From Deltaproteobacteria bacterium (GTDB lineage Bacteria > Myxococcota > XYA12-FULL-58-9 > JABJBS01): 45,243 bases of DNA. This document shows, in pieces, positions 1-45,243 of this stretch; the first letter of the stretch is position 1, and each line of letters begins with the position of its first letter. The position numbers and the translations under genes are program-made. The notes under the pieces were generated by a model that was given only the letters and a program-made list of their open reading frames with translations, was not told where the DNA came from and did not search any database. The DNA lies in contig JABJBS010000055.1 in the NCBI GenBank assembly GCA_018668695.1, forward strand, positions 1-45,243, written 5' to 3'.

Positions 1-2
1 TA

Positions 3-92
3 AGAAGTACGCTGGATAAGTTACTTAACTTTATAGAGGCATTGTACTTAGCTGAAATTGTAGACCATCAACTTACGACCGAGCATTATTAA
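3..92 (+). CDS. Possible 3' end of a gene cut by the left edge
   Basis: One plus-strand frame is open from the left edge to a TAA at 90-92 and encodes 29 residues (starting RSTLDKLLNF and ending LTTEHY). The peptide reads like the amphipathic C-terminal helix of a globular protein. Its stop would overlap the stop of the convergent gene at 89-583 in a shared TTAA, an arrangement also seen at 38994-38997. No family can be recognised from so little sequence, and an open frame of 29 codons can occur by chance, so this is a weak call. Confidence 0.25.
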   Translation, partial: RSTLDKLLNFIEALYLAEIVDHQLTTEHY

Positions 93-583
93 AGCTTTCG
101 ATGAGATGCATCGTAAGAATTATTGAGACGATACTTTTCATTCCCTGAAAGCAGCCATGCATTATCGTCTTCAAAATGCGCCAAAAGACCAAGCTCATGG
201 TATTGCTGAGCGGTAAATTTACACGGAACCTCAAAGCCATGGCGCTTGATACGGCAGTAAAGGGCATTATCGCTCGACATCATCATGGTTCCTAAATCAA
301 GCATCTCTTCGGTGTCATCGGATATCTTGATCCGTACCCCTTGGATATCGCCCTGCTCTCCCGCTACAACCCGAATAGCTCTCACGAAAAATCCAGCATC
401 GCTCACGAGAACGGCCGATTTTTGCTGCCCTACCTGAAGCTCCCATTCACCATTTTCTTGTGGAATAAGGCACTTGGCAAAGAGAATAGCCACCTTAGGG
501 TGCAGCGCTTCGTCTCCATGAACCCACCGGCCATCGTTGGTCACCCGAATCGGTAAATCATCTATGATAAGCAATGACGGCAA
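89..583 (-). CDS. DUF1285-like protein
   Basis: 164 residues, no signal peptide or membrane segment, so probably cytoplasmic. The order of conserved elements fits DUF1285: an early IRVTNDGRWVHGDE segment (family pattern I-x-x-D-G-x-W-x-H), then KVAILFAKCL, then a strand region (ENGEWELQV) followed by a VLVSDAGFFV segment like the family's V-x-D-x-P-F. The function of the family is not established. The start chosen is a TTG at 581-583 preceded by a GGTGGAG ribosome site; no ATG lies upstream in frame at a sensible distance. It converges on the left-edge frame and is divergent from the phosphodiesterase gene at 691. The family call rests on remembered pattern only. Confidence 0.6.
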   Translation of the reverse strand: MPSLLIIDDLPIRVTNDGRWVHGDEALHPKVAILFAKCLIPQENGEWELQVGQQKSAVLVSDAGFFVRAIRVVAGEQGDIQGVRIKISDDTEEMLDLGTMMMSSDNALYCRIKRHGFEVPCKFTAQQYHELGLLAHFEDDNAWLLSGNEKYRLNNSYDASHRKL

Positions 584-690
584 AGCACTCCACCTTTTCT
601 AGTTAACCCGCTCTATACCCCAATGTTATACCGGGTCCAGAATCATTCAAGAGCCTGCCCATTCTATCAGGATTATGTTAGAGCGGCTTC

Positions 691-2049
691 ATGGGACGTC
701 TGTGTATTGTTGGTTTGGACTGTTTAACACCTCAATTGGCATTTGATCGCTTCGCGCATCGTATGCCAACCCTCACCAAGCTGCGCACAAACGGACTCTC
801 TGGCCTTTTGGAAAGCTCGGTCCCTCCAATCACTGTACCGGCATGGGCCTGTATGACAACCGGCTATCCGCCAAGCCGGCTCGGCGTCTATGGGTTTCGA
901 GATCGCAAGTTGGGATCTTATACGGAGCGCAAACTTGCCAATTCCCTCAGCCACGATGCCCCCTATCTCTGGGACCGCCTCACGGATGCCAACAAGTCAT
1001 CGCTGGTTTTAAGTGTTCCTCTTACCTGGCCAGCTCGCCCTCTTCTAGGAAAAATGATCACGGGTTTTTTAACGCCCGATGACCGGCAATATGCATCTTA
1101 CCCCCGTGACTGTCTGGAAAAAGCCGAGAGCAACCATCAGACCTTAGCATTCGATATCGATGGGTTTCGCTCTGGTAACCATGCTGAAATTCTCGAAGCC
1201 TGCATTGCCTTAAGCACTCAGCAAACAGAATTATACTGCGAATGGCTACAAACTCAGGCATGGGACTTTGCAATGCGCGTCGACATGGGTCCCGACCGAA
1301 TGCATCACGCACTTTGGGGAGCCATGCAGAGCCAGACAGATCACCCATTTAAAGATGCGATGGGTGACTACTATGAACTCTTAGATAAACAGCTTTCCCA
1401 AGTTGTAGCCTGTCTAAACCAAAACGATACACTCATGGTCGTTTCTGATCATGGCGCTCAAACCATGGAAGGTGCCATCGCTCTGAACCAATGGCTGCTC
1501 GACGAAGGTTTGTTAAAGCTTTATCAGATGCCTGAACAGGTTGAGTCTCTAGATCCTGAGAATGTTGATTGGTCGCAAACCAAAGCTTGGGCAGCTGGAG
1601 GCTACGTCGGAAGAATCTATCTCAATTTGGAGAGCCGCGAACCTCAAGGCACCATCAAGCCGAAAGATGCACCAAGGTTCATCGACGAACTCCTCACGAA
1701 ATTTACAAAATTGCAGACACTTGCAAACAAGCCCATCGAATTCAAAGCACACAGGCCAGCGCAGAATTGGGAAAACGCGCAGGGTCATCCGCCAGATGTC
1801 ATTCTCGAAATAGAAAATTACCGGTACCGGGCTCTGGGGACCATCGGTTATGATTCAGCTCTCCAGCGTGAGAACGATTACGGTGAAGATGGAGCAAACC
1901 ATGCAAGGCATGGGCTTTTTGTAATGAATGGTCCGGGTATAAGAAGCGGAGAGATTCTCGGAGCAACGCTTTATGACATTGCTCCCACGGTGTGTTCTCA
2001 TTTTGACCTGAGCCATCCAGAAGACTGGACAGGCCAAGTTTTAAAATAG
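691..2049 (+). CDS. Type I phosphodiesterase / nucleotide pyrophosphatase family protein
   Basis: 452 residues, alkaline-phosphatase superfamily. Metal and catalytic motifs are in the expected order: Asp10 in VGLDCL, the likely nucleophile Thr48 in PPITVPAW, the VDMGPDRMHH block near residue 200, VVSDHGA near 250 (second Asp-His pair), and a final GANHARHG histidine around 405. Relatives hydrolyse phosphodiester or pyrophosphate bonds with two metal ions. The substrate cannot be read from sequence; several bacterial relatives of this cytosol-like form are annotated only as AP superfamily enzymes. There is no signal peptide, so it is probably cytoplasmic. It is a single gene, divergent from the DUF1285-like gene and convergent with the secreted-protein gene at 2091-2846. 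Confidence 0.85.
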   Translation: MGRLCIVGLDCLTPQLAFDRFAHRMPTLTKLRTNGLSGLLESSVPPITVPAWACMTTGYPPSRLGVYGFRDRKLGSYTERKLANSLSHDAPYLWDRLTDANKSSLVLSVPLTWPARPLLGKMITGFLTPDDRQYASYPRDCLEKAESNHQTLAFDIDGFRSGNHAEILEACIALSTQQTELYCEWLQTQAWDFAMRVDMGPDRMHHALWGAMQSQTDHPFKDAMGDYYELLDKQLSQVVACLNQNDTLMVVSDHGAQTMEGAIALNQWLLDEGLLKLYQMPEQVESLDPENVDWSQTKAWAAGGYVGRIYLNLESREPQGTIKPKDAPRFIDELLTKFTKLQTLANKPIEFKAHRPAQNWENAQGHPPDVILEIENYRYRALGTIGYDSALQRENDYGEDGANHARHGLFVMNGPGIRSGEILGATLYDIAPTVCSHFDLSHPEDWTGQVLK

Positions 2050-2090
2050 GAACTTAGCTCGAACGAATAGATTAACTATCGCTGATGAGC

Positions 2091-2846
2091 TTAGGAGCCT
2101 GACGCTGCTGGTGGTCGGTCCTCATTCGGGTTGCTTGAAACAGCAGTTTCCTCGGTTTCCGTCGGTGTCTCATCAGCGCTTTCGCTTGAGCTGCCTGATG
2201 AGGAAGGCGCAGATTCAGGGCTGTCCATCACCGCTTCTTGGAGTGATGATACTTCACCCTCCTGGGCATCAGAGCTGCTTGCAGCGCTACCTTCAGAGCC
2301 GGTGCCCGCAGCACCCGCATTATCCGAACCTGTGATTGCAGTGGAAACAACTTCATCGTTCACTTCAACGGTTACCGAAGTTTGTCCTGAGTAAACAGCC
2401 AGCTCACCGATGCAAACTTCACTCTCCGCTGAGAGCTCTCCGGTTTTGCTCGCCGCAATCATGATTTTTTCGTATTCGTGTTGCGCAACGCTGACGTCCT
2501 TCGTAGCCAAAGCTTCCATCATGGTCACCGCTGCTTGCTCGGAAACACGCAGTAGGCCTTTGATGGCTGTAAGCTTTTCGTTCACGCAGTTTAGCTTGAG
2601 GACATCGCGTTGCTCTCGAGCTTCCTCAAGATAACCCAGTACCTTGGAGAGCGAGCCGCGCATGTTGTCTACGGCGCGACGGGTTCGGACAGACTTCTCT
2701 TCGTCTGGAACCATTTCGATAGCACTCTCGCGAGGCTGAACTTGTTCTTTAACCGTGTTGGTGACGGAATTTTGGGCATAGGCGCTTACCGTAAGACCTA
2801 GAATACAACTCGCCACGGCGACTCTCGTTATTATTCGCTTTATCAT
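2091..2846 (-). CDS. Secreted protein of unknown function with disordered acidic tail
   Basis: 251 residues. The N-terminus is a clear Sec signal peptide (MIKRIITRVAVASC, hydrophobic core, likely cleavage after SAYA). Residues about 45-150 are predicted helical (R-T-R-R-A-V-D-N-M, EEAREQRDVLKLNCVNEKL, LRVSEQAAVTMMEAL) and contain two cysteines in NCVNEKL and EVCIGEL that could pair. From about residue 165 to the end the sequence is low complexity, rich in Ser, Glu, Gly, Ala and Thr, typical of a disordered periplasmic or surface tail. I do not recognise a family. It sits alone between a convergent phosphodiesterase gene and a divergent sfsA, with 246 bases of intergenic sequence in front. Confidence 0.75.
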   Translation of the reverse strand: MIKRIITRVAVASCILGLTVSAYAQNSVTNTVKEQVQPRESAIEMVPDEEKSVRTRRAVDNMRGSLSKVLGYLEEAREQRDVLKLNCVNEKLTAIKGLLRVSEQAAVTMMEALATKDVSVAQHEYEKIMIAASKTGELSAESEVCIGELAVYSGQTSVTVEVNDEVVSTAITGSDNAGAAGTGSEGSAASSSDAQEGEVSSLQEAVMDSPESAPSSSGSSSESADETPTETEETAVSSNPNEDRPPAASGS

Positions 2847-2996
2847 GATTTGAATTTACCCCTCTTCACCCGCTGCGTCAACGTATCTGTCACTCTTGAA
2901 TGAAGATTGACAAGACGCGTTAAGTTCCCGTTTTCACGAAAAGATCGCGATATAGAGGGTTGACGATTAGAATTGGAAATGATTTCAGGTCGACGG

Positions 2997-3073
2997 CACT
3001 TGAAGTGGGGGTAAGAACTTCAATTTTAGCCCCCATCTGATACGAAGGTGGGTATCGAAGTGAGCAGCACTTC
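2997..3073. promoter_or_regulatory. Inverted GAAGTG/CACTTC elements upstream of sfsA
   Basis: The 246-base region between the divergent secreted-protein gene and sfsA holds a perfect 11-bp inverted repeat CACTT-G-AAGTG (2997-3007) and a second pair GAAGTG-N5-CACTTC (3057-3073) that ends 19 bases before the sfsA start. The same half-site therefore occurs four times in 77 bases. This could be an operator or an mRNA hairpin controlling sfsA. I see no convincing sigma-70 promoter in the region. Confidence 0.35.
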
Positions 3074-3092
3074 AACATCCGGGAGGGAAATG

Positions 3093-3797
3093 ATGCGATT
3101 TGAAGATCCACTACTAGAGGCAAAACTCATCCGCCGATACAAGCGTTTCTTAGCTGATGTAAAGCTTAGAACCGGTGAAGAAATTACGGTTCACTGTGCG
3201 AACCCCGGTGGAATGCTTGGTATTTCTGACCCAGGCTCCAAAGTTCTTCTCTCGGCAACCAACGACCCGAGACGAAAATTCGACCACCAACTGGAGATTA
3301 TCTATTCCGGCCGCACGCCGGTAGGAATTCATACCGGTCGGCCAATTACCGTGGTTTCTGAAGCGATTATGGCTGGGCAAATCCCGGAACTCGCTGGCTA
3401 CGCAACCATGCGCCGGGTTCCAAAGAACTCTCGAAACTCACGCGTCGATCTAATACTCGACGGCAATGGGCTACGACCTTGTTACATTGTTGTAGAAAGC
3501 GTTACGTTGGAAAAAGAGGGCGTAGCCCACTTTCCAGATGCTCGGCACACACGCGGTATTGAAGAAGCCACTCACCTGACCAACTTGGTTCGGGAAGGTA
3601 ACCGAGCCATGGTGATCTTCGTCGCGCAGAGAAGTGATGTTACGAGCTTTAAACTGGCCGATGCTCTCGACTCCGAATACTGCGATGCATTTAGAGATGC
3701 TGTCGCACGGGGCGTAGAAACGCTGTGCTTCCGAGCCAAAGTGAGCCGAAAGGCCATCGAATTCGACAAAAGCATGCCAATGAATCTAGAAAGCTAA
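3093..3797 (+). CDS. sfsA: SfsA-family protein with altered active-site motif
   Basis: SfsA (sugar fermentation stimulation protein A) combines an N-terminal OB-like domain with a PD-(D/E)xK nuclease-like domain. This copy is clear: LIRRYKRFLADV, TVHCANPGGMLG (family HCPNTG-x-M), ELAGYA, NSRVDLIL, then VAHFPDARHTRG. The usual length is about 235 residues; starting here gives 234. The start ATG at 3093 has GGGAGG six bases upstream; ATG 3090 is also possible, and an upstream in-frame start at 3048 lacks support. Oddity: the family motif Y-I-E-V-K-S-V-T is Y-I-V-V-E-S-V-T here, so both the Glu and the Lys of E-x-K are replaced, and RG-x-KHL is RGIEEATHL. A strong terminator follows. Confidence 0.88.
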   Translation: MRFEDPLLEAKLIRRYKRFLADVKLRTGEEITVHCANPGGMLGISDPGSKVLLSATNDPRRKFDHQLEIIYSGRTPVGIHTGRPITVVSEAIMAGQIPELAGYATMRRVPKNSRNSRVDLILDGNGLRPCYIVVESVTLEKEGVAHFPDARHTRGIEEATHLTNLVREGNRAMVIFVAQRSDVTSFKLADALDSEYCDAFRDAVARGVETLCFRAKVSRKAIEFDKSMPMNLES

Positions 3798-3805
3798 ATT
3801 AGCTT

Positions 3806-3832
3806 AAAGGCGCTCCGTTGAGCGCCTTTTTT
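3806..3832 (+). terminator. Rho-independent terminator of sfsA
   Basis: A perfect 10-bp stem (AAAGGCGCTC / GAGCGCCTTT) with a four-base loop CGTT and a run of six T (3827-3832) lies nine bases after the sfsA stop. The reverse strand lacks a clean U-run, so it probably serves sfsA more than the convergent kinase gene. Confidence 0.9.
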
Positions 3833-3839
3833 GTGCCTT

Positions 3840-4460
3840 CTAAAGATGTCGGCGAATGGTCTTATCTACATCGATTCGGTGCTCTAAGTCCTCAAGATAG
3901 TTTAAGTTATCTGTTTCTAGGACAATCGTTGGCGACCGGTCGTAACCCTCATACCAACCTTCATAGAGCTGGTTTAAGCTTCTCAGATACGATGTGGGTA
4001 TTTGCTGCTCTTCTGGCCTTCCGCGGAGCTGAATACGACTGCGAATCGTTCGCACACTTGCCCGTAGGTAAATCATCAAATCTGGCGGTTGCAGTGCCTC
4101 AAGAATAGTCTCGTAAAGATCGTTGTACAGAGCCCACTCACGCTTGAGAATGAACCTTCGCCGCCGTAAGTACGCTGCAAATATTTCCGCATCCTCATAG
4201 ATCGTCCGGTCTTGAATGACCGTTGCCGTCTCTCTACGCTTTTCAAGCTCGCGATGAATTCTGAACTTGTGGGTTAAGAAATAAACTTGAGAGTGGAACG
4301 CCCAGCGCTTCATATCTCTGTAAAAATCGACCAGATAAGGGTTTTCCGCGTTCGGCTCGAAAAAAGGCTCTACATTGTAGGTCTTACAAATGAAGTCGAC
4401 CAATGTACTTTTTCCACAACCAATGTTGCCGGCAACTGCAATGTATTTTGTTTTTGACAT
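3840..4460 (-). CDS. Deoxynucleoside kinase
   Basis: 206 residues, usual length for the bacterial dNK family (deoxyadenosine/deoxyguanosine kinases), which phosphorylate salvaged deoxynucleosides with ATP in the cytoplasm. The P-loop is GNIGCGKST at 11-19; EPNAENPYLVDFY follows with the substrate-binding Glu and aromatic region; QDRTIYEDA carries the DR-(S/T) motif; PPDLMIYLRA ends the core sheet; and RSRIQLRGRPEEQ matches the Arg-rich lid. Base specificity cannot be told from sequence. The gene ends next to the sfsA terminator and its promoter side faces the IPT/TIG lipoprotein gene across 171 bases that contain several palindromes. Confidence 0.88.
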   Translation of the reverse strand: MSKTKYIAVAGNIGCGKSTLVDFICKTYNVEPFFEPNAENPYLVDFYRDMKRWAFHSQVYFLTHKFRIHRELEKRRETATVIQDRTIYEDAEIFAAYLRRRRFILKREWALYNDLYETILEALQPPDLMIYLRASVRTIRSRIQLRGRPEEQQIPTSYLRSLNQLYEGWYEGYDRSPTIVLETDNLNYLEDLEHRIDVDKTIRRHL

Positions 4461-4501
4461 CGGATCGCTTACTAGCTCAGAGAGAGCCTCAATTCAAAAT
4501 G

Positions 4502-4547
4502 GCAATTGCTAGTTTTAACGTTAAAATCACCATTGACCATCGATGGT
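4502..4547. promoter_or_regulatory. Cluster of three perfect palindromes in a divergent intergenic region
   Basis: Between the kinase gene and the IPT/TIG lipoprotein gene lie GCAATTGC (4502-4509), TTTTAACGTTAAAA (4513-4526, 14 bp) and ACCATCGATGGT (4536-4547, 12 bp), each its own reverse complement. The 171-base gap serves both divergent genes, so these are candidate operators. None has a T-run, so they are not terminators. Confidence 0.4.
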
Positions 4548-4631
4548 TGGGGTAGCAATACTCTCAATCATAACAGCACCCACAAGGGCCCACCCAGGTC
4601 TAAGTGAACATACACCGTTGGGGAACACATA

Positions 4632-7622
4632 GTGAACGAATTTCGCCCATCCAGGTTTTTAACCATTTTGTTTCTTGCGACCACCTTCGCCCTTCTGGGA
4701 AGCGGTTGTTCTGACCTACTCGGATCCGGGGAAAATGAGATCGGGGCCAACACCCCAAGCTCAGAAGAAGTACCGGAAGCAACTCCAGGAGATTTGCCTG
4801 ACGACACGGAAACAACCAGTGTCGAGGCCACCATTTCGCTTAACTCCATTCAACCCAACCGCGGAAGCACCGAAGGTGGCGACCTTGTCGAAATCATCGG
4901 CTGGGGATTCGAAGACGATCAAGGTGCAGCGCCCAGTACCTTTCAAATTACGTTCGGCCCTACCGGCGCCGCGTGCACCCAAGTTCAGGTCGTTAGTGAT
5001 ACCAATATCCAGTGCATCACACCCGCCTACGCATTGGCAGAAAATGTAACCGTCCGAATCTTAAAAGCAGCAGAGGGACAACCGCCCGCGACCGCTCTGC
5101 TGGAGAGTGGTTTTGAATATTTCGATCCTGTAGCCATTACGGGGATCCAACCAGACCGCGGTCCAAGTGAAGGTGGAACCGTCGTTGCAATCTTCGGTAG
5201 CGGACTCATCGATGGAACCACTGTTCGATTTGATGACTCCAGCCCCATCGAAGCAGCCGTGGTTGACTCGCACACACTCACGGTGTCTACACCGGCACTT
5301 GAGCGCGGCACTTATTCCGTCACAGTCACCAACATGAACGGCACTGCAACATTGCCAGCTGCCTTCCGCACATTCGACCCTGTTCGACTCGATGCTATTG
5401 AGCCTTTCGCTGGACCCATTGGCGGCGGTACTGAAGCAAACATCACTGGAGCGGGCTTTGTTGAACCAACCGTGCTTATGGTTGGAATCACAAGCGCTGA
5501 GAATACACCGAACCCGTTTGAAACAGAGATGGCGTTCGTAACACCCGCAGCCAACCCCCCGGTCGAAGGACCTGTGGATTTAGTAGCCACCAACGAGAAT
5601 GGTTCCGACAGACTCACTAATGGTTTTGTCTATTTTGACCCTGACAACAACACACCACGTGTCATCGCCCTGGTTCCTGCAGCCTCACCGCTGGAGGGTG
5701 GAATCACCATTTCATTGGTTGTTGGCGGGTTCACTGAAACCATCGACACGGTACTCTTTGGAGCAACTGAAGCGGTCTGTAACCAACTCAACCCTTGGCA
5801 ACTAACCTGCGACGCACCTGCTGCAGATGCCGAAGGAGCGGTTGATATTACGGTCACTGCTGGAGATGTCAGCGTTACCGAAATCGACGCTTTTCAATAC
5901 ATCGACCTAAGACTCGACAGTGCCATACCTTCTGAAGGTGCAATCGCTGGCGGAACACGGGTAGAGATACAAGGCAACGGTTTTGGCGCCGACAGTCGAA
6001 TCTTCTTTGACCAGCGTGAAGCTACAGACATTCTCGTGGTCAACAGCCAAACGATTATTGCCCGCACTCCGGCTGCTGGCTCCGCAGGACTCGTAGACGT
6101 TCGCGTTGAGACCTGGGGAATTGAACGCAATGCTGAAGATTTCTTCACATACTTCGACCCGGCAGACCTCAACAACTGGACCGGTGGAGGCCCCATCGAT
6201 GGAGCCGTAAACATCACCGTAGTCAGTACGTCAGGTGAGCGTGTTGAGAATGCATTTGTCATGATGGGCGCGCTCGCTGATCCCACCAAAGACCACCTCT
6301 ATGGCTACACCGACTCCCGTGGGCAAATCACAATCAGTGGCCTCGAAGTCTACGGTGCGCAAAGCTTTCACGCAGGTAAAGTTGGCTTCGGTAAGTTTTC
6401 CTGGATTGAAACCGATGCACAAAACCTAACCATGCAGATCACGCCAAAAGAGGATCCGCCACCAGATCCACTCCCACCGTGTCCAGAGCCAACGTCTATG
6501 GTGCCACCGCTGATTCGCGGCGACGTCTTCCGGATCAAGGATGACTTCAACACCGGTGCCGACATGGTTGTTGTAACCACAAGCTACAGAACTTTTTCTG
6601 AGCAGCTGCCAGACCCCGGTCCAAACTCTCAACTTATGAGCAACGGTTCTTATGAGATTTGGGCGCGAACTGGAGATATGGTTTTGATGGCACTTGCCGG
6701 TGAAGTCACCGACGAGGGAACCCTTGATGTACACGCCATGGGCTTTAGACCTTTTGTTTACACCGAGGCGAGTTCAGGGCTTGCTTGTGACGAAGATTCT
6801 CAGTGTGAGACAAGTGAAGAGTGCATGGATCTGGGTGACGGCGGCGTCTGCGTTCTCGTTTACGAAGACATGGACATCTATATCGACACACCTCTCAAGC
6901 AACCTCTGAAGATTGTTTTGGATAATCCACCGCTACAAGGTGTCACCAGCTTAAACGCTCTCTTGCCAACCCACGCTGCCAGCTATGTCTGGTACGACTT
7001 TGGCTACATGGGTCTTCACATGATGGGCGCCAGTGTTCTACCAAGCACCGACACCGTCTATGTGGATATGCCCTTCCGACTGCCGCAGTCTATGGACTTC
7101 GCAACGTTTAACGTGGACACCAGTGTGGGCAATAGCGCGGATGGTCAAATCTTTCCGCCACGCTCCGACACAAGGACCTATGGCTTGACCAGTACAGTTG
7201 ACCCTGTGGTGGCCAGCCCGTTTCTCAAAACACACTCAAAGATTTCACCGACCGTTTCGAACGCTCTCGGGCCAATGAACTTTGAAGTCGAGCTTCTTCC
7301 AGAGACTCCATTTGATGTTCAGCCATCGGCTAATGTCCACTGGATGTATAACTTTGAGACCATCATTCCGTGCGACGGAGCGATGCCTATACCAAGGGCT
7401 ATCATTCACTGGTTTGCCATTTCACCTGGAAACAATGTGCAATTTGATTTGCCCATCTTTCCGCAAATGGGAGCAGGGCTGAACTTGCCGTCTGATGCTT
7501 ATTACTGGCAGCTCATGGCGCTTTATTCGCCTAACGCCAGTTATGATGAACTGAATATTGGATCACTCTTTGACTGGAAGAGCCGAGCACTTCACGTGTC
7601 GAACTTTTCACACACACAGTGA
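4632..7622 (+). CDS. Large IPT/TIG-repeat lipoprotein
   Basis: 996 residues. The signal peptide ends in a lipobox LLGSGC with Cys26 as the lipidation site, so it is anchored in a membrane, probably the outer one. Five IPT/TIG immunoglobulin-like repeats follow at roughly 70-480, each opening with a similar phrase: IQPNRGSTEGGDLVEI, IQPDRGPSEGGTVVAI, IEPFAGPIGGGTEANI, LVPAASPLEGGITISL, IPSEGAIAGGTRVEIQ. Next comes a carboxypeptidase-regulatory-like module (GAVNITVVSTSGERVENAFV ... YTDSRGQITISGL), a Pro-rich linker near 610, and a small cysteine-rich insert (ACDEDSQCETSEEC) like those of other myxobacterial secreted proteins. IPT/TIG arrays usually act in adhesion or polysaccharide contact. The rest of the C-terminus is unrecognised. 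It is a single gene. Confidence 0.85.
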   Translation: MNEFRPSRFLTILFLATTFALLGSGCSDLLGSGENEIGANTPSSEEVPEATPGDLPDDTETTSVEATISLNSIQPNRGSTEGGDLVEIIGWGFEDDQGAAPSTFQITFGPTGAACTQVQVVSDTNIQCITPAYALAENVTVRILKAAEGQPPATALLESGFEYFDPVAITGIQPDRGPSEGGTVVAIFGSGLIDGTTVRFDDSSPIEAAVVDSHTLTVSTPALERGTYSVTVTNMNGTATLPAAFRTFDPVRLDAIEPFAGPIGGGTEANITGAGFVEPTVLMVGITSAENTPNPFETEMAFVTPAANPPVEGPVDLVATNENGSDRLTNGFVYFDPDNNTPRVIALVPAASPLEGGITISLVVGGFTETIDTVLFGATEAVCNQLNPWQLTCDAPAADAEGAVDITVTAGDVSVTEIDAFQYIDLRLDSAIPSEGAIAGGTRVEIQGNGFGADSRIFFDQREATDILVVNSQTIIARTPAAGSAGLVDVRVETWGIERNAEDFFTYFDPADLNNWTGGGPIDGAVNITVVSTSGERVENAFVMMGALADPTKDHLYGYTDSRGQITISGLEVYGAQSFHAGKVGFGKFSWIETDAQNLTMQITPKEDPPPDPLPPCPEPTSMVPPLIRGDVFRIKDDFNTGADMVVVTTSYRTFSEQLPDPGPNSQLMSNGSYEIWARTGDMVLMALAGEVTDEGTLDVHAMGFRPFVYTEASSGLACDEDSQCETSEECMDLGDGGVCVLVYEDMDIYIDTPLKQPLKIVLDNPPLQGVTSLNALLPTHAASYVWYDFGYMGLHMMGASVLPSTDTVYVDMPFRLPQSMDFATFNVDTSVGNSADGQIFPPRSDTRTYGLTSTVDPVVASPFLKTHSKISPTVSNALGPMNFEVELLPETPFDVQPSANVHWMYNFETIIPCDGAMPIPRAIIHWFAISPGNNVQFDLPIFPQMGAGLNLPSDAYYWQLMALYSPNASYDELNIGSLFDWKSRALHVSNFSHTQ

Positions 7623-7647
7623 TCAAGCTCTGACCAACTGACCGTGC

Positions 7648-7669
7648 GCTGCTCCTTTCGGGGAGCAGC
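7648..7669. terminator. Hairpin between convergent lipoprotein and glpK genes
   Basis: GCTGCTCC (7648-7655) pairs with GGAGCAGC (7662-7669) around a six-base loop TTTCGG, 25 bases after the lipoprotein stop and 24 before the glpK stop. There is no U-run on either side, so it is only terminator-like; it may be a bidirectional Rho-associated or mRNA-stabilising hairpin. Confidence 0.45.
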
Positions 7670-7693
7670 CACCCTTAGCTAAACTTCTTCTCG

Positions 7694-9187
7694 TTAAGCC
7701 TTCTTTACCGCACTCTGCCAAGCCGCTACCCGCTCCTTAACCAATGATGCATCCATCTTGGGTTGGAACCTCGTATCAACTGCCCAGGCCTTGGTGATTT
7801 CATCTAAGCTGCTGAAAACTCCTGTACCAAGTGCAGCCAAATAAGCTGCACCCAACGCTGTAGTATCTAAGACTGTTGGTCTTTGAATCTCAACTCCCAG
7901 TAGATCACACTGAAACTGCATAAGCATTGCGTTCGCAGCTGCACCACCATCGACCCGCAGGCTTTGAATGGACGTTTCACTGTCAGATCGCATGGCGCCT
8001 AAGAGATCAGAGACCTGAAAAGCGATCCCTTCAAGCGCCGCCCGAGCGATGTGCGCCCGAGTCGTTCCGCGGGTAAGCCCACAGATGATACCGCGTGCAT
8101 CTGGATTCCAGTGAGGCGCTCCGAGGCCCGTGAGGGCGGGAACCACTGTGACTCCCCCATTGTCTTCGACCTGGGCGGCCAAGGCTTCAATCTCACTGCT
8201 GCTTTCGAAAAATTGCAGGCCATCTCGTAGCCACTGCACCACCGCACCGGCGATAAAAACGCTGCCTTCAATCGCGTAGGTCAACTTACCATCCAAGCTC
8301 CAAGCAACCGTAGAGAGCAATCCTCGCTTGCTCGCCTTCGGCTCGTTGCCCGCATTAACAAGCGCAAAGGCTCCTGTGCCGTAAGTGCATTTTGCCATGC
8401 CCGGAGTGAAGCACGCCTGTCCAAACAGCGATGACTGCTGATCACCAGCGATACCCGCAATCGGAATACCGTCAGGTAGAATACTCAGTCCACGGGTTTT
8501 CCCGTACACTTCGGAACAGCCTCGAACTTCTGGTAATATTTTTGTCGGAATGTCGCCTAAAACGCTGCACAACTCGGAATCCCAGGCTCCTTTACGAATA
8601 TCAAACATCAAGGTGCGTGAAGCATTCGTCGCGTCGGTTACATGGACATCCCCGCCGGTAAGTTTCCACACCAACCAAGAGTCGATGGTTCCAAACCGGG
8701 CCTGACCGTTGTTGGCTTTTTCTCGTAGCCCATCAACATTGTCTAAGAGCCAGGCAACCTTCGTGCCTGAAAAATATGGGTCGAGAACCAAACCGGTTCG
8801 CGTCTGCACCATCTCAAGATGCCCAGCTTCTCGAAGTATCTTACACTTATCGGCCGTTCGGCGGTCCTGCCACACGATGGCGTTTGCTAAAGGTTCCCCA
8901 GACTCGCTCCAAATCCCGGTCGTTTCACGCTGATTCGTAATCCCAATGGCGCTGATCTCAGAGCTTTTAATCCCTGCCGCTTCAAGTGCCTTCGGTAGAG
9001 ATTTTTCACAAGACTCCCAGATTTGACTCAACTTATGCTCAACCCAGCCTGGCTGAGGAAAGTGTTGTTCAAATTCAGCATAGCCCCGGCCAACCACTTC
9101 GACACTCCCCAAATTCGGGTCTATCTTCACGACAAGACATGTCGTGCCTGTGGTTCCTTGATCAATTGCAAGTATGTGCTCTGCCAT
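7694..9187 (-). CDS. glpK: Glycerol kinase
   Basis: 497 residues, full length for GlpK (FGGY family), which makes sn-glycerol 3-phosphate from glycerol and ATP. All family blocks are present: AIDQGTTGTT at the N-terminus (phosphate-binding loop), GITNQRETTG, NAIVWQDRRT, the YFSGTKVAWLLD region, AGDQQSSLFGQ, CTYGTGAFALVN (adenosine side), GSVFIAGAVVQWLRDGL, LTGLGAPHWNPDARG and RVDGGAAANAMLMQFQ. Compared with the Escherichia coli enzyme the first loop reads DQGTTGTTCL, not DQGTTSSRAV. No glpF, glpD or regulator lies beside it, so it is a stand-alone gene here. The ATG at 9185-9187 gives the standard N-terminus. Confidence 0.95.
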   Translation of the reverse strand: MAEHILAIDQGTTGTTCLVVKIDPNLGSVEVVGRGYAEFEQHFPQPGWVEHKLSQIWESCEKSLPKALEAAGIKSSEISAIGITNQRETTGIWSESGEPLANAIVWQDRRTADKCKILREAGHLEMVQTRTGLVLDPYFSGTKVAWLLDNVDGLREKANNGQARFGTIDSWLVWKLTGGDVHVTDATNASRTLMFDIRKGAWDSELCSVLGDIPTKILPEVRGCSEVYGKTRGLSILPDGIPIAGIAGDQQSSLFGQACFTPGMAKCTYGTGAFALVNAGNEPKASKRGLLSTVAWSLDGKLTYAIEGSVFIAGAVVQWLRDGLQFFESSSEIEALAAQVEDNGGVTVVPALTGLGAPHWNPDARGIICGLTRGTTRAHIARAALEGIAFQVSDLLGAMRSDSETSIQSLRVDGGAAANAMLMQFQCDLLGVEIQRPTVLDTTALGAAYLAALGTGVFSSLDEITKAWAVDTRFQPKMDASLVKERVAAWQSAVKKA

Positions 9188-9350
9188 TTTTCATCCCCTG
9201 GGTGCTTAAGTTTGCCTACGATCCATCTCATAAAACCCATCAAGGCCGCAATCAAATGAAAACGCTCATCATTGAACGAACCATGCTGGGTTGCACAGCA
9301 TGGGCTGGCAGAATAGGTTGACCCCAGCTCATTAGGAAACTAGGAAAGTC

Positions 9351-10724
9351 ATGAACCTAAGCCTTGAAAGTTTCGAAGGACCCGCGCTTCTCTGTGTTGG
9401 AACCACCATCACACACAATGCAGCCTATTCGTCCCGGTTTCACAATGCTTCGCTCCAGGCGCTCTTTGCCCCTACTTCCCAGGAATTAATTACTCAGCTC
9501 CTTACTTCCAAGGTTCCTGCAACCATCAGTGCTCCGCGCAGCGCAGGAGAAGGTGCCCTATCCATCACGTGCCTCCCAATCCAGGCCGAGCAAATGCCCG
9601 CCTATATTGTGCTTCTTGGGGATGTTGATGTTGAGCCTCAAGGCCCTGCCATCCATCAATTGCTGATGGTGGGACAACTCGCAGCCGGAATTGCTCACGA
9701 TGCAAACAACGCGCTCACCACGGTGATTGGTCGATTGCTAAGAATTCGTACCCGAGGGCAGCTTACCCCCGTACTTAATCAAGATCTGGATATCATTGAG
9801 TCCGCTACTAAGAATGCAGCAACCATTTTGAAGCGCCTCCAGGAATTCTCCAAGCGCCGTAAAGATGAGCTTGAAGTCGTTCCACTCGCAGAGCTTTTGG
9901 AAGAGGTTTCTCGGTTTGTCGATACTCAAATTCCTGACGGCGTCACTGTGGAGGTCGATGTTAAGCATACCCCAGACGTGGTCAGTCACCGACAAGATTT
10001 GATGGAGGTTTTACTCAACCTCACCGGCAACGCCATGGACGCCGTTCAGAGCAAGTCAGGGGATGTTACGTTGCGCGTTGATCTCAAAAACGGTCAACCC
10101 GTCATTGAAATCGAAGATACCGGGGATGGCATTCCAGACGAGATTGCAGCACGAATGTTTGACCCTTTCTTTTCCACCAAAGGAGAAAAAGGTACGGGCC
10201 TCGGCTTGAGTATGACGCGAGATATCCTTGTCGGTCACGGAATCGAATTGGAGTGGCATACACAACACGGAACGGGAACTAAATTTAGCTTGGTTTTCCC
10301 GCGTACTGAGCAAAGTGCACTCGGTCAACGTAAGCTCCAGAAAAACCAGCTCAATGTAATTGTTGTGGATGATGATGTTTACGTGTCCGAAATGATTACG
10401 GAGCTGCTCAAAGACCAAGGTCACAATGTACGGGCTGTAAACTCGGCACCTCAAGCATTTGAAGCCGTAGACCAAGGCAATATTGACCTCTTGCTCACAG
10501 ACTTAGATCTACCTGAAACCAATGGTTGGGAACTCGCCCGAAAACTGCGAACAAATTACCCCGATATCATCATTGGCATGGTGACAGGATGGCCTCTCAG
10601 CCTTGAAGAACGAGCGAGCAGCTCAAACACGGTAGACTTTATTCTCAACAAGCCGTTCACCATGCGTGAACTTAAGCTGGCTATGGACCGTATTCAGCTG
10701 CCTCAAGAAAACGAAGACCTATAG
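9351..10724 (+). CDS. Hybrid histidine kinase with C-terminal receiver domain
   Basis: 457 residues, no membrane segment, so probably a cytoplasmic sensor. Residues 1-105 form an unrecognised, possibly PAS-like input domain. The phosphoaccepting His116 is in GIAHDANNALT, a variant of AHE-x-N-N. The ATPase part has the N box LLNLTGNAMDAV (221-232), G1 EDTGDGIP, F box FDPFFSTK (270-277) and G2 GTGLGLSM (281-288). A receiver domain covers about 335-450: acidic pocket VVDDD, phosphoacceptor Asp384 in LLTDLDLP, switch Thr in GMVTGW and conserved Lys in FILNKPF. No output domain follows, so the receiver either feeds back on the kinase or passes phosphate to an unlinked partner. Its stop overlaps the convergent coiled-coil gene by six bases. 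Confidence 0.92.
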   Translation: MNLSLESFEGPALLCVGTTITHNAAYSSRFHNASLQALFAPTSQELITQLLTSKVPATISAPRSAGEGALSITCLPIQAEQMPAYIVLLGDVDVEPQGPAIHQLLMVGQLAAGIAHDANNALTTVIGRLLRIRTRGQLTPVLNQDLDIIESATKNAATILKRLQEFSKRRKDELEVVPLAELLEEVSRFVDTQIPDGVTVEVDVKHTPDVVSHRQDLMEVLLNLTGNAMDAVQSKSGDVTLRVDLKNGQPVIEIEDTGDGIPDEIAARMFDPFFSTKGEKGTGLGLSMTRDILVGHGIELEWHTQHGTGTKFSLVFPRTEQSALGQRKLQKNQLNVIVVDDDVYVSEMITELLKDQGHNVRAVNSAPQAFEAVDQGNIDLLLTDLDLPETNGWELARKLRTNYPDIIIGMVTGWPLSLEERASSSNTVDFILNKPFTMRELKLAMDRIQLPQENEDL

Positions 10725-12398
10725 GCCTTCACGGTGCTGAGCACTTTTAAGCACCTGCTTAGCTAGACCAATCTTCTCAATCATACTTACCCGGCGGGCA
10801 AGAGCCTCAGACCGCTCAGCCTCAAGAGTCTCACGTAAGTTTTGTGTTTCACGTTCAAGCCTCGCCGTCTCTTGGCGACCAGCTTCCATGGACGACTTCA
10901 GTTTTTCAATCGCCTCATCACGTTCTTCGATGTTACTGCTTAAGGAGCTGGCAGCCTCTTTTGAATCCACGACCAATTCCTGATGCTCAGCCTCAAGAGC
11001 CTCAAAGCTCTGCTTACTCTTGGAAAGCTCAGCGTTGACCGCATCCACTTGATCCTCAAGCTTCTCGATGTTTCCTCGAAGACTTTGCTCGCGCTGAACA
11101 AAGCCTGACTCTGCTTCCTCTTTTGCGGCAATCAATCTGTCATGATCTTGCTCAAGTAGCGTGCGCTCTTCGCGAAGGTCGCTGATATCACTTTGGAGCT
11201 CAGTGATTTGGCCCTTCATGTCTTCGTTGGCCTCCATCCATTCGCTCACCCTCTGCTCACTTTGCTCGAGGCGACTTTCTAGATGCTCTTTATCACTCTG
11301 AGAACCCGAAAGTTCGACTTGGACGGCCGATAGTTTTTCACGCAGAATTTCAGACTCGGCATCGAGACCATCGCGAGCAGCTCGCGTGGTCACAAGCTCT
11401 TGCTGCAAAGACTCCAATCGTTCATTTTCTTGCTGTAGCTCAAGAGCATGGGTAACGCGCTGCTGCTTGAGTTCACCTTCAAAACTTTTGAGCTCTTGGC
11501 GCAACTGGCTCTCATCAGCTTCACTTTGCGCAATGCTTGAACGCTGCTTCCGTATCGTTTCTTTAAATTTATCGATTGCTTGATTGCGGGCATCGAGATC
11601 TCGCTGAAACGCTGATTGAGCATCTTCGAGCTCTTCCCGAACAAGTTGCAATGCATTGTTTTTTTCAGTCGCTGAAACTTTAGACTTACTTAGTTCGTCG
11701 CGGCCAACCTGCAAATCTTTCTTGAGCTGAGCTATCTGATCACGCATGGATGTGCGCTCTGCATTGTGCTCATCTTGAAGCTGACGGTGTTGAACTTCCA
11801 ATGCGCTGAATTGAGAATTTTTCTCTTCAATCAACCTTTGGTCGTGAGCACGTCGCGCACTCATTTCCTCCCGCAAAGCCGCTTCCATCTCGTCGCGCTT
11901 TTTAAATGTCTGCGCAACTTGCTCACCATAGTCGACAATCTCTTTCTTCTTGCGTTCGAGATAATCTTCCATGGCGGCGAGCTTTTGAGTTAACTCTCCA
12001 ACCTCTGATTTCAGTTCTGTCGTGCGATGCCAATAATGCTTAAACAGCCCTTCGAGTAAATCCATCTCCCTATCGCGGGTGGACCAAGCATCTTTAAACT
12101 TTGCCTGCTGCGCCTCGGAACGCTTGAGCTTCTCGCGTAAGTAAGCAACCTTTTCCTCAGCTGAGCCGCGGCCGGGAGGCAATGGCGGTGAGTCGGAAAC
12201 AAATAGATCTTCGAAAGGCGTCCGGCCGTGCCAAGCACTGCCGTCGGTGGCCGATGTTTTCGGAGACTCGCTTGCTCCTTGCTGAGCATTGCCTTCAACC
12301 AAAGGCGGCGGAATCACAGGTGGTCCCGGCGCATCGATTGGCGCTTCCACTGCTATATCTAATTCTTCGTCCAAAAAGTCGTCTGAGTGATCAGTCAT
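10719..12398 (-). CDS. Long coiled-coil protein
   Basis: 559 residues. Residues 1-85 are acidic and Pro-rich with no signal peptide (DDFLDEELDI, PGPPVIPPPL); a short ordered-looking stretch GRTPFEDLFVSDSPPLPPGR precedes the coil. From about 88 to 550 the sequence is a nearly continuous Glu/Gln/Lys/Arg/Leu heptad pattern, a long cytoplasmic coiled coil. Such proteins in this phylum include scaffolds of motility and polarity complexes (AglZ and FrzS carry coiled coils), but those have receiver domains and this one does not, so no name is given. It ends the minus-strand run that starts at the FHA-TPR gene, 98 bases after the LolB-like lipoprotein gene. Its stop overlaps the kinase stop in a CTATAG. 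Confidence 0.8.
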   Translation of the reverse strand: MTDHSDDFLDEELDIAVEAPIDAPGPPVIPPPLVEGNAQQGASESPKTSATDGSAWHGRTPFEDLFVSDSPPLPPGRGSAEEKVAYLREKLKRSEAQQAKFKDAWSTRDREMDLLEGLFKHYWHRTTELKSEVGELTQKLAAMEDYLERKKKEIVDYGEQVAQTFKKRDEMEAALREEMSARRAHDQRLIEEKNSQFSALEVQHRQLQDEHNAERTSMRDQIAQLKKDLQVGRDELSKSKVSATEKNNALQLVREELEDAQSAFQRDLDARNQAIDKFKETIRKQRSSIAQSEADESQLRQELKSFEGELKQQRVTHALELQQENERLESLQQELVTTRAARDGLDAESEILREKLSAVQVELSGSQSDKEHLESRLEQSEQRVSEWMEANEDMKGQITELQSDISDLREERTLLEQDHDRLIAAKEEAESGFVQREQSLRGNIEKLEDQVDAVNAELSKSKQSFEALEAEHQELVVDSKEAASSLSSNIEERDEAIEKLKSSMEAGRQETARLERETQNLRETLEAERSEALARRVSMIEKIGLAKQVLKSAQHREGL

Positions 12399-12496
12399 TT
12401 TTGCCCCACAAAGCCAGCATCATCGTATGATTTCATTTGGTCGTCAGACCACACGAAAGTGTAGCAGGGCCCGGCCAGCATTCAAAGCAAGTGGAG

Positions 12497-13339
12497 TTAA
12501 TCCGCTAAAGGTCCCCAATATTCGGGCTTTACACCGCGCGGTGGGCTGAGCTCAAAAGTGGCCTTACCAAAGGTGGGATTCTCACGGATATCTCTGGTTT
12601 TTAGAGTTGCCTGCACTTTGTCTCGGGGCGCTTTTAGGTTGAGTTTCGCAGGCAAACCCACGGCATGGCGAGATTCAATACTCACATCGCAAACAAGTTC
12701 TCCCGCGATTGAAACCTCCAAACGGCTCATCATCATTTCTTGGGGCTCGACGTGTACCCGAACAAACTTTTCTTGCTCCTCCCACTCAAGCATCCACTGA
12801 CCCGTTTGCTCACTGTAATCAAGGGTCGCATGAGAGGGGATGGACACGGTGCCAAACAAAAGATCCACCCAACCCTTAGGGCCGAGGTGTAGCGGCGCGA
12901 AAAACAAAAGTCTGTCGAGGGTGTCCGGAGTTGCGGGTCCATAGAGAAATCGCGATTCACTCATTTTCGATAATTGGAAGGTTTGCCCATTGGTCGCGAA
13001 GGCTTCAAGTACGCCGCCATGAGGCCCCATTAAGTTGTAGCGGAATTTTCCTGGCCGCTGCGCTGCAAGGCTTACAGTACCCTTAAGTCGTCCGTCCGGG
13101 CCGAAGTAAGTGACACGTACTTCACTGCTGAACGCTTTGAGTTTCACTGCCCGTTTGTTCATGGCATCGGTGACCGTTTGAGCGGTCATTTGCTGAAGAT
13201 GCTCAGGCAGCGGAATACGTCCGGCGCAGCCAATCGTCAGAAAAGACATGAAACACACAAAGAGTGCTGCCTGATTCAGACCAAGCCTGCACAAACTCAA
13301 GCGACCTTTAAACTGCTCTTTATTCTTCTGCCTGAACAC
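12497..13339 (-). CDS. LolB/DUF4292-like outer-membrane lipoprotein
   Basis: 280 residues. The N-terminus has a long charged n-region and then a hydrophobic stretch ending in a lipobox LTIGC at about residue 38. The body resembles the LolA/LolB/DUF4292 half-barrel: KAFSSEVRVTYFG, GRLKGTVSLAAQRPGKFRYN, GPHGGVLEAFATNGQTFQL, then a YGPATPDTLDRLL segment and repeated strands. Members bind acyl chains of lipoproteins or related lipids in the periplasm; its exact role is inferred. The start is GTG at 13337-13339 with GGAG seven bases upstream, and it overlaps the end of the preceding TPR lipoprotein gene by 20 bases, so the two are translationally coupled. Confidence 0.75.
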   Translation of the reverse strand: MFRQKNKEQFKGRLSLCRLGLNQAALFVCFMSFLTIGCAGRIPLPEHLQQMTAQTVTDAMNKRAVKLKAFSSEVRVTYFGPDGRLKGTVSLAAQRPGKFRYNLMGPHGGVLEAFATNGQTFQLSKMSESRFLYGPATPDTLDRLLFFAPLHLGPKGWVDLLFGTVSIPSHATLDYSEQTGQWMLEWEEQEKFVRVHVEPQEMMMSRLEVSIAGELVCDVSIESRHAVGLPAKLNLKAPRDKVQATLKTRDIRENPTFGKATFELSPPRGVKPEYWGPLAD

Positions 13340-14396
13340 GATAACTCCGCTCTATTATTTTTTTTGCTGCGCTCATAACCTCAGAAGTGTAATCGCCCTC
13401 TAAAATTTGTTGGCTCAGCTCCCGGGCGCGATCCCAATTGCCCCGCGTCCCATAGGCTCTAGCCAAGGCAATCGCAATGGATGGGTGGTCTCCGCACCGT
13501 CTAAAGGCCTCTTCAATGTATCTAAGGCTCCGCCCCTTATCTTCTTTAAGTTTGTACCAACCTCCCAGTTGGTAGAGCACTTCACAATCGCCTGAACGAA
13601 GACGGTGCGCTCGCCTAAGCTCCACGCCTTCTTTACTTAATTCCTTAGATGAACTGACGCCGGATAGCGGCTGAAGATTCATTTCACGAGCAACCGGCAC
13701 CGTCTTGAATTCATTTGAGAGAGCCGCCCCACTCTGGCGAAAACCCAAACGTGACCGAACCAAGCTAAGCTGGGAAGAGCAAAGTTCATAATGCGCTAGA
13801 GCCCGCTTATCGAAGCCATGATCTTCTAACAAAGCGCCAATCATACAGCGCATATCCGGAAACTCTTGAAGAACCAGCTCTTCGATATCCTGCACCAGTG
13901 CAGGGCGGCGGCGCCACAAGGACGCATCCAATCGGATTAAAAGCGCCCGCGCATAATCTTCGGACTCAAACTCTGCTGGCTGAAGTAACCTCTCCACTGC
14001 CTCATAATCGTCAGTCTCTAAGTAAAGCTTTCCCAGCGCCAACCGCACTTTGGGATGACCTGAGCAGGAAGTTTGGGCCTTCTCTAAAACCTGGAGGGCG
14101 GCAAGCCAAGCATTCGCTTTCCCCAATGCCTGGGCAAGACGAAGGTATAAATGAACAGAGTGGGGGTCATGAACCAGGGCTAACCGGAAATAATCGGCAG
14201 CAGGCTTGTAACGCTTCTGAAGAAAAAAGCGCTCGCCCTCAAGCATATGCTCGATGGCTGATGCATCGGCTAAGACTTGAGGTAACTGAGGAGAAATCTC
14301 GGTGGTCGAAACCAGAACCGGAGCTGGGCGGGAACCACAGCCAGTAGTGAGAACAAAAACGGAGGCGTAAAGGCCTATCAAGCAAAGACGAAGCAC
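13320..14396 (-). CDS. TPR-repeat lipoprotein
   Basis: 358 residues. A short signal peptide ends in lipobox LTTGC with the lipidated Cys near residue 20. Tetratricopeptide-type helices follow: EGERFFLQKRYKPAADYFRL, VHLYLRLAQALGKANAWLAA, PKVRLALGKLYLETDDYEAV, and near the C-terminus DRGRAHEL-like repeats including GNWDRARELSQQIL. It is probably a periplasm-facing adaptor in an envelope complex; the partner is unknown. The start is GTG (14394-14396), whose G is shared with the TAG stop of the upstream zinc-ribbon gene, so translation is coupled. It overlaps the following lipoprotein gene as well. Confidence 0.8.
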   Translation of the reverse strand: MLRLCLIGLYASVFVLTTGCGSRPAPVLVSTTEISPQLPQVLADASAIEHMLEGERFFLQKRYKPAADYFRLALVHDPHSVHLYLRLAQALGKANAWLAALQVLEKAQTSCSGHPKVRLALGKLYLETDDYEAVERLLQPAEFESEDYARALLIRLDASLWRRRPALVQDIEELVLQEFPDMRCMIGALLEDHGFDKRALAHYELCSSQLSLVRSRLGFRQSGAALSNEFKTVPVAREMNLQPLSGVSSSKELSKEGVELRRAHRLRSGDCEVLYQLGGWYKLKEDKGRSLRYIEEAFRRCGDHPSIAIALARAYGTRGNWDRARELSQQILEGDYTSEVMSAAKKIIERSYRVQAEE

Positions 14397-15970
14397 TATT
14401 TAGACTTCTTCTTGCCCTTCTTAGACTTCTTACCTTTTTTACCCTTCTTGCCTTTTTTACCGCGCTTCTTACCCTTTTTACCGCGCTTCTTATTCTTCTT
14501 GATCTTCTTGGTTTCTACCTTCGGTTCTTCTACTTCTTTCGCTGCAGGTGCAGGAGCTACCGGAGTTTTCCACGATGCGAGTAAGCGTGTTGCTTGAACA
14601 TGCTTGGGTTGGGCCTGAACCAGTTGTTCAAGCGTCTTCACGGCCTCATCAACTTGTCCCAGCTTATGGTAAGACTGTGCCAATCGCAGGCGTGCTCGTT
14701 GAAAACGAGGCTCTAAAGTAATCGCAGCGGTGAAGGCTGCAGGCGCATCTTTTGCGGTCGTTTCCTTAGCCATCAAAATCAGACCATGTGTGTAAGCCAT
14801 CCAGTGGTTGGTCGGCTTCGACAAGTCTTCTTGGCTGAGTCCAAGACCCTCTAAATACATTCTTAAGTACTGCTCAGCCCGGGTCAGCGTGTCTGAGTCT
14901 TGAGCTCGGTGCAGCGCAGTCGCAAGTTTGAAGTTTGGATTGGTAGCGTCATTTTCGAGACCAGACTCAATGGCACGCCGCGCTTTCATTAAGGCTCGGC
15001 CGCCTTTTTCTACCCACTCTTGAGCTTTTTGACTCGCCGTTGCTTGAGCAAGCAACGCCTGCTTCAGCGCCACGTAATCCTTAGGCCGCTCTTTTGAACT
15101 TAGTGTATCAAGCCGTGCGAGCTCTACTTCAGCTGCGTTCTTGAGGTCGAGAATGTGGGTGCCTTCGTTTTTGAAGTCTGCGCCCATGAAGACATTCGTA
15201 ATCGCTTCGAATGCCAAGGCATCGCCATAATTCTCGTCAATGGACTTAGCCTCAGCAAACTGACCCATCGCATTTTTAAGTGCTTTTGGGGTATCGCCGA
15301 GCATAAGGTCCTGACCTTTTTGGCAATAAGGTACAGCCGCCGGGTCAACGCCCGCATCGATACCGATGAATTGCCCTACGGTCTTGTCGAAAATCTGAGG
15401 TGCGAGGGTGAAGGTTAACCCAACGTAAGCCACCACCGCGATGCAGGCCAGGCTTACCACGCGAATCAAAGATGAGCGGCGACGTGCATCGAGCTCTGTG
15501 TCATCCACCGGGCTGGTATCAAAACCTTCCCGAGTGGGCTCACCAAGCTGAGCTGAAAGCGCCATCATATCGTCGAATGAATCAACAGCAGCAATGGCTT
15601 CGCGTGCCTCTGCTTCTTCTTCCTCATTCGCCGGTTCTGGCGTCGTTCCTTCGTCGGAATCGTCAAAGTCGGGAAAATCATCGGCCGCTGCGGAATCAAC
15701 GTCGAGTTCGGTCGGCGGAAGCTCATCGGCTTCCCCTACAAGCGGCGAATCAATTTCAGCCATTGTCTCTGCAAGGGGCTCTTCTGCCTCGAGCGCCTCG
15801 GGAGTTGGGGCCGGCGTTGGCATTTCCATTGCCCGAGAAGGCGCATCGCCCTCAGGACTTACAAAAAATATGTGCCCGCAAGATGTACATTGAGCGTCGT
15901 ATCCCTCTGCTGGGATATCCGCTGCTTCAAACTCGTATCGTGCGCTGCATTTATCACAGACCACCTGCAT
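14396..15970 (-). CDS. Zinc-ribbon (MJ0042 type) single-pass membrane protein with TPRs and Lys-rich tail
   Basis: 524 residues. The first 40 form an MJ0042 zinc ribbon with Cys5, Cys8, Cys28 and Cys31 (VCDKCSARYEF, AQCTSCGHIFF). Residues 42-160 are an acidic Ala/Glu/Pro linker. One membrane helix lies at about 169-190 (VVSLACIAVVAYVGLTF), so the ribbon is cytoplasmic and the rest periplasmic. TPR-like helices occupy roughly 220-475 (including ALAFEAITNVF, RARLRLAQSYHKLGQVDEAV). The last 40 residues are almost only Lys, Gly and Arg (GKKGKKRGKKGKKG). A cytoplasmic sensor domain, single helix and periplasmic repeats is a layout seen in myxobacterial envelope machines such as GltJ, but homology to that protein is not shown. 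It heads a coupled three-gene set with two lipoproteins. Confidence 0.82.
   Translation of the reverse strand: MQVVCDKCSARYEFEAADIPAEGYDAQCTSCGHIFFVSPEGDAPSRAMEMPTPAPTPEALEAEEPLAETMAEIDSPLVGEADELPPTELDVDSAAADDFPDFDDSDEGTTPEPANEEEEAEAREAIAAVDSFDDMMALSAQLGEPTREGFDTSPVDDTELDARRRSSLIRVVSLACIAVVAYVGLTFTLAPQIFDKTVGQFIGIDAGVDPAAVPYCQKGQDLMLGDTPKALKNAMGQFAEAKSIDENYGDALAFEAITNVFMGADFKNEGTHILDLKNAAEVELARLDTLSSKERPKDYVALKQALLAQATASQKAQEWVEKGGRALMKARRAIESGLENDATNPNFKLATALHRAQDSDTLTRAEQYLRMYLEGLGLSQEDLSKPTNHWMAYTHGLILMAKETTAKDAPAAFTAAITLEPRFQRARLRLAQSYHKLGQVDEAVKTLEQLVQAQPKHVQATRLLASWKTPVAPAPAAKEVEEPKVETKKIKKNKKRGKKGKKRGKKGKKGKKGKKSKKGKKKSK
14399..14515. repeat. Low-complexity Lys/Gly-codon tract
   Basis: The 3' end of the zinc-ribbon/TPR gene is built of imperfect 15-base units (on the plus strand variants of CTTCTTACCCTTTTT) encoding KKGKK/KRGKK. 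The units are irregular and in frame. This is a simple-sequence expansion that could change length between strains, not a CRISPR array. Confidence 0.7.
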
Positions 15971-16057
15971 CTAATGCTCTCTCTTCGTGAGGTTGTCCCA
16001 ATGGAATTTCGTCCCATTCGATAGAACCTTGGGGGGAATGTCAAACCCCTTAGGCTC

Positions 16058-16807
16058 TCAAACCGGCGACTCTCCAAAAACACAAGTTAGTAAAAATTCG
16101 TGATTGCCTTTTGTACCGAGAATAGGCGAGTCCATTGTCTCAAGCTCAGTGGCGCCAAGCCTTAAGACTTCGTCCTGAATACGTACCAAAGCGGCATCTC
16201 GAGCCGCCACATTGCGTACAATTCCGCCCTTTCCAACCTCTTCACGGCCAACTTCAAATTGCGGTTTCACCAATGCAACCAAGCGGCATCCCGGCTGAGC
16301 CGCGGCTATAACCGACTCTAAAATGAGCATCAGGGAAATGAACGAAACGTCGATGGTGATGACCGAAACCTTTTCACCCAAGATTTCAGGGTCCCAAGTG
16401 CGAACATTGATCCGCTCCATGCACACCACGCGCTCGTCTTGACGTAAACTGTAGACAAGTTGGTTGTAACCCACATCTACCGCGAACACTTTTTTAGCAC
16501 CTCGCTGTAAAAGACAGTCGGTAAATCCGCCCGTGGAAGCTCCAACATCCAGGCAAACCGCATCGTCGACCGCAATACTGTATGCGTTTAAAGCACCTTC
16601 AAGCTTTAGCCCGCCCCTCGAGACGTAGGGAATCGGCTGGCCTTTAAGATGCAACTCGGTGGTTTCCGGTAGGTTTTGCCCGGGCTTTTCAACCCGGTTA
16701 CCGTGGATATCGAGAACAACCCCTGCAAGAATAAGCGCCTGAGCGCGTGTTCTCGAAGGAGCCAGCCCTTGCTCCACCACCATTAAATCCGCGCGCATCT
16801 TTGCCAT
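16058..16807 (-). CDS. tlyA: TlyA-family rRNA 2'-O-methyltransferase
   Basis: 249 residues, usual length. An N-terminal S4 RNA-binding domain (RADLMVVEQGLAPSRTRAQA, residues 4-65) is followed by an FtsJ-like Rossmann methyltransferase. The SAM site is CLDVGASTGGFTDCLLQ. The catalytic K-D-K-E set can be placed in SRGGLKLEGAL, ITIDVSFISL, LVALVKPQFEVG and GTKGNHEFLL. TlyA methylates cytidine 2'-OH groups of 16S and/or 23S rRNA. It lies 11 bases after xseB, the common tlyA/xseA/xseB grouping of bacteria. The ATG at 16807 has only a weak ribosome site, which suggests coupling to xseB. Confidence 0.93.
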   Translation of the reverse strand: MAKMRADLMVVEQGLAPSRTRAQALILAGVVLDIHGNRVEKPGQNLPETTELHLKGQPIPYVSRGGLKLEGALNAYSIAVDDAVCLDVGASTGGFTDCLLQRGAKKVFAVDVGYNQLVYSLRQDERVVCMERINVRTWDPEILGEKVSVITIDVSFISLMLILESVIAAAQPGCRLVALVKPQFEVGREEVGKGGIVRNVAARDAALVRIQDEVLRLGATELETMDSPILGTKGNHEFLLTCVFGESPV

Positions 16808-16818
16808 TGAGTTTGCTA

Positions 16819-17058
16819 TCAGTCCGCAGAGGGTTCAAACGATTCGGTCTTGTCGTCTTCAAGTAAGACTTCAATACGGTGCTCGGCTGCATCGAGCCGG
16901 CGCGTGCCTTCCTGGCTTAATCGTACGCCTTCCTCGAAGAGGCTAAGAGCCTGCTCAAGTCGCGTATCCCCTGTTTCCAAGGTTTGTGCGATGGTTTCGA
17001 GTCTAGCCACAATCTGCTCGAAAGAGGCTTCTTCTTTTTTATCTTTTTTAGAAGTCAT
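16819..17058 (-). CDS. xseB: Exodeoxyribonuclease VII small subunit
   Basis: 79 residues, the usual size for XseB. SFEQIVARLETIAQTLETGD is the family signature, followed by the hallmark heptad block EQALSLFEEGVRLSQEGTRRL. Several small subunits wrap the large subunit to give the enzyme that degrades single-stranded DNA from both ends. The ATG has an AGGA site seven bases upstream. The gene follows xseA by 35 bases and precedes tlyA by 11, all on the minus strand. Confidence 0.95.
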   Translation of the reverse strand: MTSKKDKKEEASFEQIVARLETIAQTLETGDTRLEQALSLFEEGVRLSQEGTRRLDAAEHRIEVLLEDDKTESFEPSAD

Positions 17059-17093
17059 GATGGATCCTGCTTAAATTGACTAACCTGCTTGCG

Positions 17094-18542
17094 TCAAGCC
17101 GAGTCGTCTACAATCACTTGTCGTGTTCCGTGCGCAAGGCGCAAAGAGAGTTTATCGCCATGTTGAAGACTCTCAGCGTCCTTTACCGCTTCGCCGGATG
17201 CATTCAACGCGATGGCGTAACCTCGGTCTAAAATACTCAGCGGAGAAAGAGCATCTAATCGCCGACCAGCAAGCGCCAAACGCATACGGTCCTGCTCAAC
17301 GCGACGGCCCATGGATTGCTGCAAGCGGCTCTCCAAGTTTTCAATCCGTGTTCGCTCAAAGGCTAAACGTCGGCGCAAAGCCGGCTCAATCTTACTCGAC
17401 GATGCCACCAAACTGGTTCGTGTACGCGAGAGAGAAATCTTGGGATCGTGGGCGCGCAGTCGCATAGTTAGGGCATTCAATCGTTTTGCCCGTCGATTCA
17501 GATCTGCTCGAAGCACAGCGGGTAAACCATCCCGGGCATAAGCCAAGCGCTGCATTGCTTCTCGAAGAAGAGAACGTCCATCACCAAGCTTCGCTTCAAA
17601 CATACGCAGCGTTTGTCGGCGGTGATTTAAGGAGCGCTTCACACTTAATCGGGCGCGCTGCACCGGCGAGCTAAGTCTCTGCACCAGCTCCGAACGCTGC
17701 GGAAAAATCAGCTCAGCTGCCGCCGATGGCGTTGGAGCTCGCATGTCGGCCACGAAATCAGCAATCGTGAAATCGGTCTCATGCCCCACCGCACTCACAA
17801 CAGGAATCGGGCAGTCGACGATGGCCCGAGCAACCCGCTCATCATTAAAACCCCAGAGATCTTCAAGGCTTCCGCCGCCTCGTCCCACAATCAAAGCGCT
17901 GAGCCCCAGCTTTTCAGCCCCAAGGCTCGCTTTCTGGATTCCCTCAAGAATGCTCCCGGCTGAATCCGGGCCCTGAACGCGGGCCGGGATGACCAATATT
18001 TGAGCTTGAGGAAATCTCCGGGTGGAGACATTGATAATATCGCGAATCACTGCGCCCGTGGGACTCGTCACCACAGCCACTCGACCTGGCAAAGCAGGCA
18101 AAGCTCTTTTACGCCCCTGCTCAAAAAGCCCCTCGTGCTGAAGTTTGGTTTTTAGCTGCTCGTAGGCTGCCTGCAAAGCACCTTGCCCCCGAGGTTCTGC
18201 AGAGTCGACAACCATTTGATATCGGCCGTAGGCCCCATAAACCGTCAGCCGGCCGGTGGCGACCACTTCCATACCGTGTTCGAGCTGGAACTTAAGCCGG
18301 CTTAAATCGCGGCGGAACATCACACAAGGAAGCTGGGAGGCGTTGTCTTTAAGTGCAAACCACAAGTGTCCAGAAGATAATTTCGGCTGACTGATTTCGC
18401 CAATCACCGCGACCCGGCCAAGCTGCCGCTCGAGCGCGTTCTTCGCTCTTTGATTTACCTGGGAGACTGTAAGAGGGGCAACTGCGGCCTTTGAAGGAGC
18501 CATCACCTTATCAAACAAGCCACCAAACCCGTCGTTGGCCAT
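17094..18542 (-). CDS. xseA: Exodeoxyribonuclease VII large subunit
   Basis: 482 residues, slightly above the usual 400-460. An N-terminal OB-fold (LTVSQVNQRAKNALERQLG, GHLWFALKDNASQLPCVMFR) binds single-stranded DNA; the catalytic domain contains RVAVVTSPTGAVIRDIINV, VGRGGGSLEDLWGFNDE and VGHETDFTIADFVADMRAPTPSAAAE, all diagnostic. The C-terminal third is the charged helical region that binds XseB copies. The extra N-terminal 12-15 residues (NDGFGGLFDKVM) may mean translation starts at the internal Met near residue 14. It follows the FHA-TPR gene by five bases, so the two share a transcript. Confidence 0.95.
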   Translation of the reverse strand: MANDGFGGLFDKVMAPSKAAVAPLTVSQVNQRAKNALERQLGRVAVIGEISQPKLSSGHLWFALKDNASQLPCVMFRRDLSRLKFQLEHGMEVVATGRLTVYGAYGRYQMVVDSAEPRGQGALQAAYEQLKTKLQHEGLFEQGRKRALPALPGRVAVVTSPTGAVIRDIINVSTRRFPQAQILVIPARVQGPDSAGSILEGIQKASLGAEKLGLSALIVGRGGGSLEDLWGFNDERVARAIVDCPIPVVSAVGHETDFTIADFVADMRAPTPSAAAELIFPQRSELVQRLSSPVQRARLSVKRSLNHRRQTLRMFEAKLGDGRSLLREAMQRLAYARDGLPAVLRADLNRRAKRLNALTMRLRAHDPKISLSRTRTSLVASSSKIEPALRRRLAFERTRIENLESRLQQSMGRRVEQDRMRLALAGRRLDALSPLSILDRGYAIALNASGEAVKDAESLQHGDKLSLRLAHGTRQVIVDDSA

Positions 18543-18547
18543 GGCTC

Positions 18548-20569
18548 TTATTCGTTTCCTTCGTATTGCTTGAGCAGTTCGCGAACCTGGTTCGCATCGG
18601 CCGCGTTGGGGCTCACTTGCAGATACTTTCTATAATACCGAGCTGCTTTGGCCGGATCCCCTTTGCGGGCATACACAATACCCATCGCCCGGTAGCAACG
18701 GTCGTAATTTTTGTTCACTTGAACGCATCGACGAAAATACTCGACGGCTTTATCGTATTGGCCGTCTTTTAGTGCGAGGGCTCCTTGGGTGTAGAGCTCC
18801 TGAGGGGTTGCCACAGGGGCAGCCGGTGGTTCCGGGGCGGGTTTAGGAGCAGCTACCGGTTTAGGAGCCGCTGGTTTAGCCGCCGGTGTTTTTACGGCTT
18901 GCTTGGGAGCACTGCGCTTTGGCTTGGTACGTGCTTTTTGCGAAGCAACTTGAGCAGCCTTGGTTTGAGCCGCCGCTTCATCTTCTACGCGGCCTTGTCG
19001 AATTTCCGATTGAATTTGGACCAACTCTGGGCGCTGACCATCAAGGGTTGCGATTTCCGCAGCCAAGACATCGGCGGCGTCCCAGTCCCGTGCAGTAATC
19101 ACGCGGTATGCCTCGGCGATGCGCTCAGTGATCAAAGCACCGCGCGCCTGAGCAATCAGTGGGCTTGCCTCTTCGTAGTAAACGCTTCGGGTCGGGATTT
19201 CACTGAGACGGTTCCAAGCTTCTTCCCAGTTACCGGCAGCAATCGATTGCCGAGCGGCTTCAACATGACCTTGAGCATCACGCTCGGCCATGACTCGGTT
19301 TTCAAGCGCCATAGCCTCCGGATTGGACGGGCTTAAAGTGACCGCCGCTCTCGCTAAATCAAGCGCCCTGGACCATCTCCGACTTTTAGCTGCATTGTTG
19401 GCTTCGGCCAAAAGCTCTTCCAGAGCTCCGCCTTTTTGAGCTTGCGGTGGAGCTGGTTTGGACACAACTTCAGCAGCTCTTGGTTGCGCTGGCTCAGGTG
19501 ACCCGCCGAGTGTCGCCGCCACCACCGCCCAAATCAGAAGCAATACGACCACCAAGACCACGCCGCCGAGCAGCATCGTTTGGTTGGGCATTTTACGAAC
19601 GTCAGTGACTTCATCGGGTGTTTCGGTCACGGTCACACCTGGATTGGTCGCTCCCCGCGCGTCTTGAACAGCTTTGAGTTCCTCTTCCGTGAAAGAATAA
19701 GTTTCACCAGGAGGAACAAAGCGAAGCTTAACATGCCCAAGCTCAATCACATCTCCAGATTTGAGCTCAACGCTTGCGTATTCCTCATCGTTAACAAAGG
19801 TTCCGTTGGCACTGCCGTTATCAAAAACCGTGTAACGGTTACCGTCCACCACAATTCTTGAGTGGTGCCGTGATACCGAGCGGTGATCCAATCCAATGTC
19901 ATTTTCATCGGTCCGGCCAATGATAACTTCGGTTTTATCGATTTCGAATTCGAGTCCCGCAAATTGCGTTGTGACGCAGATTAATTTTGCGCGCTGGCCT
20001 GCAATGGTCAAACGTTCCGCTAGGCTTTCATCCTTTAAGTCGTAATCCGACATCCGAATGATAGCCGTCTTTTCTTCCCGGCTTTGGCCGTTCGGCTCAG
20101 CAGTCTCTTCGAAGCTAAGAGGCTCAAGTGGCGGAGCCGCATCCATGGTCATTTCAGATGCAGGAATCGAATCCTCAATCATCTTAAAGCCTGGCTGCGT
20201 TGGTTCCGACACTGGGCCCACGGTACGCTGGGTCGTTTCGTCCCTACGGGCATGAAGTCCTTCGCCACGTAGTTCGATATTAAAGTCGCCCACTCTTAAA
20301 ACATCACCTTGAAAAACAGGCTCACGTTTTTGGATCCGGTCACCATTGATCCAAACTCCGTTGTAGGAGCTTAGGTCTTCCGCGAATATCCCGGTGGGAT
20401 CTTCGAAAAATCGAGCATGGCGCCTCGAGACATTGCGCTCATTCAAACAAATGGTGTTGGCCTGATCTCGGCCCAGGCTTACATCTTGAGACGCACCGAG
20501 GTCCACGGGAACAACACTGCGGCGCCCTTCATCATCCTCGATAATCAACTTGTAGGCAGAGTTAGACAC
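18548..20569 (-). CDS. Two-FHA, single-pass membrane protein with periplasmic TPRs
   Basis: 673 residues from the chosen GTG start, which has GGTGGGAG a few bases upstream; an ATG at 20650 adds 27 unlikely residues. Two canonical FHA domains come first: about 20-100 (SLGRDQANTICL, NVSRRHARF, SYNGVWING) and about 205-290 (IIGRTDENDIGL, SVSRHHSRIV, SANGTFVND), both with the GR, S-x-x-H and NG phosphothreonine-binding residues. One membrane helix follows (MLLGGVVLVVVLLLIWAVVA), then an Ala/Pro/Lys linker and TPRs at the C-terminus (YTQGALALKDGQYDKAVEYF, MGIVYARKGDPAKAARYYRK). It probably senses Thr phosphorylation by a Hanks-type kinase inside the cell and contacts periplasmic partners. No such kinase is in the window. 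Confidence 0.85.
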   Translation of the reverse strand: MSNSAYKLIIEDDEGRRSVVPVDLGASQDVSLGRDQANTICLNERNVSRRHARFFEDPTGIFAEDLSSYNGVWINGDRIQKREPVFQGDVLRVGDFNIELRGEGLHARRDETTQRTVGPVSEPTQPGFKMIEDSIPASEMTMDAAPPLEPLSFEETAEPNGQSREEKTAIIRMSDYDLKDESLAERLTIAGQRAKLICVTTQFAGLEFEIDKTEVIIGRTDENDIGLDHRSVSRHHSRIVVDGNRYTVFDNGSANGTFVNDEEYASVELKSGDVIELGHVKLRFVPPGETYSFTEEELKAVQDARGATNPGVTVTETPDEVTDVRKMPNQTMLLGGVVLVVVLLLIWAVVAATLGGSPEPAQPRAAEVVSKPAPPQAQKGGALEELLAEANNAAKSRRWSRALDLARAAVTLSPSNPEAMALENRVMAERDAQGHVEAARQSIAAGNWEEAWNRLSEIPTRSVYYEEASPLIAQARGALITERIAEAYRVITARDWDAADVLAAEIATLDGQRPELVQIQSEIRQGRVEDEAAAQTKAAQVASQKARTKPKRSAPKQAVKTPAAKPAAPKPVAAPKPAPEPPAAPVATPQELYTQGALALKDGQYDKAVEYFRRCVQVNKNYDRCYRAMGIVYARKGDPAKAARYYRKYLQVSPNAADANQVRELLKQYEGNE

Positions 20570-20689
20570 AGTGCTCCCACCAAATATTCCTGCAAACCCA
20601 TACGTTAGCACACGCGCCGATAGCATCTCAATGCGTTGTGCTCTCCTCAAGGGCTTTCAAGTCAGCAAATCATGTCATAAAAGCCCTTC

Positions 20690-21775
20690 ATGACTGATAC
20701 CCATGACCTTTTGGCAACTTTCGATAAGAAAAATCTGGAATATCTCAAAGAATTTCGGTTCGACGCTCAAACTTTCGTCCAATTACGTGACGAGCTCGAA
20801 AAAGGCCTCTTTACCCAGGCGCGTAATTTTATCGACGCTAAACTTGAGCCCACTCAGCCTGGCGACATCATGGACTGGCCTCAAGAGGGCAGCGAGGCTC
20901 AGCGCAGAGGCCAAGAAGCAATCGATGCGGGAGAAGTCGGTGTCGTGATTCTCAATGGCGGGATGGCCACTCGATTTGGCGGCGTGGTCAAAGGTGTGGT
21001 TGAAGCCCTTCCAGGTCAGAGCTTTCTTGAGCTAAAGCTTAAGGATGTTGGCCGATTTGGCGACAAAGTCGGCATCTTCTTAATGAATTCATTTGCCACT
21101 GCCCAAGACACCAAGGGGCACCTAGAAGACCACCCACTCAATATTCGCATGGCGATGCAGAGCATCTCAGTCCGGGTCAAACCCGATGGTGAGCCCTTTC
21201 GCAAGCAAGATGGCGAACTCGCTTTTTATGCCCCAGGCCACGGCGATATCTTCAGCTCCATGGCCGCCTGCGGCGACTTTCAAACCTTCAAAGAGCAAGG
21301 TGGGCGCTATCTTTTCGTAAGCAACGTAGACAACCTCGCGGCGAGCCTCTGTCCGAAAGTCATTGGAGCGCACATACTTGGTGGTAAACAAGTTACCGCG
21401 GAGGTCGCCCCAAGGTATCCTGGCGACAAAGGCGGCGCTCCAGTTCGCGTCGATGGCCGCGTCGCAATTGTCGAAGGCTTTCGCTTCCCGGCTGATTTCG
21501 ACAATGACGCCCTTCCGGTCTTTAGCACCAACAATATGGTTATGAATGTCGACGTCTTCACGGAAAATCCGCCGTTGACCTGGTTTCGGGCCGATAAAGT
21601 AGTCGAGGGGCAATCTGTGGTTCAGTTTGAACGACTCATGGGCGAAATCACAAGTTTTGCCGACTCCGCCTACCTTCATGTACCGCGAGAAGGTGATGAA
21701 GGACGTTTCCTTGCCGTCAAAACACCCGACGATCTCCAAGGTCACCAAGAAGAGCTAACTCGCCGCTTCAGATAG
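20690..21775 (+). CDS. UDPGP-family nucleotidyltransferase (UTP-sugar-1-phosphate uridylyltransferase)
   Basis: 361 residues. The nucleotide-binding loop is VVILNGGMATRFGGVVKG (residues 85-102), a variant of the eukaryotic-type LNGG-x-G-T-x-x-G loop. VKPDGEPFRKQDGELAFYAPGHGDIFSSM and the YLFVSNVDNLAASL block are the sugar-phosphate and metal regions of UDP-glucose/UDP-GlcNAc pyrophosphorylases. The protein is shorter than the eukaryotic enzymes and lacks their C-terminal beta-helix. It makes a UDP-sugar from a sugar 1-phosphate and UTP; whether the sugar is Glc or GlcNAc cannot be told. It is divergent from the FHA-TPR gene across a short gap, and is followed by a small exported protein. Confidence 0.82.
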   Translation: MTDTHDLLATFDKKNLEYLKEFRFDAQTFVQLRDELEKGLFTQARNFIDAKLEPTQPGDIMDWPQEGSEAQRRGQEAIDAGEVGVVILNGGMATRFGGVVKGVVEALPGQSFLELKLKDVGRFGDKVGIFLMNSFATAQDTKGHLEDHPLNIRMAMQSISVRVKPDGEPFRKQDGELAFYAPGHGDIFSSMAACGDFQTFKEQGGRYLFVSNVDNLAASLCPKVIGAHILGGKQVTAEVAPRYPGDKGGAPVRVDGRVAIVEGFRFPADFDNDALPVFSTNNMVMNVDVFTENPPLTWFRADKVVEGQSVVQFERLMGEITSFADSAYLHVPREGDEGRFLAVKTPDDLQGHQEELTRRFR

Positions 21776-21808
21776 CCCCGAGGAAAAAAATAAGTTAATA
21801 ATGAAGTT

Positions 21809-21825
21809 CGGTGACGAGGTCACCG
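21809..21825. promoter_or_regulatory. Inverted repeat before the small exported-protein gene
   Basis: CGGTGAC-GAG-GTCACCG is a perfect 7-bp inverted repeat with a three-base spacer, 34 bases after the nucleotidyltransferase stop and 26 before the ATG at 21852. With no T-run it is more likely an operator or a 5' leader hairpin than a terminator. Confidence 0.45.
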
Positions 21826-21851
21826 TCATGTATTTTAGAGGAGCTTATAAT

Positions 21852-22262
21852 ATGCGTACACTGATTTTCTTTTCCGTTCTTTTTTCAGCATCTTGGGTCA
21901 TGGCCAGCGATGACAGCGCTGAACTCTACGACCTTACCTACGCAGTTAAAGGCGACGTAGCCTCCGGCAAAGCGGGCGCATGTGCACTAACGATCACCCC
22001 AAAGGGCAAGCAAACCCTCAAAACAACGACGCCTTTCAAGGCGATGATTAAAGGCAGTGAAGGCGTCACACCTGCTAAAGAAAAGTACACCGCGAAAGAC
22101 TTCGTGGACGAAAAGACAGCTTCCAAAACCATCGAAACCGAATTTACTCCTGCCAAAGCTGGAGCTGGTACGGTAAACGCAAATCTAACGTTTTTCCTCT
22201 GCACAGATGAAATTTGTAAGCGTTATAAAGCAGATGCTGCTTGTGATTTTAAAGCCAAGTAA
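21852..22262 (+). CDS. Small exported protein, possibly DsbD N-terminal-domain-like
   Basis: 136 residues. The start is ATG 21852 with AGAGGAG eight bases upstream; an earlier in-frame ATG at 21801 is poorer because it would put charged residues before the signal peptide and run through the inverted repeat. MRTLIFFSVLFSASWVMA is a Sec signal peptide. The mature part is a beta-type domain of about 118 residues with Cys in GACALTITPKG and in NLTFFLCTDEICKRYKADAACDF. A late F-x-C-T-D-E-I-C phrase with two nearby cysteines resembles the N-terminal (alpha) domain of DsbD-type thiol reductases, but without the membrane and thioredoxin domains. A redox or metal role in the periplasm is plausible, not shown. 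Confidence 0.65.
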   Translation: MRTLIFFSVLFSASWVMASDDSAELYDLTYAVKGDVASGKAGACALTITPKGKQTLKTTTPFKAMIKGSEGVTPAKEKYTAKDFVDEKTASKTIETEFTPAKAGAGTVNANLTFFLCTDEICKRYKADAACDFKAK

Positions 22263-22296
22263 AAAGCTCTCACCATGCTCCCCGGCTCAAGTCTAC

Positions 22297-23916
22297 TCAG
22301 GCTACGCCAAGCTTTTCTAAATCAATCCCATAATCTTCGATTTTCCGGTGGATGGTTGAACGCGACACGCCCAATGCGGCTGCGGCCTCTTTCTTGTTCC
22401 CCTTGTGCCTAATCAACTCTGTCGTGATGGCTTCTTTCTCAATTTCGGAAAGCGTACGTGAGGTTACCGCCTCAGAAACAACCGCTCGGTGCTCGAAGCT
22501 TGAAGGCGCGAAAGTGATGTCATCTTCTTCAACTCCATCATCCATACGCATCAGCACTGCCCGCTGAAGTGTGTTGCGAAGCTCGCGAATGTTTCCTGGC
22601 CACACGTGTGACTTAAGCTTATCAAGAGCAGCTTTAGAGACCGCAACTGTTTCACCCTGCGGGCTAAAAGCCGCCACAAAATGCATCGCAAGCTCTTCAA
22701 TATCGCTGCTACGACGACGCAGCGGCGGTAATTCCACCGTCACAATATTCATTCGGTGCAACAAATCTTCGCGGAACCGGCCCGCAGCCACTTCTTCTTC
22801 AAGCTTGCGGTTCGTTGCAGCAATCACTCGAACATCCACATGAAAACTTTTCGGAGAGCCAAGCCGTCTTACTTCACTGTTTTCCAGCGCCCGCAATAGC
22901 TTGGGTTGCATATCCAGTGGTAGCTCACCAATCTCATCCAGAAAAAGGGTTCCACCGTTGGCCGCCTCAAAGGCTCCAATCTTACGTTCATTGGCTCCGG
23001 TAAAAGCACCCTTCTCGTGACCAAAGAGTTCAGACTCAACCAGATCCCTGGTCAGTGCTCCGCAGTTTAAAATAATCAGCGGCTTACCAGCTCGGGGACT
23101 TAACTGCGCCACCAAACTCGCCGCGACCTCTTTACCGGTGCCTGTTTCACCCGTGAGTAAAACAGGAATATCGCTGCCTGCGACCCGGCGGAGAACCTTT
23201 CGTAGCTTCTCTACCGATTCGGACTTACCAATCATTTGGCTAGACTGGCGGCCGGCTCGTGTCTTGCCTTGCTCCGGATCTTCCGCAGCCACCAGTAAGA
23301 CGGTTTGGCCGACTCGAATTTGTGCGCCGGGTGTTGCTTCCGCAGACTGCACCTTCTGCGTGCCAACGAAAACGCCGTTTCGGCTGCCCACATCTTCAAT
23401 GATGGCTCGGCCATCTTGCATGTAAACGCGAGCATGGAATCCCGAAACGTAGGGATCTTCTAAAACGATATCATTGGATTCATTTGCGCCGAGGGTGATA
23501 CCGCGCTCATCAAGTGACCACGACTTTCCAGGGAAAGCTTCAGGCAAACGAACCATTAAGTCGCTGCGGCGGCGAAAAGCCTCAGGCACAAGTGTTCGCG
23601 TCTGCCCACCAGAATCCAGTTCCGGCATGGCTTCAAACTTCACAACCCCCGTAAGGGTCCCAAGACCCAGCCGGTCACCTACTGCCAACCTTGTCGACTC
23701 TACTATCCGCTCATCGTTGAGAATGATTCCGCCTGTTTGAGGCTTCACACTTAATACTTCGCCATTCCACTGCAAAACACAGTGAACCATGCCAAGTTCT
23801 TCTTGCGGGATACACAGATCACATTCAGGGTTTTGCCCGATGGTCATCAGCGCGCCTTCAAGTGGCCGCCACATCACCGTACGACCGGCGCTCTCTAATT
23901 CAACCCCTACACGCAT
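22297..23916 (-). CDS. Sigma-54-dependent activator with two FHA-like domains
   Basis: 539 residues. Two FHA-like domains occupy about 20-90 and 138-212. The AAA+ domain has Walker A GETGTGKE (256-263), the sigma-54 contact loop GAFTGA (303-308), Walker [13 protein letters not shown], and R-finger region [12 protein letters not shown] Fis-type helix-turn-helix closes the protein ([19 protein letters not shown]). It drives open-complex formation at -24/-12 promoters. Oddity: the first FHA reads TIGQNPECD and LGMVH (no Arg, no Ser), the second TLGANESND with VSGFHARV and SRNG, so the GR arginine is missing in both. It is the last gene of the secretion operon, nine bases after gspN, and may act on the sigma-54-type promoter upstream of gspC. 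Confidence 0.93.
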
Positions 23917-23925
23917 CGCTCTCTC

Positions 23926-24897
23926 CTAACGCCGCTTAGGTCCACGACCTTTTTTGGGACCAGCGCCTTTACCGTCTCGGCACAAACCGCCGCGCATTCG
24001 CATATTGCCCATAGTACCCGCCAGAGGGATATTGAGAAAGTCCGCGGTGTCTTTTTTGAGACGAACTGTTGCGAGTTCTAACGCAGATTTTAAAGTTGGA
24101 TTTTTCGCCAAATAGGCTGGGTCGCCTTTTACTTTCACACAACCTGAAACAGAGGAACTGGCAAATCGCGAGCGAAGTGAAACGTCACCTTTAATATCTG
24201 CAAGAAGATCTCCACCTTGTTGATCAAACTTTGCAACCGAGAGTTTACCTCCGCCAAGCGTCATACCAAGATCCAGTTTACCAAACCCGACGGCTGGCAA
24301 AGTCAGTTTACCCAATGCACCGCCAGAAAGTTCGCCAGGACCTACCCGCAAGCCTGTCGAGCGAATATTCACCTCGCCAGTTCGGGTCTTTACATCTTTG
24401 GACCAATCCAATGATACGTCGCCGCTTATCACACCTAAAATAGGCAACCCGGCCATCTCACTGATGATGTTAACGCTCATCAAATTGAGTTCATCTATCT
24501 CCGCATCAACTCGAAATGCTCCGGCACCAACTCGCTCCACTTCTGCCTCGACAGTTCCTTTGCCAGCCCGCAAACTCCCGTCAATCACCATGGAAGCAGT
24601 CATTAATGGAAGAATCTCAACACGAACATCAACTTCATCCAGCTGGAGCCGGTGGGGCACGCCATCACCAGAATCATAACGGAGCGTTACACCCTCTGCG
24701 CTTACGCCCGTGAGACCATAAAGACTGACGTCGTCCATTTGAATTTGTACTTTGCCTTTAGACTCAAGTGCGATCTCGTGAGCGAGCCTCTGCCCGAGAA
24801 CATCACCTGGAAAAGTTAGGTAGATTGACATCACCAGACACGAGAAGGTGAAGCTGCAATAACCCAGTCCCCGCAGTAGCTTTTGCTTGGCACTCAT
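23926..24897 (-). CDS. gspN: Type II secretion protein GspN
   Basis: 323 residues. An N-terminal membrane anchor (FTFSCLVMSIYLTFPGDVL) is followed by a beta-rich periplasmic domain of the AsmA-like kind (KGKVQIQMDDVSLYGLTGVSAEGVTL, LDEVDVRVEILPL, GKGTVEAEVERVG). This matches the longer deltaproteobacterial GspN, whose exact role in type II secretion is not settled. The last 20 residues are basic (GPKKGRGPKRR). Position is right: it follows gspM by one base and precedes the sigma-54 activator. The name rests on pattern plus order. Confidence 0.8.
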   Translation of the reverse strand: MSAKQKLLRGLGYCSFTFSCLVMSIYLTFPGDVLGQRLAHEIALESKGKVQIQMDDVSLYGLTGVSAEGVTLRYDSGDGVPHRLQLDEVDVRVEILPLMTASMVIDGSLRAGKGTVEAEVERVGAGAFRVDAEIDELNLMSVNIISEMAGLPILGVISGDVSLDWSKDVKTRTGEVNIRSTGLRVGPGELSGGALGKLTLPAVGFGKLDLGMTLGGGKLSVAKFDQQGGDLLADIKGDVSLRSRFASSSVSGCVKVKGDPAYLAKNPTLKSALELATVRLKKDTADFLNIPLAGTMGNMRMRGGLCRDGKGAGPKKGRGPKRR

Positions 24898-24898
24898 A

Positions 24899-25462
24899 TT
24901 AGCTCCCTACCTTAAACGTCGTGACCGTAAGTTCAGCATCCACAACATCTTTCCTGTACGGTTTATTGAGCTTGAGCCGTTTTACAATCACGATGCCCCT
25001 TGATTGCTCAAGACGCTTGAGAAACTCTTGGAGCCTGTCGATAGACAAGCCGGAGACCCGTAAATCAACGCGAGACTCTATGACACCATCTGGCCCCGGT
25101 TCACCGTTTTCCGGCTGTAGCCTTCCTATCGCATCCCAACAACCCGCTTGGCGAGCGGCATCTTCCACCACGGTAGAAAGCATCTTCACTTTTCCGCGTG
25201 AGAGATTCGAAAGGCGTTTTTCGCGTTCGGACTGACGCGCTTTATATTGCCCCTGCAAAGCAAAGAGCTCTTGAAGCTGCTCTGTTTTTCGTTTGATTCG
25301 GTGCTCTGTTTTATCCACCGATGTGCTCAGCCACATCCCCATCGAAAACACGATGACGAGAGCCGTCACCACGCTACCGCCAAGCACCAGGACTTGCTCA
25401 CGCTGGGTGAGCCGACTGAATGAAAGACGAATGGAATCTAAACCTGTGTCAAATCGAGCCAT
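24899..25462 (-). CDS. gspM: Type II secretion protein GspM
   Basis: 187 residues from ATG 25462, chosen because GGGAGGAAAG stands just upstream and the codon follows the gspL stop by one base; a longer frame begins at 25495. One membrane helix (VLVLGGSVVTALVIVFSMGMWL, about 20-42) is followed by a short coil (TEHRIKRKTEQLQELFALQ) and a ferredoxin-like periplasmic domain (ESRVDLRVSGLSIDRLQEFLKRLEQSRGIVIVKRLKL), the expected GspM layout. GspM pairs with GspL in the inner-membrane platform. Sequence identity is always low in this family, so order and topology carry the call. Confidence 0.88.
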   Translation of the reverse strand: MARFDTGLDSIRLSFSRLTQREQVLVLGGSVVTALVIVFSMGMWLSTSVDKTEHRIKRKTEQLQELFALQGQYKARQSEREKRLSNLSRGKVKMLSTVVEDAARQAGCWDAIGRLQPENGEPGPDGVIESRVDLRVSGLSIDRLQEFLKRLEQSRGIVIVKRLKLNKPYRKDVVDAELTVTTFKVGS

Positions 25463-25463
25463 C

Positions 25464-27083
25464 TTACTTTCCTCCCTTGTCGCCAAGGTTTGCAACAGTT
25501 GACTGCGTACCCGGCAAAACCCCTGGAGGGCACTTCATATTTACCGCCAGGTTGAACTCAACTCGGCCGGAGTTTTTCGTTCGTCGTTGGCGCGAAACTT
25601 CTGCTTCTTCAACGCACGGATCTTTTTTCAATGCCGCAACCACCTGCTCGGTCGTTTCAAAATTAGCTGCCTCGCCCTTAGCTGTGATTTTTTCAGATTC
25701 ACCGCCCCTTGAAGGCAAGCGAAACTCCAACTCAGTAAAGGTCACGTCAGTGGCTGGTGGAATTGTTTTAGAAAACGCCTCAAACATACGAGCAGAGGAG
25801 AATTCAGGAATCACGACCCCATCACCCGCGCCCGCAGGCTGTCGCAGCGTTGCAAGTGCAGCCGTTGGGTCGCAAATCTGACGACCAACTATTTTCTCTG
25901 TCGCTAAACAAAACTCTTTATTCAGCGCCTCTTCTTGCCCATTGACCAACACATAGCGTGTCATCATCGAACCCAGCGCCAACAATAAAACGATGGCACT
26001 CCCAATCATAAAATGGGTGAGGGGACCTCGGTAAAGTTGAAGATCTCCCTGGTACGCAAAATCACCGTGGCGAAAGTTCATCGGCACCGCAGAAGAGCGG
26101 CGTAATAAAGCGAGCACCAACCCTAAAGCCGGCGCATAAGCACTGCCTGGAACTTGGCTCTCTGGCTCAAATCCCTCAAGGGATTCTTTCAAGTTCAGCT
26201 CCACCACATTCACTTCCAACGCCTCGCTCAAAAACCCACAGATCCCATCCAGTGCGGCGATATCGCCGGTCACATAAATGGTTTCTGGCATCAGCGCATC
26301 AGGAAGTGCCTTGAAGGTGGTAAACAAATGCGATGCAAGGCCCTTAAGCGCTGTGCGAACTGCATGCTGAATGCGTACAACGTCGCCCGGGTCCATCGTG
26401 CCGTCACCATCGCCGAGACCAATACGTCTCCAATAATCAGCGGCATGGGCTTCACTAATACCCAGTAATTTCGCTAGGTCTTTTTCAAGCTTACGAGTAC
26501 CGAGCCTCATCGTTCGAGCAGAACGAAGTGTTGCGTTGGAGATTAAAGCTAAATGCGCTTCAGTGTGGCCCATGGATAGAACAGCTGCTCGATCCGCATG
26601 TTCTGGCGGTAAAAGCTCCATTAAAGAGCCGACCGGGGAAGCCACCACGCGTGGCTCAAGACCCGCATCTTTAAACATCGTTAGCCGGCGCTCAAGGCAA
26701 TCTCTCGGCATCAACGATGCCAAAACCTCGCTGCGCGTCGTGCCACGCTCGGTCACCAAATAACTCAGTGCCACATCATCCAAGTTGTAAGGGATCTGAC
26801 CTTCCAGCTCGAAACCCACCGCAGCATCTATCTTTCTCAAATCCCCAAAAGGGAAATCTAAAAGTCGTGCGCTGACCCGGTTGGAATCGCAGGCCACCGC
26901 AATGGAATCAAAGTGACCATCGAGTAACTCTTGAAGCCTTGCCAAAAGTAGCTCGTCAGTTTCCTCTTCTTCTCGGTGAACAGTGACCGTCTTGTTCAAA
27001 CATTGCTTACGCATGGTGGCTTCAACCACCACCGCGTGCGCAACATCACCAGCAAGCTCTATGGCTGCAATACGTTGACTCAT
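25464..27083 (-). CDS. gspL: Type II secretion protein GspL (PilM-like cytoplasmic domain)
   Basis: 539 residues. Residues 1-340 are an actin-like (ASKHA/PilM) cytoplasmic domain: RIAAIELAGDVAHAVVVEA, FPFGDLRKIDAAVGFELEGQIPYNLDDVALSY, ETIYVTGDIAALDGIC. One membrane helix lies near 355-378 (FMIGSAIVLLLALGSMMTRYVLV), then a periplasmic ferredoxin-like domain (FTELEFRLPSRG, VEFNLAVNM). GspL recruits the GspE ATPase to the membrane and binds GspM. The usual gammaproteobacterial GspL is about 400 residues; this longer, PilM-like form fits deltaproteobacteria. It follows gspK by seven bases. Confidence 0.92.
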   Translation of the reverse strand: MSQRIAAIELAGDVAHAVVVEATMRKQCLNKTVTVHREEEETDELLLARLQELLDGHFDSIAVACDSNRVSARLLDFPFGDLRKIDAAVGFELEGQIPYNLDDVALSYLVTERGTTRSEVLASLMPRDCLERRLTMFKDAGLEPRVVASPVGSLMELLPPEHADRAAVLSMGHTEAHLALISNATLRSARTMRLGTRKLEKDLAKLLGISEAHAADYWRRIGLGDGDGTMDPGDVVRIQHAVRTALKGLASHLFTTFKALPDALMPETIYVTGDIAALDGICGFLSEALEVNVVELNLKESLEGFEPESQVPGSAYAPALGLVLALLRRSSAVPMNFRHGDFAYQGDLQLYRGPLTHFMIGSAIVLLLALGSMMTRYVLVNGQEEALNKEFCLATEKIVGRQICDPTAALATLRQPAGAGDGVVIPEFSSARMFEAFSKTIPPATDVTFTELEFRLPSRGGESEKITAKGEAANFETTEQVVAALKKDPCVEEAEVSRQRRTKNSGRVEFNLAVNMKCPPGVLPGTQSTVANLGDKGGK

Positions 27084-27090
27084 GATGCAA

Positions 27091-28272
27091 CTACTCTACT
27101 CTCGCGTAATAAAATTTAGCCTCTTGGGTTTGAAAGACTGCTCGAAATCTCTTCGAAGCATTCCCAACATGACCCTCGGCCTGAATTGTAAACCAAACGT
27201 TTTGTGACTTGTCGCTAAAGCGCTGTGCAAGTTTAGCCTGATCGACCAAACCCACCAGACCCGACTCTGTTAATAATAATTTTAGGGTAGCCACATTAAC
27301 AGGCGTCATGCCCATGGCTCCAAAAGATTTCATTTCGACTAAGAGCGACAGAAATTGAGGGAAGAGAGGCTGCATTACAAACTGCTCAAGCAGCACCCCT
27401 TCTTGCAACGACGCCGCAAGCCCCATCAAAATGACCTCGAGCGATGCGGTACCGAGCTCAATTTGCGCGGTGGCAGGATAGATGGTGACCGTATCCTTAA
27501 GTAAATCATAGAGTGCATCGTCTACCCCATGCACGAGCTGCAGTTCAGCCACGGAATCAAAGGGTGCATTCTTCGCCTCATAAGAATCCTGCAAGTAGGA
27601 ATAATGCCTATCTTCGTCCCCTACCTGCGAACCAAACTCATTTCCATCACGGTCCGTCCAATCCACGATAGCTCCAATAAGCTCTTCGGGAGTTTCAGCA
27701 TGCGTGCCGTTTAAATCGTCTTCTTGGAAATGAGTTTCGAGGCGCGGATCAAGCAAAAGCCCGTAAAGCATTTCCATGGCTGGTTTACCGTCACGAACGG
27801 ATTTTAAAACATTCAGGGAAATCTTTGAGTGTTCGCTTGTGCTCGTTGCGATGCATTCACCAGGAAAAAAACCTTCGGCCGCAACGGATTCTTCAAGATC
27901 TCGCTCCACGGGCTTAAACAAGGCACCCATCAGTCCGCACTCCACCGGGAGCATCTCGAGAATTTGCCCCATGGGCAATTGCCCACCACCTGCTGCCCCA
28001 CCGGCTCCGGTATTGCCCATAAGCATGTTCGCAACCTGGTTGAGCTTTCGAGAGTGACGCAAAATCAGCGCACGAAGACGTAAAGCGCTCAATGCATTGT
28101 ACTCAGCCTGAAGTTCATCGCGTGCGTTGTAAGCTAGCTGCAAATCAACACGGCTGCTGTATTGAAACTCCGTGACCACTGCTGCCACCAAAGTGACCAA
28201 GACGAGGACCATCAGCAACGCAACACCACGTTCACGAGGCGGCTTACGGCGAGATTTAATTAATCTAGACAT
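27091..28272 (-). CDS. gspK: Type II secretion minor pseudopilin GspK
   Basis: 393 residues. The prepilin leader ends RERG and the mature helix starts VALLMVLVLVTLVAAVV; as usual for GspK there is no Glu at +5. The large globular part has the GspK helical module with an HhH-like stretch (FDSVAELQLVHGVDDALYDLLKD). GspK caps the tip of the pseudopilus with GspI and GspJ. Near residue 85 there is a Gly-rich insert (GNTGAGGAAGGG). The start overlaps the end of gspJ by 13 bases. Confidence 0.93.
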   Translation of the reverse strand: MSRLIKSRRKPPRERGVALLMVLVLVTLVAAVVTEFQYSSRVDLQLAYNARDELQAEYNALSALRLRALILRHSRKLNQVANMLMGNTGAGGAAGGGQLPMGQILEMLPVECGLMGALFKPVERDLEESVAAEGFFPGECIATSTSEHSKISLNVLKSVRDGKPAMEMLYGLLLDPRLETHFQEDDLNGTHAETPEELIGAIVDWTDRDGNEFGSQVGDEDRHYSYLQDSYEAKNAPFDSVAELQLVHGVDDALYDLLKDTVTIYPATAQIELGTASLEVILMGLAASLQEGVLLEQFVMQPLFPQFLSLLVEMKSFGAMGMTPVNVATLKLLLTESGLVGLVDQAKLAQRFSDKSQNVWFTIQAEGHVGNASKRFRAVFQTQEAKFYYARVE

Positions 28273-28961
28273 CGCGACCCCGTGATGCCTGGAATGGCCA
28301 TAGCCTGCTGAACGAAGAGGCGTGTTTTCGTCGTAAACTTTTGCTCGTTACCCGCCGAGTCGAGCGCTGTGATTTGAATCTTTACAAAAAGCGGGAGCTT
28401 TCCTTTAAAGTCCATGGAGGTCGAATCCCACTCGTCTTCCCATTCCTTGTCGAGCGGATCGAAAAATTCGAATTCAATATCTAAGACATCCTCAGCCATC
28501 AACTTGATGGAACCACCTTCTTCAGGCTCCTCGTCAATGCGCGCTTGCTCTCGGCGAAACAAGGCTTTTCGGCTGGAATCGTCGGGGTGGCTGTCTACAA
28601 AATAGGAAAGTTCGTTTTGGTCGGATTCATTGGCGTCTGAGCGAATCTTAAAATGCGAAAAACTGGTGAAGTCTAGGCGCATACCATTGGATGAGCGCTT
28701 GCCAAGAAAAATCGTTTTGTTCTGTGGATCTTCACAGTCGCGGTGTTCGGAGAGGAAAGCACTTTGGATCTCTCGGGTCATGCGGAGCATGGACTGACGA
28801 ACTTGGTGGTAATGGTCTGTGACACCAAGCGTTCTTTCGCGAGCATCCACAGAACTTCTTAAAGTACCGAAGCTTAAAGTACCAATCATGCCAAGAATCG
28901 AGACCGCAATCATGATCTCCATGAGCGTAAAGCCTTGTTGCTTGCGCTTCATATGCTTCAT
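28260..28961 (-). CDS. gspJ: Type II secretion minor pseudopilin GspJ
   Basis: 233 residues. Leader MKHMKRKQQG and mature N-terminus FTLMEIMIAVSILGMIGTLSF with Glu at +5. The phrase RQSMLRMTREIQSAFLSEH is the typical GspJ segment after the helix, and the C-terminal half (LDFTSFSHFKI, ELSYFVDSHPDD, LMAEDVLDIEFEFFD, LPLFVKIQITA) matches the family. It belongs to the tip complex with GspI and GspK. It overlaps gspI by four bases (ATGA). A second Met at residue 4 could be the start. Confidence 0.94.
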   Translation of the reverse strand: MKHMKRKQQGFTLMEIMIAVSILGMIGTLSFGTLRSSVDARERTLGVTDHYHQVRQSMLRMTREIQSAFLSEHRDCEDPQNKTIFLGKRSSNGMRLDFTSFSHFKIRSDANESDQNELSYFVDSHPDDSSRKALFRREQARIDEEPEEGGSIKLMAEDVLDIEFEFFDPLDKEWEDEWDSTSMDFKGKLPLFVKIQITALDSAGNEQKFTTKTRLFVQQAMAIPGITGSRCLD

Positions 28962-29602
28962 CGCTTAAGCCCAGTTCCGAGGTCTAAATCGAGCTTAGGA
29001 AGCTTTGAAGGATCGATCGTACTTAAATCCGGCATTCCACCGGCGCCTGCGTTCTGAAGGCTAAAATCTTGTTTCGTTACAAACGCACGCACTTCAAAGC
29101 TTTCTTCGTACTTTCCTACCGGCCACGTGAGCTTGAGTTCAACGAGCCGGATAGAACGACCGATTTCATCGGTAAAGGTGCTGAGCATTCCGCCAAAACC
29201 TTCAACACCACCGAGCATCGATTCGCAATCGGCTGCAGCGGCTTCTGGTTCAACCCCATCTGGTGCAAAGCCAGAGCACATACTTGCAAGGCCGGATAGG
29301 TCTAACTCCACCTCACTCACACGGCTTGTGTACTTGACGTATTCATAACCCTCGTCGCCAAAATCACCTTCTTCTTCAAGGTCACCAACCACGAAGCCAT
29401 CTTCAATGAGCATAGCCTCAAGGTCGACCATTTTGGAACGCGCCAAAAGGGAGGCGATGGTCAGGTCTCGTGACCGCCCTGCACTGTTTACGCTCGATGC
29501 TTGAGACTCCAAAAGTACCGTCAGGCTCATGGCTAAAATACCCAGAGCGATGACAACCTCCAAGAGCGTAAAACCTCGGGTAGAGTTCGTGCGGCGGGTC
29601 AT
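28958..29602 (-). CDS. gspI: Type II secretion minor pseudopilin GspI
   Basis: 214 residues. Leader MTRRTNSTRG, mature FTLLEVVIALGILAMSLTVLLES, then SVNSAGRSRDLTIASLLARSKMVDLE as in GspI. It is much longer than gammaproteobacterial GspI (about 125 residues): an acidic, Gly-rich insert with two cysteines (GDLEEEGDFGDEGYEY; ASMCSGFAPDG; ADCESMLGGVEG) sits before the final strand block RSIRLVELKLTWPVGKYEESFEVRAFVT. A C-terminal Pro/Leu tail follows. It overlaps gspH and gspJ by four bases on each side, so translation is coupled. Confidence 0.93.
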   Translation of the reverse strand: MTRRTNSTRGFTLLEVVIALGILAMSLTVLLESQASSVNSAGRSRDLTIASLLARSKMVDLEAMLIEDGFVVGDLEEEGDFGDEGYEYVKYTSRVSEVELDLSGLASMCSGFAPDGVEPEAAAADCESMLGGVEGFGGMLSTFTDEIGRSIRLVELKLTWPVGKYEESFEVRAFVTKQDFSLQNAGAGGMPDLSTIDPSKLPKLDLDLGTGLKR

Positions 29603-30324
29603 GATTTATCACCCTCCACATAGCCCGCGAGAACTTCTGCGCGACCGGTAAGCGACCAGATCTTGATGGTAAAAATACGAGAGTCCGCGTCTTCTAAATG
29701 CACCATAGCGTCTTGGGTGTAACCGTGAGGAAAGAAAATCAATGAAGCTTCACCTTCAGTGATGGGCTGGTCGGAGCCTTCGATCCAAACGTCCATGATC
29801 TTTACGCCTTCTTCAAGCGTAAAACTTTTATCGGTATCCTGAAAGCTTGTTGTACCGCTGCCACCTTGAAGACCACTGATGCCAAATAAAGCAGCCGCAG
29901 CACCGGAGCCCTCTTCGCCTTCTTTGGCTTCTGGCTCATCCCAACCTTCTTCCAAGTTCACGCCGGCCATCATAGCCTCTAAACCGGAACCCATGGTGGT
30001 AGGCGCTTTCGTGGCCGCAACCAGTGCATTACTACCTGGCTCTAGGCGAAAAGTTGTAGCTGAGCGTTGAATTTTGATGACGCCATCTTGGAGATTAAAA
30101 ACCAACCGGTGGGTCTCACCTGTTAGTGCCGCTTCGTCATAGGTGCCTTGAACAGTGGCCGCGAGCATCATGGAAGACTTACGCAGCGATAAACGGGTCA
30201 CGTTGCCGATGGTCGGAATCGCAACCGCGGCAATCAACGCAATGATGGCTAAAGTGATGGTTGCTTCCACCAGAGTAAAGCCGTGGCTGCCGCGGCGAGC
30301 CTTTGCGTTGATTGGCCGAGTCAT
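29599..30324 (-). CDS. gspH: Type II secretion minor pseudopilin GspH
   Basis: 241 residues. Leader ending RRGSHG, mature FTLVEATITLAIIALIAAVAIPTI with Glu at +5, then a GspH-like body (RKSSMMLAATVQGTYDEAALTGETHRLVFNLQDGVIKI ends before an insert). The insert, about residues 110-165, is Gly/Ala/acidic (EEGWDEPEAKEGEEG, AAAALFGISGLQGGSG) and absent from usual GspH. The final part (ASLIFFPHGYTQDAMVHL, FTIKIWSLTGRAEVLAGYV) fits GspH again. It links the major pseudopilin to the tip. It lies six bases after gspG. Confidence 0.92.
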   Translation of the reverse strand: MTRPINAKARRGSHGFTLVEATITLAIIALIAAVAIPTIGNVTRLSLRKSSMMLAATVQGTYDEAALTGETHRLVFNLQDGVIKIQRSATTFRLEPGSNALVAATKAPTTMGSGLEAMMAGVNLEEGWDEPEAKEGEEGSGAAAALFGISGLQGGSGTTSFQDTDKSFTLEEGVKIMDVWIEGSDQPITEGEASLIFFPHGYTQDAMVHLEDADSRIFTIKIWSLTGRAEVLAGYVEGDKS

Positions 30325-30330
30325 CTGAGC

Positions 30331-30819
30331 TTACTCAGCGCTCTTCCAATTACCGATGTCGTCACCGCCGCCTTGAACACCATCTTTGCCATAGCTCATG
30401 ACATCGAATCCGCCTGAATTCTGTGTGCCAGGGTAAATATAAACGAAAGCGTTGCCCCAAGCGTCTTCTGGAATCGAAGTCATAAATGGCTGAACATTAC
30501 CCTTCGGTGCTGTTAAAGCCTGCAGGCCTTCGGCTGTTGAAGGGTAGTTTCGAAAGCTTAGTCGATAGAGCTCAAGGGCATCTGAGATCTGCTTGATCTG
30601 AGTCTTGCTTGTTTCAACTTGCGCATCCTCAAGTCGGCCGAAAACCTGCACACCAACAACACTGGCAATCAAACCGATGATTGCAATAACAACCATGATT
30701 TCAATCAGAGTCATACCGCGCTGAGCGTGGCGTGATGCTTTGTTCATCAACTCGTGGTGCACACCAAGTGAATCGGAGAGTTCGTTGTGCGATTGCTCGC
30801 TTGTCTTTAGTTCCTGCAT
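30331..30819 (-). CDS. gspG: Type II secretion major pseudopilin GspG
   Basis: 162 residues. Mature start MTLIEIMVVIAIIGLIASVVGVQ after QRG, Glu at +5, then QIKQISDALELYRLSFRNYPSTAEGLQAL and the calcium-site C-terminus GKDGVQGGGDDIGNW, both GspG hallmarks. Met replaces the more common Phe at +1. The leader is 35 residues from the ATG at 30819, which has AGAGGA six bases upstream; a shorter 11-residue leader could start at ATG 30747 but that has no clear ribosome site. GspG polymerises into the pseudopilus after processing by prepilin peptidase; no gspO is in the window. Confidence 0.95.
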   Translation of the reverse strand: MQELKTSEQSHNELSDSLGVHHELMNKASRHAQRGMTLIEIMVVIAIIGLIASVVGVQVFGRLEDAQVETSKTQIKQISDALELYRLSFRNYPSTAEGLQALTAPKGNVQPFMTSIPEDAWGNAFVYIYPGTQNSGGFDVMSYGKDGVQGGGDDIGNWKSAE

Positions 30820-30834
30820 GGTCTGTCCTCTTGC

Positions 30835-32064
30835 TTAAATAGCTGAGCTCATTTGGAGAATTGGCATTAAGATAGCGAAGACAATGCTTGCTACCACGAT
30901 ACCCATGACGACAATGATAAGCGGCTCCAATAAGCTCGTCATCGCCCGCAATCGGGAATCGATTTGTACTTCATAGCTTTTTGCGACGTTGTTCAGCATG
31001 GGTTCGAGTTGACCCGATTTTTCACCAATACCGATCATGTGCGTCACGATGGGTGGAAAGTGGCCAGAACGCTTTAGAGGCGCAGCAATGCTGTCACCCT
31101 CTTTGACACAGTCTCGCGCGGTTTCGATAACTTCCAATAAAACGGTATTTTGAACCACGTTTTTAACAATATCGAAGGCCGTTAAAAGGGGCACACCACT
31201 GGCCATCAACGTTCCAAGCGTCTTACAAAATCGTGAGATCGCAACCATTCGAACCAGAGGTCCAAACACTGGAACCGTCAGGAGAAATAAATCCCACTTC
31301 GGTCGCCCTTTTTCCGTTCCGATATATTTACGGCCAAAATAAACCACGAGACCAATCAATAAAATTATCAAGAACCAGTAGTCGATCATGATCTTACTAA
31401 CAGCGATTAAGAATTGCGTGGGCAGTGGCAAGACCATCTTTTGAGATTCGAAAATCTTGGTGATCTTGGGGATGACGAAAACGAAAAGCATCGCGGTAAC
31501 ACCGAGCGCCATCAAGAGCATGATGACCGGATAAACCAAGGTACCGACGAGCTTCGAACGCAGCTCATGCTGACTTTCAGTAAAATCTGCAAGCCGGTCA
31601 AGAACCACATCCAACGCGCCTGAAGTTTCCCCGGCTCGTACCATACTGATGTAGAGCCCGGTAAAGACCTTCGGGTGCTCAGCCAAAGCTTCCGCCATGG
31701 GGGCACCTTCGTTAACACGCTGCTTGACCGCGGCCCAAACGCCTTTGAGAGTTTGGTTCTCCACCTGGTCGATCAACGCGGTGAGTGATTCCACCAAGGA
31801 AATTCCGGCACCCACCAATGTGGATAACTGGCGCGTTGATACCGCAAGGTCTTCCGTAGAAACCTTCTCGGCAAAGAGCTTCACTTGAAAGCTGGCGCCG
31901 CCTTCTTTTTTCTTTTTTGCAGTGGGTCCTGATTCTTTTAAGTCTGTGAGGAAAATACCATCACGGCGCAAAAGCTGCTTAATCGCGCGAGGGTTTTCGG
32001 CCTCTCGAGTACCGCTGGTTGATTTACCTGCGGAATCCATCCCTTTGTATGCGTAAACTGGCAT
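30835..32064 (-). CDS. gspF: Type II secretion inner-membrane platform protein GspF
   Basis: 409 residues, normal length. It opens with the family phrase MPVYAYKGMDSAGKSTSGTREAENPRAI (split here only by reading), has two repeated cytoplasmic helical domains (DLAVSTRQLSTLVGAGISLVESL; ISRFCKTLGTLMASGVPLLTAFDIV) and three membrane segments (VGTLVYPVIMLLMALGV, YWFLIILLIGLVVYFG, PLIIVVMGIVVASIVFAIL). The second domain carries MIGIGEKSGQLEPMLNNVA, diagnostic of GspF/PilC. It anchors pseudopilus assembly and contacts GspE, whose gene ends nine bases upstream. Confidence 0.96.
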   Translation of the reverse strand: MPVYAYKGMDSAGKSTSGTREAENPRAIKQLLRRDGIFLTDLKESGPTAKKKKEGGASFQVKLFAEKVSTEDLAVSTRQLSTLVGAGISLVESLTALIDQVENQTLKGVWAAVKQRVNEGAPMAEALAEHPKVFTGLYISMVRAGETSGALDVVLDRLADFTESQHELRSKLVGTLVYPVIMLLMALGVTAMLFVFVIPKITKIFESQKMVLPLPTQFLIAVSKIMIDYWFLIILLIGLVVYFGRKYIGTEKGRPKWDLFLLTVPVFGPLVRMVAISRFCKTLGTLMASGVPLLTAFDIVKNVVQNTVLLEVIETARDCVKEGDSIAAPLKRSGHFPPIVTHMIGIGEKSGQLEPMLNNVAKSYEVQIDSRLRAMTSLLEPLIIVVMGIVVASIVFAILMPILQMSSAI

Positions 32065-32072
32065 CCCTAGAC

Positions 32073-33827
32073 TTAACCTTCTGCCGTCACACGTAAGACT
32101 TCAGCACTTGAAGTAATGCCCGCTAAAACTTTTTGGGCACCATCATCACGAAGCGTGCGCATACCTTGAGTTTTGGCTTTTTTCTTAATCGTATTGGAGT
32201 CGACATTTTGAAGAATCAACTGCCGTACCTCATCCGTAGGCATCATCAATTCGTAAATACCGAGTCGCCCTTGATACCCTGTTCCCAAGCACGCGGGGCA
32301 ACCTTGGCCGCGCCAAAACTTAGGATTGGGTCCAAGCCTTTCTGGACTGAGGCCAAGCTCTAGGATTTCCTCTTCCGATGCTTCGTATTCTTCCTTACAT
32401 TCGGGGCAGAGCGTTCTCACGAGGCGCTGGGCCAAAATACCGATCACTGAAGATGCAACCAAGAAAGGTTCAACTCCCATATCGACCAAACGGGTAATCG
32501 CGCCGGGCGCATCGTTGGTGTGAATCGTAGACAAAACCAAGTGACCCGTAAGGGCCGCCTGAATCGCAATTTCAGCCGTCTCGAGGTCTCGAATCTCACC
32601 AACCATAATGACATCTGGATCGTGTCGCAGAAACGAGCGCAAACCGTTGGCAAAGGTCAACTTAATTTTAGATTGGACCTGGGTTTGGCTCACACCATCA
32701 AGCTGATATTCCACCGGATCTTCGATGGTGAGAATATTCAAATCAGGGCGGTTGATGGCACTTAGGCACGCATAAAGTGTGGTCGTCTTACCACTGCCCG
32801 TAGGACCTGTTACTAAAATGATTCCGTGGCTCTTTTTGATGAGGCCATTCATTGCGGTGTGCGTGTCTCGCGTAAAGCCAAGGTCGGTTAAGTCCAAGAG
32901 AATCGAAGATCTATCGAGTAGACGCATTGTGATGCGCTCGCCGTAGGCCGTAGGTACTGTCGCCACACGAATATCAACGTCTTTACCCGCCATCTTGATA
33001 CGAATACGACCATCTTGGGGAAGGCGTTTTTCTGCGATGTTAAGCTCAGCTTGAATCTTAATCCGGCTGATGATGCTCGCCTGCAGACGCTTCGGTGGAC
33101 GAATTTTTTCGTAGAGAATACCGTCGATCCGGAAACGGACCACCAAGTCACGTTCGCCAGGCTCGATATGAATATCTGAAGCGTGCTCTTTAATCGCTTG
33201 CGAGATCAGAGAGTTGACCAATCGAATGATTGGCGCCTCATCTTCAGAATCGAGAAGGTCAACCGCTTCCTCGAAATCCTGAGCAAAGGTATCAAGGTCT
33301 TCATCTTCCAAATCTTCCATCGCTGCTGCCGCGTGGGCGGTGCCTCGGTCATAGACTTGGTTGATGGCTTGAATAATTTCCTCTGATGTCGCCAAAGCGA
33401 GTTCAATGGATTCGTCGATTAAATTGGCGAGGTCATCAAGCGCTGCGACCGCGAGCGGTTCAGAAGTCACAACGACAACCGTACCATCTTCTCGCTGAGC
33501 CACGGGTAAGAGCTTAAACTGCTTTGCAAAGTTAATTGGCACCGGCGTGATCAAGTCGTCGGGGACATTTGCGTCATCGATAGATTCCCAAACAGGGATA
33601 TCCAGCTGCTCCCCGAGAGCTTCGAGAAGCTGCTTTTCGGTTATGCTTCGTTGACCAATTAAGATTTCACCTAAGAGACCGCCACGCTCAGTTTGCAATT
33701 CAAGTGCGGTATCGACCACCTCTTGGCTAATTACGCCGCGTGCGCAGAGCAGTTCACCCAGGCGCCGCTCAGAGAATCTCTCCGACGGTTGCAGCACATC
33801 GACCTCAGTTTTTTCCTGAATCTCCAT
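32073..33827 (-). CDS. gspE: Type II secretion ATPase GspE
   Basis: 584 residues. An N-terminal GspE_N/MshEN domain (LLGEILIGQRSITEKQLLEALGEQ) is followed by an acidic linker (EDLEDEDLDTFAQDFEEAVD, about 171-190) and the ATPase: Walker A GPTGSGKTTT (341-350), Asp box ILTIEDPVEYQ, Walker B DPDVIMVGEIRDLETAE, His box LSTIHTNDA, and the zinc-binding CPEC...CPAC module near 485-525. It powers pseudopilus extension as a hexamer at the inner face of the membrane, docked by GspL. The ORF begins five bases after gspD ends. Confidence 0.97.
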   Translation of the reverse strand: MEIQEKTEVDVLQPSERFSERRLGELLCARGVISQEVVDTALELQTERGGLLGEILIGQRSITEKQLLEALGEQLDIPVWESIDDANVPDDLITPVPINFAKQFKLLPVAQREDGTVVVVTSEPLAVAALDDLANLIDESIELALATSEEIIQAINQVYDRGTAHAAAAMEDLEDEDLDTFAQDFEEAVDLLDSEDEAPIIRLVNSLISQAIKEHASDIHIEPGERDLVVRFRIDGILYEKIRPPKRLQASIISRIKIQAELNIAEKRLPQDGRIRIKMAGKDVDIRVATVPTAYGERITMRLLDRSSILLDLTDLGFTRDTHTAMNGLIKKSHGIILVTGPTGSGKTTTLYACLSAINRPDLNILTIEDPVEYQLDGVSQTQVQSKIKLTFANGLRSFLRHDPDVIMVGEIRDLETAEIAIQAALTGHLVLSTIHTNDAPGAITRLVDMGVEPFLVASSVIGILAQRLVRTLCPECKEEYEASEEEILELGLSPERLGPNPKFWRGQGCPACLGTGYQGRLGIYELMMPTDEVRQLILQNVDSNTIKKKAKTQGMRTLRDDGAQKVLAGITSSAEVLRVTAEG

Positions 33828-33832
33828 GTGGA

Positions 33833-36514
33833 CTACTCCTTAGCCTCTTCTTCTTTGGCTTCCACTTCAGGGGCAGCTTCGTCAGAACCCTCTGTCGACT
33901 CTTCACCACTTAATGTCTGAAATTGTGTTTCAGGCGCTGTGCTTTCCTCGCCCTCATCTTGAGGGCTTACAAGTACTTCATCCGAACCGCCGTCACCGCC
34001 ATTTTCGATGCGGCTTTGCTCGCGTTCAACCGCCCGGCCCAAGCGTGCAAGAGGACCCACCTTGCGGCGGTAATCGATGTGCGCTCGGTATTGCTTTTGG
34101 CGACCGTAATAATCGGCTGTGAATTCTTCGTGCTCTTCCATCTTACGCTCGAGAATACTTTGAAAATCCTCAACGCCTCGCACGATGTATGGCGTTAACA
34201 CTAAAAGCAGGTTTACTTTTTCAACTTTCTTGGTGCGCGTCTTAAAGAGCCAACCGATGATGGGAAGGTCACCGAGGAGCGGGACCTTACTTTCACCCTC
34301 AGTCACGTTGTCTCGCATCAAGCCGCCCAAGACGATGGTCTGTTGATCCTCAACGACAACAACACTCTTAATAGAACGATTTGAAGTCAGTGGAGTTTCA
34401 GTTGTTTTATCGATGCCCGTCACATCTTCAATCTTCTGCTCAACTTCGAGCCTAATTCGGTTTCGCTCATTGATTTGTGGAGTAATCGAAAGCTTTAAGG
34501 AGACATCGATTCGATCAACCGAAGAGAACATACCGCCGCCGAGTGAACCCAACGAACTGCCAAGTGAACCCAGGCCACTCGAACCTGCCGCGCCGCCCAG
34601 GGCACCTGCCAGAGCACTGCTGCCAAGTGAAGTACCACGGCGAAATGGTACCTTCTTACCAACTTCAATCGTTGCTTCCTCGTTATCGGTTGTCAGAATA
34701 TGAGGCGTAGAAAGAACCTGAGCGTTGCTGTCTACTTCCAACCATTTCAGAATCATACCGAAACTTGGAATGGTCAAATCACCAATCGTGAGCTGCTTGC
34801 CTACGATACCAGCCATCGAACCGCCCGCGAGACCAAGCAATCCAGTTGGGCTTAACGCACCAGCAACCGTGCTGCTGATACCTTCACTGCCCGCTGACCA
34901 GGGACCACTTTGAACAAAACCGAGTGACCCATCGCCGTAGCCGCCCAAATCATTGGCACCAAATTGAACCGGTGTATGCCAACTCACGCCAATATCATTG
35001 TCATTACTGTTAGATACTTCGAGGATCGCCGCCTCGATATAAACCTGCGGCCGAACTGTATCCAGTCGTTCGACTAACTTCTTAAGTGCACGGTAGTCGT
35101 GTGCACTCGCCACAACAATCAAACTGTTCGTGCTCTTATCAGCGGTGATTTTAATTTCGCCTTCAAAGAGCTGCGCGCTTTTAGGAGCAGATGCGCCCTT
35201 GCCTTTTTTACCAGCCCGGCCCTTCGAAGTGGATGAACCTTGAGTAAGACTCGACAAAGTAGATGCCAAATCTTCTGCCTTGGCATTTTCCAAGTAGTAA
35301 ACGTGGATACGGCCTTGCTCTGCTTCAGAAATAGGAACGTCCAACCTAGAGATGAGACGACGAATGGCTTCAAAGCTGCGTTTGTTGGCCTTAATGATAA
35401 TTTGATTCGTTCGTTCGTCGGCGATAATTTTTGATATCTGCACCGATGCTTCATCACTAGAACTAGACTTGGCTTTGCTCGTTGGAGATTTACGTGCGCT
35501 CTTTGACTTTGTAGCGCCTCCGCCACCGGATACATCAAACACTTGAGTAATCTTGTCGGCCACTTCCTGTGCTGTAGCGTATTCAATTTGAACTATCCGA
35601 AGCTCATCATCAAAGCCAGGCTGATCAAGCGCTCTAATGATTCGCTTAATTCGGGCAATATTTGGCGCGTACTCACTTAAGATGATGGCATTGCTTGGTT
35701 GAAAAACCGTAAGCTCACCTTCTTTAGAAACTAAGGATTTAAGAACGCTGCTGATTTGATTGGCTTCCGTGTGCATCATCGTGATGAGCATCGTGACCAT
35801 CTGCTCATTAAAAGACGGGCAAACATCATCAGGGCCAACACAGGTGGGAATTGGCTTTTTAATCGCGTTTTTGGATTCTATCAATTTGTAGAATTTACCG
35901 GTCTTCACAACCGTGATTCCATTGATACTTAGAGCCGATAAAAATACTTGGTAAGCCTCTGCTGCCGTAATCTTAGTGGGCGAAAGAATCGTAATCTCTT
36001 GGCTTTTAAGCTTTTCAGGAATGATGAAGTTTTTACGCGTCATGTCGGAAATCGCTTTCACGATGTCCATGATCTCCGCCTTAGAGAACTCGAAAGAGAA
36101 ACGCCCTTTTTTGGCGCGCTCTTTGTAGTCGATGTCACCACCATCTACATCAGATCTTGGCGATGATGAGCGGGAGCGACTTGAAGACTCCGAGGACTTG
36201 GAAGACTTGGACGATTTTTCGTCCTTCACCGCTGCACGGCTTGCCGCCGCGGCAGCTTCTGCAGTGCGCTTCATCTCTGCCGACTTGCCAACACGGGGCC
36301 GCTTCGATTTAGGAAAGCTCTTTGGAACCGACCGAGCCTTCATCAGCTGGCGGCCAAGCTGCACCTTTTCCTTAGCTTTTTTCTTGCTCGCTTCCTCGTC
36401 ATCAGACTGCGCAACCCAAGTACTGGTATCAACAGAACTCTGCGCTGCCATCACATCACTTGTGGCAAACATGGTCAAAACAATCAGCATCACCAAACGT
36501 GGCGTATTCAACAT
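33833..36514 (-). CDS. gspD: Type II secretion secretin GspD
   Basis: 893 residues from ATG 36514, which is followed by a signal peptide (LVMLIVLTMFATSDVMAA) and preceded by GAGAGG; a longer frame from 36607 lacks sense before the signal. A Lys/Arg/Ser-rich linker (SSKSSESSSRSRSSSPRS) leads to N0 (FSFEFSKAEIMDIVKAISDMTRKNF ... in parts), then N1-N3 domains and the secretin gate domain with GLMRDNVTEGESKVPLLGD and LLLVLTPYIV. N1 is interrupted by a basic insert (ATKSKSARKSPTSKAK) and N3 by another (GSSTSKGRAGKKGKG). The C-terminal 70 residues are strongly acidic and may be a disordered extension or pilotin site. It forms the outer-membrane pore. Confidence 0.95.
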   Translation of the reverse strand: MLNTPRLVMLIVLTMFATSDVMAAQSSVDTSTWVAQSDDEEASKKKAKEKVQLGRQLMKARSVPKSFPKSKRPRVGKSAEMKRTAEAAAAASRAAVKDEKSSKSSKSSESSSRSRSSSPRSDVDGGDIDYKERAKKGRFSFEFSKAEIMDIVKAISDMTRKNFIIPEKLKSQEITILSPTKITAAEAYQVFLSALSINGITVVKTGKFYKLIESKNAIKKPIPTCVGPDDVCPSFNEQMVTMLITMMHTEANQISSVLKSLVSKEGELTVFQPSNAIILSEYAPNIARIKRIIRALDQPGFDDELRIVQIEYATAQEVADKITQVFDVSGGGGATKSKSARKSPTSKAKSSSSDEASVQISKIIADERTNQIIIKANKRSFEAIRRLISRLDVPISEAEQGRIHVYYLENAKAEDLASTLSSLTQGSSTSKGRAGKKGKGASAPKSAQLFEGEIKITADKSTNSLIVVASAHDYRALKKLVERLDTVRPQVYIEAAILEVSNSNDNDIGVSWHTPVQFGANDLGGYGDGSLGFVQSGPWSAGSEGISSTVAGALSPTGLLGLAGGSMAGIVGKQLTIGDLTIPSFGMILKWLEVDSNAQVLSTPHILTTDNEEATIEVGKKVPFRRGTSLGSSALAGALGGAAGSSGLGSLGSSLGSLGGGMFSSVDRIDVSLKLSITPQINERNRIRLEVEQKIEDVTGIDKTTETPLTSNRSIKSVVVVEDQQTIVLGGLMRDNVTEGESKVPLLGDLPIIGWLFKTRTKKVEKVNLLLVLTPYIVRGVEDFQSILERKMEEHEEFTADYYGRQKQYRAHIDYRRKVGPLARLGRAVEREQSRIENGGDGGSDEVLVSPQDEGEESTAPETQFQTLSGEESTEGSDEAAPEVEAKEEEAKE

Positions 36515-36527
36515 CCCACTACCTCTC

Positions 36528-36995
36528 TCATCGTACCAACGAGCAGCGAATCTTTTGGTTCCCTTTATGGAGAACCACACCACTCGAATGTATTGCCCCG
36601 AGCACAAAGCTCCCGGCAGGCGTATTCAAAACTTGTTCTAAATGAACGAGACGGGTGTCATCGTTCACTGAAAGCATCGCGAAGGAATCAGCCATTGTTT
36701 CCGCTTCTACAATGGCACGGACTTCTAAGGGGCATGTTTGTGCTTGAACCTTAGAAGGTTTTTTCTTTGGCACTGGAGCGGGTGCCGTCGACTTTTTTTG
36801 TAAATCCATTGGCACTTGAGCCAGTGGTAAAATTGCGAGGGTGTATTCGCTCTCTAAAGTTTGCACGCTGGTATCGACGGACATCGCAACCGTAGACACA
36901 GCGGTCCCTACTGGCTCATTGGCAAATCCCGGAATCTCACTTCCAAGACCTGTTAAAGCGCCGATGCAGAGGAGTATGCGTAGAGAGTCGTGCAC
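36528..36995 (-). CDS. Exported protein with a GspC homology-region-like domain
   Basis: 155 residues from GTG 36995. Residues 1-25 look like a signal peptide (LRILLCIGALTGLGSEIPGFA). After a linker with VPKKKPSK comes a domain from Cys88 to Cys151: CPLEVRAIVEAETMADSFAM ... KIRC. It lines up by eye with Cys110 to Cys177 of the adjacent GspC, which begins CSLPISVRATLVSDNPAWSI and ends HYERC: same flanking cysteines, VRA core, S-(F/I)-A-M strand, similar spacing (63 against 67 residues). It has no PDZ and no permanent anchor. The gene fits between gspC (three-base gap) and gspD (13-base gap). I infer a duplicated, anchorless secretin-contact domain; a pilotin-like or other helper role is an alternative. 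Confidence 0.7.
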   Translation of the reverse strand: MHDSLRILLCIGALTGLGSEIPGFANEPVGTAVSTVAMSVDTSVQTLESEYTLAILPLAQVPMDLQKKSTAPAPVPKKKPSKVQAQTCPLEVRAIVEAETMADSFAMLSVNDDTRLVHLEQVLNTPAGSFVLGAIHSSGVVLHKGNQKIRCSLVR

Positions 36996-36998
36996 GTT

Positions 36999-37970
36999 TT
37001 ATCGCCCAATCGCATAGTTCATCGTCATGGCACGGCCACGGCGTTGAATGTCGACAGTGATACTCGAGCTGTCTTTAAGTTTTTGGTAGATTTCCAAAGC
37101 CTTATCAGGGCTGTTCATTTCGTGCCCGTTGACACTTTGAATGACATCACCGTTTCGTAGCCCGATCTTGGAATAAATACTTCCAGGCTTAATACTGAAA
37201 AGCTTAAAGCCATTGGGCTTACCATTTTTGAAGCTTGGAACGATGCGTGCCTTGGTAGCCACTTCGCTAAGGTTATTCAGTACACGGTCGATCTCTGAAC
37301 CTTCGATATTGTAATCGGTCTCAGAAACTTTAGTAACGCCCTTGCTGCGGTCGCCGTCGTCATCTTTGACCTTGCTGGTGCTCTTCGAACTCTTAGGCGA
37401 ATTACGACGCCCAGCTTTTGGCGATTCCGCATCAGCCAGGCAACGCTCGTAATGGCTTGCCCTGCGAACAATAATTTCACGGCTACGAACTTCCACAAGT
37501 TCAGCATCATCTACAACCAGGTTATTGCCCGGACGAATGCTGTAAGCTTCAACATCGCGAGATGAGTTGTTGTAAATCATCGCAATGGACCATGCGGGGT
37601 TGTCTGAAACCAAGGTGGCTCGAACCGAAATCGGTAAGCTGCAGCTCTTCACATCTGTTTCATCAAACTCACCGGCTTCACTGGCCTCGGAGTCTTCGGG
37701 TACATCAACCACCGGTTGGAGGTTTTCGCGCTTGAGTGCCATGAGGTTTCGCTCTGCCATTGAGCTAAAGCCTGCTTTTCTGGAGGTTATGCCTTTTCGA
37801 GACTTGCCGCTGGTTCCTAGATTTTGGTTTGCGTTGGGAAGAAGCCTAATTTCCTCGGCTACCACCGCATTGACCGCACCGCCCACAAAATACGAGCCAA
37901 GTGCAATAAACACCAAGTTCAACAACCAGCCATTGTTTTTTAAATAGGCTGCAATGCGTGCCGTAACCAT
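36999..37970 (-). CDS. gspC: Type II secretion protein GspC
   Basis: 323 residues from ATG 37970; the open frame reaches 38063 but the extra 31 residues are polar and would bury the membrane anchor. One helix at about 14-34 (GWLLNLVFIALGSYFVGGAV) is followed by a linker, the periplasmic homology region (Cys110-Cys177, SLPISVRATLVSDNPAWSIA), a Ser/Lys/Asp linker, and a PDZ domain (KLFSIKPGSIYSKIGLRNGDVIQSVNG). GspC links the inner platform to the N0 domain of GspD. It is the first gene of the secretion operon and lies behind a predicted sigma-54 promoter. Confidence 0.92.
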   Translation of the reverse strand: MVTARIAAYLKNNGWLLNLVFIALGSYFVGGAVNAVVAEEIRLLPNANQNLGTSGKSRKGITSRKAGFSSMAERNLMALKRENLQPVVDVPEDSEASEAGEFDETDVKSCSLPISVRATLVSDNPAWSIAMIYNNSSRDVEAYSIRPGNNLVVDDAELVEVRSREIIVRRASHYERCLADAESPKAGRRNSPKSSKSTSKVKDDDGDRSKGVTKVSETDYNIEGSEIDRVLNNLSEVATKARIVPSFKNGKPNGFKLFSIKPGSIYSKIGLRNGDVIQSVNGHEMNSPDKALEIYQKLKDSSSITVDIQRRGRAMTMNYAIGR

Positions 37971-38084
37971 GAGGCGACTTCTTTCTTCAAACCTCAGCTG
38001 CCGAGACCATCTCGACGCATCTTCAAACCCTGAAGCGCCTTGCCATATTCCAGACATGAACATTCCAGTGTTGGGAGGGGTAAA

Positions 38085-38100
38085 TGCAAGATTCGATCCA
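38085..38100 (-). promoter_or_regulatory. Predicted sigma-54 (-24/-12) promoter of the gsp operon
   Basis: Read on the minus strand the sequence is TGGATCGAATCTTGCA. Against the consensus TGGCACG-N4-TTGC-(A/T) it keeps TGG, C and G at positions 6-7, TTGC and the final A, with exact spacing; only positions 4 and 5 differ. The GG and GC doublets fall at 38098-38099 and 38086-38087, so transcription would begin near 38074, about 100 bases before the gspC ATG. Confidence 0.6.
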
Positions 38101-38205
38101 TAAATTCAAGGGTCAAATCATGCTAATTTTTAAGGGATTTTAATAACTTAGGTCGAGTCTTTTAGACATATTGTCAAGATGGCGAGCTATGATCGTAAAG
38201 GCCGT

Positions 38206-38224
38206 GACAAATTGTCAATTTGTC
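38206..38224. promoter_or_regulatory. Perfect 19-bp inverted repeat, candidate activator site
   Basis: GACAAATTGTCAATTTGTC has two 9-bp arms around one central base and reads the same on both strands apart from that base. It lies 132-150 bases before the predicted sigma-54 start, a typical distance for an enhancer-binding protein site, and 15 bases after the stop of the possible 84-residue gene. An additional TTGTC is at 38171. It has no terminator T-run. Confidence 0.6.
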
Positions 38225-38238
38225 TCATTTCGATCCAT

Positions 38239-38493
38239 TTAGGCTAGAAACCAGCCCCGGAAGTCTTCGAGGTTCAGAGCCCGTGGGGCAAGCGGGGCTC
38301 CCACAAAGGACGCTCGTTCTTGTGACGCAGTCGCCGCTGCATTAGGACCGCCGGTAGCCGACTCCCAAAGCCTATCAAATTCTTCACCAATATCGATTTC
38401 AGGATCACCATTACGCTTGTTCATCGTCACCTCGTACCCAAACCATCGACGCAACCTTCTAAAATCTTTAATTAAATCATGCACCGGATTCAT
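38239..38493 (-). CDS. Possible 84-residue protein
   Basis: 84 residues from ATG 38493. The sequence looks protein-like: a basic amphipathic N-terminal helix (NPVHDLIKDFRRLRRWFGY), an acidic middle (DPEIDIGEEFDRLWESA), an Ala/Thr/Ser spacer and a C-terminal NLEDFRGWF motif. I recognise no family. The open frame extends further upstream, but that part is the antisense of the RHH gene and is Cys/Arg/Gly-rich, so the shorter start is preferred. The ribosome site is weak. It is divergent from the ribbon-helix-helix gene across 105 bases holding a GTGGTACCAC palindrome. Confidence 0.45.
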   Translation of the reverse strand: MNPVHDLIKDFRRLRRWFGYEVTMNKRNGDPEIDIGEEFDRLWESATGGPNAAATASQERASFVGAPLAPRALNLEDFRGWFLA

Positions 38494-38502
38494 GAACCCA
38501 AA

Positions 38503-38512
38503 GTGGTACCAC
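38503..38512. promoter_or_regulatory. Palindrome GTGGTACCAC between divergent small genes
   Basis: A perfect 10-bp palindrome in the 105-base divergent gap, 10 bases before the ATG of the possible 84-residue protein. It is a candidate operator, for instance for the neighbouring ribbon-helix-helix protein; length alone makes chance occurrence possible. Confidence 0.3.
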
Positions 38513-38598
38513 CTCAGTTTCAAGCTGGTTGCGACTTTTTTGGTGAATATCAAATTCCAGATTAGCCTTTGAGGGGACCTTTTGGAGGGGAAATCAAC

Positions 38599-38997
38599 AT
38601 GTCCAGTTATCTTACAGCAGAAGAATTCAGTGCATTCATGACAGACGAGAGCACCGAGGGGCCGCAGGCGCCGGAAAAGCCGCACTTGGTCGCCGTTGCC
38701 GAGCCCGCAGTCGTGGTAACTGAAAAGCCAGCGACAGTCGCAAAACCCATCTCGTTGACGCAACTGCCGCCTCGCCCCATGGCGACCCCCGCGGTTGCTG
38801 TTGCCACCGGTGCTTGTAGAACTGAGCCCACACACGATCCAGGCGCTAAGCCCAACACCGGCTTAAATCTTCGACTTAATGATTACCAACTGGAATTGAT
38901 TCGAGAACTGGCCGCTCGTGAAGAACGCTCGATGCAGCAGGTTATCCGCCGAACGTTGATTCCGGCCATTGAGCAAGCTCTAAGCTGCGAAGATTAA
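38599..38997 (+). CDS. Ribbon-helix-helix DNA-binding-like protein
   Basis: 132 residues from ATG 38599, which has GGAGGGG nine bases upstream; a start at 38569 is less likely. The N-terminus is a short conserved-looking element (SSYLTAEEFSAFMTDEST), then a Pro/Ala/Val-rich linker of about 65 residues. The C-terminal 40 residues fit a ribbon-helix-helix fold: strand NLRLNDYQ, helix LELIRELAAREE, turn RSM, helix QQVIRRTLIPAIEQAL. Such proteins bind DNA as dimers and often regulate their own promoters. Its TAA overlaps the stop of the convergent ATPase gene in a TTAA. Confidence 0.72.
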   Translation: MSSYLTAEEFSAFMTDESTEGPQAPEKPHLVAVAEPAVVVTEKPATVAKPISLTQLPPRPMATPAVAVATGACRTEPTHDPGAKPNTGLNLRLNDYQLELIRELAAREERSMQQVIRRTLIPAIEQALSCED

Positions 38998-40127
38998 CGT
39001 GAAATTCTTTGGCGGTACCAGTCGTTCCAGAGCATGCTTTTAGCCTGCAATACGTATTGGCCATCGCGCATCGCTCTCTCAACAACTGAGCAAGCAACTA
39101 AAAAATCTGCAAATTCTTTAAGCGGACGAAGACCCACCTCGCGCTCCGCTTGTTTTGCAGTACAGCCGTATTCGCCCATTTCCATAAGCACCTGCATCAA
39201 TGCGTGCTCCGGCGCTGCGTAAGAGCCTCGGTAATGAACCCCTCGCCCGCGATCGAAGGCTTGCCAAATATTTTCAAAAAGCGGTTCCAACCGCATGGAT
39301 GCGTTGTCTGCCGCAGCTCGTAAATTACGCACTAAGTTGTATTCGATGATCTCATCTAGAAGTACGTTGAGAAGGTATGGGTGATTGCCCGTTAAATAGG
39401 AGATCTCTTTAATTAGCCGTGCATTGGCTTCAGGAAGCATCTCCCGCACCATCATGGCTGCTTCGTCTTCTTTCAATGCGCCCAAGCACTGCTGCTGTAG
39501 TTTCTTCAATTCTGGCATTTTCGAATCAAGAATAAATTCACGAAACTCTCGGTCGCCCGCAAAAACAAGGCTCACCGGCGACCAATCCTCAGACTGCTTC
39601 AACAACTTGAATAAAGGCTCCAGCGCTTCCATGCACTCAGCCTTCGCAAAAACTTCAGAACCATCAAACATAAGTGCGAAATGACACCATGCTTCCGTGC
39701 CACGCAGACCCGCCCACGTTTTAGCCAGAGAGGTCTCAAGCTCCTGCCAACCATGTTGCCCCGCCCTTCGAAAATCGGGCTTTTTCAATTCAACAGCGCC
39801 TGCACCACCTCGAGCATGGGTATCCAATAAAGCCGCACTGAGAGCGTCCCAAATAAGACTTGGAAGTAATGCCGCCCGGCCGCCAAGCAGCGATAGATCG
39901 ACGATAACCGGAACCGTTTTGATTCCCTGGTATAGCGGGGTAAATAAGTCGTACTGATTTTGTCTTAGTTCTTGCAGAAACGATGTCTTGCCCACCTGCG
40001 GACCACCCATGAGCGCCACAGATTGACCGCGCTGAATGCAATTCAGAACACGCCTTAATTCGCCCGTGCGGCCATAAAATCCTGAGGTGCCACCAACTTG
40101 GCGGTCACAAATGGGTAGAGCGCTCAT
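38994..40127 (-). CDS. STAND-like P-loop ATPase
   Basis: 377 residues, soluble. The N-terminal phrase FYGRTGELRRVLNCIQRGQSVALMG leads to the P-loop GGPQVGKTS (41-49); the Walker B strand is HFALMFDGSEVF; a sensor-like VSLVFAGDREFREFI and the NHPYLLNVLLDEI element follow, as in ATPases of the archaeal ATPase/STAND branch. The C-terminal 90 residues look like a winged helix (EHALMQVLMEMGEYGCTAKQAEREVGLRPLKEFADFL). Members act as switches rather than motors; the partner here is unknown. It ends the minus-strand run proline dehydrogenase, Cys-rich protein, TPR protein, ATPase, 69 bases after the TPR gene. Confidence 0.8.
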   Translation of the reverse strand: MSALPICDRQVGGTSGFYGRTGELRRVLNCIQRGQSVALMGGPQVGKTSFLQELRQNQYDLFTPLYQGIKTVPVIVDLSLLGGRAALLPSLIWDALSAALLDTHARGGAGAVELKKPDFRRAGQHGWQELETSLAKTWAGLRGTEAWCHFALMFDGSEVFAKAECMEALEPLFKLLKQSEDWSPVSLVFAGDREFREFILDSKMPELKKLQQQCLGALKEDEAAMMVREMLPEANARLIKEISYLTGNHPYLLNVLLDEIIEYNLVRNLRAAADNASMRLEPLFENIWQAFDRGRGVHYRGSYAAPEHALMQVLMEMGEYGCTAKQAEREVGLRPLKEFADFLVACSVVERAMRDGQYVLQAKSMLWNDWYRQRISR

Positions 40128-40196
40128 AACTTAGAGGTTACCCCAAGACTCAGTTCTGAGCGAATGGTGGGAAAGCAATGAAAACAATGGCAAGCG

Positions 40197-40820
40197 CTAG
40201 AATCCGTTGGCCACAGCACTAAAAAGGTCTGCGCCAAGCACATCTGGACCCAGCTCTTTGGCTTCGTCCAAACAATCTTTAGCCGACTTTAAATCACCTT
40301 CATCAACCCAAGCTGTTGCCAGAGAGAATAAATGCTGGCCCAAAGTTTGGTCTTTGTTCGGACGACATTGATCGATCAGGGATTTGAGCTGTTTGATACG
40401 CTCCGTGCGCACCCGGGTCAGCTCATCCTTTTCAGCCTCAGCTGCATGGATCGTTTCCATAAACGCTAAAGCAGTAACCGAATGATCACTCGGAGATTCC
40501 GTGAACCCTACTCTGCGCAACTCAAACAGAGCCTTCTGACCGCGCCCTTGATGAAAAAGGCAAATACCCAGGGAGGTTCGAGCCGCCAAGGACCAGTAGG
40601 GATGCTTTTGTTTGGCCGCAGCCTGAAAGTGGGTCACCGCTTGTTCTAAATCTCGTAAATGAAAGAGACAATGCAGCCCGACTTTATAACCAGCTTCAAC
40701 AGCTTGCGCGGTATCGGAAAACTCAGCGACGATGACTTGTCTGGTTTTCCACATCCCCTCAACATCGCCCGCAGCCTCTTGTTCAGCGAGTTCTTTTAAA
40801 AGGCCTTCTAAATCAGCCAT
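40197..40820 (-). CDS. TPR-like protein
   Basis: 207 residues from ATG 40820, which has GGGAG six bases upstream; the open frame begins earlier at a TTG. Helical pairs with TPR spacing are visible: GLLKELAEQEAAGDVEGMWK, HFRDLEQAVTHFQAAAKQ-like unit LRDLEQAVTHFQAAAKQKHP, LAARTSLGICLFHQGRGQKAL, and LFSLATAWVDEGDLKSAKDC. No signal or membrane segment, so probably cytoplasmic and a protein-protein adaptor. Its start overlaps the end of the Cys-rich gene by eight bases, so the two products are likely made together. Confidence 0.78.
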   Translation of the reverse strand: MADLEGLLKELAEQEAAGDVEGMWKTRQVIVAEFSDTAQAVEAGYKVGLHCLFHLRDLEQAVTHFQAAAKQKHPYWSLAARTSLGICLFHQGRGQKALFELRRVGFTESPSDHSVTALAFMETIHAAEAEKDELTRVRTERIKQLKSLIDQCRPNKDQTLGQHLFSLATAWVDEGDLKSAKDCLDEAKELGPDVLGADLFSAVANGF

Positions 40821-41247
40821 TTCGATCTCCCACTTCAATGCCAAGCTCTACTTTAAGACGCTCAAGAATCTCAAAATACTCTTTTTGTTGGTAACTCTTA
40901 TTAAGGATATGAAACTCACATCCGACCAGCCCAACACAGCCAATGCAGTGATGACAATCGGCGAGATCGACGCAATGGATGAGATAAGCACTGTCTACAC
41001 AATGTCGGCAATCTTGAAGATACGCGCTGCTATGACAACTCTCGCAATTTTTGCTCCAAGTTAGGCCTGTGCAATTTGTTAGCTTTGAGCTGTGGGTGCA
41101 GCGGTAAGAGTTCGTCGAGTCCTCGCAAAAACTGCAGTGAGTACAACCCTGCAAGCCAGTGGATTGTACGCACTGGATATTGCTGCTGCCCTCATCGGCG
41201 CTTCGCTCTAAATCGCGCAGACCGCGTAATAACTCATCAACATTCAT
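40813..41247 (-). CDS. Cysteine-periodic repeat protein
   Basis: 144 residues with 15 Cys, all between about residue 26 and 108, at spacings of 3, 6 and 9. Short repeats such as LTNCTGLTWSKNCESCHSS, YLQDCRHCVDSAYLIHC and HHCIGCVGLVGCEFHILNKS suggest a small right-handed beta-helix or a metal-rich stack. The end, ILNKSYQQKEYFEILERL, resembles the N-K-x-Y-x-x-x-E-Y ending of Cys-rich proteins from several uncultured bacteria, which I know only as uncharacterised. No signal peptide, so it is probably cytosolic, where cysteines may bind metal rather than form disulfides. It lies 33 bases after proline dehydrogenase and overlaps the TPR gene. Confidence 0.75.
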   Translation of the reverse strand: MNVDELLRGLRDLERSADEGSSNIQCVQSTGLQGCTHCSFCEDSTNSYRCTHSSKLTNCTGLTWSKNCESCHSSAYLQDCRHCVDSAYLIHCVDLADCHHCIGCVGLVGCEFHILNKSYQQKEYFEILERLKVELGIEVGDRNG

Positions 41248-41280
41248 TATTTGCGACTATCCCAGAAGCCTCGGTAAGCG

Positions 41281-42471
41281 TCAATCAGCTCCGCCTTCAG
41301 CACGGCGCTTGAGTTCTCGTAGCAAGAGCGTCAACTCCCGGGTGGTTTGGCCTGTAATGGAGGAGTTTTCTTCTGCTCGGCGAATTAAATAGGGAATGAC
41401 CTCACGAACCGGACCGTAAGGCACATATTTGGCTACATTATATCCTGCTTTGGCCAAGGTGTAGCTGATGTGATCACTCATTCCCAATAGCTGTGAGAAA
41501 AACACACGGTCATCACTAGGCTGCACACCTTGAGCTTTCATCAATTGTGCGAGATTTTCGTTGCTCTTCTCATTATGAGACCCTGCACAGAGCGCCGATA
41601 CCTTGATATTCTCCATCAAAAAAGCAACCGCGGCATCGTAATCGTTATCGCAAGCATCTTTGGTTGGCTGAATTGGCGATGGGTAACCTCGTTGAGCGGC
41701 CCGTTCGCGCTCCTTTTCCATATAAGCCCCTCGGACCAATTTAACGCCAAAGTGATAACCACCCTTTTGGGCCAAGGCGACTTCGCTCTTAACGAAAGCA
41801 AGCCTGTCCACACGGTACATCTGAACCGTATTAAAAACGATGGCGCGGTCCTGATTGAACTTTCGCATCATGACTCGGCTTAAGTCATCAATGGCATCTT
41901 GGACCCAGCTCTCCTCCGCATCGATAAGTACCGGGATTTGAACCTTCGCCGCTGCCGCACAAACCGCTTCTACTCGGGTAATCACCCGCTGCCACGCCGC
42001 CTGCTCGTCTTCGTTTAGCTCCGCGGCGCTGTGAACTTTCTCAAGCAGACCAAACGAGGCCAGGCCCGTGACTTTAAAAACAGCCAGCGGAATCATCTGG
42101 TTTCGGCCAGCTTCTTCCACCGTGGCTAAAATTTCCGCCACCGAGGATTCAAAATCTGCCTCGCTCGATTTCCCCTCAACCGAATAGTCCAAAATCGTCT
42201 TCACACCGAAAGAGCCGAGTGCTTCAACACATGGCCTACAGCCGGTGATGCTCTCGCCCCCGCAAAAGTGACGAAAGATCGTTCGTAAGATGATTCCCTC
42301 GACGGGAAGGCGCAGCTTGAGGGCAAACATCAGCACAGATTGGCCTAAATCAGCCAGCCACTGCACGGACAAAAGCCGGAAGAGCCAGTAGGCACGGCGT
42401 AACTCTAGGGCGCTACGCCCAGCAAAGGCCACTCGGGTGTCCTCGAAGTCCAAAATCTTTGATTCGATCAT
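41281..42471 (-). CDS. Proline dehydrogenase
   Basis: 396 residues, single-domain PRODH of the eukaryotic/Bacteroidetes-like type, not a PutA fusion. FAD and proline-site motifs are clear: FGVKTILDYSVEGK, VFKVTGLASFGLLEKV, IPVLIDAEESWVQDAID, GVKLVRGAYMEKERERA, AGSHNEKSNENLAQLM, and the C-terminal KYVPYGPVREVIPYLIRRAEEN. It oxidises L-proline to pyrroline-5-carboxylate and reduces quinone or another acceptor. No P5C dehydrogenase lies next to it. It is the first gene of a four-gene minus-strand run with the Cys-rich, TPR and ATPase genes. The ribosome site before ATG 42471 is weak. Confidence 0.92.
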   Translation of the reverse strand: MIESKILDFEDTRVAFAGRSALELRRAYWLFRLLSVQWLADLGQSVLMFALKLRLPVEGIILRTIFRHFCGGESITGCRPCVEALGSFGVKTILDYSVEGKSSEADFESSVAEILATVEEAGRNQMIPLAVFKVTGLASFGLLEKVHSAAELNEDEQAAWQRVITRVEAVCAAAAKVQIPVLIDAEESWVQDAIDDLSRVMMRKFNQDRAIVFNTVQMYRVDRLAFVKSEVALAQKGGYHFGVKLVRGAYMEKERERAAQRGYPSPIQPTKDACDNDYDAAVAFLMENIKVSALCAGSHNEKSNENLAQLMKAQGVQPSDDRVFFSQLLGMSDHISYTLAKAGYNVAKYVPYGPVREVIPYLIRRAEENSSITGQTTRELTLLLRELKRRAEGGAD

Positions 42472-42576
42472 ACTTCGGCTTTACTTCACCCAGGTATTTG
42501 AAGACAAGCCCTTGAAATGTGCTTGGTCGTCATAAACTTGAGGGTAGATTAGTATTTTTTTCCACGGAAGGGCGTC

Positions 42577-42648
42577 ATGTCATTGCCTGCAGACAGCACC
42601 AGCGGTAAGCAAGTGCCTTCACTTTTACTCTTTTCGATTGCTGAGTAA
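42577..42648 (+). CDS. Possible 23-residue leader peptide
   Basis: A short frame (MSLPADSTSGKQVPSLLLFS, then IAE) starts at an ATG with GGAAGG five bases upstream and stops at 42646-42648, nine bases before the lipoprotein ATG. Its stop codon is part of TAAGGA, the ribosome site of the lipoprotein gene, so translation of the two could be coupled. No known leader family is recognised; chance is a real alternative. Confidence 0.35.
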   Translation: MSLPADSTSGKQVPSLLLFSIAE

Positions 42649-42657
42649 GGAAAAACC

Positions 42658-43476
42658 ATGCGCTTATCTGCCCTCGTTCTAACGATTATTTCACTACTTA
42701 CCGTAGCTTGCGGTTCTGAACTCGAAGCTGTTGCCGATATTCAGTGGCGAATTAACTACGGCGACTGGACCGACGACGGTTCATCCGACGATTTTCGGGC
42801 GTGTGACAACAAGCCAGTCATCAATGCGCGCGGCATTGCTTATCCTGAAATTTTTAAAGTTCACGTTCACCTCACCGATCCTGCGGGCATCATCCCGGGC
42901 TACGAGCAGCGGGTCGAATGTGACCTGGGAATGGGAATTGGAACCTTGAGCCTGCGCGGCTTGGTTCGCCAGGCTTGGGATGTCAGCATCTCCGCTGAAG
43001 CTGAAGATGGAACAGTTCTCTATCAATACGTTGAAGACGAGGTGGATATGTCGACCCCGCAGACCTTCACGTGGGAACTTCAGGCCAAAACGAGTGAAAC
43101 ACACTTCTTTCCCAAGTTTACGGGAGCAGGCTCTGGCGGACTTGAGTGCCCGGAAGGTGTCACCACCTCGCGATGGAGCCTCTACTTGAACGACATGACT
43201 ACGCCTGCAGAAGAGGCAAGCGTGACTGGTGAAGCCGCAGCTTGTGATGCATTCAATGTTGCTGAAGAAATCATCATTCGCAATGTGCCTGTCGATCCCC
43301 AAGCCGGTGCAAACAACAGCTTTGTGCCAACGAGCTACAAGTTGGTCGTCGAGGGTATGGACGCATCGGGTGGAACCGTTTGGTGCGGACAAGAAGATAA
43401 CCGAATTTTTCGCCCCGGCGAGAACGGTAACGGAACGAACACAGATATCACTCTGACGTCGGGCGCCTGTAATTAA
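42658..43476 (+). CDS. Lipoprotein of unknown function
   Basis: 272 residues. Signal peptide with lipobox LTVAC, lipidated Cys at residue 18. The rest is predicted beta-rich with six cysteines after the lipidation site (FRACDN, RVECDLG, GLECPEG, AAACDAF, TVWCGQ, SGACN), enough for three disulfides. Phrases such as FKVHVHLTDPAGIIPG and GLVRQAWDVSISAEAEDGT look like a fibronectin- or carbohydrate-binding-type sandwich. I do not recognise a family. It lies 45 bases before the ExbB gene on the same strand, so it may be a surface partner of that energising system. Confidence 0.75.
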   Translation: MRLSALVLTIISLLTVACGSELEAVADIQWRINYGDWTDDGSSDDFRACDNKPVINARGIAYPEIFKVHVHLTDPAGIIPGYEQRVECDLGMGIGTLSLRGLVRQAWDVSISAEAEDGTVLYQYVEDEVDMSTPQTFTWELQAKTSETHFFPKFTGAGSGGLECPEGVTTSRWSLYLNDMTTPAEEASVTGEAAACDAFNVAEEIIIRNVPVDPQAGANNSFVPTSYKLVVEGMDASGGTVWCGQEDNRIFRPGENGNGTNTDITLTSGACN

Positions 43477-43521
43477 CTTTAAGCCGCAGCCCACAGGGCT
43501 GTGAACCACCGAGGCAGTATC

Positions 43522-44181
43522 ATGGAAGGTGTACAACAAGGACCACTCTTACAAGAGCAGCTCTTCGACCTATTTATCTATCTAGGCGCCGAATGGGTGC
43601 TCGAGCTTTTGGTGATTCTAAGTGTTATCTCCGTGGCCATCACCGCAGAGAGACTTTTTCATTTCCTCACCCACCGCGATGACTACGCCATGCTTCAAAC
43701 GAAGCTGGATGAGCATCTATGTGCGGGGGATCTGGATAAAGCACGTTCACTGCTTCAGAGCGGCCACTCCTACGTGGCTTCCATCTGCCTTGCAGGGCTT
43801 GACGTAATGGAGCGAGGGCCGGGCGCCGTTGAAGAAATGATGACCGGCGCCACAAAAGTTGCGAAGCTGAAGCTGGAGCGAGGCTTAGCCTTTCTGGGAA
43901 CACTTGGAAACAACGCTCCTTTCATCGGACTTTTCGGAACTGTTTTGGGTATTATGCGAGCTTTTAAAGACCTCGCCGAGAATACCACCGAGGGATCTGC
44001 TGCAGTTATGGCAGGTATCGCCGAAGCATTGGTCGCCACAGCCATCGGCCTCTTGGTCGCCCTGCCTGCAGTTGCCATCTTCAATATGTTTCAGCGCTCA
44101 ATCCGCAGACGCCTCGTACTCTGCGACGCAGTTGGACACATCGTTTTGTCGCACGCTAAGAGCGTGAAGTCGGAGAAGTAA
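43522..44181 (+). CDS. MotA/TolQ/ExbB proton-channel protein
   Basis: 219 residues from ATG 43522 (GAGG eight bases upstream; a GTG at 43501 is possible). Three membrane segments: LELLVILSVISVAITAERL, FLGTLGNNAPFIGLFGTVLGIMRAF and GIAEALVATAIGLLVALPAVAIFNMF, the last two with the family's conserved Gly/Pro/Thr pattern. It forms a pentamer that uses proton flow, with ExbD, to drive a TonB or Tol partner. The following genes are ExbD and TonB-like, so ExbB is the better reading than TolQ. Confidence 0.93.
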   Translation: MEGVQQGPLLQEQLFDLFIYLGAEWVLELLVILSVISVAITAERLFHFLTHRDDYAMLQTKLDEHLCAGDLDKARSLLQSGHSYVASICLAGLDVMERGPGAVEEMMTGATKVAKLKLERGLAFLGTLGNNAPFIGLFGTVLGIMRAFKDLAENTTEGSAAVMAGIAEALVATAIGLLVALPAVAIFNMFQRSIRRRLVLCDAVGHIVLSHAKSVKSEK

Positions 44182-44184
44182 CCC

Positions 44185-44619
44185 ATGACCGGCGGAGCAA
44201 ATCTCGATGATGACGATATCATCAGTGGTATCAATGTGACTCCTTTGGTGGACATCATGTTGGTTCTGCTCATTATCTTCATGCTCACCGCAAACATCAT
44301 CAACAACCCCGCTATCCAGGTCGATCTCCCTAAGGCATCCACCGGTGAAGCCACAGAGCCCACCACCATTGCTTTAACCCTCACGGAAAATGGTTCAATC
44401 TACCTCAATGGCGAGCTAACTACGAAGCCGGCACTGATTGCCTACCTACCCCAAGTGGCCAAAGAAGATGCAAAGGCACAGGCCCTTATCGCCGCAGACA
44501 AAGCAGTACCCCACGGGCAGGTGATCGAGCTTATCGATTTGGTCCGCCAAATGGGTGTGTACCGATTTGCTCTCAATATCGATCCCAACCAGGCACCCAT
44601 TCAAATGGGTGCACCGTGA
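44185..44619 (+). CDS. ExbD/TolR-family protein
   Basis: 144 residues. A short cytoplasmic N-terminus (DDDDIISGINVTPLVDI) leads to one membrane helix with the essential proton-carrying Asp in TPLVDIMLVLLIIFMLTAN. The periplasmic domain (IQVDLPKAST, IALTLTENGSIYLNGE, ALIAADKAVPHGQVIELIDLVRQMGV) is the ExbD fold. It starts three bases after the ExbB stop and its own TGA overlaps the GTG of the TonB gene, so all three are coupled. Confidence 0.95.
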   Translation: MTGGANLDDDDIISGINVTPLVDIMLVLLIIFMLTANIINNPAIQVDLPKASTGEATEPTTIALTLTENGSIYLNGELTTKPALIAYLPQVAKEDAKAQALIAADKAVPHGQVIELIDLVRQMGVYRFALNIDPNQAPIQMGAP

Positions 44620-45243
44620 AGCCACCCCGCGAGACCATTGTATTCCTGGTCGCTCTGCTTGTTTCATGCATCGGGCACTGGGTGCTGATTGACCGCGGAG
44701 CCTCCTACGCCCGCGCTCAGCCGCGGCCCACTTATGTACCGGTGGAGATGGCATTGGTGGAACCACCTCCCCCACCGCCGCCCGTTGAGGAAGCGCCACC
44801 GCCTGAGCCGCCCAAACCCGAAAAAGTAGAAGTCGCTGAGCTCAAGCCACCTAAAAAAGCTGAGCCACCGCCGGCCAACGAAGAGCCGCCACCCGAACCG
44901 CCTAAGCCTGATGAGCCGCCGCCCATTCCAGTCTTCGGCGTCACCATGGAGTCTGTAGTCGGTGCGGACACTGGCGCGTCCATGAGCGTGCGGGTGGGTA
45001 ATACACTTGCTAAGGCGCCCGAGGAAAAGTTTACACCGCCAGACGAAGTGAAGCCTTTTAAAGTCACTTCACGGTTCGATGTGGACCGGATGCCCCAAAC
45101 CAAGAGGCGCTGCACCATCGATTACCCTCAAGAAGCTCGAAATCTAGGCATTGAGGGAAAAGTCGTCTTGGAAGTCGAAGTGTTTGGCGACGGCTCCGTT
45201 GGCGAGGTTAAAATCATCAAAGGCCCGGGCTACGGACTCAATA
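44616..45243 (+). CDS. TonB-family protein, cut by the right edge
   Basis: At least 209 residues from GTG 44616 (GTGA overlap with the exbD stop), open to the window end. A membrane helix VFLVALLVSCIGHWVLI carries Ser17 and His21, the S-x-x-x-H spacing of the TonB anchor. A Pro/Glu/Lys-rich periplasm-spanning region follows (PPPPPPVEEAPPPEPPKPEK). The C-terminal TonB fold begins at CTIDYPQEARNLGIEGKVVL and EVEVFGDGSVGEVKIIKGPG; about 35-40 residues are missing. It should transmit ExbB-ExbD energy to outer-membrane receptors. No receptor gene is within view. Confidence 0.93.
   Translation, partial: MKPPRETIVFLVALLVSCIGHWVLIDRGASYARAQPRPTYVPVEMALVEPPPPPPPVEEAPPPEPPKPEKVEVAELKPPKKAEPPPANEEPPPEPPKPDEPPPIPVFGVTMESVVGADTGASMSVRVGNTLAKAPEEKFTPPDEVKPFKVTSRFDVDRMPQTKRRCTIDYPQEARNLGIEGKVVLEVEVFGDGSVGEVKIIKGPGYGLN

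Follow-up and report, generated by a model that had tools for sequence, protein, structure and literature searches.

The gsp operon of the window and the gene between gspC and gspD

The window, i.e. the whole stretch of 45 243 nucleotides that was analysed, carries a type II secretion system (T2SS) operon on its minus strand, with an additional gene, orf155, in the slot between gspC and gspD. The features of the locus are the following:

36999–38063, minus strand: gspC, of the GspC_delta type (anchor, homology region (HR) with its own Cys pair, PDZ domain; NF041515, E = 3.8e-85, 286 bits against a cut-off of 150)
36528–36995, minus strand: orf155, the extra HR-domain gene (155 amino acids plus stop, GTG start)
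36906–36995, minus strand: putative N-terminal export signal of orf155, residues 1–30 (signal peptide or short anchor; by eye and Kyte-Doolittle hydropathy only)
36810–36851, minus strand: conserved motif ahead of the domain, orf155 residues 49–62, SEYTLAILPLAQVP (ortholog alignment; YGLxVVxxPxPP in most orthologs)
36531–36734, minus strand: predicted HR domain of orf155, residues 88–155, Cys88 to Cys151, seven predicted beta strands (AlphaFold2, PDB fold match, hhalign)
33833–36514, minus strand: gspD, the secretin (TIGR02517, E = 1.8e-162), with an N0 domain at residues 142–210 (PF21305, E = 7.1e-17), the expected partner
23926–33827, minus strand: the rest of the operon, gspE, F, G, H, I, J, K, L and M, and a GspN/AsmA-like gene (ORFs and gene order)

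Homologs of gspE, F, G, H, K and L occur in the same order in relatives, and these genes were named by order and recognition. GspM was identified through PF04612; the GspN-like gene, which has no Pfam match, was called by position and appearance only. Upstream of the operon lie genes for an AAA_16-like ATPase (38994–40127, minus strand) and a TPR protein (40197–40844, minus strand); a relative of the ATPase is found about 7 kb from gspC in genome G002 (L018:16358–16999). Another gene of the window (40813–41247, minus strand) codes for 144 residues, Cys-rich and repetitive in the middle part, without a Pfam match.

The start of orf155 follows the gspC stop by 3 nt, and its end precedes the gspD ATG by 13 nt. 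Its GC content (0.50; 0.46 at third positions) is close to that of the neighbouring genes, and it is present in a single copy in its own genome. The ORF translation agrees with the original prediction of a 155-residue product with cysteines at positions 88 and 151 and the motif CPLEVRA. That the ORF is spurious was ruled out by seven orthologs sharing one slot.

A signal peptide followed by a Lys/Pro linker had also been proposed. Signal peptides were judged here by Kyte-Doolittle hydropathy and by eye only. On this basis, the N-terminus is signal-like, with a hydrophobic segment from residue 7 (ILLCIGALTGLGSEI; most orthologs are similar), but modestly so (best 15-residue mean 1.79). The hydrophobic segments of the orthologs are short, anchor-like in two (G005 and G006) and cleavable-looking in the others; no lipobox was seen by eye in orf155. 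The Lys/Pro linker is peculiar to the window genome, the linker being variable among the orthologs. What is conserved ahead of the domain is the YGLxVVxxPxPP-like motif, with a mean column conservation in the ortholog alignment of 0.59, compared with 0.29 in the linker that follows. A pattern search found no such motif in any other predicted ORF of the gsp loci of the order.

The HR domain, its distribution and its origin

As judged from profile comparisons and a predicted fold, the C-terminal ~70 residues of orf155 are a GspC-type HR domain. The GspC_delta model (NF041515) aligns residues 59–150 with profile positions 70–160, the HR stretch (E = 8.5e-4). This match, at 19.1 bits, is below the family cut-off of 150 and covers only those positions out of 311; four of the seven orf155 orthologs match the model. 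When an HR-only HMM was run over 4032 ORFs, the orf155 members appeared at E-values of about 0.5–15, too weak alone, so that profiles on both sides of the comparison were needed. With hhalign, the orf155 domain (7 sequences) aligned to 96 GspC HRs with a score of 27.4 (P = 2.7e-5); column shuffles gave a mean of 9.2 and a maximum of 19.0 (0 of 300 reaching 27.4), and the reversed alignment gave 11.7. Against the GspC HRs of the order itself the score was 24.6, again above all shuffles. The probability with whole proteins was only 7%.

The AlphaFold2 model (built with six sequences) has a pLDDT of about 90 over residues 91–155 and contains seven strands, in the same order as in the model of the GspC HR of the window. 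The top-ranking Foldseek match in the PDB is 3oss_C, a GspC HR bound to GspD (TM by target 0.84, rmsd 1.5, probability 1.00), and PilP, the PulC HR, LspC and GspB (4wfw) are also among the top ten. A modest best E-value (0.018) is to be expected with so small a domain, and the high-probability matches are all HR structures. When the orf155 profile was run against PDB sequences, no HR was hit, only a repeat protein (weakly) and KaiB; the PDB search with the GspC model of the window was dominated by PDZ matches and was uninformative on its HR.

Six residues are invariant in the seven orf155 proteins (Cys88, Pro89, Arg93, Phe105, Ile135 and Cys151). The best conserved segment is that of strand 1 (residues 88–97; mean 0.74 versus 0.49 for strands 4–7). 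It was noted originally that GspC of the window has cysteines at 110 and 177 (the numbering of an alignment starting at the second Met), an HR starting with CSLPISVRA and an S-(F/I)-A-M strand in common with orf155, and we find the same: CSLPISVRA...WSIAMI with the Cys110–Cys177 pair in GspC corresponds to CPLEVRA (Cys88)...DSFAML in orf155. Such a pair at both ends of the HR occurs in all eight GspCs of the lineage; most GspCs outside it are without the pair, and some have cysteines nearby.

The order is represented by eight genomes, mostly metagenome assemblies. Seven of them (the window genome, G001, G002, G004, G005, G006 and G007), spanning five families, have orf155 in the slot between gspC and gspD, and it is directly 5' of gspD in every carrier, the two genes being 4 to 13 nt apart or overlapping by 22 nt. 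The gene recurs at this slot in six of the seven other genomes surveyed. The remaining genome, G003, has no orf155; there, gspC is followed by gspD after 13 nt. Both genes are intact there, from which it appears that orf155 is dispensable in places. No ortholog was found in the rest of the 195 Myxococcota genomes with a profile of the seven orthologs, and almost all of the other Myxococcota inspected have gspC immediately next to gspD.

Phylogenetic analysis of the concatenated GspC, GspD and GspE sequences recovers the lineage as one clade (100/100). G001, a carrier, splits off first, leaving the other six united at 88/94, and G003 pairs with the window genome (93/92); in none of the bootstraps were the gene carriers grouped together. 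A tree of GspD alone has the same first split (99). Since G003 groups with the window genome and G001 branches first, the simplest reading suggested by these trees is that orf155 was present ancestrally and was lost in G003; alternatively, there may have been a second gain.

In the HR tree, all orf155 proteins fall into a single clade (100/99), which joins the GspC HRs of the lineage to the exclusion of 31 other GspC HRs at 100/100. The tree covers orf155 and GspC HRs; since it has only 74 columns and the orf155 branch is long (2.24 changes per column), the exact attachment point is unsure. The junction with the lineage's own GspC HRs points to orf155 as the probable outcome of an old, incomplete gspC duplication, made early in the lineage, in which the anchor and PDZ domain were lost and the HR was kept. 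The original proposal, a second HR domain related to that of the neighbouring GspC, is therefore supported by the profile comparisons, the predicted fold, the trees and the gene order. Of the two findings that would have spoken against it, an unrelated predicted fold and absence of the gene from this locus in all close relatives, none was obtained.

Possible role and comparison with known HR proteins

By its sequence, orf155 is not itself a GspC: it resembles the delta type (NF041515; HR structures 3OSS, 2LNV and 6HCG) in HR sequence and fold, in the VRA of strand 1 and in the Cys pair of the lineage, but it has no PDZ domain, ends at the HR, is 155 rather than about 330 amino acids long, scores far below the family cut-off and co-exists with a complete GspC. 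It was stated at the outset that a protein of this form is not known among the standard Gsp components; this was wrong. GspB/OutB is a T2SS component that consists of an anchor and an HR only. With an affinity of about 10 uM, its HR, which has the same fold, binds the N0 domain of GspD more tightly than the GspC HR does, and it aids secretin assembly (PMC9239104).

The likeness of orf155 to GspB/OutB/ExeB (T2SSB, PF16537; 4WFW) lies in the link to T2SS, the N-terminal hydrophobic segment, the linker and the single HR without PDZ, and it extends to the fold (Foldseek probability 0.97). The two differ in that GspB is encoded beside gspA or gspS, whereas orf155 is between gspC and gspD in 7 of 7 carriers. 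In addition, orf155 has a Cys pair and neither a clear anchor nor a peptidoglycan-binding extension, both of which GspB uses; and GspB has been described only from gamma- and betaproteobacteria, orf155 being from a Myxococcota order. PF16537 is not among the Pfam matches of the seven orthologs, and a scan of all genomes of the order with this model gave nothing at E ≤ 0.1; assignment to GspB by family model was rejected. The better T2SSB matches in small-genome Myxococcota (G046 and G191) look like PilP, being located between pilN/pilO-like genes and a secretin.

PilP (PF04351; 2LC4, 2IVW) is likewise small, exported and disordered in its N-terminal part, and its HR-fold domain reportedly interacts with a secretin N0. 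It differs in being a lipoprotein encoded with pilus genes, and a separate PilP is present in all eight genomes of the order. The orf155 orthologs have no Pfam match to PF04351, and a PilP origin was discarded because no homology to the PilP of the order was detectable (hhalign 10.5, with 103 of 300 shuffles as high).

With the pilotins GspS (PulS/OutS, AspS), orf155 could share the task of secretin targeting and assembly. These are lipoproteins of a fold unrelated to the HR. The families PF09691 (PulS/OutS) and PF16549 (AspS), which do not cover all possible pilotins, had no match in the order. These comparisons of sequence and gene order set orf155 apart from GspB (in family model and gene context), from PilP and from the known pilotins; by analogy, it probably works like GspB. 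No description of such a gene was found in open-access papers.

We give a modest preference to a reading in which orf155 would be a free-standing HR component of the T2SS of this lineage, derived from GspC and acting as a GspB-like, N0-binding factor in assembly or scaffolding of the secretin. The protein would probably be exported to the periplasm, where a Cys88–Cys151 disulfide would probably clamp the beta-sandwich. In GspC–GspD crystal structures, HR strand 1 runs antiparallel to N0 strand 1 (PMC3169554); by analogy with the GspC HR, strand 1 of orf155 (CPxEVRAIV) would pair with the first strand of GspD N0. One orf155 HR per N0 would hold secretin subunits during assembly, scaffold the N0 ring, or both, and GspC would make the other, dynamic N0 contact. 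This role is favoured because strand 1 is best conserved, GspD has a clear N0, the gene directly precedes gspD in all carriers, the HR of GspB has the same fold and binds N0, and no T2SSB, PulS/OutS or AspS match exists in the order. The contact surface may nevertheless have drifted, given that the pairwise identity of the HR is only 35% among orf155 orthologs, compared with 50% among GspC HRs. The lack of a conserved anchor or peptidoglycan-binding part and the absence of the gene from G003 likewise weigh against this role.

The roles suggested originally (stabilising, regulating or competing for the N0 contact, or replacing a pilotin) are plausible. A free HR could, instead of aiding assembly, be a structural part of the running machine which fills the N0 sites out of reach of GspC (15 N0 domains versus 6 or 12 GspC). 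A GspC-derived domain encoded with tight spacing in the same operon would suit this, as would the C12/C15 mismatch with unoccupied N0 domains discussed in PMC9239104. However, most T2SSs, including that of G003 in the order, manage without orf155, and we regard this explanation as unlikely. Similarly, it seems distinctly unlikely that the HR has lost N0 binding and now binds N1/N2, GspL/GspM or a substrate, perhaps through the YGLxVVxxPxPP segment: the long branch separating orf155 HRs from GspC HRs and the restriction of that motif to orf155 among the predicted ORFs of the gsp loci are consistent with such a change, but the most conserved element is strand 1, the one that pairs with N0 in GspC. 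A third idea, close to the competition and regulation suggested originally, is that of a diffusible competitor which displaces the GspC HR from N0 and so gates secretion. The fold, and probably the binding edge, are the same as in the GspC HR, and the contacts made by the GspB and GspC HRs are thought to be mutually exclusive (PMC9239104); the gene nevertheless has a fixed place inside the operon, between gspC and gspD, and shows nothing that would point to its own regulation, which makes a regulator improbable. Finally, it is scarcely credible that orf155 is orthologous to GspB, or a recruited PilP, in spite of the shared architecture and the Foldseek matches to both, given the family-model, PilP-profile and taxonomic results above and the 100/100 junction with GspC HRs (in a tree of orf155 and GspC HRs).

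If the preferred role as a GspB-like N0-binding factor is taken further, orf155 could have evolved into a counterpart of GspB independently, with part of a duplicated gspC becoming a dedicated N0 partner. Myxococcota would then have made several experiments of this sort (the PDZ-only duplicate, second complete GspC and N0–PDZ chimera described below being others), with the gspC–gspD junction as a recurrent site of adaptor invention from the docking domains of the machine itself; this wider interpretation is tentative, and we hold it to be quite possible. Were it true, a second secretin-binding HR protein would have arisen at least twice (GspB elsewhere, orf155 here), and T2SSs would seem to benefit from an occupant of the N0 ring other than GspC. 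As a small, separable tool, orf155 would also help to explore the effects of N0 occupancy, including the question of how 15 GspD are reconciled with 6 or 12 GspC. For annotation, a hypothetical protein encoded between gspC and gspD would likely be part of the secretion machine.

Other variants of gspC and gspD domains in Myxococcota

Several other domain duplicates were encountered. Between gspC and gspD, L079 (1397–2218, plus strand) encodes a chimera of a GspD-type N0 (PF21305, E = 7e-8) followed by a GspC-type PDZ. Another N0–PDZ chimera (L122:3623–4357, plus strand; PF21305, E = 2.2e-13) is located outside a gsp operon, and six genomes of one Myxococcota family (f8; G009, G024, G030, G033, G036 and G041) have a protein that matches the N0–PDZ chimera over at least 200 residues. 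Also located between gspC and gspD, L134:3176–3835 (minus strand) encodes a GspC duplicate that is reduced to the PDZ domain and begins with a signal-like stretch. The ~70 residues at its end are almost the same as the PDZ of the GspC next to it, and its N-terminal part is almost the same as the beginning of the adjacent GspD reading frame; these near-identities suggest a recent local duplication or an assembly effect. The same slot holds a second complete GspC (HR and PDZ) in L090 (5058–6089, plus strand) and a 259-residue protein with PDZ-like stretches in L100 (4480–5259, plus strand); in L095 (2401–3318, plus strand), a second GspC-like gene with HR and PDZ is upstream of gspC. As for GspD itself, the TCKNF segment of N0 has its Cys in most outgroup GspDs, and this residue is absent in all GspDs of the lineage in the alignment (TRKNF, TQRNF and similar).
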